Virus record (IMG/VR): IMGVR_UViG_3300032213_002526
Span: 1-46,555 of that record
Length of the DNA: 46,555 bases
Direction: 5' to 3' (one strand)
Source: a virus
In this document: positions 1-46,555 of the stretch, one piece after another
Layout of the letters: every line of letters begins with the position of its first letter
Position numbering within the stretch: the stretch's first letter is position 1
Translations under genes and position numbers: made by a program
Notes under the pieces: generated by a model
What the model saw: only the letters and a program-made list of their open reading frames with translations
The model's database searches: none
What the model was told of the DNA's origin: nothing

Positions 1-612
1 TCGAAAGGGCAGATGCGTCAGTTCAGCCGCCGGGCTTCCTACGCCTGGGCGAAACAACTCGACGGCAGCGACCCGCGAACAGACGCAGGGGCAACGATCA
101 GCGGGGCCGCTCTGGTGGCCAACAGGATCGGATTCGCCCCCGAGGAACTGGTCCCCTACTACCAGGGTGGGTATCAGCCTGGGGTTCCGAATGAGCAACA
201 GGCCAGAGAGGCTGCCAGTCCATTCCGGGTGCGGTCGATCACCCCAATCAAGTCCTATGCGGACCTCGATCGCTTCTGCACCTCTGGCGGTGGTGCTGTC
301 GTGTTCGGCATTCACTGGCTGACCGGCTGGGACGGCCTGCGAGGCCGGGCGGAACTCGATCAGATTCCCGGCGGCGGCTCGCTCGGTGGCCATGCTCTCG
401 CGACCGGCACATGGGTCACGAGGAACGGCGAGCGGTGGTACGACATTTACAACTCGCACGGCCCGCAGTGGGGTTCGAGCGGGGCAATCCTGACCGCTCC
501 GCATGTGCTCGACTACCAGATCCGAAACTCGCCGTTCGGCTGGATGGGGATCAGTGACATGGCGGACGTGACGCCGCGGCCGGTCTCTTGGACGGAGGTT
601 TCGTTCGGATGA
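1..612 (+). CDS. Papain-like cysteine protease (C1 family), C-terminal part, begins at 46326
   Basis: This is residues 74-276 of the protease that starts at 46326. It follows the papain fold order. A stretch FSRRASYAWAKQLDG matches the usual helix after the active-site cysteine. The catalytic histidine is in GGHALATG (His204 of the joined protein) and the catalytic asparagine is in YNSHGPQWG (Asn224), like the NSWGxxWG of papain. All four key residues are present, so the enzyme should be active. An ATG at base 13 would give a 199-residue product without the catalytic cysteine, so it is not the real start. The stop overlaps the ATG of the next gene (ATGA). Confidence 0.85.
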   Translation, partial: SKGQMRQFSRRASYAWAKQLDGSDPRTDAGATISGAALVANRIGFAPEELVPYYQGGYQPGVPNEQQAREAASPFRVRSITPIKSYADLDRFCTSGGGAVVFGIHWLTGWDGLRGRAELDQIPGGGSLGGHALATGTWVTRNGERWYDIYNSHGPQWGSSGAILTAPHVLDYQIRNSPFGWMGISDMADVTPRPVSWTEVSFG

Positions 613-1148
613 ACACTCACCTCGCCGTTATCGCTGTCGTTGCTCTGTGCCTGTCCGGCTGTGCGGACCTGCCCGCCTCGTTCGGTCGCGAGCCAGCGAT
701 CGAAGAGCCGTCGATCAAGTTTACTTTCGAGGCCTCACCTGCCGATCAGAAGGCAACGCCAGTCCCGAAGCCCCCATCGCCAGGACCTTCGAAGCCCGGC
801 CCCTCTCCAACCCCGCTCCCCGAGCCGGCCGCCGGTCCCATCGTGCCCATACAGCCGTTCCCGATCCCCGAGCGCACCGAGCTGCCGGAGATTGCGGTCG
901 ATGTCTGGTTCGGCCCGCGATGCCCGCCCTGTGATCGCCTGATGAGCGAGATGAAGAAAGGCAACGGGCGCCGCCGAATCGCTTGGACGTGGCGGGATCA
1001 CTCGTTCCCGGCTGCATCGATCGTCGATGGTGAAGCTCGAATCCCGTACATCGAATGGACCGCACGCGGGACCAGGTGGAACTTCCGCGGCTTCATCACC
1101 CGCGAAGAACTCGAAGCCCGCATCGCCAGAACGGAGTCGGGGCGATGA
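609..1148 (+). CDS. Lipoprotein with a thioredoxin-like CPPC domain
   Basis: The protein has 179 residues. A short signal sequence ends in the lipobox LSGC, so Cys18 should be lipidated and the protein anchored in a membrane outside the cytoplasm. Residues about 45-90 are a flexible Pro/Ser linker. The C-terminal domain has WFGPRCPPCDRL with the redox pair Cys105-Cys108, and a likely cis-proline in IPYIEW, which is the thioredoxin-fold arrangement. Disulfide reduction or exchange is the expected activity. Translation is probably coupled to the protease gene (ATGA overlap). A disulfide-cleaving thioredoxin beside a cysteine protease suggests that both act on the same envelope target, or that one activates the other (inference). 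It could instead help fold the cysteine-rich tail proteins. Confidence 0.75.
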   Translation: MNTHLAVIAVVALCLSGCADLPASFGREPAIEEPSIKFTFEASPADQKATPVPKPPSPGPSKPGPSPTPLPEPAAGPIVPIQPFPIPERTELPEIAVDVWFGPRCPPCDRLMSEMKKGNGRRRIAWTWRDHSFPAASIVDGEARIPYIEWTARGTRWNFRGFITREELEARIARTESGR

Positions 1149-1456
1149 TCGAGCTACTCCGACAAATGCAGGGCCGGTGGACGATCACGCCCCCCGCGAA
1201 CGTGAGCGAGATCACCGCGGGCGGGTTTCGCGTGTCTCTGCCTGACGATCTGGTCATGACGGTCGACGAGGACATCGAGGGCACGCGGCTGACGTTCGCA
1301 CCGCCCTATCTGCGGGTGACGAAGGCCAGCGCGAACCCGTTTCTCAAGCTCGTGTTCGCGTGGGCAACGAAGAACGTCCGCGAAGTGGTGTTGCGGCTGT
1401 CGGGTGGAATCGTGGTTCGGGATGAGCACGGCAACGAACTGGCGAGGACGGAATGA
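1145..1456 (+). CDS. Hypothetical protein, 103 aa
   Basis: The ATG overlaps the stop of the thioredoxin-like lipoprotein gene (ATGA), and its own stop overlaps the next ATG, so it is embedded in a tightly coupled set. Alternating polar and hydrophobic stretches (FRVSLPDDLVMTVDED, RLTFAPPYLRVTK, VVLRLSGGIVVRDE) predict mostly beta structure. I see no signal peptide, membrane segment or known motif. Its position between envelope-attack and fibre genes is the only clue to function. Confidence 0.7.
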   Translation: MIELLRQMQGRWTITPPANVSEITAGGFRVSLPDDLVMTVDEDIEGTRLTFAPPYLRVTKASANPFLKLVFAWATKNVREVVLRLSGGIVVRDEHGNELARTE

Positions 1457-1791
1457 ACACAGTCGATGCCACCGCTGAGATTTCGGAGCGAGTTCACGCC
1501 TGTCAAGGGCATGTGATGGACCTGGGCACGAGCGTGCAACGGTTCGTTCCGCTCGCCTCGACTCTCATCCATCACGAGCTGACGACGGTGGGATACGCAG
1601 GGCAATCGCCCCGCACGCGGCGAGAGATGGAACGGCGGATCGCCAATCAGGTGCGGGAAAGTCAGAAGGTTTCGTTCTTCGCAAACCCGTGGCTCTGGTG
1701 GCAGATCGGGGTGATGGTGGCGCGGCTGATCGCGTTCCTGTGGGACGAGATGCAGGCGAAGCGAGCGACGGAAGGCGGTTATCATGCCTGA
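1453..1791 (+). CDS. Hypothetical protein with C-terminal hydrophobic segment, 112 aa
   Basis: It starts in an ATGA overlap. The N-terminal 80 residues are mixed helical with many charged residues. A hydrophobic aromatic stretch near residues 76-98 (NPWLWWQIGVMVARLIAF) could be a membrane segment or an amphipathic helix. No family is recognised. The neighbours suggest an accessory late protein, possibly part of the lysis or envelope cassette. Confidence 0.65.
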   Translation: MNTVDATAEISERVHACQGHVMDLGTSVQRFVPLASTLIHHELTTVGYAGQSPRTRREMERRIANQVRESQKVSFFANPWLWWQIGVMVARLIAFLWDEMQAKRATEGGYHA

Positions 1792-2386
1792 CACGGGATG
1801 GAAGCCAGTCACGTCGGCACGGAGCGATAGCGTCAGTGCTCCGAGTGGAGCTTCTCAGGACTGGACCGCAACTACATCGACTCTCACGGCGTGCTTGTCG
1901 GCCGTGGGTGGTGGATCTGCTCAGGTGGGATTGGGTTCGCTGACTGCTGGCGCTCGAACTCGATGGCTAGTAGCTCATGCTCCCGATATGTCGCTGGTCC
2001 CAGACTCGGCAACGATCAATGGAATTGAATGGAGAATCAGCGCTCGAAGCCAATCAGATGCGATCATTCGCGTTGATCAGGTTTGGGGCAGAAAGACGAC
2101 AACTAACGGCGCAAACGTGGGGAGCAACCTTGCATCAAGCCCCCAGAATTTTCCGTTTTCGTTTGGAAACGTAACCTTCGGTTCTGTGTCGAGTCTCGGG
2201 GGAGCGACGTGGACCCCATCAGAGATAAAGAATTCCGGATTCGGGGTTGCGATTTCGATCGTCAACATCGACGGGGAGTTTGAGTCGCAGCCGCAAATTG
2301 ACATCATCGAAGCAAGGGTTACCTACACCGAGGCGAGCGGTTCGAAACACTCTCGACCGTCTCTTGGGTTTCCGTTGGGGCTGTAA
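1784..2386 (+). CDS. Probable tail fibre or appendage protein, 200 aa
   Basis: The gene overlaps the preceding one by 8 bp. It is rich in Ser, Thr, Gly and Asn, with short hydrophobic strands and almost no lysine, as in beta-sandwich fibre and lectin-like phage domains (for example NGIEWRISARSQSD and QPQIDIIEARVTYTE). The next genes are a spike-base protein and fibres, so a receptor-binding or fibre-associated role is likely. The exact family is not recognised. Codon use is less GC-biased than in the neighbours, as often seen in fast-evolving host-range genes. Confidence 0.6.
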   Translation: MPDTGWKPVTSARSDSVSAPSGASQDWTATTSTLTACLSAVGGGSAQVGLGSLTAGARTRWLVAHAPDMSLVPDSATINGIEWRISARSQSDAIIRVDQVWGRKTTTNGANVGSNLASSPQNFPFSFGNVTFGSVSSLGGATWTPSEIKNSGFGVAISIVNIDGEFESQPQIDIIEARVTYTEASGSKHSRPSLGFPLGL

Positions 2387-2420
2387 CCTGGCCACGGTCA
2401 TTGTTTAGAGAAAGAACATC

Positions 2421-2690
2421 ATGCCTTCCGATGATAACTACTCGCATCATGCGCCCGGCCTGTCTTCGCCTGCCACGAACGGCGAAGCAGTCACCCCGAG
2501 CGATTCCGCATCATTCACCAAGGCTTCTCGTGCTCTGTACGTGGGCGGGGCGGGGACAGTCGTTGCCGTGATGAAGGACGGGACAACGCTGACTTTCGTC
2601 GGAGTTCCGGCGGGGGCGATTCTGCCGATCCGGGCAACGCGGGTGAACTCAACCAGTACGACTGCAACCAACATCGTCGCCCTGTACTAA
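2421..2690 (+). CDS. Spike base protein, RCAP_Rcc01079-like
   Basis: The 89-residue protein matches the typical spike-base pattern: an N-terminal SSPATNGEAVTPSDS segment, then TRALYVGG-like text (SRALYVGGAGTVVAVMKDG), then TLTFVGVPAGAILPIR and a final TTATNIVALY. This small family is known from gene transfer agents and siphophages with GTA-like tails, where it sits at the base of the head or tail spikes. The gene stands between two fibre-like genes, in keeping with that role. I base this on recall of the family pattern. Confidence 0.7.
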   Translation: MPSDDNYSHHAPGLSSPATNGEAVTPSDSASFTKASRALYVGGAGTVVAVMKDGTTLTFVGVPAGAILPIRATRVNSTSTTATNIVALY

Positions 2691-2723
2691 CCCGTTTCGC
2701 CGTTCCGCCCCACAAGGTAGATC

Positions 2724-3980
2724 ATGGGCCTCATCATCGCCGATCGCGTGCGCGAAACCTCGACAACCAGCGGGACTGGCCAGCTAACGCTCGCCGGGGC
2801 TGTGACGGGGTTTCGCACGTTCGCTTCGGTGTGTTCAATCGGCGACGAGGTCCAGTACGTCATTACCGAGGGGGCCTTGTGGGAAGTCGGCGTTGGCATC
2901 TACTCGGGGCAGCTTGTGCGGTCAACGGTATTGGCGTCGAGCAACGCGGGATCACTAGTGTCGTTCACGGGGGCGTCAAAAGATGTGGTGCTGACGCTGC
3001 CCGCGCGGGCGGCTGCGGGGATTCCCAATCGGAACCTGCTGGTCAATTCGTCGTTCCGAATCTGGCAGCGGGGTACGTCGCTAACACTGGCTGACGGGGC
3101 GATGGGGCCGGATGGCTGGTTCTTACTGTCTGAGAGCGGAAGCGTAACGTGTGCGCCGGGGTCGAACTTCTATGGGGTTGGAGTCGGAAAGTACGCAGTA
3201 GCTGGCGTGACATCGACGCAGCGGGTCGGATTTGGGCAGGTACTGTTTAGTCAGGACGCTTACGACCTCGATAACTTCTGGTTTCAGTGTGACGTGTTCA
3301 CGAGCGCTACCAAGACCGTCCGCGCTGCGGTCCTGTACGGGGGCGGAACAACGGACGCGCAGACGCGAGACATGGTCAATAACTGGGCCAGCACAACCTA
3401 TACCGCCGGGAATTTCTTTCATGCCAACTGGGTGCCGTTGGCGGTTGCGCAGGGAGTTGCAAGCGCTACTGGATATCGATTCTCGTTCCCTGTCACAGTG
3501 CCCGGCGGTCACAAAAACCTAGGTGTGCTGATCTGGACGGAGACACAGCTTACATCCGGGAATGAATTCTACATTGGCGAGCCAATCCTGTCGGACGCTG
3601 GTTGCCCACAAATCTACCTGCCGCCCAGCTACTCCGACGAACTGACCGCCTGCCTCGCCCGCTACACCAAGACTTTCGGCCTAACAACCGCCCCGGTCCA
3701 GAACATCGGCAACGCTCAAGGCGCACTGCGAGCAACCGGCAACGGCAGCGGAGTTGATATCGACTGGCGGTTCCCGGTGCCTATGCGAAAGATTCCGACG
3801 ATCACGACGTTCAACCCGCTTGCCGCAAACGCAAATTGGAGAGACCAGACCGCGAGCGCGGATCGCACGGTAACGCTTGGAACCGCAACGACAAGCGCCG
3901 TTGCGATCAATGCGGGATCAACGACGAGCGGAAATCAAATGTCAATTCATGCCACGGCCGAAGCGGAGCCGTGTTCATAG
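2724..3980 (+). CDS. Tail fibre / host adhesion protein, 418 aa
   Basis: The N-terminal 90 residues (DRVRETSTTSGTGQLTLAG, then LVRSTVLASSNAGSLVSF) match the attachment module found in many phage fibres and GTA head spikes. The middle contains NLLVNSSFRIWQRGTS and GPDGWFL, the start of a jelly-roll carbohydrate-binding-like domain common in tail fibres. The C-terminus is a Thr/Ala-rich beta region. It should bind the cell surface. Its position directly after the spike-base gene supports assembly on that base. Confidence 0.7.
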   Translation: MGLIIADRVRETSTTSGTGQLTLAGAVTGFRTFASVCSIGDEVQYVITEGALWEVGVGIYSGQLVRSTVLASSNAGSLVSFTGASKDVVLTLPARAAAGIPNRNLLVNSSFRIWQRGTSLTLADGAMGPDGWFLLSESGSVTCAPGSNFYGVGVGKYAVAGVTSTQRVGFGQVLFSQDAYDLDNFWFQCDVFTSATKTVRAAVLYGGGTTDAQTRDMVNNWASTTYTAGNFFHANWVPLAVAQGVASATGYRFSFPVTVPGGHKNLGVLIWTETQLTSGNEFYIGEPILSDAGCPQIYLPPSYSDELTACLARYTKTFGLTTAPVQNIGNAQGALRATGNGSGVDIDWRFPVPMRKIPTITTFNPLAANANWRDQTASADRTVTLGTATTSAVAINAGSTTSGNQMSIHATAEAEPCS

Positions 3981-4003
3981 TTCACTGAGAGGGTAGATCA
4001 ATC

Positions 4004-4432
4004 ATGGCCGTTGCACCGAATGAAGGTCGCGTCGTTCTCGTCAACAACCTGCTCGCGGGCGGGACGTTGGAAGCGTGGTCGCTGAGGCTGTTCAAGAACG
4101 ACTACACGCCGGTCGTCGGGTCTGTCTTGGCCGACTTCACGCAGGCCGACTTCACGGGGTATTCCGCTAAGACCTTGACACGCTCGCAGACGGGATCGAC
4201 CTGGGGGGCCGCCTCGATCGCCAGCAACATCGCCCAGAGCGAGTATGCCACCGATCAGAGCTTCACCTACACCGGGGCGACCTCGCAGAGCGTTTACGGC
4301 TGGTACATCGTCGGGGCAACGTCGGGCAAGGTGATCCTCGCTCATCGGTGGACCGATGGGGCGCGTGTCGCGGTGGGAGATGGGCAGATCAACGTGAACG
4401 ACATCACATTCCAGATGAGCAACCCGGCCTAA
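4004..4432 (+). CDS. Probable small tail/fibre structural protein, 142 aa
   Basis: The protein starts MAVAPNEGRVVLVNNLLAGG and contains WSLRLFKNDYTP and SVYGWYIVGA. This beta-rich, low-lysine style is seen in phage appendage proteins. It lies in the fibre block 23 bp after the preceding fibre gene. No enzymatic motif is visible. It is most likely a beta-sandwich subunit of the tail tip or a spike. Confidence 0.55.
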   Translation: MAVAPNEGRVVLVNNLLAGGTLEAWSLRLFKNDYTPVVGSVLADFTQADFTGYSAKTLTRSQTGSTWGAASIASNIAQSEYATDQSFTYTGATSQSVYGWYIVGATSGKVILAHRWTDGARVAVGDGQINVNDITFQMSNPA

Positions 4433-4477
4433 TCAAAGCCCGGCACATCAAAGGCAACGAAAGGCCCGCCTGCTTCC

Positions 4478-5488
4478 ATGCTTCTCGGCCAGTACGCATT
4501 CTCTGCCGCCGCATTCAGCGAGCATCCGACGACATCGGATGTGCTTGCCAGCGGTGGCGTTGCGTGCGGAGCTGCTACGGGCGTGGCGTGCGTCTACACC
4601 GTCGGGGCCTCGGGGGGCGTTGCCGTCTCTGGATTCGCAGGCGTGGTGCTCGTCTCGACGGTCACTGCTTCCGGGGGAGTCGCTGTCTCTGGGGTCTCGG
4701 TCGTTCAGTTGATCCAAGCCACCACCGCTTCGGGTGGCGTTGCAACCGGGGGGGCGTCAGCAGTTGACCAGGTCCAGGCGGTAACCGCGCAAGGCGGGAT
4801 TGCGGTGGGAGCGAGCGCAGACGTTGCCTCGGCTTCGACCGTGCTCGCCTCGGGTGGGATCGACGTCTCTGGCTCTGTTGACGTTGCCTCGGTTGCGGTC
4901 GTGAGTGCTGCGGGAAGAGTGGCTGTTGCCGGAGCTGTGGGAGTTTCGCAGGTCTCGGCGGTGACGGCGGCCGGCGGGGTCACTGTCGGTGGGGCTGTTG
5001 ACGTTGCCTCTGTTTCCACCGTCCAGGCGGCCGGCGGGGTCGCCCTGTCGGTCAGTTCCGCGGTCAATCAGACGGCAACGGTCACCGCCTCGGGTGGCAT
5101 CGCGATCACGGCTTCGACCGGAGTTGCCACAGTCTCCATGGTCACCGCCTCGGGCGGGGTTTCGGTCTCCGGGGTCTCTGGGGTCGTTGCTGTCTCGACC
5201 GTCACCGCTTCCGGGGGCGTGGCGATCGGTGGGACGCTCGTCGCCTTAATCCCAGCCACCGATTACTCCTTCCAGTTCCTCACCAGCGGCAATCTGCCGT
5301 TCGCGTGGTGTCCGAATCCAAGGTCATTCCGGGCGCCCCGGGCGAGCTCGCCGTTCGAGTCCTGCGGCTGCGACTCGATCTTCCGGGCCACCCGACCGGC
5401 CGCGGGGTTCACCGTAGAGCGAGCGTCAACACAGTTCACAGGGGCGTTGCGGATCGCAGCCTCGGCCAATCCGATCCAGGGGGCATGA
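4478..5488 (+). CDS. Repeat protein of twelve 20-residue units, putative fibre or adhesin
   Basis: The 336-residue protein has a 21-residue leader, then twelve tandem 20-residue repeats (residues 22-261) of the pattern V-T-A-S-G-G-V-A-V-S-G-x-x-x-V-x-x-V-S-T, then a 75-residue tail. The repeats are almost free of charge and aromatics, which suits a beta-solenoid or an elongated stack. The exact 20-residue register points to expansion by recombination. It sits among fibre genes, so a shaft-like adhesin is likely. The tail (from about 5261) is also open in a second frame, so a past frameshift there cannot be excluded. Confidence 0.6.
   Translation: MLLGQYAFSAAAFSEHPTTSDVLASGGVACGAATGVACVYTVGASGGVAVSGFAGVVLVSTVTASGGVAVSGVSVVQLIQATTASGGVATGGASAVDQVQAVTAQGGIAVGASADVASASTVLASGGIDVSGSVDVASVAVVSAAGRVAVAGAVGVSQVSAVTAAGGVTVGGAVDVASVSTVQAAGGVALSVSSAVNQTATVTASGGIAITASTGVATVSMVTASGGVSVSGVSGVVAVSTVTASGGVAIGGTLVALIPATDYSFQFLTSGNLPFAWCPNPRSFRAPRASSPFESCGCDSIFRATRPAAGFTVERASTQFTGALRIAASANPIQGA
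4541..5260 (+). repeat. Twelve 60-bp tandem coding repeats
   Basis: There are twelve in-frame units of exactly 60 bp, each starting with a Val codon followed by an Ala/Ser-Gly-Gly core. Units are diverged at the DNA level, but the core is kept in all except the seventh, where GG is GR. There is no indel in 720 bp. Copy-number change by slippage or recombination between units would alter shaft length. Confidence 0.9.
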
Positions 5489-5835
5489 TGGCAACGGAAT
5501 ACACGCGGGTCACCGCAGCACAGATTTTCGTCAAGCATCCCGACGCGGCCCGCACGATTCCGGCGGTGTTCTCGCGTGAGCTGGGAGTTGGGGAAACGCT
5601 CACGGGATCGCCCACAGCAACAGCAACACCCTCGGGCCTGACGGTCGCCAGTGTCTCGATCGAGGGGAGCGCATTCACGACCGAGGAAGGCGAGACGATT
5701 CCGGCCAGCGAGGCGGTCAAGTTCAAGGTGAGCGGTGGGACTGAAGACACGGACTACGAAGTGAAGGTGAGCTGCGGAACGTCGCTCGGTGACACGCTGG
5801 TGATGATCTGCCGGGTGCAAGTGAGGGCGAGATAG
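5485..5835 (+). CDS. Probable fibre-tail adaptor-like beta-sandwich protein, 116 aa
   Basis: The ATG overlaps the stop of the repeat protein (ATGA). The sequence has the layout of small Ig-like phage structural domains: LGVGETLTGSPTATATPSGLTV in the middle and KFKVSGGTEDTDYEVKVSC near the end, resembling fibre-tail adaptor proteins of siphophages. It probably joins an appendage to the virion. A decoration-type Ig domain is the alternative. An upstream in-frame extension to 5305 exists but overlaps the repeat protein, so it is rejected. Confidence 0.5.
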   Translation: MMATEYTRVTAAQIFVKHPDAARTIPAVFSRELGVGETLTGSPTATATPSGLTVASVSIEGSAFTTEEGETIPASEAVKFKVSGGTEDTDYEVKVSCGTSLGDTLVMICRVQVRAR

Positions 5836-6413
5836 TGGCCAGTGGCCGGAAGAGAAGGCAACGTCGGGCGAGGCTGACCGAGGTCAAATCACTCGAACGG
5901 AACACTCCGCCGGGGGAAGGATCGCAACCGGGGGAAGGATCGACCCCAGATGCAAAGCCCGTCGAATCCGAGGTGATGTTCGGGGACGGAGCTTTACACG
6001 CTGGTAAGGGGAACATGGTACTGGCCCGGCGAGCATTCCGAGAACGCTGGCCGATGACGGACGAGCGGCGGGCGATGCTCTTGGACCAGATGTTCGGCAT
6101 TGTTGAGAGAAGCCCAGATCCGCGAAACAAGATCGCCGCGGCGAAGGTGATCGTCACCGCCGACTCGATCAACGTGAACCAGCAGAAGATCGACACTCCA
6201 AAGGAAAGCAACGTCAACCTGAACGTCTCCGGCGGGATGGCCGTCGGGGTCTCGGTTGGTGCAGTGACCGCCAGTCTACGCGAGCAGATGCTCAACGATG
6301 ATCGTTACCTCGACTTCCTGCGACTTGGTCCGCCAGACGGCAACGCCAGCCCTGTACGCGCGGACGGTGAGCCGGGGCCGGTGGAAGATGGCGAGGCACC
6401 TGGCGGCCCTTGA
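5835..6413 (+). CDS. Probable terminase small subunit, 192 aa
   Basis: The GTG start shares one base with the preceding stop. A basic N-terminus (SGRKRRQRRARL) is followed by a disordered Pro/Gly stretch, a helical domain (residues about 60-110, with RRAFRERWPMTDERRAMLLDQM) and an oligomerisation-like C-terminal region. The gene lies directly before, and overlaps by 116 bp, the large terminase gene. That position is the main argument for DNA recognition at packaging start. The sequence alone does not name a known TerS family. Confidence 0.55.
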   Translation: MASGRKRRQRRARLTEVKSLERNTPPGEGSQPGEGSTPDAKPVESEVMFGDGALHAGKGNMVLARRAFRERWPMTDERRAMLLDQMFGIVERSPDPRNKIAAAKVIVTADSINVNQQKIDTPKESNVNLNVSGGMAVGVSVGAVTASLREQMLNDDRYLDFLRLGPPDGNASPVRADGEPGPVEDGEAPGGP

Positions 6414-7728
6414 TCGGGCGGTGATTCGGACGGCCTACAAGCCCAACGGCCGGCTGCTGGTTCAGATGCCGCCTCGGCACGGGAAGTCGGAATACCTCAG
6501 CAAATACCTGCCGTCGCACTACCTGGGCACGTTCCCGGATCGCCGCGTGATCCTTACGTCCTATGAAGCGGGGTTCGCCGCTCAGTGGGGCCGGAAGGCG
6601 CGGACACTGACAGAGGAATTCGGCAACGACATCTTCGCGGTGAAGGTCAATCCCAGATCGTCAGCGGCAGACCGCTGGGATATTGAGGGCCGCGAAGGCG
6701 GGATGCAGACAGCCGGGGCAGGCGGGGCGATCACGGGAAAGGGGGCCGACCTGCTGATCGTCGATGACCCGTTCAAGAACTGGGAAGAGGCGATGAGCCC
6801 CACGATCCGAGACAGCGTCTGGGACTGGTGGCAATCCACCGCCTATACCCGGCTCGAACCTGGGGCGTCAGTGATCGTGCTGCAGACGCGATGGCACGAG
6901 GACGACTTGATTGGGCGGCTGCGGAAGGCTCAGGCGGCCGGGGACGAGTTCGCGGAGCAGTGGGATGTTGTCCACTTCCCCGCGATCAACGACAACGAGG
7001 AAGCCCTCTGGCCGGAGCGGTACGACATCAACCGGCTGCGACAGATTGAGCAGGCCGTTGGGCCCTACAAGTGGAGCTGCCTCTACCAGCAGAAACCCAC
7101 GCTCGCGACTCAATCCGAATGGCCGGAATCGTACTGGTCAAACATCTGGGCGGATCGCTGGCCTGATCGATTCGAGCTTGCTTCGATCGCGATCGACCCG
7201 TCGAAGGGGAAAGACGCGAAAAAAGGGGACTATTCCGCCATCGTGTTCGTCGGGTTGTGCGGGGGGCTGCTGTACGTTGACGCCGACATTGAGCGGCGCC
7301 CGCCGTCGCAGATCGTTGCCGATTCCATCACGTTCTATCGTCACAATCCGTCTGATGGAGTGTTGTTGGAGTCGAATCAATTCCAGGAACTTTTGGCGAC
7401 AGAATTCGACAATCAGTGTCGATCGGGGCATATTCCGCCGTTGCCGTTGCATCTGATCGAAAATCGCGTGAACAAGAACGTGAGAATTGGGCGACTCGAC
7501 CCGTATTTCTCACGCGGATTGATTCGGTTTCGCAACACTCCGGGTTGTAAGTTGCTGCTTTCGCAGCTCCGGGAGTGGCCCCTCGCGCATCACGATGATG
7601 GACCTGACGCGCTGGAGATGGCGATTCGCTTGCTGGATCAAATGTCGCAGATCCCGACGGGCGCGAACGCGGTGAACGTGGATGAATACGGCAACGAACT
7701 CACCGAGATTTCTTACGCTGTGGTATGA
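6298..7728 (+). CDS. terL: Terminase large subunit
   Basis: The 476-residue packaging motor has an N-terminal ATPase with Walker A MPPRHGKS (57-64), Walker B LLIVDDP (near 152-158) and the coupling segment QTRWHEDDLIGRL. The C-terminal RNase H-like nuclease shows AIDPSKG (acidic residue near 300) and HDDGPDALEM (near 432). It translocates DNA into the prohead and cuts concatemers. The start at 6298 lies inside the small subunit gene. An ATG at 6388 would remove the first 30 residues, part of which resembles the usual N-terminal region, so the longer form is preferred. Confidence 0.93.
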   Translation: MIVTSTSCDLVRQTATPALYARTVSRGRWKMARHLAALDRAVIRTAYKPNGRLLVQMPPRHGKSEYLSKYLPSHYLGTFPDRRVILTSYEAGFAAQWGRKARTLTEEFGNDIFAVKVNPRSSAADRWDIEGREGGMQTAGAGGAITGKGADLLIVDDPFKNWEEAMSPTIRDSVWDWWQSTAYTRLEPGASVIVLQTRWHEDDLIGRLRKAQAAGDEFAEQWDVVHFPAINDNEEALWPERYDINRLRQIEQAVGPYKWSCLYQQKPTLATQSEWPESYWSNIWADRWPDRFELASIAIDPSKGKDAKKGDYSAIVFVGLCGGLLYVDADIERRPPSQIVADSITFYRHNPSDGVLLESNQFQELLATEFDNQCRSGHIPPLPLHLIENRVNKNVRIGRLDPYFSRGLIRFRNTPGCKLLLSQLREWPLAHHDDGPDALEMAIRLLDQMSQIPTGANAVNVDEYGNELTEISYAVV

Positions 7729-8024
7729 GGAATCGCAGGATGCAGTTACTCTTCCCCGGAATGCCGGAGCCTGATCAGCCGAAACCGAAGCGAAAGTTTC
7801 GGATTCAGCCGCAACCGGTATGCCCGGTTCACGCGGTTCCGATGCTCGCGGGATCGACAACGGAAACAGTCCGGTATTGCTACTGCCCGGTGAAGGGATG
7901 CAAACAATCCGCGAAACAATCCAGAGTGTTTCGCGATGAGTTCGAGAGTCGTTTCGAGGGTCAATTCGACGATTCCCAAACTAGCTTACAGCTATCTGTA
8001 AATGCGGAGTTGGCTTTGGCGTGA
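7725..8024 (+). CDS. Small zinc-finger protein, 99 aa
   Basis: It starts in an ATGA overlap with terL. It carries CPVHAVPM and then YCYCPVKGCKQ, a Cys/His set that could bind one zinc ion. The rest is polar, with a basic N-terminal region (KPKRKFR). Its place between terL and portal is common for small HNH or zinc-finger proteins that help packaging, but no HNH catalytic motif is seen. The function is unknown. Confidence 0.6.
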   Translation: MRNRRMQLLFPGMPEPDQPKPKRKFRIQPQPVCPVHAVPMLAGSTTETVRYCYCPVKGCKQSAKQSRVFRDEFESRFEGQFDDSQTSLQLSVNAELALA

Positions 8025-9645
8025 CGGCGGCGAAGATGCCTCCATCATGACTCCCGCAAGCCTCACCGCCGCCGCCACGTTCTTCGCGACCCGCGATGCG
8101 CAGGCTCTCACCGAGCAGCATGGCGACTGGATTGATCCGCGTGAACGCATTCGCGAAGACGCGATGTTCGCTGGGATCGGCGGCTGGGGCGGCCGGGATC
8201 GGATCGAGGATCGACAGGACGGGAAGTTCCTGCCGGTTTACGAAACTGAGGAAGACTTGCGGCTGATCCGCGGGCACTGCCGACTGCTGTCCCAATTCGA
8301 CGGGGTGGCGATAGGGGCGAACGAGTCGCTCGCCAACTACGTGCTCGGGAAGGCGGGCTTCGACTTCACGGTACAGCCTACCAAGGGGCAGGAGATCGGG
8401 GCGGAACTCGGCCCTCGGCTTCAGGCTCTGGTTGACCTGATCGTTGAGTCCCTAGGGCTGCGGGACACCTTCGCCCGCGAGCTGCATCAGCGGTCGCGCG
8501 AAGACGGCGAGGCGGCGGCGGCGATCGAGTTCCAGGGCGGCAAGTTCTCTGCCCTGTCGATCGAGCCTGCCCAGATCGTCGAACCGGCCAACGCCCGGCC
8601 GCTGGAAGACTGGCTCGGTGTCAGCGAGGAATACCAGTCCTCTTGGACGTTCGGCGTTCACACGAAACACCGTCAGCCCGCCAACCCGCTTGGCTTCCAC
8701 GTGGTCTATGACGGGGCGGGAGTCGATTGGGACTACGTTCCGGCCGACCGGATGATCTGGTTGAAGCGGAACACGTACCGCAACGCCAAGCGGGGCGTGA
8801 GCGACTTCTACCCGGTCCTCGAAGACATGCGGGCGGAAGCGAAGCTGGCCGGGAACATGGTCACGGGGGCATCCCTCCAGGCGGCGATCGCGTGGATCGA
8901 GGAACACCCGGCCGGAACGACACAAGGGCAGGTCCAAGGGCTGGCCGGGGCGTTGGCTGAAGGGCAGGTCACGCGGCCGGGGCAGAGCGGCCAACGCACG
9001 ATCAGGACGCAGCGGTTCGACAAGGGGACGGTTCTTCGCCCTTCGCCCGGCAAGCTCTACAAGCCGGGGCCGATGGGGGCCGAACGCAACGCGGGCTTCG
9101 TTGAGGTTGCCTCGTTCATTCTGCGGCGGATCGGCATTCGCTGGGTGTTTCCCGAGTACATGATTTCCGGGGATGCCTCAAACGCGAACTTCAGTTCGAC
9201 GCTCGTTGCCGAATCCCCGTTCGTCAAGGCACGCGAGGCTGACCAGAACTTCTACGCGGCCGCGTTCAAGGATGCCGTCCTGAAGGCCCTGAAGCTCGGG
9301 TACGAAGCGAACATTTACGGAGTAAACGACGCGGGCCAAGGCGAGTCCTGGGAGTCGATCCGGCGGCTGTTCGAGGTCAAGGTTGACCCGCCTGCCGTTG
9401 CCACCCGCGACATCGACAAGCTGACGGCATCCGTGAAGGCCCAGATGGATATGGGCGTGCTCTCTCCGAAGACCGGGGCGACGTTGCTGGGGCTCGATTT
9501 GGACGAGGAGAAGAAGCTCGGGGCGAAGCCTGCGGTGGTTGCTGGTGGGTTCGGTGGGTTTGGTGGCAGCGGATTCGGCGGGTTTGGCAGCCCGTCGGAT
9601 GCTCTCCGCCAAACGGTCGAGTCGGTTTTCGAGTCCTACCCGTAA
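8002..9645 (+). CDS. Portal protein, 547 aa
   Basis: Length, position after the terminase and sequence features fit a DUF935-like or related portal: a wing region with VYDGAGVDWDYVPADRMIW, a stem-like helix segment, and the C-terminal crown region (FPEYMISGDASNANFSSTLVAESPFVKAREADQNFY). It forms the dodecameric DNA channel at the head vertex. The C-terminus has a Gly/Phe-rich linker. An ATG at 8047 is an alternative start that would avoid the 23-bp overlap with the upstream gene. Confidence 0.85.
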   Translation: MRSWLWRDGGEDASIMTPASLTAAATFFATRDAQALTEQHGDWIDPRERIREDAMFAGIGGWGGRDRIEDRQDGKFLPVYETEEDLRLIRGHCRLLSQFDGVAIGANESLANYVLGKAGFDFTVQPTKGQEIGAELGPRLQALVDLIVESLGLRDTFARELHQRSREDGEAAAAIEFQGGKFSALSIEPAQIVEPANARPLEDWLGVSEEYQSSWTFGVHTKHRQPANPLGFHVVYDGAGVDWDYVPADRMIWLKRNTYRNAKRGVSDFYPVLEDMRAEAKLAGNMVTGASLQAAIAWIEEHPAGTTQGQVQGLAGALAEGQVTRPGQSGQRTIRTQRFDKGTVLRPSPGKLYKPGPMGAERNAGFVEVASFILRRIGIRWVFPEYMISGDASNANFSSTLVAESPFVKAREADQNFYAAAFKDAVLKALKLGYEANIYGVNDAGQGESWESIRRLFEVKVDPPAVATRDIDKLTASVKAQMDMGVLSPKTGATLLGLDLDEEKKLGAKPAVVAGGFGGFGGSGFGGFGSPSDALRQTVESVFESYP

Positions 9646-9663
9646 TCGGCAGCAGGTGACCGG

Positions 9664-10512
9664 GTGGACCTCGTCGGACGCACCAGACACGAAGAACGAT
9701 TCGCGGAGCGGTTCGCCAGACTCTCCGCGAGGCACAAGCGCGAACTGAAGCAGTTACTTGGAACGCCACCGGACCCACGAAACATTCCGGCGGAATTCTG
9801 GGAGCGAGTGAAGCAGGAAACAAAAGAAGAAGCTGCGGCGTTGCTGCTGCTGATCCTGATGGCGGGGTCGAGTCAGTACACGGCACGGCTTGAACCAGCG
9901 GTTGCTCAGTCCGGACGCGACATCGGACAGGCAACGCTTCAGATCGAACAGCAGTTGAGGCGGTGGGCTGATGCAAGGGCAACGGAGTTCGCCCAGCAGT
10001 ACACCGAGAGAAGCCAAGAGATCATCGAGAAGATCGGATTGCCGGGCGAGGTGACGGGCGGGACAGGACAGCCAGCAGCACAACCGGGGGGAAGCGGGAC
10101 GGGAATAGAACAGCCGGGGTCGTTGCCGGTGATTCAGCCCGCAACGCAACCGACCACCCCGCAACCGACAGTTCAACCAGACCCAGACGAAATCATCGAC
10201 CAAGCCTTCGGGCCGAGTCGAGTCGAGAACATCGCAGTGACGGAGACGACAGGGGCAGCGAGCGCGGCCGGTGAGATCGCGGTCGATGCAACGGTCGGAC
10301 GCAACGAAGAGGACAGGTGGTTCACGGCGGAAGATCAGCGGGTTTGCCCGATCTGTGCTCCGCTGAACGGACGGACGCGAAGCAACTGGTCACGGTTTTT
10401 CCCGGATGGGCCGCCCGCTCATCCGCGTTGCCGTTGCTGGATTGAATACGCATTTGAGCAGGTTGGCGCGGGAGCCGGGGCCAGTCCCCCAGAACTCGCG
10501 GCGACTCGATAA
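9664..10512 (+). CDS. MuF-like minor head protein, 282 aa
   Basis: It has a GTG start 18 bp after the portal stop. The N-terminal half is helical. The middle is a Gln/Pro/Thr-rich linker. The C-terminal domain carries the hallmark EDQRVCPICAPLNG, followed by DGPPAHPRCRCW, the Cys/His pattern of the Mu gpF (SPP1 gp7) family. These proteins bind the portal and are packaged or needed for DNA ejection. The order portal-MuF-protease-capsid supports the call. Confidence 0.85.
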   Translation: MDLVGRTRHEERFAERFARLSARHKRELKQLLGTPPDPRNIPAEFWERVKQETKEEAAALLLLILMAGSSQYTARLEPAVAQSGRDIGQATLQIEQQLRRWADARATEFAQQYTERSQEIIEKIGLPGEVTGGTGQPAAQPGGSGTGIEQPGSLPVIQPATQPTTPQPTVQPDPDEIIDQAFGPSRVENIAVTETTGAASAAGEIAVDATVGRNEEDRWFTAEDQRVCPICAPLNGRTRSNWSRFFPDGPPAHPRCRCWIEYAFEQVGAGAGASPPELAATR

Positions 10513-10547
10513 AGACAGATCCGCCACCAGGCATAAAGGCAACGAAC

Positions 10548-11723
10548 ATGGCCACGGCCGCCCCCAAGACATCGACGCGGGAAACCCTGATCGAGACCGT
10601 CTACAGCGATGCGCCCAAGGTGAACCGCGAAGCCGGAGTCGTTGCCGGTGTTCGCATTCTGGGCGCCTCGTCGAAGAACGGACGGGAGTACAGCGAACAG
10701 GCGATGCAGCAGGCGGCCACGATCTATGAGGGCTTGGGCGTCAACGTCAATCACCCGGATCGCAAGAACGCCTCGGTAGAGCGCGGAGTTGGCGACGGGA
10801 TCGGCTGGCTGTCCGGTGTGAAGTACATCCCGGAGCAGAAGGCCGTTGTGGGCGACTTGAACATCCTGAAAGAGCATCCGCTCGCGGGCCTGCTCTTCGA
10901 GGCGGCGGAGCGAAACCCGAAGCGATTTGGCCTGTCCCACAATGCCGAAGGGCGGATGGGGACGAAGGGCGGCAAGCGTGTTGTTGAGTCGATCGAGTCC
11001 GTGCGCTCGGTTGACATTGTTCAGACCCCCGCAACGAACACGGGGCTTTTCGAGAGCGAGGAACCGATGAAGAAGTTGCGGGAACACGTGGAACAGATCG
11101 ACAAGGCCAACCCCGGCCGGGCCATGCTGCTGAAGCTGCTCGAAGAAGACGCGATGGCTCCGATGGCGATGGCGGAGATGCCCGCCGAAGCCTCGGGCGG
11201 CGAGAGCGAAGATCAGGTCAAGGCGGCGTTCCGGCAGATGGTCGTTGCCGCGTTCGACGATGACAAGCTCGATACGAAGGCCACCCTCACCAAGATCAAG
11301 GACATCCTCAAGGCCTACGAAAAGCTCAACGGCGGCGGGGAGACCTCGGGCGAGAGCAAGCCCAGCGGGGCCGGTGAATCGGGGGCCAGCGGCAACCCGA
11401 TGGAAGAGAGCGTCAAGGCCAAGCGAGCCGTGGCGGCCGAGCTTCTGGAAGCCGCGGGCATCGCCAAGCCGACCGAGTCGCAGATCAAGGCGGTGGCGAG
11501 GGCCGAAGACAGTTCCGAACGCAAGGAACTGATTGAGTCGTTCAAGGCGAAGGCCGGGGCGGCTCTGGTGGCCGGAGCGACGAGCGGAACGGGGATCAAG
11601 GGCAACGAAAGCCGCTTCGGCCTGGGCAACCGCCCGACCGTGTCTCGTCCCCTGCTCGAATCGAAGGAAGACGCGAAGTACCCGGCGGACGCAAAGGGTT
11701 TCGCGGCTGCCGTGAAGCGATAA
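10548..11723 (+). CDS. Prohead protease fused to scaffold domain, 391 aa
   Basis: The N-terminal ~170 residues resemble a phage prohead serine protease: VNHPDRK, FGLSHNAEG with a likely catalytic His, then ESVRSVDIVQTPATNTGLF with the probable Ser. The C-terminal ~220 residues are charged, helical and low in complexity, as expected for an internal scaffold that is digested during maturation. Fusion of protease and scaffold is common in this order of genes. The 5' leader has AAAGG 7 nt before the ATG, formed by one of the dispersed GGCAACG heptamers. Confidence 0.82.
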   Translation: MATAAPKTSTRETLIETVYSDAPKVNREAGVVAGVRILGASSKNGREYSEQAMQQAATIYEGLGVNVNHPDRKNASVERGVGDGIGWLSGVKYIPEQKAVVGDLNILKEHPLAGLLFEAAERNPKRFGLSHNAEGRMGTKGGKRVVESIESVRSVDIVQTPATNTGLFESEEPMKKLREHVEQIDKANPGRAMLLKLLEEDAMAPMAMAEMPAEASGGESEDQVKAAFRQMVVAAFDDDKLDTKATLTKIKDILKAYEKLNGGGETSGESKPSGAGESGASGNPMEESVKAKRAVAAELLEAAGIAKPTESQIKAVARAEDSSERKELIESFKAKAGAALVAGATSGTGIKGNESRFGLGNRPTVSRPLLESKEDAKYPADAKGFAAAVKR

Positions 11724-11806
11724 CCCGCTGAGACGGGACGGGCTGGGGTTCGTTGCCTTGGCTGATTGCAGATCTGAAATCCATCCCACAGAAAGCGGGG
11801 AAAATC

Positions 11807-12526
11807 ATGGGAGTGAGTCTCCTTCAAGACCTCAAGGAATTGACGGTCGGCCGGAAGCAGTTCGGGTTCTTCGAGGACTTCGAGACGTTCGTGTCGGGCG
11901 ACCTGTTCACCGACACGAGTGCCGACGCGAGTGCCACGATTGCTTCGAGCGATGCGGCAGGCGGCGTCGTCGTGCTCACCACGGGGGCAACGGACAACAA
12001 CGAAGCCTACCTTCTCACGACGAAGGAAATCTTCAGGTTCGCGAACAACAAGCCGCTATTGTTCGAGGCTCGCATTCAGTACGCGGAAGCGAACACGGAC
12101 GATGCCAACGTCTGTCTCGGCTTCATGGATGCCGTCGGGGCCAACTCGATCCTCGACGATGGGGCGGGGCCGAAAGCGTCCTACTCCGGGGCCGTGTTCT
12201 TCAAGGTCGATGGCGGGACACGTTGGCAGGTGGAAAGCTCGCTCGGTTCGAGCCAGACGACGACCGACCTGACCGCCGCGAACTCGCTGAGCAAGTCAGC
12301 GCAGACGGCGGGCGGGGCGTCCTACCAGACGCTGCGGATCGAGGTGATCCCGGTTTCGTCCACCGAGGCCGAGGTGTCTTTCTGGATCGACGGCGTTCAC
12401 GTGATGAAGCATTCGCTCACCTACACGAGCGCCACGGAAATGATGGCGTTCGTCGGGGTGAAGGCGGGTAGTGCGAATTCGGAAGTCGTGAACGTCGATT
12501 ACATCGCGGCCTATCAGGACCGCTAA
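11807..12526 (+). CDS. Probable capsid decoration / head-associated protein, 239 aa
   Basis: The ATG at 11807 is preferred over an upstream in-frame start at 11753 because the extension is unlike protein. The protein is beta-rich with text typical of a jelly-roll domain (FEARIQYAEANTDDANVCLGFMDAVG; ASYSGAVFFKVDGG; SFWIDGVHVMKH). The same type of protein is often found between the protease and the major capsid gene of siphophages. It probably decorates the shell. A concanavalin-like fold is an inference. Confidence 0.6.
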   Translation: MGVSLLQDLKELTVGRKQFGFFEDFETFVSGDLFTDTSADASATIASSDAAGGVVVLTTGATDNNEAYLLTTKEIFRFANNKPLLFEARIQYAEANTDDANVCLGFMDAVGANSILDDGAGPKASYSGAVFFKVDGGTRWQVESSLGSSQTTTDLTAANSLSKSAQTAGGASYQTLRIEVIPVSSTEAEVSFWIDGVHVMKHSLTYTSATEMMAFVGVKAGSANSEVVNVDYIAAYQDR

Positions 12527-12626
12527 CCGAAGCCGGGGCGTTGCTTCTGATCGAGGCAACACCTGAAGCGGAATCCCCTGCGGAGTAGTCGCCCGCAGTT
12601 CTCTCTATCGTCCAGAAAGGACAATC

Positions 12627-13853
12627 ATGGCTGTGAAGACGAAGAGCTTGCGGCGACTGCTAGAAGCCGCGCAGAAGGACAAGACCCCGGACAGGTTCTT
12701 TACGGACTTGACCGAGGCCCTCGAATCCAAGGCGATCGAGCCGAAGGATTTCTCGATCCGTGAGTGCATGGAAGAGTTCATTACGGACGCGAACGGGGCC
12801 GCCTGCGGTCGCGAGATTCTCGATTCGTGGAACCCTCGGCACGGCGGCGGCAACGAGGGCATCAACCTGACCAAGCTGATGGAGTCCGATGCGGTCAACA
12901 CTGCGTTCTTCTCCAACATCTTCGGGCAGATCATCTATACCGAGACGATGGCGGCCTATCGTGCCGAAGACTTCGTCTTTACGGGCCTGATCCCGTCCGT
13001 CTCGACCCAGTTCAACGGCGAGAAGTTGCCGGGCGTTGCCGACCTGGGTGACAAGGCCGAAGTCGTTGACGAGCTGGGTGAATACCCGATCGTCGGGACG
13101 AACGAAGATTACATCGAAACGCCCCAGACCACGAAGCGCGGGTTGATCGTTCCGGTCTCGAAAGAGGTCGCGTTCTTCGACCGCACGGGCCTCGTGCTGG
13201 AGCGTTGCCGCAATGTCGGTTACTCGCTCGGTCTCAACAAGGAAAAGCGGGCGATCGACTGCGTGATCGACGAGAACACGACTCGTCACCGCTACAACCG
13301 CAAGAGCCGCGGTCAGATCGCGACCTACGGGAACAACTCGGGGACGCACGATTTCGACAACCTCGAAGCCAGCAACGCGCTGGTGGACTGGACCGACATC
13401 GACAACCTGATGCAGCTCTTCTACGCGATGCGCGACCCCAACACGGGCGAGCCCATCGTGATCGAGGGGCCGATGAAGCTGATCGTCACCCGCGGTCTCG
13501 TGACCACGGCGAACCGGATCAAGTCGGCAACGGAAGTCGTTCACGTCACGCCGGGTTACGCGACGAGCGCCAATCCGATCGAGACGCGGGGTTCGAACCC
13601 CGTCGGCGGTGCGTTCGACGTGTTGACCAGCCGCCTGCTGGCCGACCGCCTGGCGACCGACACGGACTACTTCATGGGCGACCCGTCGGGGGCGTTCCGG
13701 TACATGGAAAACTGGCCGATGGCGGTTGTCCAGGCTCCGGCCAACTCGGAACTCGAATTCTCGCGGGACATCCCGTTCCGCTGGAAGGCGAGCGAGCGAG
13801 GTCAGTACGTGGTTCGCGAGCCGCGCCTGATGGCGAAGGCGACCGTTGCGTAA
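12627..13853 (+). CDS. Major capsid protein, 408 aa
   Basis: Position after protease-scaffold and decoration genes and a length of 408 residues fit a HK97-fold capsid protein. The N-terminal ~95 residues are charged and helical, like a delta or scaffold-like arm. The C-terminal segment (FSRDIPFRWKASERGQYVV...EPRLMAKATVA) is the usual P-domain ending of this family. An AAAGGA motif lies before the ATG. It should be the most abundant virion protein. Confidence 0.82.
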   Translation: MAVKTKSLRRLLEAAQKDKTPDRFFTDLTEALESKAIEPKDFSIRECMEEFITDANGAACGREILDSWNPRHGGGNEGINLTKLMESDAVNTAFFSNIFGQIIYTETMAAYRAEDFVFTGLIPSVSTQFNGEKLPGVADLGDKAEVVDELGEYPIVGTNEDYIETPQTTKRGLIVPVSKEVAFFDRTGLVLERCRNVGYSLGLNKEKRAIDCVIDENTTRHRYNRKSRGQIATYGNNSGTHDFDNLEASNALVDWTDIDNLMQLFYAMRDPNTGEPIVIEGPMKLIVTRGLVTTANRIKSATEVVHVTPGYATSANPIETRGSNPVGGAFDVLTSRLLADRLATDTDYFMGDPSGAFRYMENWPMAVVQAPANSELEFSRDIPFRWKASERGQYVVREPRLMAKATVA

Positions 13854-14014
13854 CGAAGTGACTGATTGAAGCTGCTGGTGGCGCGGGAGCAGTCGCTCCG
13901 CTGTCGCAAGATGGCGGGGCGGCTGTCTCGGGCTGCCCGGATTCGTTGCCTGATGTTTTGAAGCTGACTCACTGAAGACCACGCCACCGTTCAAACATTT
14001 TTCCAAGGTGTCAC

Positions 14015-14419
14015 ATGCCCCCCGAACAGACCGCTCCGGCCCCCCAGAAGCCCGCGGCTCCCGCTCCTCAGACTCCGGTTGTCCAGGCTCCGGCCGCCCC
14101 CGAGATCAACCTGGGCGTTCACGACGTCAGCCGCATCCCAGTCCACCCGGACGCTCCCCCGGCTGCCTCACCGCTCCCGGAAGCTCGCACGATCGTTGCC
14201 CAGACCGCCTACCAGCGACAGCTCGCGGCCAACCGCCGCCCCGCCCCCCGCAAGCATCGGTTTTCGGTGAGTGTCGGGGAAGAGGCTCCGCGCGTGGTGA
14301 TCGCCGACAACGAGAACGACGCCTGGGCCATGTACTGCGATGCGAAGCAGTCGTGGCCGTCGCCCCGGATGACGGATCGGAAGATCAAGGATTTGGGGCC
14401 GGTTCCTCAGGAAGAGTAG
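14015..14419 (+). CDS. Hypothetical head protein, Pro/Ala-rich N-terminus, 134 aa
   Basis: Residues 1-60 are Pro/Ala-rich and probably disordered. The C-terminal part (RKHRFSVSVGEEAPRVVIADNENDAWAMYCDAKQSWPSPR) looks like a small folded domain. It follows the capsid gene and precedes small head-tail joining genes. A role at the head surface or connector is only inferred. Another frame (14008-14472) is also open but has Arg/Ser/Gly-rich shadow composition. Confidence 0.6.
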   Translation: MPPEQTAPAPQKPAAPAPQTPVVQAPAAPEINLGVHDVSRIPVHPDAPPAASPLPEARTIVAQTAYQRQLAANRRPAPRKHRFSVSVGEEAPRVVIADNENDAWAMYCDAKQSWPSPRMTDRKIKDLGPVPQEE

Positions 14420-14475
14420 GGCAACGAAGCAACGGCAACGGCAATTCCCCGTCCGTCATCCAGTGGACCTGAATC

Positions 14476-14715
14476 GTGGCAACGTACCTCGAAAACCTCA
14501 CCGCTCGCCGGTCTGCCATCGCGGTTCAACTCGCCGCCTTGTCAGCCACGGCGGCCGGGGGGAAGCCGAACGCGGCCGCCACGGGGATTGATCACGTCGG
14601 CTACAAGGATGGGCTTTACCGCGAGCTGGAAATGCTGGACCGCCTGATCGCCAACGCGGGCGGGGCGGTGACCGATAACGGGCCGTGGGAAGAGTCAGTG
14701 ATCGGAGTGACGTAA
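14476..14715 (+). CDS. Small connector-region protein, 79 aa
   Basis: It has a GTG start. A helical protein beginning MATYLENLTARRSAIAVQLAAL, with GIDHVGYKDGLYRELEMLDRLI, a pattern I recall from short proteins encoded after capsid genes of siphophages. The function is not established. The spacing and co-directional neighbours support a real gene. Confidence 0.6.
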   Translation: MATYLENLTARRSAIAVQLAALSATAAGGKPNAAATGIDHVGYKDGLYRELEMLDRLIANAGGAVTDNGPWEESVIGVT

Positions 14716-14743
14716 GGGGCAGTGAGCAGATCAAGAGGGCAAC

Positions 14744-15082
14744 GTGATCGACTACAGCAACGACTACCTGCAATGGGACAACACCGAAGAGGTGATTGTT
14801 GCCACAGTGCGGAACAGCGTTGCCACCGAACACAGAGTGACGCATGCCCTCGCCGGGGACGTTGACCGGCGTCGGGCTCAGTTTTCCGGGGTCGAAATCC
14901 AGGGCGACGAACTGCTCTGGATGATCCCGATCGCGTTGCTTCCCGAGACGACCGAGATCAATCAGGGCGACAGAATCAAGCAGTGCTGCGGGGCGAATTG
15001 GACGGTGTTGACCGCGAAGCAGCGGGGCATCGGGTCGCACAACACGCACTGGGAAGTGATCTGCCGGAGACTGACGACGTAG
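14744..15082 (+). CDS. Probable head-tail joining protein, 112 aa
   Basis: It has a GTG start immediately after a GGCAACG copy. The small beta-rich protein (VTHALAGDVDRRRAQFSGVEIQGDELLWMIPIALLP, then GDRIKQCCGANWTVLT) is similar in style to head-tail stopper or joining proteins, which contain a short barrel. The gene position between connector and tail terminator genes supports this. The family is not certain. Confidence 0.5.
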   Translation: MIDYSNDYLQWDNTEEVIVATVRNSVATEHRVTHALAGDVDRRRAQFSGVEIQGDELLWMIPIALLPETTEINQGDRIKQCCGANWTVLTAKQRGIGSHNTHWEVICRRLTT

Positions 15083-15114
15083 GGTCTGAATGAAGCAGTG
15101 AAAGGGCGTGGGCA

Positions 15115-15591
15115 GTGTCCAGCATCATGGAAGACATTCTCGGAGCAGTGAAAACCGGTATCACCGGTCTATCGCTCACGGGCTTGTCTTCAACGCTGGT
15201 GTTCACGCAGAAGGTGCCGAGTATCCGCCCGGCGGATCTGCCGAAGACCAATCCCCCGGCTCCGGTCGTTGTGATTGCCCCCTTCGGCGGTGAGACGCTG
15301 ACGCCAACAGCCGGGACCAACCTTCGCGACGACATCATCTATCCAATCCTTGTCGCGATCGTTGCCCCGGATTCACAGACGCAAGCGACGGACCGAGACA
15401 AGTACCTGACCTGGCGCGAGTCGATCCGCAAGAAGTTCCACCACAATTTGACCGCGTTCACGTCGCTTTCGACCGTCTTCAACTCGACCGTTCAGCCACA
15501 GGCAATCATCGACCCCGGAGCATTCTTCGATCGAAACGTGTTGGTTTCGGCGATCGTGCTCCAGGTCTCATCGCGAGAGGCGAGATCATGA
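15115..15591 (+). CDS. Probable tail terminator / minor tail protein, 158 aa
   Basis: It has a GTG start. Position and size fit a gpU-like tail terminator that caps the tail tube and joins it to the head. Features such as IIYPILVAIVAPDSQTQATDRDKYLTWRESIRKKF, with alternating strands and a helix, agree with that fold. There is no specific motif. The stop overlaps the next ATG (ATGA). Confidence 0.5.
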   Translation: MSSIMEDILGAVKTGITGLSLTGLSSTLVFTQKVPSIRPADLPKTNPPAPVVVIAPFGGETLTPTAGTNLRDDIIYPILVAIVAPDSQTQATDRDKYLTWRESIRKKFHHNLTAFTSLSTVFNSTVQPQAIIDPGAFFDRNVLVSAIVLQVSSREARS

Positions 15592-15842
15592 GTGAAGGCA
15601 ACGAAATCGCGAAGGAAGGCAACGTCAGCACGACGGAACCAATCCAACCTCCGGCGGCCCCCAAGCCTGAGAACGTGGCCATGGCGCTCCAGTTCCACGG
15701 CTCAACAATCCACGTCATTGACGGTCCCGAAGGCCGGGTGTTCGAGCTGGACGGCCAGCCGTACGGGTTGCCCGGTGACGCGATCGCGGCCGCTCGCTTG
15801 AAGAAGGTGAACGATGGCAACGGCAACGCGGGAAACGCATAG
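15588..15842 (+). CDS. Hypothetical protein, 84 aa
   Basis: A short protein with a polar N-terminus (MSEGNEIAKEGNVSTTEP) and a compact segment FHGSTIHVIDGPEGRVFELDG. It overlaps genes at both ends (4 bp and 29 bp), which supports coupled translation. It carries three GGCAACG copies in its reading frame. The function is unknown. Confidence 0.55.
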   Translation: MSEGNEIAKEGNVSTTEPIQPPAAPKPENVAMALQFHGSTIHVIDGPEGRVFELDGQPYGLPGDAIAAARLKKVNDGNGNAGNA

Positions 15843-16290
15843 GCAGCAGGTCGAAGGCATCGCCGCCCTGGGCGGGATCTTCGTCGAAATCGAGCAGCAG
15901 TTTCAGAACGCCGACTACTCGGAGACGCTTGAGCCGTTTTTAAGGGTGTTTGAGGGGACGCATGCGGCCGGATTTGCGGCTGAGGCAAGCCCCTCTGGAA
16001 GCAAATGGAGACCCCTTTCTCCACGAACGATTAAGCGGAAGGGGCACGGGATCATTCTCTATGAGAAGGGGCGATTAGAGGCCTCACTCATCGGGGCAAC
16101 GGGGGATTCGGTGCGTGCGGTGAGTCACCGCGGATTGTTGTTCGGAACAGAAGTGCCCTACTCGATCTTCCACCAGGACGGAACATCGAGACTCCCGCAG
16201 CGGGAGCATGTGGGAATTAACGACGAGACTTGTCAGAGCTTGGTTGACGCGATCGCGGATGCGGTGGTCGAGACGCTGAAATCCAGATAG
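15814..16290 (+). CDS. Phage virion morphogenesis / tail completion protein, gpG/gp10-like
   Basis: The 158-residue protein contains the family signature near its centre and end: WRPLSPRTIKRKG, RLEASLIGATGDS, VPYSIFHQDGTSRLPQRE, as in Mu gpG and HK97 gp10-like proteins. These join head and tail or complete the tail. It starts 29 bp inside the preceding gene. The neighbours (terminator before, tail tube after) agree. Confidence 0.75.
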   Translation: MATATRETHRQQVEGIAALGGIFVEIEQQFQNADYSETLEPFLRVFEGTHAAGFAAEASPSGSKWRPLSPRTIKRKGHGIILYEKGRLEASLIGATGDSVRAVSHRGLLFGTEVPYSIFHQDGTSRLPQREHVGINDETCQSLVDAIADAVVETLKSR

Positions 16291-16321
16291 AAGCCAAACC
16301 AGATAGACCAGGAGAAACAAC

Positions 16322-17206
16322 ATGCCTGCCGCCTCAATGGGTTGGGCGTCTCGATTGTCGATGGGTGCGACCGGAACGGCCGTTGGCTCGTTCACCGAGG
16401 CCATCGAGATCGTTTCGGAGAACCTCAAAAAGACCGGGGTGATTCTCGACACGAACGGAATCCGGGGCACGCGGTCGCACGCGAGCGAACGGACAGCCGA
16501 GGGCACGTACGCGATCGGCGGACAGATCACGTTGCATCCGACTCCGGCGGTTCTCGACCTGCTGTTGCCGCGAATCTTGGGGGCGGTCGCATCGGGGACA
16601 ACATTCGCCCTGGCGGATACGTTGCCTGAGTTCGACGTGCTCATCGACCGCGGCGCCAAGCGATTCGTGTACGGCAACTGTAAGGTCGGCAAGGCCACGT
16701 TCACCGGGTCGGCCGGGCAGTTGATTCAGCTCGTGCTGGACATCGTCGGGAAGACCGAGACGGTGAGTGCAACGTCGTTCCCGTCAATCACCGCCCCGAC
16801 GGATCCGCCATACGTGTTCCACCAGGGGGCGTTGACTCTGGTTTCGACGGCTCGCCAGTTCTTCGACTTCGAGACGGCGATCGACAACGTGCTCGCGACC
16901 CGATTTGCGAATTCGCAATCGGCAACGGATATCAGCCCCACCGATCGGATTGTGTCGTTCAAGGCGACAACCCCGTTCACGAGTGACGAAGTGGACCTGT
17001 ACAACCAGGCGTTGCTCGGGTCGGCCGGAAGTCTCGCGTTCACGAACGGCGGGCGCTCGGTGACGTTCACGTACGGCAAGCTGCAGTTCCCGGACAACTC
17101 GCCGGTCGTTGCCGGGAAGGATGAGATCCCGTTGACGCTGGACGGGATCGCACGCATGACGAGCACGACGCGGGAGCTGGTGGTCACGAATGACTCGACG
17201 GCGTGA
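16322..17206 (+). CDS. Major tail tube protein, 294 aa
   Basis: A clear AGGAG ribosome site lies 8 nt before the ATG. The protein is long, beta-rich and low in lysine, with two related halves (FTEAIEIVSENLKKTG... and FDFETAIDNVLATRF...). GRSVTFTYGKLQFP near the end is tube-like. It precedes the tail assembly chaperone and tape measure, the standard order for siphophage tails. It should polymerise into the tail tube. Confidence 0.72.
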   Translation: MPAASMGWASRLSMGATGTAVGSFTEAIEIVSENLKKTGVILDTNGIRGTRSHASERTAEGTYAIGGQITLHPTPAVLDLLLPRILGAVASGTTFALADTLPEFDVLIDRGAKRFVYGNCKVGKATFTGSAGQLIQLVLDIVGKTETVSATSFPSITAPTDPPYVFHQGALTLVSTARQFFDFETAIDNVLATRFANSQSATDISPTDRIVSFKATTPFTSDEVDLYNQALLGSAGSLAFTNGGRSVTFTYGKLQFPDNSPVVAGKDEIPLTLDGIARMTSTTRELVVTNDSTA

Positions 17207-17303
17207 TGCTGGCGGGCGGTTTCCGGGGGAAAGAACCCGGAAACCGAATCGCCACCTTTTCGACACCTTTTCGCCACATTTCAAAATACACGGGATTTTC
17301 CAC

Positions 17304-17744
17304 ATGCTTTCCGCATTCATCGACGACGGCTACACCCGCAAGGCTTACTTCAAGCCGGTTGAGTTCTTGCGCCCCGAAGTCCGCTTCGCCTACCGCCCGG
17401 CGCTCGTTGCCGAACGTGACGAGATCCTCTATGGCCCCACGGGAAAAGCCGGGGCGACCGCTCAGGCGATGGCCGTCGCCAAGATGATCGTCTCGAAGGT
17501 GAAGTCGTGGGACATCATGGACCAGAAGGGTGCTCCGATCGCGATCACCGAGGGCAACGTGATCCGCCTCGATCCGTCGCTGTTCGACCGCATGCTCCAG
17601 GTGATTCTCGGGACCGGTGTTTCAGACCCGGACCCGACCGAGAGCAAGGATGACGCGGAGAAGCTCGCAAAGCAGGAATACGAACTCGCGATGCGGGGTA
17701 GTGCGGCGGTTGCGGCGGCGGAGGGCGAGGCCGCAAAAAACTGA
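17304..17744 (+). CDS. Tail assembly chaperone, short (zero-frame) form, 146 aa
   Basis: The ATG at 17304 is chosen; an upstream in-frame ATG at 17190 would overlap the tail tube gene. The protein (MLSAFIDDGYTRKAYFKPVEFLRPEVRFAYRP...) lies between tail tube and tape measure, the place of lambda gpG-type chaperones. Its last sense codons are GCA AAA AAC, then TGA, which forms a perfect A-AAA-AAC slippery heptamer in the correct phase for -1 slipping. The short form and a longer gpGT-like product should both be made and wrap the tape measure during tail assembly. Confidence 0.75.
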   Translation: MLSAFIDDGYTRKAYFKPVEFLRPEVRFAYRPALVAERDEILYGPTGKAGATAQAMAVAKMIVSKVKSWDIMDQKGAPIAITEGNVIRLDPSLFDRMLQVILGTGVSDPDPTESKDDAEKLAKQEYELAMRGSAAVAAAEGEAAKN

Positions 17745-17791
17745 TATCCGGCCTCGCTCTGTATGTCTTGCATCCAGAGGTAGCGGGCCGG
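17735..17791 (+). promoter_or_regulatory. Programmed -1 frameshift signal: slippery A-AAA-AAC plus stem-loop
   Basis: The heptamer 17735-17741 is in phase with the chaperone gene and is followed at once by its stop codon. After a 6-nt spacer, CCGGCC (17748-17753) can pair with GGCCGG (17786-17791). CGCT (17755-17758) pairs with AGCG (17782-17785), and CTG/ATG with CAT/CAG close the upper part. Heptamer, spacer length and stem match known -1 signals. Confidence 0.8.
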
Positions 17792-18148
17792 TCCTGTGAC
17801 GACTGCAAAAAACACATCTACAACGAAGAGACGGGGGCACGGGAAGAGTGGCCGAAGGGCAGCGGGAAGCCGATGCCGAGGCCGAAGGGGACGTTCCCAC
17901 CGTGCGGATACGGTCCGACGAAGTGCCCGAAGGGAAGCCCGGAAGCTGGGAAGGAATGGACCGCCGAGAACAGGCTGGCTTACCAGCACTATGTTGAGTG
18001 TCGGGCGGTTGGGCAGTTCCCGGATGATGCGGTTGTGAGGCGGAACGCGGGGATCATTCAGCGAATCATGGAGCAGATTGACCGAGGCCGGTTTAAGCGA
18101 ATTGAAGACCTGCTGTTGGCTTCGATAGGCGTGAATTCCAAGAGGTAG
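17741..18148 (+). CDS. Frameshift extension of tail assembly chaperone (gpGT-like), zinc-binding
   Basis: After the -1 slip, reading continues LISGLALYVLHPEVAGRSCDDCKKH without a stop to 18148, giving a fused product of about 281 residues. The extension has CDDC and later PPCGYGPTKCPKGSP, a likely zinc site. Proteins with this Cys pattern follow tail chaperones in many siphophages. Independent starts (TTG at 17768) are weak and lack a ribosome site, so expression by frameshift is favoured. It likely bridges the chaperone to the tail tube. Confidence 0.7.
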   Translation: MISGLALYVLHPEVAGRSCDDCKKHIYNEETGAREEWPKGSGKPMPRPKGTFPPCGYGPTKCPKGSPEAGKEWTAENRLAYQHYVECRAVGQFPDDAVVRRNAGIIQRIMEQIDRGRFKRIEDLLLASIGVNSKR

Positions 18149-18163
18149 AAAGGAGCGAACGCA

Positions 18164-20197
18164 ATGTCTGAAACGATCCGCGACGTTGTCGTTCGCATCC
18201 GCATTCAGCAGGAAAAATCGAAGATCGAAGTTCCGGGAGTGGAGCAGGCCCGGCAGCAGGTTGATCAACTAACAGAGGCTTCGGTTGAAGGCGCAAAGCA
18301 ACGAGTTACGGCGGAGAAAGAGGCTTCGACGGCGATCGAGCAAGCTCGGAAAGTCATCGAGGATTTCACTCAGTCTGTCACGCAAAGCACAGCAACGCGC
18401 CTGCAGTCTGAGAAGGAATCGCAAGCCGCCATCGAGACGTCAAAAAAGGCGATCCTCGACATGGCGCAAGCGGCAGTCGATGCGGCCAACCGGCGAGAGC
18501 GTGCGGAGGTTGATGCAACGGCCGCGATCGAGGCCGCCAAGAAGGAAATCAACGAACACACAGAAGCGGTGGTCAACGGAGCTAAGCAGCGAGAGGACGC
18601 GGAAAAGGACGCAGCGGCCGAGATCGAGAAAGCCCGCAAAGCTGAAGAACAACGCCTAAAGGATTTGGACAAAGCGCAGGCGGCGCACACGGCGGCAACG
18701 GAGCGAGGGCGCCAGGCCAAGCTCCAGATGGGCGAGGCTCTCAAGCTCACAGCGTCCGGGGCGTTGAATCTCGCCCGAGCGTATGCGCTGAACACGGCTG
18801 CGACCGAAGAGGACATGCAGGCCGCAATCCGCAACGTGGCGGCGATGGAGTCCTACATCCAGACTGCCACGGGCGTGATTGACGCGGCGACCGGGATTGC
18901 CAAGAGCTATCAGGCGATCAAGATTGCGGGCGAAGCGGCAATCGCCACAAATAAGGCACTGGCGGCCTCAAATGCTTTGGCGGCCGCCAGTGGAGCGGCG
19001 GGGGCTGGTCGCGGAATTGGCGGGGCCGTAGGAGGCGCGGCGGCTGGAGCTGCGGGCGGGGCAATTGCGTCAGCCGCAGGTGGCGGAGCGTTCCTCGCGG
19101 GCGTCAAGGCGTTCGGGGCCTCGCTAGCTGGGTTTGGTGCGATTGCTCTCAAATTCGTTGCCTTGCCTGCCCTGATTGCCGTTGCCTTCACGGAAGTCAT
19201 CGACCGGCTGATGGGCGGCGGCGGGATCGCCAGCATGTTCGCGGCCAAATCCGACGCGGCCGCATCCGAAGAGAAGACCGGAAAGATGCAACGCGACCGG
19301 GATGCCCGGCTTGCATTCGTTCAAGACCAGAACGAGCGGGTTGGCCAAGAATCCGCAGATGCTCGCCAGCTTCGTGCGGCTGGCCAGCAGACCGAATCCG
19401 CCTTGATTGACGCTCAGGGCAACGACCCGCGGGCACAGCTCGCCGCAATCGCTCAGGCTCAAGCACAGGCCCAGAGCGGATTGGCGACCGCACGGCAAGG
19501 GGTTGCAGCGGCCGGCTCACGGGCAGAAGAGAGGAAGGCATCGGGCCAACCCGCGATCCTGGGCCAGACCACGGCTGCGATGGAAGAGCAGGCAGCGGCG
19601 GCAGAACGTGTCAAAGACCTCGAAGCGAAGCGGCTTGGGGCGCTCAACCAAATCCGCGACAACCTGAACCAGCAGAAGGACGCTGCGAAGAGCGCCCTCG
19701 AAACGGCTCGGCAGCAACTGAAAACCGAAGAGGACCGCAATAAGACGGCGGCTCAGCGGTTCGCCCAGATGGGGGCCCTCGAAAAAGCTCAGTTGAAGCA
19801 GATCGACAAGAAGATTGCGGGCGGTGAGCAGCTTACCGAAGAAGAAGTCGGGTTCCTCGAAAAGCAGGGTTTCGCGCAGGGAAAAACCGAAGAGTTCCGC
19901 CAACAGCAAGCAGAGCGAGAGGGTTTCGGAAATCTCTCAGATGCAACGACGGGCCGAGACCGGAAGAAGGAAACCGAACTCCGAAACCAGATCGAGCAGA
20001 ATCAGCAGCAGCTTGCGACCCTCGAAAGCGAAATCGGGGACGTGACGGTGCAAATCGGCGAGCAGCAGCAGGCGCTTGTGAAGGCGATCAAGGAACTTGG
20101 GGATGCGATGGTTGCGAGCGTGAAGGCCGCACAGGCTCAGACGCAGCAGACGCGGGACCAGATGCGGACTTCGCAGCAGGCTTCGCGATCATACTGA
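18164..20197 (+). CDS. Tape measure protein, 677 aa
   Basis: An AGGAG site lies 8 nt upstream. The protein is long and helical. Residues 39-166 form four 32-residue coiled-coil repeats. Residues about 250-350 are a Gly/Ala-rich hydrophobic segment with likely membrane helices. The rest is Gln/Ala/Glu-rich coiled coil. This composition is typical of tape measures, which set tail length and enter the host membrane at ejection. At about 1.5 angstrom per residue, the tail would be near 100 nm. It follows the frameshifted chaperone, as expected. Confidence 0.88.
   Translation: MSETIRDVVVRIRIQQEKSKIEVPGVEQARQQVDQLTEASVEGAKQRVTAEKEASTAIEQARKVIEDFTQSVTQSTATRLQSEKESQAAIETSKKAILDMAQAAVDAANRRERAEVDATAAIEAAKKEINEHTEAVVNGAKQREDAEKDAAAEIEKARKAEEQRLKDLDKAQAAHTAATERGRQAKLQMGEALKLTASGALNLARAYALNTAATEEDMQAAIRNVAAMESYIQTATGVIDAATGIAKSYQAIKIAGEAAIATNKALAASNALAAASGAAGAGRGIGGAVGGAAAGAAGGAIASAAGGGAFLAGVKAFGASLAGFGAIALKFVALPALIAVAFTEVIDRLMGGGGIASMFAAKSDAAASEEKTGKMQRDRDARLAFVQDQNERVGQESADARQLRAAGQQTESALIDAQGNDPRAQLAAIAQAQAQAQSGLATARQGVAAAGSRAEERKASGQPAILGQTTAAMEEQAAAAERVKDLEAKRLGALNQIRDNLNQQKDAAKSALETARQQLKTEEDRNKTAAQRFAQMGALEKAQLKQIDKKIAGGEQLTEEEVGFLEKQGFAQGKTEEFRQQQAEREGFGNLSDATTGRDRKKETELRNQIEQNQQQLATLESEIGDVTVQIGEQQQALVKAIKELGDAMVASVKAAQAQTQQTRDQMRTSQQASRSY
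18278..18661 (+). repeat. Four 32-residue coding repeats in the tape measure
   Basis: Four adjacent 96-bp units encode the pattern A-x-V-x-x-A-x-x-R-x-x-A-E-x-x-A-x-x-A-I (start of each unit), then E-x-A-K-K and more. Period and phase are exact over 128 residues (39-166). Gain or loss of a unit would change tail length by about 5 nm. Confidence 0.8.
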
Positions 20198-20206
20198 TCA
20201 AGAGCA

Positions 20207-20815
20207 TCAGGGAGCCAGAAGGAAGGATTGAATCAGGTAGTAGACGGTCAAGATAAGCAGGCCGCCAGTGATCAACGGGACAACGAGCTGCATCATCAAG
20301 ACGTTCTCGCGAGTCTCTGGAGCCGTGAACGTCCCGTTGCATTTCGGACACAAGATCGCCTGTCCCAAGTACCTCACAGAATCGGAAACACGGACACCGC
20401 AGTACGGGCAATCTACGGGGCCGATCCCGTCGGTCTTACCAGGTGTGCCCTGATCGTGTTGATTCCCACCCAAGTCATTCATCGTTGCTCCAATCCTCGC
20501 CTGAGTTCCTGACGAATCAACCACAATTTTCGCGGGCCTAGCCACAAGGGAACCAATCGCCTCAACCTCTCGACACTGTTCCCGACACAACCCGATCCAT
20601 TTTCGGTGCGAACGATACCACCGCTCAATCAAATCGTGGAATGCCTCTATCGTCTGAGGCGTAACTTCCTCTGGGTGAATGCGAGAAAACGCAAGATAGA
20701 TCGATCGGGCGTGGTGTTCTGCATCGCGCAAAGAAAACTCCGCTTGATCAAGAAACGGCAACAAGGCCGGATCGATCAGCGGAGCGGGATCAGAAGGTTG
20801 GGAGTCGTCGATCAT
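20207..20815 (-). CDS. Zinc-ribbon single-pass membrane protein, reversed cargo gene (moron)
   Basis: The protein has 202 residues from the ATG at 20815; an in-frame ATG at 20914 would add 33 residues. The N-terminal 100 residues are helical with a Cys pair (LCREQCREVE). Then comes a zinc ribbon, CPYCGVRV...AILCPKCNGTF, and a C-terminal transmembrane helix (LVVPLITGGLLILTVYYLI). The gene is on the minus strand in the middle of the plus-strand tail block, so it needs its own promoter and may be expressed in the prophage. Zinc ribbon plus membrane anchor is a common planctomycete architecture. Superinfection exclusion is a guess. Confidence 0.7.
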   Translation of the reverse strand: MIDDSQPSDPAPLIDPALLPFLDQAEFSLRDAEHHARSIYLAFSRIHPEEVTPQTIEAFHDLIERWYRSHRKWIGLCREQCREVEAIGSLVARPAKIVVDSSGTQARIGATMNDLGGNQHDQGTPGKTDGIGPVDCPYCGVRVSDSVRYLGQAILCPKCNGTFTAPETRENVLMMQLVVPLITGGLLILTVYYLIQSFLLAP

Positions 20816-20936
20816 GAGTGCAACGGCAGAGAAGAGGCCGTCATGACCGAGGGAAGGACAACGAAAAAACGCGAACAGAACCACACGCGAAATAGAATCA
20901 CGAAGTTGACGCATCGTCTCCGATGGATCGCCTCAA

Positions 20937-21644
20937 ATGCAAGTCCGGTACGGCGGATACACGCACCCCGACAACGAATGCTCCCTCGTCATTTCACGAC
21001 AGGGCATCTTCGAGCGGGGGATCTGCACCAAGATCAAAGAGACTTGGACGATCGACGGCATCATCAACATCGTGGACGGGCAGACGGTTGCCGATATCAC
21101 GGCTCGAATCACGGAGATCGAAAACGCCTACCTCGTCAACGGGTTAGACGTGTCTTTGGTCGGGACGGCTCACTACCTGCAGTCGTCGCGGTGCCTCGGG
21201 GGAACACGAGTCGTCAACCCGCCACAGTTTCCGAAGGGCGACGGGACCGAGTACGCGACCGTGCGAACTTTCTCGGTGACGATCGAGGGGGACATTCTTC
21301 TCCCCGCTGGACTGACTGGTTTGACGGAGTGGAAAGAGACGCTGGAATTCTCGGGGGGCGGGCCTCGCTGGGTGATCATCGAGACGCGGCGCGGACAGGG
21401 CGAGCGGCAACAGGTCAGCGAACAGGTGCCGTATCGCGTTCGCCAATCCGGGAGCGCGATCGGGATCACATCCTGGCCAATCGTTCCGGCTCCGTTGTTC
21501 CCTGCTGCCGAACACGTGGAGCGGCGGGTGCTCGTGCGAATGACGCCGGAGCGAGTGGGCAACGATTTCACCGCGTGGCCGGTCAGTTGGAACTATGAAT
21601 TCGAGTCTGTTTCGGCGCTGTCTGGCGTTCCGACGATCCTGTAG
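20937..21644 (+). CDS. Minor tail protein, 235 aa
   Basis: This is the first plus-strand gene after the tape measure, which is the usual place of a distal-tail type protein. It contains KIKETWTIDGIINIVDG, EIENAYLVNGLDVSLVG and VRTFSVTIEGDILLP, with a beta-rich style. No enzymatic motif is seen. It probably builds the distal tail ring or tip. Confidence 0.6.
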   Translation: MQVRYGGYTHPDNECSLVISRQGIFERGICTKIKETWTIDGIINIVDGQTVADITARITEIENAYLVNGLDVSLVGTAHYLQSSRCLGGTRVVNPPQFPKGDGTEYATVRTFSVTIEGDILLPAGLTGLTEWKETLEFSGGGPRWVIIETRRGQGERQQVSEQVPYRVRQSGSAIGITSWPIVPAPLFPAAEHVERRVLVRMTPERVGNDFTAWPVSWNYEFESVSALSGVPTIL

Positions 21645-21658
21645 AGCGAGGTGATTTG

Positions 21659-22966
21659 ATGGCAACGATTCGTTGGAAGGGTGACGCGGCGGCCGTTGCG
21701 CAAGTGACCGGCTGGACGTTCGGCGGGACATGGGAAGCAACGGACGTTGTCATTCTCACGATCGGCTCGAAGTCGGTCTCGGTCGTTGCCGGTTCAACGA
21801 CGTTGACGACGGTGGTTGATAACGTGGTGACCGCGTGGAACGCGCTCAGCTCTACCACGTACCCGGAGTTCGCGGAACTGACAGCCTCGCGTTCCGGCAA
21901 CGATCTGCGGCTCACCGCAGACACCGCGGGCAAGCCGTTCACGGTCACGATCACGACCACCGAGACGGGCGGCGGCGCGGCAGACTCGCAGACAATCGGA
22001 TCGGCAACGACGGTCACCGCGAACAGCGGACCGAATGACGCCAGCATTGTCACCAACTGGGCGGGCGGGGCGTTGCCTGTGGACGGGGACACGATCGTGT
22101 TCGACCAGGGCAGTTCTGACCTGCTCTACGGTCTCGACCTGAACACGATCACCCCGGCCGCGATTATCATCGACGCAGGTTTCACCGGGAAAATCGGCCT
22201 GCCGCCGGTGAACGCCGACGCAGGCGCGACGCGGACCTACTACGAATACCGCGATCAGTACCTGCGAATCGGCAACGCGGCGGACTCGCAAGCCATCACG
22301 ATCACCTGCCGGGGTGGCGGAAGTCGGCTCAAGATCAACACGGGGGACGCTCAGACGACGCTGCTGGTCCAGAACACGAACAACCCGGCAGAAACATCGG
22401 TCCCGACGCTGCTGTTCAAGGGGACGCATGCCAGCAACGCCTTGACGGTCTCTCGCGGATCTGTCGGCGTTGCATTCTACCAGGGGGAAACGGCAACGCT
22501 CGCGACCGTCAATGTCGGGTACACGACCAACCCGGCTGGTGATTCCACTGTCAAACTGGGCGCCGGGGTGACGTTGTCGAATGCGGTAATCGCCCAGAGC
22601 GGCGGGTCGCTCGATCTGAATTCGGCAACGTCGGGAACGGCAACGATCACGCAAACCGATGGTGTGCTGAACCTGCTTGCCGGCGGGCACGTTGGGCTCA
22701 CGGTTCGCGGTGGAGTCTGCAACTACAACAGCACGGGGACGCTCGGGGGGAATCCAGTCGTTGCCGGGTCTGGTCACATCACGTTCGCGGGCGACCTGCG
22801 GGCGAAGGCGGTCACCAACGCGATTGAGGTGTTCGGTCCGCAGGCGAAGGTGAGCGATCCGAATAAGGTGGTCGCGACGTTGGTTTTGGATCTGAACGAG
22901 ACGACCAACAACGCCAACATTCTGATCGGGCAGAACATCCGGTTGACCCGCGGAGCGGTGGCGTAA
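21659..22966 (+). CDS. Tail-associated beta-helix-like protein, 435 aa
   Basis: The ATG at 21659 opens with one of the GGCAACG copies (Met-Ala-Thr). The N-terminal 120 residues form a Thr/Val-rich beta domain. The remainder has short repeated strand-turn units (LTVSRGSVGVAFYQGETA, LSNAVIAQSGGSLDL, ATITQTDGVLNLLAGG), the look of a right-handed beta-helix. It sits between tail genes and is probably a tail tip or fibre component. Polysaccharide-degrading activity is possible, but no catalytic residues can be assigned. Confidence 0.55.
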   Translation: MATIRWKGDAAAVAQVTGWTFGGTWEATDVVILTIGSKSVSVVAGSTTLTTVVDNVVTAWNALSSTTYPEFAELTASRSGNDLRLTADTAGKPFTVTITTTETGGGAADSQTIGSATTVTANSGPNDASIVTNWAGGALPVDGDTIVFDQGSSDLLYGLDLNTITPAAIIIDAGFTGKIGLPPVNADAGATRTYYEYRDQYLRIGNAADSQAITITCRGGGSRLKINTGDAQTTLLVQNTNNPAETSVPTLLFKGTHASNALTVSRGSVGVAFYQGETATLATVNVGYTTNPAGDSTVKLGAGVTLSNAVIAQSGGSLDLNSATSGTATITQTDGVLNLLAGGHVGLTVRGGVCNYNSTGTLGGNPVVAGSGHITFAGDLRAKAVTNAIEVFGPQAKVSDPNKVVATLVLDLNETTNNANILIGQNIRLTRGAVA

Positions 22967-22980
22967 GCTGCTGTTGAGTC

Positions 22981-24645
22981 ATGCCCGATCCGCAAGGCTT
23001 CATCGACTATCCCAACATCGCCAAGCCGATCGGCGGAAGCTACACGCTTTCGCACGGGATCAATCCCGGGTCGATCGTCATTTCGTTCGCTCCGCAGCAG
23101 CAGAAGATTCCCGAGTACGGCGACGTGACGATTCGGTACGCATCGACCCAGATGACGTTCCCCGATTGCAAGCTCGTTGCCCCTCTGTCGCAACTGAACG
23201 ACGCGGGCCAGATCATTTCGGTCACGATCTTGGATCGTCGCTGGCAGTGGCGGTTTGGTCACATCAGCGGGAAATACAACATCCGCAAGCAGGATGGCGA
23301 CGTTGACACGGCAACAGAGAAGACGCCGCAGGAACTGGCGGAGCTGCTGTTCCAGGCGATGGGTGAGCCAACCGGGGACGCGACCGCGTTGCCCAATGAT
23401 TCGCGGCCCGAGGTCGATTGGGACTTCGACAACCCGGCGCAGGAACTCGCCGAACTGTGCGAGAATCTCGGCTGCCGGATCGTCTTGAACACGAACAATA
23501 AGGTTCACATCCGGCGCCGCGGAGTGGGGCAACCGCTCCCAGACAACGGCAAGCAAATCTCGGTCGATTACGGGATCGATGCCGGGGTTCGCCCCTCGCA
23601 GTTGATGCTGGTTGGGGGGCCGGTGAAGTATCAAACCCGGTTCTCGCTGGAAGCTGTGGGACTAACGGCGGACGGGCAGTATCTGCCTCTGGACGAATTG
23701 CCGTACAAGCCTGCAGGCGGCTGGGAAGTAGACTTCCCGCCGCTGTTCGGGGCCGTGCTGGAGCAGCATGGGAAAGAGGCTCACCAGCTCGCTCAGCGCT
23801 CGGTGTACCGCGCCTACCGCATCAAGGGGACGGCACCTGGCGGCGGGTTCGTGTTCCGTCACGGACCGATCACCAACGCCAGCTTTGAGGACGTTGTTCC
23901 GATTGAAGACGTGCTCGTTGAGACCAGCACGGGACCGAACAACGTCCCCGTTCCGAAGCCCGCGAAAGTCGTGGGCGAATTCTGGAAAGACGAGTCGTTG
24001 CAGCTGGACGAGAACACGGGCGGCGAGACAGACCCGAATCAGTACAACAAGTCGTTTTCTGTCCGTGGCGAAGAGGGGCTGGTTGAGTTCAGCGACCCGG
24101 TGATCCGCATCGACAACGACAAGATTTATCCCGCCCGGCTGTTCGTCGAGTGTGCCCATTCGTTGCGGTTTTCGGATGATCGACGCATCTACCGATACAC
24201 GCGAGATCGGCGGTTGCCGGGCCTGCAGTTCACCACAGCGCCCATGATCATCAATGTGGACGAGGCAACGCTCACGATCGTCCAGAAGTACAACGCTCAG
24301 AATCAGCCTACGAACGTCGTGACGAACGAGCAGCAGATCGGCAGCGAGGCCGATCAGATCTTGGCGGAGCGAGTTGCCGAGTTTCAGCAGCCGGAATCCG
24401 TCGAACTCGAATACGCGGGATTGATCGACATTTCGCCAGACGGGGCGATCCAGCAGGTCGGCTGGAAGTTCGGCGAGTCGGGGGCGTTCACCAATGCGAG
24501 CATCAATTCGGAGTGGGACGTTGAGACGCCGGGCTACGAAGAACGACGGCGGCGGGATCGCGAGACGCGGGGCAAGATGAACGCCCGTCGGATGATCGCC
24601 GCGGGCAAGCGGCAGTCGCGTGAAATCGTCCGGCGGGGGCGGTGA
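22981..24645 (+). CDS. Probable baseplate hub / tail tip protein, 554 aa
   Basis: Its length, place and sequence fit a gp27-like hub. It opens with a beta-barrel-like region (SGHINPGSIVISFAP-type text) and VTILDRRWQWRFGHISGKYN. A helical EKTPQELAELLFQAMG and a second PAQELAELCENLGCRIV follow, with KVHIRRRGVGQPLP. This arrangement is seen in tail hub proteins that bind the tape measure tip. The C-terminus is basic (RRRRDRETRGKMNARR). The assignment to gp27-like proteins is by pattern, not by search. Confidence 0.55.
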   Translation: MPDPQGFIDYPNIAKPIGGSYTLSHGINPGSIVISFAPQQQKIPEYGDVTIRYASTQMTFPDCKLVAPLSQLNDAGQIISVTILDRRWQWRFGHISGKYNIRKQDGDVDTATEKTPQELAELLFQAMGEPTGDATALPNDSRPEVDWDFDNPAQELAELCENLGCRIVLNTNNKVHIRRRGVGQPLPDNGKQISVDYGIDAGVRPSQLMLVGGPVKYQTRFSLEAVGLTADGQYLPLDELPYKPAGGWEVDFPPLFGAVLEQHGKEAHQLAQRSVYRAYRIKGTAPGGGFVFRHGPITNASFEDVVPIEDVLVETSTGPNNVPVPKPAKVVGEFWKDESLQLDENTGGETDPNQYNKSFSVRGEEGLVEFSDPVIRIDNDKIYPARLFVECAHSLRFSDDRRIYRYTRDRRLPGLQFTTAPMIINVDEATLTIVQKYNAQNQPTNVVTNEQQIGSEADQILAERVAEFQQPESVELEYAGLIDISPDGAIQQVGWKFGESGAFTNASINSEWDVETPGYEERRRRDRETRGKMNARRMIAAGKRQSREIVRRGR

Positions 24646-24648
24646 TCT

Positions 24649-25335
24649 ATGGGCATCACAGACCCGAAAGCGGCAGTCGGCGGCGGCCGCTGGATGCCGT
24701 TCAAGAACATTGGCCCCGAGACCGTCCCGCCGTATGGCGTCATCCGGTTCGATGGGACCGAACTCATCAACGGGGCGATCGTCTGGAGGGCAATCAGGCC
24801 TGACGTTGAAGCGACGGTGGGCAATGTCGCGTTCAATGGGCCAACGTCAGTTGAGGTAAGAGCGTTCGGGGCCTGCACCTATGACGCTCCCTGCCGCGCG
24901 CTGTACAGCGATGGCAGTGATGACGACTTGGCGGTCAATGATGACGTTGGGCCTGAGGAGAATCAGTACCACCTGAAAAAAGGCAACTCAGGATTCAAGG
25001 TGCTTGGCGGGATCGACACAGAGGCGGGCTACTGTCTGATCGGAAAGGAAGGCGGCGGGGGCGGCGAGGGCGTTGCCTTCGAGATTGACTCGGTCGAAGA
25101 GTACGGAGAAATCAAGACGGCAACGTGTTCGATCCTGGCACGCGACAACCCGAAAACGACATCAGAGGGTGAGGACGAGAACGGGAAGATCACAGTACAC
25201 GATTTGACAGGCTGTTTCTTCGACGAGACTGCGGAAGAGCTGGTCGGCCGAAAGGGGTTCGCGCGGTACATGAAGGTTGAAGGCGAGACAGATCCGAAGT
25301 GGGTTGTTCACTCCCTCTGTTGTCCGCCGGAGTGA
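24649..25335 (+). CDS. Tail tip protein of unknown family, 228 aa
   Basis: A beta-rich protein with scattered cysteines (ACTYDAPCRALY, GYCLIG, LTGCFF, HSLCCPPE). It starts three bases after the hub gene stop and is followed by the Cys-rich protein gene. It is acidic in the middle. No motif is recognised. Co-location suggests a tail-tip complex with its neighbours. Confidence 0.55.
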   Translation: MGITDPKAAVGGGRWMPFKNIGPETVPPYGVIRFDGTELINGAIVWRAIRPDVEATVGNVAFNGPTSVEVRAFGACTYDAPCRALYSDGSDDDLAVNDDVGPEENQYHLKKGNSGFKVLGGIDTEAGYCLIGKEGGGGGEGVAFEIDSVEEYGEIKTATCSILARDNPKTTSEGEDENGKITVHDLTGCFFDETAEELVGRKGFARYMKVEGETDPKWVVHSLCCPPE

Positions 25336-25344
25336 GGTTCAAAG

Positions 25345-26598
25345 ATGGCCGCAAAGGGGAACAAATGCTGCTGCTGCGGTGAGTGCAAGGGCGTTGTTGG
25401 CTGCTGTGCGTGCGCCTGCAAGACACTCTGTTTTAGCATTGAGGGAGCCTACCAGACCTACGGCGCGGAAGCCGATTGGATTGACGAAGAATTCGCGGCA
25501 ACGCTCGATTCGGATAACGGCGAAGTCAACGTCTCCGTCACGTTCGAGGAAAACGAATACGGCTGTTTCGTGATCGGCAACGAGGACGGTTACGAAAAAG
25601 TTCGGTACGAGATCGGGGTAGACATCAATTGCCGCGCCCTGTCTGGGACAATCCCAACGTCCGTAGGTGACGTTGCCTTTACCTGCACCGACAAGATCAA
25701 ACCCGAATGCACTACCTGTGATTGCTTGTGCGAATGTATCTGCATCATCGTCCGGGACTTCACCGAGCCTTACGGAGGTGAGTACATCTACTCGGGCAAG
25801 GGTTGCTGGAATCAGTACACGCAGGAGTATTCCGGGACAGTTAACGAGCAGACGCAGACCGCTCCCAACCTGACGCGAGAAGTGCGGGCACTGATTCGCC
25901 CGAACGAGTACGACGGCACCTGTGAAATGGTCGTGTTGGTGGATGGCGAAGAGTCCGCCGTGATCCCGTTGACGCTGGAAAACTGCACGCGGCGGGAGTT
26001 CTCGCACGAGGTCGACATTCTCGACGAAGAGGGCGAGGTCAAGTACACGGTGTTGCTTCGGTGTGCCGAATGCCACGAAGAATGTGACCTGCCGCCGAAC
26101 CTGTGTTTCTGCCCTGGGCGAGTTGTTACTGCGATCACGGCAACGATGTTTTCCGGCCTCGTTTCGGGGCCCTTGGGTGTGGTGACGCTCACGCCCAGCT
26201 TCCTTTGTATGGACCTATGCCAGTCGGCGATCAAGATCGCGGGAGAGTGCCAAGCATTTGAGGGGCAGCTATCAACATCATTCCCGGTTGGGATGGGCGA
26301 GTTTATTGATGACACGATAGAGGTTCGGTTGTTTTGCCGAGTTGGATTCGAGCGATATTTTCAGTATCGGTTTAGTTCAGCCGTTGAAGCGGGAAACCCC
26401 GGTTGGACAGACACCGGAGTGTCAACGGCAAACGCTGCTTTGTTCCGTTGCTCGCCTACATTCTTCGACATCAGGTCTGCCGCTTCTGGAGTGTTTGGGC
26501 TAGAAGGGGCTAGCCCCGCGTGCCTGATCGACCCATTTGCCTCAACAGACAGCAAGACCGCGTACCAGATACAAGAATTCGTTCTGGAGGAGTCGTAG
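25345..26598 (+). CDS. Cysteine-rich tail tip / adhesin protein, 417 aa
   Basis: There are 33 cysteines in 417 residues. The N-terminus has KCCCCGECKGVVGCCACAC, a second cluster reads CTTCDCLCECIC near residue 120, and a third CAECHEECDLPPNLCFC near 235. Between these lie acidic beta-rich domains. Such clusters suggest disulfide staples or metal sites in an extracellular protein. The gene lies at the end of the tail module, where receptor-binding tips are often encoded. No catalytic motif is visible. Codon use in the last third is less GC-rich, hinting at local exchange. Confidence 0.6.
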   Translation: MAAKGNKCCCCGECKGVVGCCACACKTLCFSIEGAYQTYGAEADWIDEEFAATLDSDNGEVNVSVTFEENEYGCFVIGNEDGYEKVRYEIGVDINCRALSGTIPTSVGDVAFTCTDKIKPECTTCDCLCECICIIVRDFTEPYGGEYIYSGKGCWNQYTQEYSGTVNEQTQTAPNLTREVRALIRPNEYDGTCEMVVLVDGEESAVIPLTLENCTRREFSHEVDILDEEGEVKYTVLLRCAECHEECDLPPNLCFCPGRVVTAITATMFSGLVSGPLGVVTLTPSFLCMDLCQSAIKIAGECQAFEGQLSTSFPVGMGEFIDDTIEVRLFCRVGFERYFQYRFSSAVEAGNPGWTDTGVSTANAALFRCSPTFFDIRSAASGVFGLEGASPACLIDPFASTDSKTAYQIQEFVLEES

Positions 26599-26601
26599 GC
26601 A

Positions 26602-27735
26602 ATGGCGTGCCAGTGCGAGATCGGTGCAGCGTGCGCCAAGCGAAACCTTCTGGTGACGGCCGGGATAAAATGGGCCTGCGAAAAGGGCGCTCTGGACGTT
26701 GGCGAGTGGGACACGTCGAAGCCCTCGCGCGGCCTCGGTGACGTGATCGCGAAAGTCACGTCAGCAGTCGGCATTAAGCCCTGCGGCGGATGCAAAGGGC
26801 GGCAACGGACGCTCAACCGGCTGTTCCCGTTCGCGTGGAACAAGGCGGCAAACCCTGTCCCGGAGTTCGTGACGACGGCCCGGCTGATGGAAGATGCAAA
26901 ACACCTGGCGACGATGCTGCCTGCCAACACAAATCGAATTGTCGGCGTGGCCCGGTCAGGTCTCTGCGTTGCCACGATGGTCGCGATGATTCGGCACCTT
27001 CCGCTTGATGTAGCAAGGCAGTCGAAGGGCGATGTGATCGAGGGTGGCAACGGCTGGCGACTCACGCGAGCGACAGCAGATGCGGGGCCGGGGACGATCG
27101 TCGTCATCGACGATACAGCGATGACCGGCAACTCGATCAAGCAGGTCTTGCCAGTCGTGAGACGGCACTACCCGGACGCATCAGTAAAGTCCGCCGTGGT
27201 CTACTGCAATCCACAGGCGAAGCAGAAGCCAGACTTGTTCGCCCGGAAGTTGCCTTGGCCTCACTTGCTTGAGTGGAACGTGTTCAACTCGGTCCTGTCG
27301 CCATCGACGGCAACGGACTTCGACGGCATTCTCTGCCGGGACTGCCTGCCGGGTGAAGATGACGAGGGGCCGCGATACCTGGAGTTTCTGCGGACCGCAT
27401 CGCCGCTCTACCCGATGCGCAAGGTCGCCATTCCGCTGATCGTGACTGCCCGGCTTGAACGATACCGAACCGAGACCGTGGCATGGCTGGAGCGTCACGG
27501 GATGCGAGCAGAAAAGATCATCATGGGGCCCTGGGCGAACAACCGGGAGCGAAGCCGCGTTGATATCGGGGCGTGGAAGGGCGAGCAGTTCAAAGCGTGG
27601 AGCCGGGGCCGTGGTGGCATCAAGCCGCTGCTGTTTGTCGAGAGCGACGAGCGGCAGGCGAAGCGAGCCGCGCAGGTCTCCGGCGGGTTGGTCGTGTGCC
27701 CGGCTGCGGGGCGTTGCTTCCTGGGGGATCAGTGA
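26602..27735 (+). CDS. Type I phosphoribosyltransferase fused to HAD-like phosphatase, 377 aa
   Basis: A GGAGG site lies upstream. The N-terminus is a Cys-rich adaptor (MACQCEIGAACAK; CGGCKGRQRTLNRLFP at 61-76). Residues about 90-205 are a type I PRTase with the PRPP loop VVIDDTAMTGNS (167-178). Residues about 235-377 look HAD-like: motif I DFDGILCRD (239-247), motif II VTAR (near 282) and a late acidic FVESDERQ. PRTase plus HAD pairs are known from nucleoside-metabolite pathways, including those linked to Ter stress systems. A nucleotide-like product is a reasonable inference, but the substrate is unknown. Confidence 0.7.
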   Translation: MACQCEIGAACAKRNLLVTAGIKWACEKGALDVGEWDTSKPSRGLGDVIAKVTSAVGIKPCGGCKGRQRTLNRLFPFAWNKAANPVPEFVTTARLMEDAKHLATMLPANTNRIVGVARSGLCVATMVAMIRHLPLDVARQSKGDVIEGGNGWRLTRATADAGPGTIVVIDDTAMTGNSIKQVLPVVRRHYPDASVKSAVVYCNPQAKQKPDLFARKLPWPHLLEWNVFNSVLSPSTATDFDGILCRDCLPGEDDEGPRYLEFLRTASPLYPMRKVAIPLIVTARLERYRTETVAWLERHGMRAEKIIMGPWANNRERSRVDIGAWKGEQFKAWSRGRGGIKPLLFVESDERQAKRAAQVSGGLVVCPAAGRCFLGDQ

Positions 27736-28316
27736 TGCTCGATCAGCATAACGCGGTCGTGCGGTCCTATCAGATTCCGGGATGGTGCTGGCCCGCCGAA
27801 CTGGCTTGGGTTTACGGGGCGTTCCGGGTTTCGCGAGTCCACGCGGAGATCGGGACGTTCTGCGGTCGGTCACTGTTCGCCTCGTCCGCCGGGATGGCAG
27901 GCGGGGCCAAGGTGTACGCCATCGACCGCGGAGTCGATCCGGCCGACACTCACGACGCATTCTATCCGCCGTCGCCCGAGTGGTGTGATGACGTGCTGGC
28001 GGCAACGCTCCGCGCGATCGGCGAGGCAGCTCCGGGCGTTGCGGTTGAGCGGGTGCCACTCAGTTCGCTGGACGCAGCCCGGTTGCTCCAGTCGCAGGGG
28101 GTGACTCTCGACAGCGTCTACATCGACGCATCCCACCACTTCGCCGACGTGATGGCGGATATCGCAGCCTGGCGGCCGCTGGTGAGGCCGGGCGGGATCA
28201 TCGCGGGGCATGACTACTGGTCGGCAAATGTGGGCGTGATGGACGCGGTAAACGAGTCTTTCGGGACCGCATTCGAGGTTGCACCGGGGACGCGAATTTG
28301 GGTCGCGAAGGTGTAG
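27735..28316 (+). CDS. Class I SAM-dependent methyltransferase, 193 aa
   Basis: The ATG shares one base with the PRTase-HAD stop (TGATG). The sequence matches the Methyltransf_24 layout: HAEIGTFCGRSLF (SAM-binding loop), GAKVYAIDRGVDP (acidic end of beta 2), SVYIDASHHFADVMADI and RPGGIIAGHDY. Such enzymes usually methylate small molecules or sugars rather than DNA. Tight coupling to the PRTase-HAD gene suggests one short pathway. It is the last gene of the plus-strand late region. Confidence 0.75.
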   Translation: MLDQHNAVVRSYQIPGWCWPAELAWVYGAFRVSRVHAEIGTFCGRSLFASSAGMAGGAKVYAIDRGVDPADTHDAFYPPSPEWCDDVLAATLRAIGEAAPGVAVERVPLSSLDAARLLQSQGVTLDSVYIDASHHFADVMADIAAWRPLVRPGGIIAGHDYWSANVGVMDAVNESFGTAFEVAPGTRIWVAKV

Positions 28317-28442
28317 TTTCCTCTTGCGTTCAGTACATGCGTACAGTATTTTCGAGCCACCCCACGACGGGGCACGCGCAGGCCGCGCCACGTGACAAAG
28401 AAACAGCAAGCCCGTGGATGATGGGCACGCGGCCAACCCCTG

Positions 28443-28679
28443 ATGTTGGGGCGAATCGTGGGCAAGACGAGCAGTGGGCAGAGCGGCGGCGGGCAGAGCG
28501 GTGGAGAATCCGGATCACAGGCAACGTACCTCGTAATCGACGGCAACGAAGTTATCTTCCGCAGCCCGCATTACGGCGCGGCGTGGGCGTTCCGGCGGGG
28601 CCTGGGGGATGATCGGGCAACGATCGCGAAAGCGGTCTCTATTCCTCGCGATCTTCCTTCACTGGCGCGCCCATCTTGA
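28443..28679 (+). CDS. Doubtful small protein, 78 aa
   Basis: An open frame with a Gly/Ser-rich start, then SQATYLVIDGNEVIFRSPHYGAAWAFRRGLGDD, which looks like a small folded domain. There is no good ribosome site. Its end overlaps the minus-strand regulator gene by 41 bp. It contains three GGCAACG copies. It could be the last gene of the late operon or a chance frame. Confidence 0.35.
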   Translation: MLGRIVGKTSSGQSGGGQSGGESGSQATYLVIDGNEVIFRSPHYGAAWAFRRGLGDDRATIAKAVSIPRDLPSLARPS

Positions 28680-28830
28680 TTCCGCCGTTGAGATCGGGCC
28701 GACCGATCACGCGACAGATCCCCTCACGCATCACATCGGACCGCGTGACTTTCTTGCGGCGGCAGTAGCGGTCGAGTGCCTCTCGGAGCACGTCGTCGAT
28801 CACCGATTGGATAGTCTTGCTCTTGGCCAT
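28639..28830 (-). CDS. Ribbon-helix-helix-type DNA-binding regulator, 63 aa
   Basis: The protein reads as a short strand (SKTIQSVI), helix (DDVLREALDRYCRRKK), turn and second helix (TRSDVMREGICRVIG), followed by a polar tail. This is the ribbon-helix-helix pattern of Arc/CopG-type repressors. It lies downstream of a strong minus-strand promoter that is covered by an 18-bp dyad, so self-regulation and a role in lysogeny control are plausible. No CI-like repressor was found elsewhere. An antitoxin is an alternative, but no toxin gene is adjacent. Confidence 0.6.
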   Translation of the reverse strand: MAKSKTIQSVIDDVLREALDRYCRRKKVTRSDVMREGICRVIGRPDLNGGIKMGAPVKEDREE

Positions 28831-28875
28831 AACGCATCAAAGTTTACCTAGGTGTCATCCGGGAAACGAAGAAAC

Positions 28876-28905
28876 CCCGGCGAGTCGCTTTCGCGGTCTG
28901 CCGGG
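28876..28905 (-). terminator. Possible attenuator or terminator hairpin upstream of the regulator
   Basis: CCCGGC (28876-28881) pairs with GCCGGG (28900-28905). An inner CGC/GCG stem closes a TTTC loop. On the minus strand the hairpin is followed by a moderately T-rich stretch. It lies between the promoter near 29.07 kb and the regulator gene, so it could give a leader RNA of about 180 nt. The T-tract is weak. Confidence 0.3.
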
Positions 28906-29065
28906 TGTTCTGTCTTAGCTTTTAGTGCCTCGCCGCCTGCCAGCCTGTTTCACCGCCGACTCGCTACACCCGGTTTCCCCTTGGTTCGATAGGCCAGTTT
29001 CTACCGGCTCCCCACTATCCCCTGCGTCCGGAGAACCGACTGACTTGGTTGCCCTCGTCTGGGTT

Positions 29066-29112
29066 AAGTATACGGATACTTATCGGGCATGTCAATAAGT
29101 CTCCGTATACTT
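29066..29112 (-). promoter_or_regulatory. Sigma70-like promoter within an 18-bp operator dyad
   Basis: On the minus strand, TTGACA (29090-29095) is followed after exactly 17 nt by TATACT (29067-29072). The promoter points toward the ribbon-helix-helix gene. The arms 29066-29083 and 29095-29112 are inverted repeats with one mismatch in 18 and an 11-nt centre, so a symmetric repressor would cover both promoter elements. The stretch 28831-29065 between promoter and gene holds no supported CDS, only this leader and the hairpin at 28876-28905. Confidence 0.65.
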
Positions 29113-29190
29113 TTTTGGATTTTCCGAAATCGCGGCGGATCGCGGGCTGAGCGGATCGCATCGTCAGCAACTAGGGTGGCAAAAACTAGG

Positions 29191-29207
29191 GTGTCCCCCG
29201 AAGTGTC
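29191..29207 (+). repeat. Putative integrase arm-type site, left copy
   Basis: GTGTCCCCCGAAGTGTC is matched by a copy at 29418-29434 with one mismatch. The two lie on either side of the attP core in the same orientation, the layout expected of arm sites for a tyrosine integrase. ACTAGGGTG also occurs twice just to the left. Confidence 0.4.
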
Positions 29208-29313
29208 CCCCATTCCCGCGACACAATCCGATACCCCGGCGAGAGGCAGCAACGGGAAGCTCCGCAAATCGCGTGGTTCTTAACGGTGCCTCAGTCTTCA
29301 CAAAACTTCCTCG

Positions 29314-29355
29314 GGATTAGAAATCCGTTGCTCTATCCAACTGAGCTACAGGCGC
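29314..29355 (-). other. attP core: 5' half of tRNA-Arg(TCT)
   Basis: Read on the minus strand this is GCGCCTGTAGCTCAGTTGGA followed by TAGAGCAACGGATTTCTAATCC, that is, acceptor 5' strand, D arm and anticodon stem-loop with anticodon TCT. Homology to tRNA stops within the 3' side of the anticodon stem, and no T arm follows. The fragment lies 17 bp downstream of the integrase stop. It should be the site of recombination with a host tRNA-Arg gene. Confidence 0.8.
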
Positions 29356-29371
29356 GTGTTTGTAAGTCGTT

Positions 29372-30667
29372 TCAGTCGAGTCCTTTCCGTCTTGCTCCGT
29401 TCGTTGCCGGTTTCGAGGTGTCCCCCGGAGTGTCGAGTTTGCTGGCGGTGGTTTCGGCAACGTTTCCAAGTGTGGTTTTCGTAGGTGTTTCTGCTGTCTC
29501 GCCCGCTGTTTGCACTGCATCCAATGCTGTTTCGCTCACCTTCCCCCACGCTTCCCACACGGTATCCGCCGTCGATTCCGCGTTCAAACCAACGTAGAAC
29601 TGCATTGTCGTCGAAATGTCTTCATGCCGCATCAGCTCCATGAGGATCGGCGGCATGACGAGCCGGGACCAGCGAAAACCGAACGATCGTCGCAGGTCGT
29701 GAGCAGAGACCGTCTTGCCCGTCCGGTCGTTGACGATCACCCCCGATGCGGCCCCAATGTCCCCTAGGATTTCTGACACACGAGAAATGCTCCAGGTGTC
29801 GCCGTTGCGTTTCTTTTCTTTCGGCAGCGGGAACACCAGGCCCTTGCGCCGACCGCTAGGAGTGGTCGGAGTTGATTCGAGGAACGCGGCAAAGTCTGGC
29901 GTGATCGGAAGCAGCCTATCGGACCGCCCCTTCTCGTCTTCCGAATGAACCCGAATCATCGGCCGGCGCCCGGACAGATCCACCAGCATTCCATCCGGCC
30001 GGTCCCATGAGAGTTTCAGTGCCTCGCCCAACCGCAGGCCGGACAGCCACAGCCCGCGGATCAGGCGTTGCCACGGGGCCGGGTGATCGACGCAGCGCGG
30101 GACCAGGGGAACGGCGGCAACGTATTGCTCCAGTTCCGCCTCGCAGATCGGGCGACCCTTCATGATCGACTTGCGTTTGCCGCTGCGGATCTTCGGCAGC
30201 GGCGGGACGGCGGTGAGCAGGTTGACCGATTGGGCCCAGCGGAGAGCGGCGGCGAGAGTGCGAACGTACCCGGCGATCGTTGTTTCCTGTCGCGTCCCGT
30301 CGCGGAGAAATGCGACCCACTGAGCGATTTGGCTGGAGGTCAGATCGGCAAGGCGGTGGGGTTTCGCGAAGGCTTCGATCGAAGCCAGGGCGGTTGAGGC
30401 TTTCGAGTCTGTTCCGGCAGAGTGGGCGGACAGGACTTCGGTTTCGTACCGCTCGCGAAACTCAGTCCAGAGCACGGCACCGGGGCCAAGTTCGCGCGAG
30501 TCCCGCAGCTCGCGTTCCCAGCGTGCGGCCGCCCGTTCGGCTTCGCGGGTGTCTTTTGTTGCAGCGGATCGAGCGTGTTCACGGCCAGTGACGGGATCGC
30601 GGTAGCGCAGGTAGAGGAAGGTGCGACCGGGCTTGCGGATGACGTGGACGCGGGGGAGGGGGGCCAT
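29372..30667 (-). CDS. int: Tyrosine recombinase / phage integrase, 431 aa
   Basis: The catalytic domain shows all key boxes: GLWLSGLRLGEAL (first Arg), SAHDLRRSFGFRW (His-x-x-Arg) and LMRHEDISTTMQFYV (His and nucleophile Tyr). The N-terminal region holds an arm-binding-like start (RVHVIRKPGRTFLYLRYRDPVTG) and a SAM-like core-binding domain. The C-terminal ~55 residues are Thr/Ala-rich and probably disordered. It ends 17 bp from the tRNA-Arg attP fragment, its likely substrate. It should integrate and, with an excisionase, excise the phage. Confidence 0.92.
   Translation of the reverse strand: MAPLPRVHVIRKPGRTFLYLRYRDPVTGREHARSAATKDTREAERAAARWERELRDSRELGPGAVLWTEFRERYETEVLSAHSAGTDSKASTALASIEAFAKPHRLADLTSSQIAQWVAFLRDGTRQETTIAGYVRTLAAALRWAQSVNLLTAVPPLPKIRSGKRKSIMKGRPICEAELEQYVAAVPLVPRCVDHPAPWQRLIRGLWLSGLRLGEALKLSWDRPDGMLVDLSGRRPMIRVHSEDEKGRSDRLLPITPDFAAFLESTPTTPSGRRKGLVFPLPKEKKRNGDTWSISRVSEILGDIGAASGVIVNDRTGKTVSAHDLRRSFGFRWSRLVMPPILMELMRHEDISTTMQFYVGLNAESTADTVWEAWGKVSETALDAVQTAGETAETPTKTTLGNVAETTASKLDTPGDTSKPATNGARRKGLD
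29418..29434 (+). repeat. Putative integrase arm-type site, right copy
   Basis: GTGTCCCCCGGAGTGTC is a direct repeat of 29191-29207 with one mismatch. It lies in the 3' end of the integrase gene, where it encodes the low-complexity tail (DTPGDTS on the minus strand). Confidence 0.4.
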
Positions 30668-30707
30668 GGCGGGAGCGTTTGGTAGGGTTTGGTAGGGCTA
30701 TCGGGGC

Positions 30708-31193
30708 TTAGATTGGGCGGCTTGCGTCTTGAGAAAACTTGTCCATTCGCGACAAAATCCCGGCGATTCCCCACAAAATCCACGCCCCAACGTTACCCGC
30801 CACGATCAGAATCGCCCCCATTGCATTCACGCCGTACTGAATAAGCGAATCCGAAGACTCTGCCTTTTGAAGCAGAAAGTACACGCCAAACCACACTCCC
30901 ATCCCAAGGCATAGAAATCCTGCCAGAACGATCCGTCCGATGAGGGGTGCGGGCTGTTGTTGCTTTCGGGCGCCCGTTTTAAAGCGAGGCGGCGTGTCAA
31001 AGGCTACAGGATCGTCATCCAGGGGAATTCGCAGTTTTTCGCTGTCTGCCGCAACCGATTTCGGTGGATCGGGGATCAGAAACGAATGTCCGCACGAGGA
31101 ACACTTGGCCCTCATTCCCGCGTTCTCGGCGCTCGCCAACAGCCGCTGATCACACTTCGGGCATGGCACGGTGTACTTGTCCACGGCGATCAC
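30708..31193 (-). CDS. Zinc-ribbon protein with two membrane segments, 161 aa
   Basis: It has a GTG start in a GTGA overlap with the upstream minus-strand gene. An N-terminal zinc ribbon (VPCPKCDQRLLASAENAGMRAKCSSCGHSF) is a well-known planctomycete-type module. A disordered linker and two hydrophobic segments follow (LIGRIVLAGFLCLGMGVWFGVYFL and GAILIVAGNVGAWILWGIAGIL). It probably sits in the cytoplasmic membrane with the ribbon inside. It is encoded beside integrase and so is likely expressed in the prophage. A lysogenic conversion or exclusion role is an inference. Confidence 0.7.
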   Translation of the reverse strand: MIAVDKYTVPCPKCDQRLLASAENAGMRAKCSSCGHSFLIPDPPKSVAADSEKLRIPLDDDPVAFDTPPRFKTGARKQQQPAPLIGRIVLAGFLCLGMGVWFGVYFLLQKAESSDSLIQYGVNAMGAILIVAGNVGAWILWGIAGILSRMDKFSQDASRPI

Positions 31194-31540
31194 CTTTTCG
31201 GCTTTTTCGTTGCCTGTTTCGCGGGGGTTTCCGCTGCTTTCTTGGCGACTGCGAGGGCCTTTCTGCGGTCGTTGTCTGCCTTGTGGAAGGCCGCGCTTGA
31301 TCGGACTCCAAGGGCGAATGCCTGAGACTGCGACCTCGCTTCACTCTGGACTGTCACGCTCCAGTCGATCAGCCGGGGCATCGTCTGATTCATGAATGTC
31401 CCGGCATGAATCAGGACTTCGGGGGTTGGCGGATCTGTATCGCCCATGAGGCGAACCGCCTCCGCGATGCTGTCGGCTGCGTTTCGGACGGCGGTTGCAA
31501 TCCGTTGCAGTTCTTCGACGGTCACCACATCGCGAGCCAA
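31190..31540 (-). CDS. Hypothetical helical protein with lysine-rich tail, 116 aa
   Basis: A TTG at 31540 is favoured because GGAGGG (31547-31552 on the minus strand) stands 7 nt before it. A longer TTG-started frame from 31624 has no such site. The protein is alpha-helical (EELQRIATAVRNAADSIAEAVRLMG) and ends in an Ala/Lys/Pro tail (KKAAETPAKQATKKPKR), which resembles histone-like tails and may bind nucleic acid. It is coupled to the zinc-ribbon membrane gene downstream. Confidence 0.55.
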   Translation of the reverse strand: MARDVVTVEELQRIATAVRNAADSIAEAVRLMGDTDPPTPEVLIHAGTFMNQTMPRLIDWSVTVQSEARSQSQAFALGVRSSAAFHKADNDRRKALAVAKKAAETPAKQATKKPKR

Positions 31541-31794
31541 GGCAAGCCCTCCGTAACGCTGTTCTGAACCTGTTTTAAACGTGTTCTGAGAAATTCTTGT
31601 AAATCGCTCGGCGTTTACACGCAAGGGCTTACGTTTAGAGCCACGTTAGAAATACGTTACAGCCACCGCGTTGTGCTTGCGTTGTTTTGGAAGAACTCGT
31701 ATCTTCCCACCGTCGCGACTGAAAACGGACCAGCGACACGAGCAACGAGACGCGAAGAGCAGCACGAAGAGGACGAGGACCAGGAGCGAGCAGG
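31541..31794 (+). promoter_or_regulatory. Divergent control region with repeated ACGTT boxes and candidate promoter
   Basis: It separates the minus-strand lysogeny genes from the plus-strand early genes. ACGTTT (31631), ACGTTA (31643) and ACGTTA (31654) are spaced 11-12 bp, about one helical turn. TGTTCTGA occurs at 31560 and 31582. On the plus strand TTGCGT (31677-31682) and TATCTT (31700-31705) are 17 nt apart and could be the early promoter. The boxes would lie just upstream of it. Confidence 0.35.
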
Positions 31795-32184
31795 ATGCCA
31801 ACGCCACGATCAAAACTCGTAGAAAACGCCCGCCTCGCGCGGCTGGCGAAGCAAAAGCGAAAGGCCACCCCGCGAGCAAAGTCAGGCAACGGGGGCGCTG
31901 GATCAGCAACGGCAACGAAGGCTCGCCCAACGCGATCCCGCGAGATCGTTGCCACGACCAGCTACCCGGTTGACCTGTTCCTTGAAATCACCGGGCTGTC
32001 ACCGGGTGCGTTGCGGATGTGCCAGCGTGACGGGCTGCGGGTCGTGCGGAGGGGCTGTCGGCGATTCGTGCTGGGTGAGGAGTGGATTCGGTATCTGCGC
32101 GAAGTCGGGAAAAGCGAAGCGGAACACAACGACGCAGATCACGACGCAGCAGAACACGAGCAGGAGGCAACGTCAACGCGATGA
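31795..32184 (+). CDS. Excisionase-like / helix-turn-helix DNA-binding protein, 129 aa
   Basis: The N-terminal 50 residues are basic and disordered. Residues about 60-105 (YPVDLFLEITGLSPGALRMCQRDGLRVVRRGCRRFVLGEEWIRYL) have the winged-helix pattern of small excisionase and MerR-like DNA-binding domains. The C-terminus is acidic and His-rich. It is the first gene of the early region, opposite the integrase block, so excision or early regulation is plausible. A GAGG site precedes the ATG. Confidence 0.6.
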   Translation: MPTPRSKLVENARLARLAKQKRKATPRAKSGNGGAGSATATKARPTRSREIVATTSYPVDLFLEITGLSPGALRMCQRDGLRVVRRGCRRFVLGEEWIRYLREVGKSEAEHNDADHDAAEHEQEATSTR

Positions 32185-32300
32185 TCGACCCAGCGAGCGA
32201 CCTGTATCAGATCGTCAAAGCCGGTGGCCCGTGGTTCGCAATGCTGGGCGTTGCAGTGCTGTTCGGGTGGCAGGAATGGCGAAGCCGGGAGCGGTGGTAA
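32181..32300 (+). CDS. Small single-pass membrane protein, 39 aa
   Basis: The ATG overlaps the preceding stop (ATGA). The protein has one hydrophobic segment (GGPWFAMLGVAVLFGWQ) between polar ends, the form of a small membrane peptide. It is short, and coupling is the main support. The function is unknown. Confidence 0.5.
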   Translation: MIDPASDLYQIVKAGGPWFAMLGVAVLFGWQEWRSRERW

Positions 32301-32310
32301 GAGCCGATGG

Positions 32311-32382
32311 CGGGGCGTGGAGAAGCGGTATCTCGGTGGTCTCATAAGCCACAGATCGCGGGTTCGATTCCCGCCGCCCCCA
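32311..32382 (+). tRNA. tRNA-Met(CAT), initiator-like
   Basis: A full cloverleaf of 72 nt: acceptor CGGGGCG with CGCCCCC, D stem GAGA/TCTC, anticodon stem GTGGT/GCCAC with loop CTCATAA, 5-nt variable loop, T stem GCGGG/CCCGC with loop TTCGATT, discriminator A. Base 1 and base 72 are C and C, so they cannot pair. The D stem has A11:U24. Both are initiator features. The anticodon stem has G29:C41 and G30:C40, but U31:G39 replaces the third G:C. CCA is not encoded. Confidence 0.85.
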
Positions 32383-32462
32383 ATGGATGACTGCGGCGTG
32401 TAGCTGTGGTCCTTTTAGCGGAAGCATGAGGCTACCCGCGGACGTTGGTTGGAGTTCGGAAA

Positions 32463-32726
32463 ATGCTCGTTTTGTCAAGGAAGCAGGGCGAAAGCGTGAT
32501 GATCGGTGACGCGGAAGTGGAGGTCGTTCGGTGTGGCAATGGCGGGGTGAGGCTGGGGATTAAAGCCCCGGACTCGATCCGCGTGTTGCGCAGCGAACTC
32601 CGAGACGATCCGAAGTACCAGGGGCCATACAGCGGCCCACATCACAGCAACGAATCACGGAAGTCGGAAGGACCGCTCGCGGCGGAAATGGAGCTGGCGA
32701 AAGCTGGCTCTCGTCGCGCGGGCTAG
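32463..32726 (+). CDS. csrA: CsrA-family RNA-binding regulator, extended
   Basis: The N-terminal 46 residues are a clear CsrA: MLVLSRKQGESVMIGDAEVEV, then VRLGIKAPDSIRVLRSEL. The RNA-contacting Leu4, Arg6 and the Arg of VLR (Arg43, equal to Arg44 of E. coli) are kept. The usual family length is about 60 residues; here there are 87, with a polar, probably disordered extension from about residue 55. A TTGGAG site is 9 nt before the ATG and itself contains GGA, so self-binding is possible. It could redirect host translation after infection. Confidence 0.88.
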   Translation: MLVLSRKQGESVMIGDAEVEVVRCGNGGVRLGIKAPDSIRVLRSELRDDPKYQGPYSGPHHSNESRKSEGPLAAEMELAKAGSRRAG

Positions 32727-32735
32727 GACGGCTGA

Positions 32736-32939
32736 GTGAGCATGACCGGGTCAGCAGCCGGGGCGGGTCGGAGACCTGCCGCTCCAACATCGCCAGTTGC
32801 AGGCGATCTGCTGGAAGTAATGCAGCGTGATCACGGGCTAGAAGGGATCGTCGCACCAACATCGTCGCGGATTGAGGTGGGGCGGACTTGGCTGGCTGGC
32901 TTCGATGCCACCGTGATTACTTCCTGTCTTTTGAACTGA
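32736..32939 (+). CDS. Hypothetical protein, 67 aa
   Basis: It has a GTG start 10 bp after csrA. The N-terminus is Ala/Gly/Pro-rich; the second half (DLLEVMQRDHGLEGIVAPTSSRIEVGRTWLAGF) looks foldable. There is no motif. Support comes only from spacing between two better genes and strand agreement. Confidence 0.4.
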   Translation: MSMTGSAAGAGRRPAAPTSPVAGDLLEVMQRDHGLEGIVAPTSSRIEVGRTWLAGFDATVITSCLLN

Positions 32940-32987
32940 GTAGGAAGCGAACTGCGCTATCGGTGCGCACAGAGAAAGGCAACAAGC

Positions 32988-33563
32988 ATGGTCACGGAAT
33001 TCGACTTTGACACATCCGGCTTCGATCCGGGTCTCCCATCGCCCGAGTCAGTAGGGATCAAGGCAGCGACGTTGCCCGCCCCCACCAATGCCTCAGTGAT
33101 TGACGACCCGCTCCCAGATGCGGACCCCGGCTTCCTGCTGAATCCCCTCACCGAAGCAATCATCCCACCCGACGACGTTGATCAGATGATCGACGCCTAT
33201 CAGGAGATGAAAGCCTTCGGCGATCGGCTCTACGCAGCCCAAATCGCGATCCGCCAGAAGCTCGCGGACATCACTCGCGGCCAGACGGAAGCCAAGACGC
33301 GGCGGGTCCAGGGGCGCAGGCGGAAGGCCAAGATCGAGATGCCGTCGCCGGGGTGGGACCAGAGCATCCTGAAGGAAGCGTGGAACGCCTACCCGCAACT
33401 TCGGGACCAGGTGCTGAAGATCGACACGGTGGGCGTAAAGGCCCGCGAGTGGAAGAAGCTGGCCGAGACGGCGGGTGTGCCTGAGGTCGAGACGTTCCGC
33501 GACATGATCAAGGCAGCAGTCAAGCCGCCGACCGGAGCGCCGACGATCACGATCGAAGAGTAG
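32988..33563 (+). CDS. Replication-region protein with EFDFDT motif, 191 aa
   Basis: The N-terminus reads MVTEFDFDTSGFDP, a motif shared with the MutS-domain protein at 43059 and, in weaker form, with the protein at 35279. A Pro-rich linker follows, then a helical, basic middle (QEMKAFGDRLYAAQIAIRQK; RRVQGRRRKAKIEMP) and a C-terminal folded part. No enzyme motif is seen. It precedes the RecT-like gene, so an accessory recombination or replication role is plausible. Confidence 0.6.
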   Translation: MVTEFDFDTSGFDPGLPSPESVGIKAATLPAPTNASVIDDPLPDADPGFLLNPLTEAIIPPDDVDQMIDAYQEMKAFGDRLYAAQIAIRQKLADITRGQTEAKTRRVQGRRRKAKIEMPSPGWDQSILKEAWNAYPQLRDQVLKIDTVGVKAREWKKLAETAGVPEVETFRDMIKAAVKPPTGAPTITIEE

Positions 33564-33630
33564 CGGAGAAGCGAAGGAAGCGGTGTCACAGGGCAGCCAT
33601 CAGTAAAGCAACGGAGCAGGGAGTTTCGCG

Positions 33631-35034
33631 ATGTTGGACGCAAGTAACACGGGCAACGGAACAGCGGTCGAAGAACCGCCGTTCGACACGAGTCAGCAGG
33701 GTAGCAGCACGCCAGCGGGTCAATCCGGGGCCGCACAGAGCAACGCAAAGTTCAGCACGGGCACGGGCGGGGCGTTGCTCGCGGTGACGACGCAAGCCTA
33801 TGAGTCGATCAAAGACCCGGTTGAGTGGGCGAAGGTCACGGGGCAGGCAATCCACCTGTCGGGCATGTTTGGTTGCAACAATCCGGGACAGGGCTACGTG
33901 ATCGCGATGGACGCTTGGACCCGGCGAGTGCCGATCATCCAGTACGCGCATACCTACCACTTCATCGAGGGCAAGCTCTCGATGCGGGCTGACACGATGC
34001 TCGCCCGATTTCGTGAGGCAGGCGGGCGTTGCGAGTGGAAACACAACGGCGAAGACGGGAAGCAGGCCGTTGCTAATTGGACGGTGGACGGAAAGAAGTA
34101 CACGATCGGTTACACGATCGAGGAAGCTCAGCTTGCCGGGGCCTCGTTCAAGCCTGGCTCGAACTGGTCGAAGCGGCCGGGCGAAATGCTGCGGGCACGT
34201 TGCACCTCGAAGGCGATCCGGATGCTGATGCCTGAGGTGATTTCGGGCGTCTACTGTCCCGAGGACTTCGAGACGGGCGAGGATGGCCAGCCTGCCCGGC
34301 TGAAGCCTGACACAGTGGGGATGGTCCCCGTGGAGAATGTCGGCAACGTCCCGAGGATTGTGCACACGACGGCGCAGGCTCCCGTTGCGGCTCCTGCTCC
34401 GATCGTCACGCCCACCGCGCCAGTCGTTGCCTCTGCTCCCGTGAACGCATTCGCCCAGCATGTCACAACAATCCGCGATCTGGCGAACAAGCTCGCCATG
34501 CCGATGGACGCCTACAACGCGATGTTGGCGAAGCGGGGCGTGGCGAGTCCGGCGGAACTGACGGTTGAACAGGCGTTTGCGCTGATTAAAGCCATGTCGG
34601 AAAAGCTGATCGCGAAGAGTGCAACGTCTGCTGTTGCTCCCATTGTGACGGCTCCCGCTCCCGCAGCTCCGGCCGCCCCAGAGTCCAAGCTCAACATGCC
34701 GATCGTCCCCGGCTCTCCCGGTTACATCACCACTTCGCAGGCAGTGCGACTCTCCGAACTCCGCCAAGCGCTCGGGATGACCGACCTGCAATGGGCCGAA
34801 TCGGTGCTCCGCAAGCGGGGTCTGAACGGAACGCACGAACTCCCGGAAGCCGACGCGGCGGTGATCATTGCCAAGCTCGAAGCGAAGCTCGCGGCGGCGA
34901 ATCCGAGCACCGATCCGCGGGCTGTTCTCGACGCTCAGAAGACGGCAGAACTCACCGAGTGGGCGAACGGGGCAACGCTCCCAAAGCCACAGACGGGCCC
35001 GCAGACAGCGGCGCCCGGACCGTCGAACGGCTGA
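33631..35034 (+). CDS. RecT-like single-strand annealing recombinase, 467 aa
   Basis: Residues about 45-215 match the RecT superfamily layout: GCNNPGQGYVIAMDAW, YHFIEGKLSMRADTM, a beta-hairpin region, FKPGSNWSKRPGEMLRAR and PEVISGVYCPEDFE. RecT proteins anneal complementary strands during phage recombination. Residues 220-340 are an Ala/Pro linker, and the C-terminus holds two helical segments (residues about 275-310 and 360-400, similar to each other in the pattern AKRGVASPAELTVEQAFALI / RKRGLNGTHELPEADAAVII), possibly a small duplicated domain. An AGGGA site precedes the ATG. Confidence 0.75.
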   Translation: MLDASNTGNGTAVEEPPFDTSQQGSSTPAGQSGAAQSNAKFSTGTGGALLAVTTQAYESIKDPVEWAKVTGQAIHLSGMFGCNNPGQGYVIAMDAWTRRVPIIQYAHTYHFIEGKLSMRADTMLARFREAGGRCEWKHNGEDGKQAVANWTVDGKKYTIGYTIEEAQLAGASFKPGSNWSKRPGEMLRARCTSKAIRMLMPEVISGVYCPEDFETGEDGQPARLKPDTVGMVPVENVGNVPRIVHTTAQAPVAAPAPIVTPTAPVVASAPVNAFAQHVTTIRDLANKLAMPMDAYNAMLAKRGVASPAELTVEQAFALIKAMSEKLIAKSATSAVAPIVTAPAPAAPAAPESKLNMPIVPGSPGYITTSQAVRLSELRQALGMTDLQWAESVLRKRGLNGTHELPEADAAVIIAKLEAKLAAANPSTDPRAVLDAQKTAELTEWANGATLPKPQTGPQTAAPGPSNG

Positions 35035-35057
35035 TCGGCCGGAGCTGGGGCGAGTTG

Positions 35058-35219
35058 ATGAACGACCCGACAACGTGGCCCGAGAGTCTGCGGGACGTTG
35101 TCAAACAGCACGGCGGCGAGCGGGTGTATGACGTGGGGTTGAAGGTGCTCGGATATCCGCCGACGTGGCTGATGGAGAGAGCAACGGCAGACAGAGTGAT
35201 TGAGGCAATAAAGGACTGA
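35058..35219 (+). CDS. Hypothetical small protein, 53 aa
   Basis: The ATG at 35058 lies 23 bp after the RecT-like gene. The protein (MNDPTTWPESLRDVVKQHGG, then LGYPPTWLMERATADRVIEAIKD) looks like a compact helical domain. A longer upstream frame overlaps recT and is rejected. The function is unknown. Confidence 0.5.
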   Translation: MNDPTTWPESLRDVVKQHGGERVYDVGLKVLGYPPTWLMERATADRVIEAIKD

Positions 35220-35278
35220 AGCGAAGGGCAACCAGTTTGAGTTTCAGAGGGTTCAAGTTCTCAAGAGGAGATCGTTCG

Positions 35279-36079
35279 ATGAGTACGGGATTCGCAGGTG
35301 AGGCGGCAACGGCGGACAATGGATGGGCGGCCAGCGCTCAGGACTTCGCCGGGACGGGAGAGTTTGAGTTTGACGCATCGCAGGTCGATACGACCAAGGT
35401 CGGCAACGAGACCAACTTCGTCATCGAGAAGCCGGGGAAGTATCACCTTGAAGTGACGTTTGCCGAAAACCGGCTGGAAACCATCAGGGACGGACAACAC
35501 GCGGCGCCGCACGTGCTCGTTGCCTTGACTGTCGCTCACACGGTTCCGGGCCAGTCGCCGGAAGGGTCTCGGCTTTTGGTGACCCTGTACATTGCGGGCG
35601 ACGGCGGTGGAGAGCGGAAGAAATGGCAGACGGAAACGACGATCAACCTTCTCGAAGGCTTCGGTCTGGTCGTTCGAAAAGATGGACTGTTGATCGACCC
35701 GGAAACGGGAACGACGAAGCTGAACTGGAAGACCTGGGCGTCTCGACTGCTCGGGATGCAGGTCATCGGCGACGTGCGGATGAGCAAGGAAGACTTGCCG
35801 AAGTATCCGTCAAAGGCGGAGTTGGGCTACGGGCGCGGGGTCTACCAGATCACCGATGAGAAGGTGAAGGACGTTTCGAAGAATGTCGTTGCCCTGAATG
35901 CTTGGTTGGCTGCGACGGGGCGCGGGCAGTCTGCGGGGCTGGCGAATCCGCCCGCTCCGAAAACGGTGAACAACGTCCACACGGCCGCTCAGGTTCAGGG
36001 TGCTCCCGTTGCCTCTGCTTCGACGAGTGCTCCGGTTCAGGACGCTCCTGCAACCACTCAGTCGTTTGACGATCTGTAA
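35279..36079 (+). CDS. Putative single-stranded DNA-binding protein, 266 aa
   Basis: The ATG at 35279 has an AAGAGGAG site. After a motif GEFEFDASQVD near residue 27 comes a beta-rich domain (KYHLEVTFAENRLETI, HVLVALTVAHTVPG, SRLLVTLYIAG, KKWQTETTINLLEG) that could be an OB-like fold. Then a disordered Ala/Pro/Thr linker and an acidic end QSFDDL, which resembles the tail by which SSB proteins recruit partners. Place between RecT and RecD2 genes supports the idea. No direct family match is claimed. Confidence 0.45.
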   Translation: MSTGFAGEAATADNGWAASAQDFAGTGEFEFDASQVDTTKVGNETNFVIEKPGKYHLEVTFAENRLETIRDGQHAAPHVLVALTVAHTVPGQSPEGSRLLVTLYIAGDGGGERKKWQTETTINLLEGFGLVVRKDGLLIDPETGTTKLNWKTWASRLLGMQVIGDVRMSKEDLPKYPSKAELGYGRGVYQITDEKVKDVSKNVVALNAWLAATGRGQSAGLANPPAPKTVNNVHTAAQVQGAPVASASTSAPVQDAPATTQSFDDL

Positions 36080-36188
36080 CAGGCCCGGTTGCCCTGGGGC
36101 GAAGCCTCGGGTGCGGTCGAGAGCGCATCCGGGGCTTCGCTTTTTTCGTCTCTACAAACTTCCATGAACACACAGCAGGACGCTGGCG

Positions 36189-37286
36189 ATGGCAACAGCA
36201 ACGATCCAGCCGCCGCTCCAGCAAAACAGGGGCGTGCGAGCGAACGAGAATCAGGAAATCAACGTCGCGTTCAGCAGCGAGAAGTGGCGGGCGAAGGATG
36301 GCGGGCTGTTCGTAATTGCCACGGGCGAGTTGATCGTTGAGCCGGGAGAGAAGACGGGCAACGAAATCCCGGGAGTCCCCGCTGGCTGGGAATCTTCCAG
36401 TGTCACCCTCGTCGGCGAGTGCGAGCGCGGCGAACTGATCGCAGGCGTTGCCTACCGCTTCTTCGGTCGCTGGGAAACCGGTAAGCACGGCAAGCAATTC
36501 CGCTTCAAGAACTTCGCCAAAGGCCAGCCGCACAACCGCCATGGCCTCGTGAAGTACCTCGACAAATACTGCTCAGGCATCGGGCCGGGCATCGCGGGAC
36601 GGCTGTTCGATGCGCTCGGCTCGAAAGCTGTGGCGAAGCTCCGCAACGATCCAGAGGGCACGGTTGAGGAAGTCAACGCATTCTGTCGGCGGCAGATTCT
36701 GTCGCTGGACGTTGCCAAGAAAGCCTCGGAGGAACTGCGGGCGGTCGCAAAGCTCGAAGATACAGAGATCGCACTGATGGACCTGTTGAGCGGCCGGGGC
36801 TTTGGCTCGCAGCTCATGAAGCAGGTGATGGCGAAGATGGGGGCACTGGCTCCCGAGCGAATCCGCCGCGATCCGTTCTGTCTGTTGGCGATGCGGTTCC
36901 CTGGCTGCGGATTCCTGCGAGTGGACAAGCTCTACAAGGATCTGGGTCTGCCGGTCACCAGGCTCAAGCGGCAGTTGTTCGCGTTGCTCCATGCGATGCG
37001 AACGGACGGCAACGGTCACACGTGGTTCAGCGGTGCGGAACTCGCCGTGAAGCTCAGGCAGGCGATCGACGGGCTGACGCCGCGAGTCGAGAAGGTGGTT
37101 CAGCTCGGAGTGAGGGGCGGCTGGCTCGCGGTTTGGCGGGAGCTGGATGAGGTGGACGCGGTGACGGGTGAAGTGGTGAAGCGGGGGGCGGTCTGGGTGA
37201 CGGAGAGGGAGAAGGCGGTGAATGAGGCGGTGATTGCGACGCAGGTAGAGAGGTTGCAGGGTTGGCTTGTGGAGGTGGACCGATGA
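36189..37286 (+). CDS. RecD2-like helicase, N-terminal domain as separate protein, 365 aa
   Basis: Residues about 60-120 resemble the beta-barrel start of RecD2/YrrC (SSVTLVGECERGELIAGVAY; GKHGKQFRFKNF). Residues 135-260 carry helix-hairpin-helix units with YCSGIGPGIAGRLFDALG and SLDVAKKASEEL. These are the DNA-binding modules that precede the motor in RecD2. No Walker motif is present. The stop overlaps the ATG of the motor gene (ATGA), so the two halves probably work as a complex. Confidence 0.72.
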   Translation: MATATIQPPLQQNRGVRANENQEINVAFSSEKWRAKDGGLFVIATGELIVEPGEKTGNEIPGVPAGWESSSVTLVGECERGELIAGVAYRFFGRWETGKHGKQFRFKNFAKGQPHNRHGLVKYLDKYCSGIGPGIAGRLFDALGSKAVAKLRNDPEGTVEEVNAFCRRQILSLDVAKKASEELRAVAKLEDTEIALMDLLSGRGFGSQLMKQVMAKMGALAPERIRRDPFCLLAMRFPGCGFLRVDKLYKDLGLPVTRLKRQLFALLHAMRTDGNGHTWFSGAELAVKLRQAIDGLTPRVEKVVQLGVRGGWLAVWRELDEVDAVTGEVVKRGAVWVTEREKAVNEAVIATQVERLQGWLVEVDR

Positions 37287-38836
37287 CAACCGAACGCCCA
37301 TCCCAACCCACCCTCTGGCCCGACTGCTTCTCCATCCCGGAACTCACTCCGCACCAACAACAGCAAGCCTCCCTCGCAACATCCGCCCCCTTCGGCATCC
37401 TCGCCGGAACACCAGGCACCGGAAAAACCTTCACCGCCGCCGCGATCATCCGAGCCACCGCTCGGCAAATCTCAAACGCCCTGCACTGCGACGGCGTGCA
37501 AGCCCTCGCGGTTGCGGCCCCCACCGGGAAAGCAGCAGTCCGTTGCTCAGACGCGATGCAAGCCTACGGTCTCGAAATCAACGCGACGACCATTCACCGC
37601 CTGCTCGGGATCACCCGCAACGGGCACGACGGCAGCGGCTGGGGGTTCTTCTACAACCGCGACAACCCGTTGCCCTATCGCGTGATCGTCGTCGATGAAG
37701 TGTCGATGCTCGATACCGATCTGGCGGCCAGCTTGTTCGACGCCATCGCACCAGGGACTCACGTTCTGTTCGTCGGCGATCCGTACCAACTCCCGCCCGT
37801 CGGCCACGGCGCCCCGCTCCGTGACATGCTGCTGGCCCGTCGCCCAGATGGGTCTCAGGTAGTTCCATTTGGCGAGCTGACTGAGATCAAGCGGAACGAC
37901 GGGGCGATTGTTCGAGCCTGCCGGGCGATCCGGGCGGGCGAGCGAGTGCTCCCCCCTGCCCCGCATCAGTTCGATGTTGCCTCTGGAGTCAACTGGAAGC
38001 ATCACGAGATCGGTCGCCCGGCGATGCAGTTGGCGGCGCTCCAGACGCTGATTCAGTGCTGCCCGCCGGGGATCAACCCGATTTGGGACATCCAAGTTTT
38101 GACCGCGGTGAACGAGTCGGGCGAGTTGTCACGCCGGAAGCTCAACGAGGAACTGCAACGCATCCTGAATCCGCACGGGAGCCGGGTTGACGGGTGCTCG
38201 TTCAGAGTCGGGGACAAGGTGATCTGCACCTCGAATAACTGGCACGTCTTGCACGAGGACGAGCACGGGCGGAAGTCGTGGGAGTGGACCAACGACCCGA
38301 GCTGCAACAGTCGCGGGGTGGGTGTGTTCGATGAGGACGACAACGACAACGGAGAGCGGAAGGATTTCGTTGCCAATGGCGAGATCGGCCGGGTGGACGA
38401 CATCACCGGGGCGGATCTGTTCATTCGGTTCTATGGGCCGAAGCGGGTGATCCGGGTGCCGTTGAAGATGGTGAAGAAGCGGGACGCGGCAGGGGAGAAG
38501 AAAGAAGGCAACGGAGAAGCCAGTACAGAGGGCAACGAAAAGCCCGCCGGATTCAACGGCGACTTCGACCTAGCCTACGCGATCACCACCCACAAAGCCC
38601 AAGGCTCGCAAGCCCCAATTGTTATCTCACTTGTCGATGAGTCACGCGGCGCGGGAATGGTGACCTCACGCGAGTGGTGGTACACGGCCGCCAGCCGGGC
38701 TGAAAAGCTCTGGATGACGATTGGAAAGATCGAAGTGCTGAACAGGCAGTGTAAGCGGGTGGCGTTGAGGGATCGGAAGACATTTCTCGCGGAGCGTCTG
38801 CGAGCGGATCAACATCAGGAAGCGGGGGTGGTGTGA
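37283..38836 (+). CDS. RecD2-like superfamily 1 helicase, motor part, 517 aa
   Basis: Walker A GTPGTGKT (42-49), Walker B VVDEVSML (Asp138-Glu139), GDPYQLPPVG and the C-terminal YAITTHKAQGSQAP, followed by WWYTAASRAEK, give a complete SF1B (5'-3') RecD-type motor. The protein lacks the N-terminal hairpin domains, which the preceding gene encodes. The ATG at 37283 in the ATGA overlap is chosen over a further upstream frame. It probably unwinds recombination or replication intermediates. Codon use at the start turns C-rich compared with the preceding gene. Confidence 0.87.
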   Translation: MTTERPSQPTLWPDCFSIPELTPHQQQQASLATSAPFGILAGTPGTGKTFTAAAIIRATARQISNALHCDGVQALAVAAPTGKAAVRCSDAMQAYGLEINATTIHRLLGITRNGHDGSGWGFFYNRDNPLPYRVIVVDEVSMLDTDLAASLFDAIAPGTHVLFVGDPYQLPPVGHGAPLRDMLLARRPDGSQVVPFGELTEIKRNDGAIVRACRAIRAGERVLPPAPHQFDVASGVNWKHHEIGRPAMQLAALQTLIQCCPPGINPIWDIQVLTAVNESGELSRRKLNEELQRILNPHGSRVDGCSFRVGDKVICTSNNWHVLHEDEHGRKSWEWTNDPSCNSRGVGVFDEDDNDNGERKDFVANGEIGRVDDITGADLFIRFYGPKRVIRVPLKMVKKRDAAGEKKEGNGEASTEGNEKPAGFNGDFDLAYAITTHKAQGSQAPIVISLVDESRGAGMVTSREWWYTAASRAEKLWMTIGKIEVLNRQCKRVALRDRKTFLAERLRADQHQEAGVV

Positions 38837-39036
38837 TGCTGTTTTCAAAATTCCGAACAGCCGATTCGATGTGGGCCGCCATCGCCTTTGCTGTTGGGTT
38901 TGCGCTCGGGTTCATTGTTGCCTACTCGGAATGCGAGCAAACGCGGGCCGAGTTGGCCAATCGGTGGATGGTGATCGGTGGGCAGAAGATCGACGTGGAC
39001 GAGCTGGCGCGGTTTCTGAAGGAGCGTGGCAAATGA
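38836..39036 (+). CDS. Small membrane protein, 66 aa
   Basis: It overlaps the helicase stop by one base. One transmembrane helix (MWAAIAFAVGFALGFIVAY) is followed by a polar helix (QTRAELANRW) and ends KERGK. The function is unknown. It is coupled to its neighbours on both sides (ATGA at the end). Confidence 0.6.
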   Translation: MLFSKFRTADSMWAAIAFAVGFALGFIVAYSECEQTRAELANRWMVIGGQKIDVDELARFLKERGK

Positions 39037-39275
39037 TCAGAACATCCCTCATCACGCACCCCCTACCAGACTCGCAAAAGCGAACACTGGTAGCGATGGG
39101 TGAACTCACAAAACCCTCGACCTGCAGCGAAGTCGCCCAGCAGGTTGCGGCGAGGACTGGATGCCGACGCGGGAATCTTTCGCAAGTGCTGTCTGCGCTC
39201 GTGACGCGGGGCTTGGTAAAGCGGCAGGTGTCGGGGAACGTGGTTCTTTATTCACGGACGGAGGTGGCGTGGTGA
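39033..39275 (+). CDS. Winged-helix DNA-binding protein, 80 aa
   Basis: It starts in an ATGA overlap. The sequence PSTCSEVAQQVAARTGCRRGNLSQVLSALVTRGLVKRQVSGNVVLYS is a MarR/ArsR-like winged helix: helix, recognition helix, then a beta wing. It probably regulates early or replication genes. Its small size suits a one-domain repressor or activator. Confidence 0.65.
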   Translation: MIRTSLITHPLPDSQKRTLVAMGELTKPSTCSEVAQQVAARTGCRRGNLSQVLSALVTRGLVKRQVSGNVVLYSRTEVAW

Positions 39276-39496
39276 CCAAGCTCTGGCTGGCGAAGGATGA
39301 GAAAATCCCCGTCTGGGGGTTCGGTGAATTGCATTTGTTCATCGGAAGAGAACCGCCGAGCTTCGACCAGGGTAATTCGCAAACCAACGAGAGCTGCGAA
39401 TACCTGGGCGAAGTTTCTGCCGCATCGATTCGCGGAACTCTCCCTAAACCGGGAACGAGTGTTGAAGCTGTGCTGCTACTGAAAGGCGGTGAGTAA
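39272..39496 (+). CDS. Hypothetical protein, 74 aa
   Basis: The GTG start overlaps the stop of the winged-helix gene (GTGA). A longer frame from 39161 is rejected because it overlaps that gene. The protein begins VTKLWLAKDEKIPVWGFGEL and ends VEAVLLLKGGE, beta-rich. No family is recognised. Confidence 0.5.
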   Translation: MTKLWLAKDEKIPVWGFGELHLFIGREPPSFDQGNSQTNESCEYLGEVSAASIRGTLPKPGTSVEAVLLLKGGE

Positions 39497-39499
39497 ATC

Positions 39500-40057
39500 A
39501 TGGATGAGCAACGCAACCCCGACCCCCACTACATCGTTGCCCCCTTCACCGTCCTCATCGACCAGCGCGAACAAGCCCCCTTCGCGTTCCAGAACATCGC
39601 ATCCGACGCTGCCTCCGGTGCTCACCCGATCGCGATCCCAACCCGCTCCGAGCTGCTCGCGACCGGTGACTACACCATCGAGGGCTACGCGGACCGTCTG
39701 ACGGTTGAACGGAAGTCCGTTGCCGATTTCGTCGGGACACTCACCGCAGGCCGCGAGCGGTTCGAGGCTGAACTCGAACGGGCGGCCGGGATGCAGGCTG
39801 CGTTCGTGGTGTGTGAGGGCGACTGGGATGAAGTGATGTGGCATGTGCTGCAGAAGCCTGCGGCCCCCGGCCGGCGCACAGTTCACCCGAAAACCCTGAC
39901 TAACTCCGTCATCGCCTGGCAGATGCGTTACCCGTCAATCCACTGGTGGTTCTGCTCCGGGCGGCGGATGGCCGAGGTGATCACATGGAGACTGCTGGAG
40001 CGGTTTTGGAATGAGCGGATGAAGGAGTTGAAGGAGCAGACCGCGAGGGCGGTGTAA
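39500..40057 (+). CDS. ERCC4/XPF-type structure-specific nuclease, 185 aa
   Basis: It contains the full metal-binding signature of the ERCC4 nuclease domain: VLIDQRE (Asp21), ATGDYTI (Asp57) and VERKSVADF (Glu70, Arg71, Lys72, Asp76; ERKxxxD). There is no attached helicase or helix-hairpin-helix tail. Such single-domain enzymes in phages cut branched DNA and may replace a Holliday junction resolvase. Neighbouring RecD2 and primase genes agree. An AAAGG site precedes the ATG. Confidence 0.82.
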   Translation: MDEQRNPDPHYIVAPFTVLIDQREQAPFAFQNIASDAASGAHPIAIPTRSELLATGDYTIEGYADRLTVERKSVADFVGTLTAGRERFEAELERAAGMQAAFVVCEGDWDEVMWHVLQKPAAPGRRTVHPKTLTNSVIAWQMRYPSIHWWFCSGRRMAEVITWRLLERFWNERMKELKEQTARAV

Positions 40058-40090
40058 GGGAAGCAACGCAAAGACAGCAGCAACACAACA

Positions 40091-40167
40091 GCACGACGCA
40101 CCGCTCCCCACTGGATCGGCACGGATGATCATCGCAAGGCCGCGACCCAATGCACGACGCACCGCTC
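40091..40167 (+). repeat. 16-bp direct repeat flanking the primase start
   Basis: GCACGACGCACCGCTC occurs at 40091-40106 and again at 40152-40167, where it encodes the first residues of the primase-helicase. The copies are 61 bp apart. They may be an operator pair or the mark of a small duplication. Confidence 0.6.
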
Positions 40168-42702
40168 TATCCGCTGCTCAGCAAGCTCACGAACGTCAAG
40201 CAGACGAAGCCCGATCAATGGATGGCCTGCTGTCCCGCGCACGACGACCGGAAGCAGTCGCTCGGAATCTCGATCGGAACAACGGGCAAGCTGTTGCTGA
40301 ACTGTCTCGCGGGCTGTGAACTACCGCAGATTCTCCGGGCGATCCCGGCCGAATACGGGGAGCTGTTCCCGCGAGTCGATCCGAGTTCGTTGCCGTCTTC
40401 GCAGTACGTTGCCTCTCCATCGACCGCCAGTTCATCCAACTCGTCGGGCGGATCGTCCAACTCAACGCCAAGATCGCCAAACTCCAAGATCGTCGCCACC
40501 TACGACTACCACGCTGCCGACAAGTCCATCCTCTTCCAGGTCGTGCGGTTCGAGCCAAAGGACTTCAAGCAACGCCGCCCTGATCCCGCGAAGCCCGGTC
40601 GCTACCTCTGGAACATGCAGGGCATCACCCGCGTCCTCTACCGCCTCCCCGCGATCCTCGCCGCCGCCCCCTCCGACATCATCTACCTCGTCGAAGGCGA
40701 GAAGGACGCGGACCGCCTGACGAACTGCAAACTGATCGCAACGACCGTCCCTGGCGGCGCGGGCAAGTGGGCAGACACCTACTCCGAAACGCTCCGGGGC
40801 CGTCACGTTGTCTTGATCCCCGACATGGATCGCCCGAACGAGAAGACCGGCCGACGCCCCGGCCTCGATCACGTTGTCCGTGTCGCCAACGCGTTGCTCG
40901 GGATCGCCGCGACCGTCCGCGTGCTGGAGCTGCCAAACGACACCGCAACCTTCCCACCGATCCCCGGCGACCCGAACTCTGGTCCGCTGGTCCCGAAGTG
41001 GGACGTCTCCGACTGGCTCGATCGCAAGGGGACTCGGGCCCAGTTCATGGCAGCGGTCAACGCAGCTCCGCTCTGGCAACGGCAAGCGGTCCCTGGCGAT
41101 CCCGACCACAAGGACACACAGCCCGAGGAAGCCGACGACGACCCGCACCGCCTCGCCGCGATCTACCTCGAGCGCTTCAAGCATCCCGATTGCCTCACCC
41201 TGCGATTCTGGCGGGACGGGTTCCATCGCTGGAACACCCGGGCGTACGTTGCCGTCCCCCTGGCCGAACTCAAAGCCGAGATTGCGGCCGCATGCAAAGC
41301 CGAGTTTGACCGGCTGAACGCTCAGAAGCTGCGGACGTGGGTGCCGAAGGGCGACAACGAAGCCCCGCCGAAAGCGATGAAGGTCACGTCCGCACTGGTC
41401 GGCAACGTGGTTCTCGCTCTGCAGGGCCTGACGCTGCTGCCGTCCAGTGTTGAACAGCCGACATGGATCGATCTGCCCGCCGGCTCACCGTTCGCCAAGC
41501 GGCCCGCCCGCGACTTCATCGCCATGGAGAATGGGATACTCGATGTGATGCGAGTGCTGCGGGATGATGACGCGGCTGGCGGATCTACTGAGGGGCAGGC
41601 GACGAATCAGCCTTCGCCCGGTACCGGTACCGCAACTCCCTCCGCCCCCCTGGGCCTGCTCCCGCATTCCCCCCGCTGGTTCTCGCCGGTCGCCCTTGAT
41701 TTCCCCTACAGTCCCACAGCAACCTGCCCACGCTGGGACGCCTTCATCGGCCGGAACCTCGACTACGACGCCGAGAAGGCGGACATGCTCCAGGAGTGGT
41801 TCGGCTACTGCGTCACTCCGGACACCTCGTTCCAGCGGTTCCTCTTCCTCGAAGGCGAAGGCAGCAACGGCAAGTCCGTCATCTGCTCCGCCCTCACCGC
41901 CGTCCTCGGGATCGACAACGTCTCGCACGTCAGCCTCGAAATGTTCGCCAAGGATTTCGTGCTGACCCAGACCCTGGGCAAGCTCGCGAACATCGCAGCC
42001 GAGGTGGGCGAAATCGACAAGATGGCGGAAGGCTACCTCAAATCGTTCACCGCGGGCGACCGGATGACATTCAACCGGAAGAATCAATCACTGATCGAGG
42101 CGGCCCCCACCGCCCGGCTCGTGCTCTCCGCGAACAACCGCCCCCGCTTTTCCGACCGCTCCGAAGGGATCTGGCGGCGGATGCTGATCCTTCCGCTGAC
42201 CGTCACCATCACCCCGGACGAGCGGGTGTACGGAATGGATAAGACGGAGTGGTGGCACGACCAGGGGGAGCTGCCGGGGCTGCTGAATTGGGCGTTGAGG
42301 GGCCTGTATAGGCTTCGGGAGAACCGCGCGTTCACTATCCCGACGGCCAGCCGGGAAGCTCTCGACGACTACAAGGAAGAGGCGAATCCAGCCCGGCGAT
42401 TCCTGCTGGAGTGCTACGAAGAAGACGTCAACGGCAACACGATCACCGAGGAGATTTACGCCCACTATCGGGACTGGTGCGAGAAGAACGGAAACAAGCC
42501 GCTGGCCTCAAATCAGTTTGCAAAAGAAATATCTCGCGTTTTCAAAACCGCAAAACCGGGTCGCTTCTGGAATTTCGAGCAGAAGAGAAAATTTGGATAT
42601 GTCGGAATCGAGAAAAAATCTGAGTCGAATATTTCAGACGAGAAAAACCAAACCCAAAACAACCCAGACAGCCCAGCCAGAAACCGGGACGGACTGTTTT
42701 AA
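40150..42702 (+). CDS. Primase-helicase (CHC2/Toprim primase plus D5-type SF3 helicase), 850 aa
   Basis: A zinc finger uses Cys28, His31, Cys52 and Cys56 (CPAHDDRKQ; NCLAGC). A Toprim domain follows with YLVEGEKDADRL (Glu182) and VVLIPDMD (Asp225). After a D5-like linker, the superfamily 3 helicase has Walker A GEGSNGKS (569-576), AEVGEIDKM and the Asn-containing sensor RLVLSANNRP. A C-terminal winged domain (YAHYRDWCEKNGNKPLAS) completes the P4/D5 layout. It should recognise the origin, unwind it and prime synthesis. A Ser-rich linker (about 80-105) separates finger and Toprim. The last 200 bp are AT-rich. Confidence 0.9.
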   Translation: MHDAPLYPLLSKLTNVKQTKPDQWMACCPAHDDRKQSLGISIGTTGKLLLNCLAGCELPQILRAIPAEYGELFPRVDPSSLPSSQYVASPSTASSSNSSGGSSNSTPRSPNSKIVATYDYHAADKSILFQVVRFEPKDFKQRRPDPAKPGRYLWNMQGITRVLYRLPAILAAAPSDIIYLVEGEKDADRLTNCKLIATTVPGGAGKWADTYSETLRGRHVVLIPDMDRPNEKTGRRPGLDHVVRVANALLGIAATVRVLELPNDTATFPPIPGDPNSGPLVPKWDVSDWLDRKGTRAQFMAAVNAAPLWQRQAVPGDPDHKDTQPEEADDDPHRLAAIYLERFKHPDCLTLRFWRDGFHRWNTRAYVAVPLAELKAEIAAACKAEFDRLNAQKLRTWVPKGDNEAPPKAMKVTSALVGNVVLALQGLTLLPSSVEQPTWIDLPAGSPFAKRPARDFIAMENGILDVMRVLRDDDAAGGSTEGQATNQPSPGTGTATPSAPLGLLPHSPRWFSPVALDFPYSPTATCPRWDAFIGRNLDYDAEKADMLQEWFGYCVTPDTSFQRFLFLEGEGSNGKSVICSALTAVLGIDNVSHVSLEMFAKDFVLTQTLGKLANIAAEVGEIDKMAEGYLKSFTAGDRMTFNRKNQSLIEAAPTARLVLSANNRPRFSDRSEGIWRRMLILPLTVTITPDERVYGMDKTEWWHDQGELPGLLNWALRGLYRLRENRAFTIPTASREALDDYKEEANPARRFLLECYEEDVNGNTITEEIYAHYRDWCEKNGNKPLASNQFAKEISRVFKTAKPGRFWNFEQKRKFGYVGIEKKSESNISDEKNQTQNNPDSPARNRDGLF

Positions 42703-43058
42703 CGCAAGTCGATTGCAAGTTCTGGCTGGGTGTGGCTGGGTAGGGATTTCCTACCCAGCCAGCCAGAAGTCGATACGGAGCATCAAGTTAAGTGCTTGCT
42801 GGCTGGGTTGTCTGGGTTGAATCCCTATTTCAGACCAATGTTGAGAAGTCTGTACACCACACATACTGTACACACAGGACACATTAGAGCGCAAATGGGA
42901 TTTTACCCAGACAACCCAGCCAGTAGGCCATTTTTCGGACGCATCACCTTACCTCTAAACACTTTGCAACTGGCTGGGTAGGGATTTCCTACCCAGCCAG
43001 TGAATTCCGACCGTCACCCCGTTCAAATTTTGCCACCATTACCCCGGAGAATTTCAAA
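42703..43058. other. Non-coding region with CTGGCTGGG inverted repeats, candidate replication origin
   Basis: There is no supported CDS in 356 bp. Hairpin A at 42733-42761 has 12-bp arms and a GATTT loop, extended outside by TTCTGGC/GCCAGAA (42720-42726 with 42762-42768). Hairpin B at 42970-43000 has perfect 13-bp arms and the same loop. A 19-bp perfect inverted repeat joins 42799-42817 with 42905-42923 and encloses two TGTACA palindromes (42851, 42867). The AT-rich end of the primase-helicase gene precedes it. Such placement is typical of phage origins. Confidence 0.6.
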
Positions 43059-44708
43059 ATGTCACTCGCCACCCTCGAAGCCCCCGCCCTCGAATTCGAC
43101 TTCGACACCCTGGGTCTCGACCTGCTCGCGCTGGACGAGACGGACGATCAGCCGGGCGATCCGCTGGCATGTTCGAACATCGACCAGGGCAACGAACACC
43201 CCGCTCCGTTCCACCCTTCGAGCCACCCCAATCCCGAGGTGCTGTTCACCGATAACCAAATGTTCACCATCGAAGATGACGAGGCCCCCGCCGCGCTCGA
43301 AGCCGAACCGCTCAGCCCGCTTCAGCTCCCCGCATCGATCCCGGCGGCGATCCAGGCATCGATGGAAGCCCCCGCCCCCATCGATCCCCTGACCCGCCGT
43401 CAGAAGCTCAGCCTCGAAATCGAAGCCCTCGAATCACAGGTCGTCGAATACTCCGAGACCGAGTTCGAGCTGGCCGAGAAGGTCTCGCAGGTCCGCAAGT
43501 GGCGGAAGGAAGCCTTGGAGAATCTCCGCGCGCTGAAGTGGCAACTCAACGCGATGAGCGAAGAAGATGCGGAGAAGCCTGTCGACATGCCCAAAGCCAC
43601 TCATTTTGCAGTTGCTCGCGCAGGAAAACCCGAAGGAAACCGCGATATCCATGCGCGAGATTCTTTCATGCCTCTTCCTTCAGCCCCTCAAAGTGGCCCT
43701 GCGGTCGACCACGGCGGCGCCCAGTCCCTCACCGCTTTGGGCGTCACCCCCAAGCAGCTCGAAAAATTCGAGATCGAAGGCATCCGCACTGTCTCGCAGT
43801 TCGAGCGGGCCCTCGCCGATCGATCGATCGAGAACGTCCGCGGCATCCAGGAGCGGACCCTCGACAAGCTCCGCGAATCGCTCTGGGAGTTCCGCAAAGC
43901 AAACCCGATTCCAGATCCCGACGACAGGCCGGTCCTGACGGCGAGCGAGCGGGATGCGAAGATTGAGCCGGCTCACAGAGAGCTGCCGATCGAACCAGAG
44001 GTAACGGCAACGGAAGCCCCACCGGCCAAGACCGCCGAATCCCCCGCACCTGAAGACCTCACCGCTCCTACCCCGGAGCAATCCGCCGTCGCCTACGGGA
44101 AGCCTTCCGCCATCATCGGACAAATCAACCTCGCAACCGATCCCCTCACGCCACCGCTCGCAGAAATCATCCTTCAAGCCGGCCGAGACGCTCGCACTGC
44201 TGGTTTCACGAAACTCGACAACCCTCTGCGAACCGGTGCCACCGTCCACCGGGAAGACCTGTGGAACGACGGCTGGGATGAAGTCGATCAGGAGTTCCAG
44301 GAGATCGCCAAGAAGCTCTCGGCAGGGGTCAGAGGCGAACCAGGCGAGGCAGCAGGTGCCCCGAGTGAAGTGACTGGCGAGGAAAAGGCAACGAAGCCCG
44401 CGAGGAAGCCACGAGCGAAGAAGGCGAAGGCAGAGGCAACGAAATCCCCAGACCCATTCGAGCTATACCAAACCGTCAAAGCGAAGTTTCCGGATTACAC
44501 GCTCTTTGTTCGCGTGGGCGATTTCTACGAACTGTTCTGCGAAGACGCGGAGAAGACCGCGGAACTCTTCGGCCTGACGCTGACGGTCGGAAAGAGGGGC
44601 GATTCACCAGCAATCCCGATGATCGGGTTCCCGGCCTACCAGCTCGAAGAGTACGAAGCGAAGGCATCTGAGGCCGGGCACAAGGTTCACATCTTCGAAC
44701 CGAAGTGA
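43059..44708 (+). CDS. Protein with C-terminal MutS domain I (mismatch recognition), 549 aa
   Basis: The N-terminus has EFDFDTLGLDL (12-22), then a disordered acidic region, a coiled coil (about 115-165) and a helix-hairpin-helix-like part (LGVTPKQLEKFEIEGIRTV, about 225-282). The C-terminal ~87 residues (463-549) match MutS domain I: FELYQTVKAKFPD, VGDFYELFCEDA with the Phe-x-Glu mismatch wedge (Phe489, Glu491), FGLTLTVGKR, IPMIGFPAY and a final HKVHIFEP. The clamp and ATPase domains of MutS are absent. It may sense mispairs or structured DNA, or block host MutS (inference). A GGAGA site precedes the ATG. Confidence 0.78.
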   Translation: MSLATLEAPALEFDFDTLGLDLLALDETDDQPGDPLACSNIDQGNEHPAPFHPSSHPNPEVLFTDNQMFTIEDDEAPAALEAEPLSPLQLPASIPAAIQASMEAPAPIDPLTRRQKLSLEIEALESQVVEYSETEFELAEKVSQVRKWRKEALENLRALKWQLNAMSEEDAEKPVDMPKATHFAVARAGKPEGNRDIHARDSFMPLPSAPQSGPAVDHGGAQSLTALGVTPKQLEKFEIEGIRTVSQFERALADRSIENVRGIQERTLDKLRESLWEFRKANPIPDPDDRPVLTASERDAKIEPAHRELPIEPEVTATEAPPAKTAESPAPEDLTAPTPEQSAVAYGKPSAIIGQINLATDPLTPPLAEIILQAGRDARTAGFTKLDNPLRTGATVHREDLWNDGWDEVDQEFQEIAKKLSAGVRGEPGEAAGAPSEVTGEEKATKPARKPRAKKAKAEATKSPDPFELYQTVKAKFPDYTLFVRVGDFYELFCEDAEKTAELFGLTLTVGKRGDSPAIPMIGFPAYQLEEYEAKASEAGHKVHIFEPK

Positions 44709-44986
44709 GGCAACGAAATCCGAGTAGCAGCAGATTCGAGAGTGGGGGTTCTGGGGGTCGGTGCGCTTAGCGTGAGCGGCTCCTTCACGCCCGTTCCCGG
44801 TTCTTCCAAAACGCTACCCGCCTTCCTGTGAAGAACTGCTCGCCTTCCCCCAGCGTTCCAACAGCGCTCTTGCAAAGCCGTTCCCGCCCCGTAATCATTT
44901 CGGGCGGGGCGGCTTGCCTCGTTCATAGAACCCCAGCAGCGTTCTTCACAGCGTTTCTCCAACACGACCACGGACGGGCGATCACG
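44709..44986 (+). promoter_or_regulatory. Leader of the late region, with inverted repeats
   Basis: I find no convincing gene in 278 bp. CTGTGAAGAAC (44826-44836) is perfectly inverted at 44941-44951. CCCGCCC (44883-44889) pairs with GGGCGGG (44902-44908). The late promoter should lie here, but I cannot point to good -35/-10 boxes. The structured leader could control membrane-protein expression. Confidence 0.35.
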
Positions 44987-45301
44987 ATGACACGCGACCG
45001 GCTTGAGACCTGGATGCGGTTGGGCAAGGAATACGGGTTCCAGTCGCTGTACGCGGTCCTGACTCTCTGTGCTGTCCCGTGGTGTGCGTACTACGTGGTT
45101 CTTCCCGTCGCTGAAGATCACCGCCGTTTCCTCGCGAAGATGGCGACGGTCACCGAGGACATGGTCAAGGTCCAGCAGCAGCAGTCGGCGGCGATCAGCT
45201 CCATCGAGCGATTCGTGGCCGTTCATTGCATGGAACAGCGGAACGAGAACGGCCGATTCAATCCGGGAGTCAACCGGGGCTTTGCGGGGGAAAACCGATG
45301 A
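44987..45301 (+). CDS. Membrane protein with periplasmic-type coiled coil, 104 aa
   Basis: The ATG at 44987 is preferred over an in-frame start at 44828 that would cover the leader. One transmembrane helix (FQSLYAVLTLCAVPWCAYYVVL, about 18-39) is followed by a heptad-like region (AEDHRRFLAKMATVTEDMVKVQQQQSAAISSIERF). The layout resembles holin-linked or spanin-like lysis proteins. It heads the late operon and is coupled to the next gene (ATGA). Confidence 0.6.
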   Translation: MTRDRLETWMRLGKEYGFQSLYAVLTLCAVPWCAYYVVLPVAEDHRRFLAKMATVTEDMVKVQQQQSAAISSIERFVAVHCMEQRNENGRFNPGVNRGFAGENR

Positions 45302-45549
45302 AAGCGATCTTGAGCGGCGCGTTCCAGTTCAACGCCCTGGACCTGTGGAAGGTGCTGCGGACCTACCTGCTTTCGCTCGCTGCTGTGCTGCTGGTGGCGA
45401 TCAGCGGCTGGGCAACGTCCACGGACTTCGGGCCCCTAGGGCCGATCCTGATTGTCCCCGCGATCACGTCGCTGATCGATGCGGCTCGGCGTTACATCAC
45501 CGACAATGCGGCGAAGGCTGAGCAGGCGAGCGACAACGTCACGAAGTAG
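45298..45549 (+). CDS. Holin-like protein with two membrane segments, 83 aa
   Basis: It starts in an ATGA overlap. Two hydrophobic stretches (TYLLSLAAVLLVAISGWA and GPLGPILIVPAITSLIDAA) are followed by a polar tail ending DNVTK. Size, topology and neighbours fit a holin. This class is too variable for a firm family call. Confidence 0.55.
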   Translation: MKAILSGAFQFNALDLWKVLRTYLLSLAAVLLVAISGWATSTDFGPLGPILIVPAITSLIDAARRYITDNAAKAEQASDNVTK

Positions 45550-45615
45550 CTCGAAGCGAATCACGAACTCTCAGAGCAACCGAAACTCTTGGAGCCAACA
45601 GAGAGGGGGTGATCT

Positions 45616-45936
45616 GTGGAATGGGGCTATTGGATCGCTGTCGTCGTTCGGGCCTTGCTCGCCGTTCTGGCTGGAGCAAACGGGCACGCGCTGACGGACG
45701 CGGAAGGGATGGGATCGGTTGTCGAGTGGCTGGGGTACGTCGCTGTCCCCGCTGCGGGGTCTGTCGGTGCGGACGTGTTCGCCGCGCGGTCGCAGCAGGG
45801 CAAGCAGGCGGTTGACCACGCGATGGTGACGCTCTCACAACTGCTGCGGGAGCTGTCGGCGGCGGGGCGGCTGACGAGCGTGAAGAACGCCGCGGGCAAG
45901 CTGGAGATCGAATACAAGCCGGCGGAGGTGAAGTAA
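45616..45936 (+). CDS. Second holin-like membrane protein, 106 aa
   Basis: It has a GTG start with GAGAGGGGG upstream. An N-terminal transmembrane segment (GYWIAVVVRALLAVLAGANG), a second weaker one (VVEWLGYVAVPAAGSVGADVF) and a long amphipathic C-terminal helix with a basic end. It directly abuts the lipoprotein gene. It may form the pore or an antiholin with its neighbour. Confidence 0.55.
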   Translation: MEWGYWIAVVVRALLAVLAGANGHALTDAEGMGSVVEWLGYVAVPAAGSVGADVFAARSQQGKQAVDHAMVTLSQLLRELSAAGRLTSVKNAAGKLEIEYKPAEVK

Positions 45937-46329
45937 ATGCGGGCCGCTCTCGCTCACCTGCTGTTCGCCCTGCTGCTCGCGTCCTCGGTCCTGGGCTGCG
46001 TCCCCGATCGTCACACGCCCTCGGACCGTCGCGACCCGGTTGACGATGGGAATGCAACGGGATCGTTGATCGCGATCTGCGAGCAGGCAAACCGTGGTCA
46101 GCGAGCGGCATGGTCTCGGCTGGCGAAGGAACTGGCGGCGAAGACGCTCGCTGGTGACCTGAAGTCGAAAGACGAGCAGATGGCTTTCTGGTCGGCTGGC
46201 ATCCAGCAGATCACGGAACAGAAGTCGAAGGTGATCGGGGCGGCGATCGACAAGGCTGACGGCGACACGTTCAACGCGGAGAAGTCGGCGGCAACGTGGG
46301 ACCAGGTCGCGAAGGGGATCGCCAAGTGA
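45937..46329 (+). CDS. Small lipoprotein, spanin-like, 130 aa
   Basis: The ATG immediately follows the preceding TAA. The signal peptide MRAALAHLLFALLLASSVLGC ends with a lipobox (LGC, Cys21), so it is probably an outer- or inner-membrane lipoprotein. The remainder is helical and polar (LAKELAAKTLAGDLKSKDEQ; KVIGAAIDKADGD). Its position next to holin-like genes suggests an o-spanin-type role. The stop overlaps the GTG of the protease gene. Confidence 0.65.
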   Translation: MRAALAHLLFALLLASSVLGCVPDRHTPSDRRDPVDDGNATGSLIAICEQANRGQRAAWSRLAKELAAKTLAGDLKSKDEQMAFWSAGIQQITEQKSKVIGAAIDKADGDTFNAEKSAATWDQVAKGIAK

Positions 46330-46555
46330 GCACAGCCCTCGGCCTCGGCTGGCTCCCAGAACTGGAAGCCTACCACGCTGCATCCATTGCCAAGTTGACT
46401 AAGCCGCTCACGGTCTCGGCCACGCCACGCTTGTCGATCCCTGCGATCTTCCGGCCTCGCATCCAAACCGAATCGCAGGGCATGATCAACTCGTGCTCCG
46501 GCAACGCTCTGGCGACCGCGGGCGAGATCGTGCACTACATCGCCTCGAAAGGGCA
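46326..46555 (+). CDS. Papain-like cysteine protease (C1 family), N-terminal part, continues at position 1
   Basis: The GTG start lies in a GTGA overlap with the stop of the upstream lipoprotein gene. The frame runs off the window end after 76 codons. The last 11 bases repeat the first 11, so codon 74 corresponds to base 1 and the complete protein is 276 residues. This part holds the oxyanion-hole Gln51 and the nucleophile Cys57, with the six-residue Gln-to-Cys spacing of papain (ESQGMINSCSGNA). No clear signal peptide is seen. The gene belongs to the cassette of membrane proteins and lipoproteins that opens the late operon, so a role in lysis or in attack on a proteinaceous cell envelope is an inference. 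A virion-maturation protease is the alternative. Confidence 0.85.
   Translation, partial: MSTALGLGWLPELEAYHAASIAKLTKPLTVSATPRLSIPAIFRPRIQTESQGMINSCSGNALATAGEIVHYIASKG

Follow-up and report, generated by a model that had tools for sequence, protein, structure and literature searches.

A PRTase-HAD fusion and its linked methyltransferase in a tailed phage: a probable ribofuranosyltransferase for glycan decoration

What does a tailed phage make with a phosphoribosyltransferase (PRTase) fused to a HAD phosphatase and followed by a methyltransferase? The question is raised by the window analyzed here, that is, the whole 46,555-base stretch of a single virus record (IMGVR_UViG_3300032213_002526), which belongs to a temperate tailed phage. 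The terminase, portal, capsid, and tail genes are on the plus strand, the PRTase-HAD/methyltransferase region comes after them, and the genes downstream of the methyltransferase are on the opposite strand; the region ends the late operon, as the initial annotation had stated. That annotation had also proposed a ribosylated and methylated small molecule as the product, such as a signal or an anti-defence compound.

The fusion gene (26602-27735, plus strand) encodes 377 amino acids with an N-terminal Cys-rich module and was delineated from its ORF, Pfam, PHROG, the alignment, and the model. Its ORF starts 3 bases past the stop of the preceding gene, with a Shine-Dalgarno-like GGAGGAG upstream (26586-26592, plus strand). 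The SAM-dependent methyltransferase gene (27735-28316, plus strand; 193 amino acids, Methyltransf_24) has its ATG at 27735, inside the TGA stop of the fusion gene, which gives a one-base overlap, and is preceded by a putative ribosome site, GGGGGA, at 27723-27728. The architecture first described for this locus, with Cys-rich, PRTase, and HAD parts fused and a Methyltransf_24 gene overlapping by one base, was thus recovered from ORFs, Pfam, PHROG, fold, and motifs. Directly upstream, a Cys-rich late protein (25345-26598, plus strand), possibly an acceptor or virion protein, had no match in Pfam or PHROG. Two further upstream late genes, at 24649-25335 (cluster c6) and 22981-24645 (cluster c9), both on the plus strand, keep their position in relatives. 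No promoter or terminator was found above chance.

Residues 86-230 of the fusion (26857-27291, plus strand) form a predicted type I phosphoribosyltransferase domain. PF00156 (Pribosyltran) matched residues 109-229 (E=5.3e-9, 36 bits against a gathering cut-off of 26.3), and a fold search with the model placed residues 86-230 nearest to hypoxanthine/xanthine-guanine PRTases (HGXPRT/XGPRT), with Z about 16.9. The PRPP loop, VVIDDTAMTGNS, corresponds to residues 167-178 (27100-27135) and carries the acidic pair D170 and D171, plus G176. The Pfam score, the two-acid loop, and the modeled fold all fit the type I assignment. Purine PRTases have this fold and this loop in common with the fusion, which differs from them by its attached HAD domain and by the context of its relatives, glycan assembly rather than salvage.

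The HAD phosphatase domain follows at residues 231-377 (27292-27732, plus strand). The C-terminal 140 residues of the fusion were not recognized by Pfam, and PHROG polynucleotide kinase profiles matched the HAD part weakly (2.6e-4), while hmmsearch gave a match to the Pnkp1 profile (2e-5). The closest folds were those of the T4 Pnkp 3'-phosphatase (Z 12.4, 122 residues) and of bacterial Pnkp1 (Z 12.1). The motifs DFDGIL and VTAR were present, motif I (DFDG) occupying residues 239-242 (27316-27327), together with K326 (27577-27579) and E347 (27640-27642); D239, D241, and T282 also fit the HAD scheme. With its DxD, Thr/Ser, Lys, and acidic motif and its predicted fold, the domain fits the phosphatases of the HAD superfamily. 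The fold and catalytic motifs are alike in Pnkp and in the fusion, but Pnkp has a P-loop kinase domain, whereas the fusion lacks a kinase and has instead the PRTase and the Cys-rich module. The structure-based search suggested by the initial annotation bore out both of its domain assignments.

The AlphaFold2 model of the fusion was computed from an alignment of 86 sequences (the window protein and its relatives). Its pLDDT was 88 overall and exceeded 90 for almost every part of the PRTase and HAD domains, with lower certainty for the first 80 residues; the HAD domain modeled alone reached 96. Retention of the key PRPP and HAD residues had been set in advance as a check, and the PRTase columns G120, D171, and G176 and the HAD columns D239, D241, G242, K326, and E347 were invariant in the 86 relatives. 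Since these active-site columns never vary, both sites look active.

Single-sequence searches retrieved no genome matches and one fragment of the same virus, and among annotated phages only the Cys module was matched. After this poor yield, relatives were retrieved with a profile built from plasmid relatives. The fusion was found in this way at 62 viral loci, and 494 matches were obtained in bacteria and archaea sampled at one genome per species, 80 of which were kept. In the tree, built from 86 sequences as was the conservation alignment, the window grouped with planctomycete-type viruses and Planctomycetota contigs (L010-L014, L072, and L073; 53-63% identity), which makes a planctomycete the probable host of the phage. 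The cellular members grouped elsewhere, with distinct phage lineages in their vicinity. The fragment mentioned above (L002, another IMG/VR contig) has an identical start of the fusion gene (100% over 143 amino acids) and probably comes from this virus, or from one almost identical to it, in a different sample.

The methyltransferase was assigned to Methyltransf_24 on both a match above cut-off (PF13578, E=5.2e-14, 53.4 bits against 26.3) and conserved motifs, the residues E38, G40, G44, D126, D131, H134, D142, and GHDY being conserved in 21 relatives. Its best PDB match, 6g7d, which we take to be the mycobacterial sugar 1-O-methyltransferase MeT1, was set aside as evidence. Methyltransf_24 was present in 27 of 51 viral records, and a methyltransferase resembling that of the window lay within 1 kb of the fusion, mostly overlapping it, at 19 of the 62 viral loci. 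These linked loci are spread over three or more separated regions of the tree (the main clade; L058; and L053, L061, and L068), so that the linkage reflects more than one inheritance. The association of the two genes, on which the initial annotation depended, therefore holds in relatives.

The genomic surroundings of the relatives contain genes of glycan assembly. Plasmid relatives adjoin glycosyltransferases, lipopolysaccharide proteins, an acyltransferase, and an exopolysaccharide polyprenyl transferase. At the genome loci, the 98 adjacent proteins included matches to Glycos_transf_2 (15), Glyco_trans_1_4 (8), Polysacc_synt (6), and Wzy_C (6), with GT4-type, O-antigen ligase, and methyltransferase families among those matched; the counts overlap and cannot be summed. 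The GT2 background in ten of those genomes was 217 per 50.6 Mb, or about 0.45% of genes, so that 15 of 98 neighbors corresponds to about 34 times the genome rate (binomial P about 8e-19, approximate as the loci are related). These statistics are based on longest-ORF gene calls and partly related loci. Among viruses, GT2 occurred in 22 of 50 records, and 15 of these 22 have it no more than 2.5 kb from the fusion (3.4 expected). The trio of PRTase-HAD, Methyltransf_24, and GT2 was found in three alphaproteobacterial-type prophages (L053, L061, and L068) and in L044 and L056, with both partners adjoining the fusion in L053, L061, L044, and L056 and close by in L068; L058 has a match to a GT29 sialyltransferase (1.9e-7).

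Similar settings were found close to the window in the tree. In L013 and L014, the fusion and the methyltransferase lie downstream of tail genes (a tape measure in L014) and upstream of a CMP-sugar synthetase-like gene (CTP_transf_3, 5e-5; PseF, TIGR03584, 8e-8 in L013); L013 additionally has a weak GT-B match, a radical SAM protein, and a second Methyltransf_24. In the planctomycete contig L072 (Pirellulales), the fusion is preceded by a homolog of the 25345-26598 protein (28.7% identity), which stands directly upstream of a glycan cassette. There, a GT2 (2.2e-13) is upstream of the fusion, and two polysaccharide pyruvyltransferases are on either side of it (L072:6354-9600), the only PF04230 matches in the 8 Mb genome; the setting looks like a prophage. 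Two other candidate glycan genes were set aside: the identification of L072:7065-7590 as sulfotransferase-like obtained no confirmation, and c7 (about 195 amino acids, downstream in some relatives), a sialyltransferase/Maf-type candidate by motif, had no match in Pfam or annotated phages. In two Rhizobium plasmids (L006 and L007), the PRTase-HAD gene has a caspase-like peptidase on one side and a glycosyltransferase on the other, and a VgrG-type gene comes next.

The position of the relatives amid glycan-assembly genes in both cells and viruses argues for glycan decoration and not for a signaling molecule. We thus propose, with confidence somewhat above even, that the PRTase-HAD fusion is a two-step PRPP-dependent ribofuranosyltransferase, accompanied by a probable capping O-methyltransferase, for phage glycan decoration. 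The PRTase would first transfer ribose-5-phosphate from PRPP onto a glycan, the fused HAD domain would then strip the 5'-phosphate, and the Methyltransf_24 enzyme would add an O-methyl group to the sugar, which might cap the chain end. Docking of the enzyme on its target would probably fall to the N-terminal Cys-rich module, and the best candidate for that target is a virion protein made late, for example the Cys-rich one encoded at 25345-26598. Taken together, the anatomy, folds, active sites, linkage, and context make the ribosylation of a glycan the probable reaction, but several observations count against it. No recognized glycosyltransferase was found in the window by Pfam among the 25 of 28 families listed, most of the closest viral relatives of the window either lack GT2 (PF00535) or have it at a distance, and by fold alone a purine-type PRTase and a Pnkp-like HAD suit nucleobases or nucleic acids.

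As to the object decorated, the late-operon place beside tail and capsid genes and the precedent of mycobacteriophage virion glycosylation, as cited in PMC12619734, lead us to favor the virion, a choice to which we give about half of the confidence placed in ribosylation. Mycobacteriophages also encode sugar-modifying enzymes, and the virion is the target that we propose for the fusion; here, however, a PRPP-dependent enzyme would add ribose. The same ribosyl-glycan chemistry could instead be directed at the host surface, in lysogenic conversion or a superinfection block, which we regard as unlikely. Phage glycosyltransferases that alter the host serotype in lysogeny are known (PMC12619734), and this temperate phage has an integrase gene (29372-30667, minus strand) and, alongside, a tRNA-like fragment; yet the genes belong to the late structural operon, 3 bases past a late gene, and not to a lysogeny module, and no membrane flippase or GT-C partner was found in the window among the 25 of 28 families listed.

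A less probable explanation is the one put forward initially, in which the two fused domains would yield a small nucleoside-like molecule, subsequently methylated to give a signal or an anti-defence compound. In its favor are the closeness of the PRTase fold to purine PRTases and the Ter systems, in which, according to PMC7824862, a PRTase is paired with a HAD phosphoesterase as in the fusion, including in a jumbo phage. The fusion departs from these systems, however. Its score for PRTase_2 (PF15609) was 12.1 bits against a cut-off of 28.8, no TerD was found in the window or in a set of 50 related viral records that includes fragments, PADLOC gave no match, and the neighbors of its relatives are glycan genes. 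The proposed kinship with Ter systems was therefore abandoned, and what stands of the initial reading is its chemistry, ribosylation followed by methylation being plausible given the intact predicted sites and the linkage to a SAM methyltransferase, while the neighboring glycan-assembly genes speak for another product. Salvage of bases by the PRTase, with the Pnkp-like HAD trimming 3'-phosphates or nucleotides in salvage or repair, seems very improbable despite the proximity of the HAD to T4 Pnkp/Pnkp1 in fold and sequence noted above, as a kinase domain is missing, its place in the N-terminal half being taken by a PRTase, neighbor counts give glycan genes and not RNA ligase or repair genes, and the gene is in the late structural operon.

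The Cys-rich modules offer a further view of glycan ribosylation and its target. In the window, the module corresponds to residues 42-81 (26725-26844, plus strand; GLGDxIA...GIKPCGGC..R..LNxLFPF) and matches phrog_32048 (E=2.3e-8). As the short Cys-module profiles were too weak for searching, DNA patterns were used instead. The motif GLGDxIA...GIKPCGGCxxRxxxLN mostly occurs as a stand-alone phage protein of 50-120 amino acids, but other PRTase-HADs carry it as a fused part as well, as do a GT-B enzyme (PF13692, 1.3e-3), an NlpC/P60 protein (4.4e-5), and, as judged by eye, a GT2-like protein. A different Cys-rich module of the relatives is fused to GT2 (1.7e-27) and GT25 (7.6e-6). Fusions of this kind may single out a group of enzymes that decorate virions or surfaces. 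We infer that the modules bring glycan enzymes to one shared late target, and we guess that they bind zinc. In other viruses (L157, L209, L207, L189, L278, and L272), Cys modules are located at the front or back of glycosyltransferases or an NlpC/P60 protein.

Enzymes with a comparable logic have been described in bacteria. The gPRT-PRP ribofuranosyltransferases comprise CriT/CrpP of Bcs3 from Hib, Cj1432 from Campylobacter, and the Klebsiella O4/O7 enzymes (PMC10299916, PMC12096443, PMC11231755, PMC11127046), and chemistry in which PRPP is used first and a HAD acts next has been proven for such ribofuranosyltransferases (PMC10299916, PMC12096443, PMC11127046). Like the fusion, they associate a PRPP-type transferase and a HAD phosphatase in a single polypeptide, their genes belong to polysaccharide clusters, as do those of the bacterial relatives of the fusion, and their use of PRPP as donor with removal of the 5'-phosphate is what the fusion would presumably do. 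The order of the domains, however, is opposite: the HAD comes first and the transferase second in Bcs3 and Cj1432 (PMC10299916, PMC12096443), whereas the fusion has PRTase then HAD. Moreover, CriT of Bcs3 has a divergent PRT-like fold with helical bundles (PMC10299916), in contrast to the compact, canonical HGXPRT/XGPRT-like PRTase of the fusion, whose HAD is Pnkp-like. Neither CriT, CrpP, nor the Thermobacillus PRP was among the PDB profile and fold search matches of the fusion domains, a remote relation being possible. With a different domain order, a different transferase fold, and no detected sequence relation, the fusion family falls outside the known gPRT-PRP class on these features; it would work like these enzymes but with a different build.

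This leads us to a broader and more tentative suggestion, to which we attach less than even confidence. The fusion family could be another class of glycan ribofuranosyltransferases that use PRPP, a second one with an evolutionary origin of its own, made of a canonical purine-type PRTase and a Pnkp-like HAD. It would be widespread among bacteria, archaea, and phages, and the literature searched does not describe it in these terms, with phages decorating virion proteins with methylated ribofuranose via interchangeable Cys-rich docking modules common to other phage glycosyltransferases. Where the ribofuranose of bacterial glycans comes from was settled only recently, for one enzyme class. If this suggestion is true, hundreds of genes annotated only as "phosphoribosyltransferase family protein" would become predicted glycan enzymes, PRPP-derived sugars would join the known decorations of phage virions or host surfaces, and the shared Cys-rich modules would flag further decoration enzymes in uncultured phages.

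Beyond this locus, the tRNA-like fragment TTAGAAATCCGTTGCTCTATCCAACTGAGCTAC (29317-29349), the sole copy within the window, is located 23 bases from the integrase stop and is probably the phage attachment site. An operator-like inverted repeat of 18 bp, AAGTATACGGATACTTAT / ATAAGTCTCCGTATACTT, with an 11-base spacer, was observed at 29066-29112. Matches to DUF5906/D5-type, RecD2, RecT, ERCC4, and MutS domain I were obtained among the 55 window proteins scanned, and our guess is that the corresponding genes lie at 31000-46555.

Follow-up and report, generated by a model that had tools for sequence, protein, structure and literature searches.

A temperate phage carries a gene for a 549-residue protein that ends in a detached MutS domain I, with an intact Phe-x-Glu wedge, and that has none of the rest of MutS. 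By comparison of sequences, the same wedge is kept in isolated relatives of this domain that have repeatedly been joined to DNA-binding domains. Detached domains of this kind prove to be common in phages. Mismatch recognition by MutS is known only as the property of a large dimeric machine. The explanation that we favour, with a probability of about one half, is that the phage protein is a non-enzymatic, anchored wedge adaptor that would bind DNA at mispairs or kinks while the phage replicates or recombines.

The window analysed is the whole of a virus record of 46,555 nucleotides (IMG/VR IMGVR_UViG_3300032213_002526), which encodes a terminase, a portal protein and an integrase. The gene for the 549-residue protein was delimited by its open reading frame and codon-position composition, and occupies positions 43059..44708 on the + strand. 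It begins with ATG, with GGAG lying upstream of the start, and its GC content by codon position (0.68/0.45/0.72) resembles that of the neighbouring genes, as expected of an ordinary coding sequence. Since the stop codon is 1.8 kb away from the end of the contig, the protein is not truncated there. A search by peptide patterns with the whole protein retrieved no close relative from the viral_contigs collection, and tblastn with the N-terminal 466 residues found no close relative in phages. The host may be a member of the Planctomycetota, judging from the style of the phage proteins.

The Pfam family MutS_I (PF01624) matches residues 469-547 (44463..44699, + strand) over profile positions 6-84 of 113, with an E-value of 1.8e-17 and a score of 64 bits (cut-off 20.6). 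The same residues match residues 15-94 of E. coli MutS in PDB chains (E = 4e-11), with 36 identities over 82 aligned columns between the two domains. The pairwise alignment places F489 and E491 of the triplet F489-Y490-E491 (44523..44531, + strand) on F36 and E38 of the E. coli wedge F36-Y37-E38. In MutS, specific binding to DNA is disrupted by the F36A substitution, and with E38Q paired and mispaired duplexes are no longer told apart (PMC3848065). When AlphaFold2 was given residues 463-549 together with 10 aligned relatives, it produced a model with a mean pLDDT of 90.9, the best PDB matches of which are MutS domain I, including that of G.T-bound E. coli MutS (TM over the query 0.86, rmsd 1.1-1.7 A); the model is not independent of homology, as some of its ten homologous rows are full MutS. 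Prediction of the whole protein from its single sequence was poor (pLDDT 45.5), but in residues 466-546 its helices and strands follow one another as they do in the domain model. The initial annotation, made from the sequence alone, had claimed a C-terminal MutS domain I with a Phe-x-Glu wedge and had set structure prediction of residues 463-549 as a check; both claims are borne out, and the predicted fold is that of MutS domain I and not a different one.

The other MutS domains do not accompany domain I. Pfam gave no match to the MutS II-V families anywhere in the ORF and no second MutS_I match elsewhere in the 46.6-kb record, and the NCBIfam mutS1 model scores 63 on the protein against a cut-off of 642. 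The ORF terminates two residues beyond the MutS_I match, in agreement with the earlier statement that no clamp or ATPase follows. Because the match ends at profile position 84 of 113, the final part of domain I is absent. The possibility that the domain is what a frameshift or the contig end has left of a full MutS was considered and rejected: the stop is internal, nothing MutS-like comes after it, and other isolated domains end similarly. The domain has also lost the near-invariant His after GFP (GFPAYQ, versus GFPYHA in relatives), and it sits on a long branch (1.8), placed with weak support outside the large phage cluster in a tree built on 82 columns in which most forks are unresolved.

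The remainder of the protein gives fainter signals. A helix-hairpin-helix (HhH)-like stretch at residues 224-276 (43728..43886, + strand) weakly resembles the C-terminal domain of the RNA polymerase alpha subunit, which has an HhH fold and was matched by phmmer with residues 215-285 alone (E = 0.0066); on the same stretch, Pfam HHH_5 reaches E = 0.13 and 13.2 bits, below its cut-off of 27, and NCBIfam Dmc1 reaches E = 0.02, also below cut-off. Residues 372-410 (44172..44288, + strand) show a weak likeness to RMF/CrpP proteins, with sub-cut-off matches to Pfam RMF (E = 0.057) and to an NCBIfam CrpP-related family (E = 0.012). Single-sequence AlphaFold2 predicts a long helix at residues 110-168 (43386..43562, + strand; pLDDT 49-68), and this one low-confidence helix weakly suggests a coiled coil. 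The initial description of the protein as an adaptor with a coiled coil and an HhH part thus survives in a weakened form, the former amounting to that helix and the latter to a sub-threshold match; both features are plausible, though weakly indicated. Pfam detected no ArdC-N, peptidase or nuclease domain above threshold in the protein, MutS_I being the sole match at that level.

Relatives of the domain were gathered by scanning IMG/VR with alignments built from isolated domains, and a small number of loci from plasmids, phages and genomes were added; full MutS and edge-cut cases were left out. The resulting non-redundant set has 75 isolated MutS-I proteins, of which IMG/VR supplied 67. Isolated means here that no MutS Walker motif occurs in the same open frame, so that the set may include the odd decayed MutS. 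MutS-I is C-terminal in 27 of them, as in the 549-residue protein, forms a minimal protein in 21, and is N-terminal in 18 and internal in 9. The protein ends no more than 27 residues past the domain in 44 of the 75, and a missing end of domain I seems, from these sequences, to be common to many of them. The wedge was assessed on 29 non-redundant domains that came from a later IMG/VR scan, lack RVGDFYE and were retrieved by a pattern that does not contain FYE; F/Y-x-E is present in 29/29 (FYE in 27, YYE in 2), and stays while the residues neighbouring it vary.

Isolated MutS-I domains are found on several kinds of partner. ParB_N and HTH_ParB were also matched in 10 of the 40 isolated MutS-I proteins scanned, with MutS-I C-terminal in the phage protein of L119 (4234-6267) and N-terminal in that of L142 (5923-7977); the others are at L108, L127, L131, L144, L148, L154, L160 and L162. 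PHROG 18726 spans the ParB part of the L119 protein (residues 1-561) and leaves its MutS-I end outside. In these proteins MutS-I is joined to another DNA-binding module, whereas the 549-residue protein has the weak HhH-like stretch instead. Other fusions are with ArdC-N/MPTase, a strawberry-notch helicase and PcfK. One phage group has a separate ArdC-N-like gene directly before a small MutS-I gene, the stop and start overlapping by one base (L130 5486-6279, L134 1565-2358, L140 5486-6279, L145 4726-5444); the ArdC-N match is above cut-off in L130 and below it in L145.

MutS, like many other proteins, binds the sliding clamp through a motif with the consensus QLxLF (PMC4549789). A beta-clamp-binding motif of this type was searched for in the 549-residue protein and is absent. 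Among the isolated relatives, QL[SD]LF lies outside the domain and at most 300 residues away from it in 5 of 75 (L002, L115, L130, L150 and L180, the last from a later scan); 1000 shuffles averaged 0.012, and none of them gave five such proteins. The signal is partly post hoc, in that the form of the motif was picked once a few examples were known. A wider pentapeptide form is present in 7 proteins against 0.38 expected in shuffles, with L008 and L136 among its carriers, and hexapeptide clamp motifs are not significant in the relatives (2 observed; equalled in 68 of 1000 shuffles). Clamp motifs are present in some of the smallest isolated MutS-I proteins, and the majority of isolated relatives are without one.

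Detached MutS-I as a general phenomenon is already known and is not new. Iyer et al. 2017 (PMC5512222) described MutS-I in polyvalent proteins of mobile elements of Bacteroidetes and Firmicutes, which they called the sole case of the domain outside MutS. About 80% of their MutS-I proteins also have ArdC-N in the same chain, and they proposed that the two domains protect entering or early-replicating single-stranded DNA (PMC5512222). The 549-residue protein, a phage protein with MutS_I and without MutS II-V, likewise carries the domain outside MutS on a mobile genetic element, but it has no detectable ArdC-N or catalytic domain. Small phage proteins in BFVD (from Myoviridae sp. ctsK93 and Siphoviridae sp. 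ctZro7) match its MutS-I in fold; they bear the automatic names 'MutS domain I' or 'DNA mismatch repair protein', and at 74 and 153 residues they are, judged by length, without the MutS ATPase. By comparison, the protein described here has 549 residues with extra N-terminal parts, and the sequence identity is 19-36%. MutS-I-like folds also occur in short giant-virus proteins in BFVD, namely A0A1V0SJ64 (Klosneuvirus, 135 residues) and A0A3G5AEQ2 (Hyperionvirus, 254); automatic names of the same kind are given there to giant-virus proteins too. Bacterial MutS shares with the 549-residue protein the sequence, fold and wedge of domain I, but the phage protein is without the connector, core/lever, clamp, ATPase and dimerisation domain, and its domain I is C-terminal rather than N-terminal. 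As judged from sequence, what sets it apart from the known cases is the lack of any detectable ArdC-N or peptidase domain, together with a long branch of its own that, in the largely unresolved tree, falls outside the main phage cluster.

With regard to the genomic neighbourhood, the genes upstream of the MutS-I gene encode a RecT-like protein, a RecD2-like helicase pair, an ERCC4/Hef-like nuclease and a D5-like primase-helicase, and those downstream encode small proteins without family matches. No close relatives of the primase and helicase of this phage were found in viral_contigs. The RecD2-like helicase consists of overlapping ORFs at 36189-37286 (OB/HHH part) and 37262-38836 (motor part), an arrangement that may be a real split, a frameshift or a sequencing error. 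The nuclease is a stand-alone protein of 185 aa (39500-40057), and it is speculation that the HhH-like stretch of the MutS-I protein partners with it. Elsewhere in the window, a tRNA-Met (CAT) gene at 32311-32382 lies ~1.6 kb beyond the opposite-strand integrase gene (29372-30667). The intergenic stretch between the primase and MutS-I genes (42703-43058) is repeat-rich, with a z-score of -12 for the folding of its single-stranded DNA. It contains two identical 30-nt hairpins (42733-42762 and 42971-43000) and a longer imperfect inverted repeat, and the motif GGCTGGGTAGG is confined to it within the window even when one mismatch is allowed (4 matches, 0.39 expected). This stretch is possibly a replication origin.

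In the proposed mechanism, the C-terminal MutS-I module would push its Phe-x-Glu wedge into phage DNA at mispairs, loops or kinks; the HhH-like module and the long helix would add contacts to DNA or protein, replacing the clamp and lever of MutS; and the protein would hold or mark such DNA within the replication or recombination module of the phage. Since the ATPase is absent, neither sliding nor recruitment of MutL by the MutS cycle would be expected. Counted in favour of a wedge adaptor are the MutS-I match, the fold, the wedge and its conservation, the repeated joining to DNA-binding domains, and the position of the gene after those for the primase-helicase, the ERCC4-type nuclease, the RecD2-like pair and the RecT-like protein. 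From these we infer DNA binding, a role of the HhH-like part as the anchor, and a biological consequence. Counted against it are the sub-threshold HhH-like part and low-confidence coiled coil, the loss of the His after GFP, the branch length of 1.8, and a gene without a close relative in the collections searched. Domain I acts in MutS as part of a clamp-like dimer, and binding by an isolated copy may be too weak to matter. The functions initially suggested for the protein, which were the sensing of mispaired or structured DNA, tolerance of RecT-made heteroduplex and competition with host MutS, would be consistent with the conservation of the wedge.

Competition of this kind has been considered as an explanation in its own right, in which the protein antagonises mismatch repair by occupying mismatches in phage DNA and excluding host MutS, so that heteroduplex from RecT-type annealing survives; relatives that carry a clamp motif would, in addition, rival MutS in binding the sliding clamp. 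The intact wedge, the RecT-like gene of the same phage and the excess of QL[SD]LF near the domain fit such a role, but it is rather unlikely, and the 549-residue protein and most of its isolated relatives are without the clamp motif. It is improbable that the protein instead recognises the hairpins, or cruciforms extruded from 42703-43058, and brings the primase-helicase to this putative origin. The two hairpins and inverted repeat beside the gene, the folding z-score and the restriction of GGCTGGGTAGG to this stretch would suit that function; on the other side, the connection is one of adjacency alone, no relative of the region or the gene was found that shows the two travelling together, and the hairpins may serve transcription or another protein.

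An early factor resembling the polyvalent proteins, in which MutS-I protects entering or early-replicating single-stranded DNA, is more doubtful again. The proposal of Iyer et al. 2017 concerns the same domain (PMC5512222), and several relatives have ArdC-N adjacent to or fused with MutS-I, yet the 549-residue protein has no ArdC-N, metallopeptidase or other polyvalent catalytic domain, and the terminase and portal of the phage indicate packaging of double-stranded DNA, not conjugation. Least probable is a protein-interaction fold that retains the wedge residues for structural reasons only. The long branch, the lost His and the missing end of domain I would be compatible with such a fold, whereas in MutS both F36 and E38 take part in binding DNA (PMC3848065), and F/Y-x-E persists in every isolated domain assessed despite its varying neighbours.

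Should the wedge domain work alone or on another anchor, as in the favoured adaptor reading, it would constitute a minimal mismatch-binding module and would point to phages interfering with mismatch recognition or turning it to their own use. The retention of the wedge across unrelated architectures, together with the clamp motifs in the smallest proteins, makes this testable with proteins of ~100 residues. The role may lie among shielding from host mismatch repair, marking of an origin and help in recombination. A broader and rather conjectural view, which we would not expect to hold, is that the detached MutS wedge serves phages widely as a plug-in mispair sensor, for which ParB/HTH, ArdC-N, HhH or a sliding-clamp motif act as exchangeable anchors, and that this sensor protects intermediates of recombination and replication against the mismatch repair of the host, the 549-residue protein being one such device with an anchor of its own. 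Full host mutS genes were also encountered on many IMG/VR provirus contigs (L025-L098), often near the contig end, which suggests either that prophage boundaries are frequent near mutS or that trimming was imprecise.
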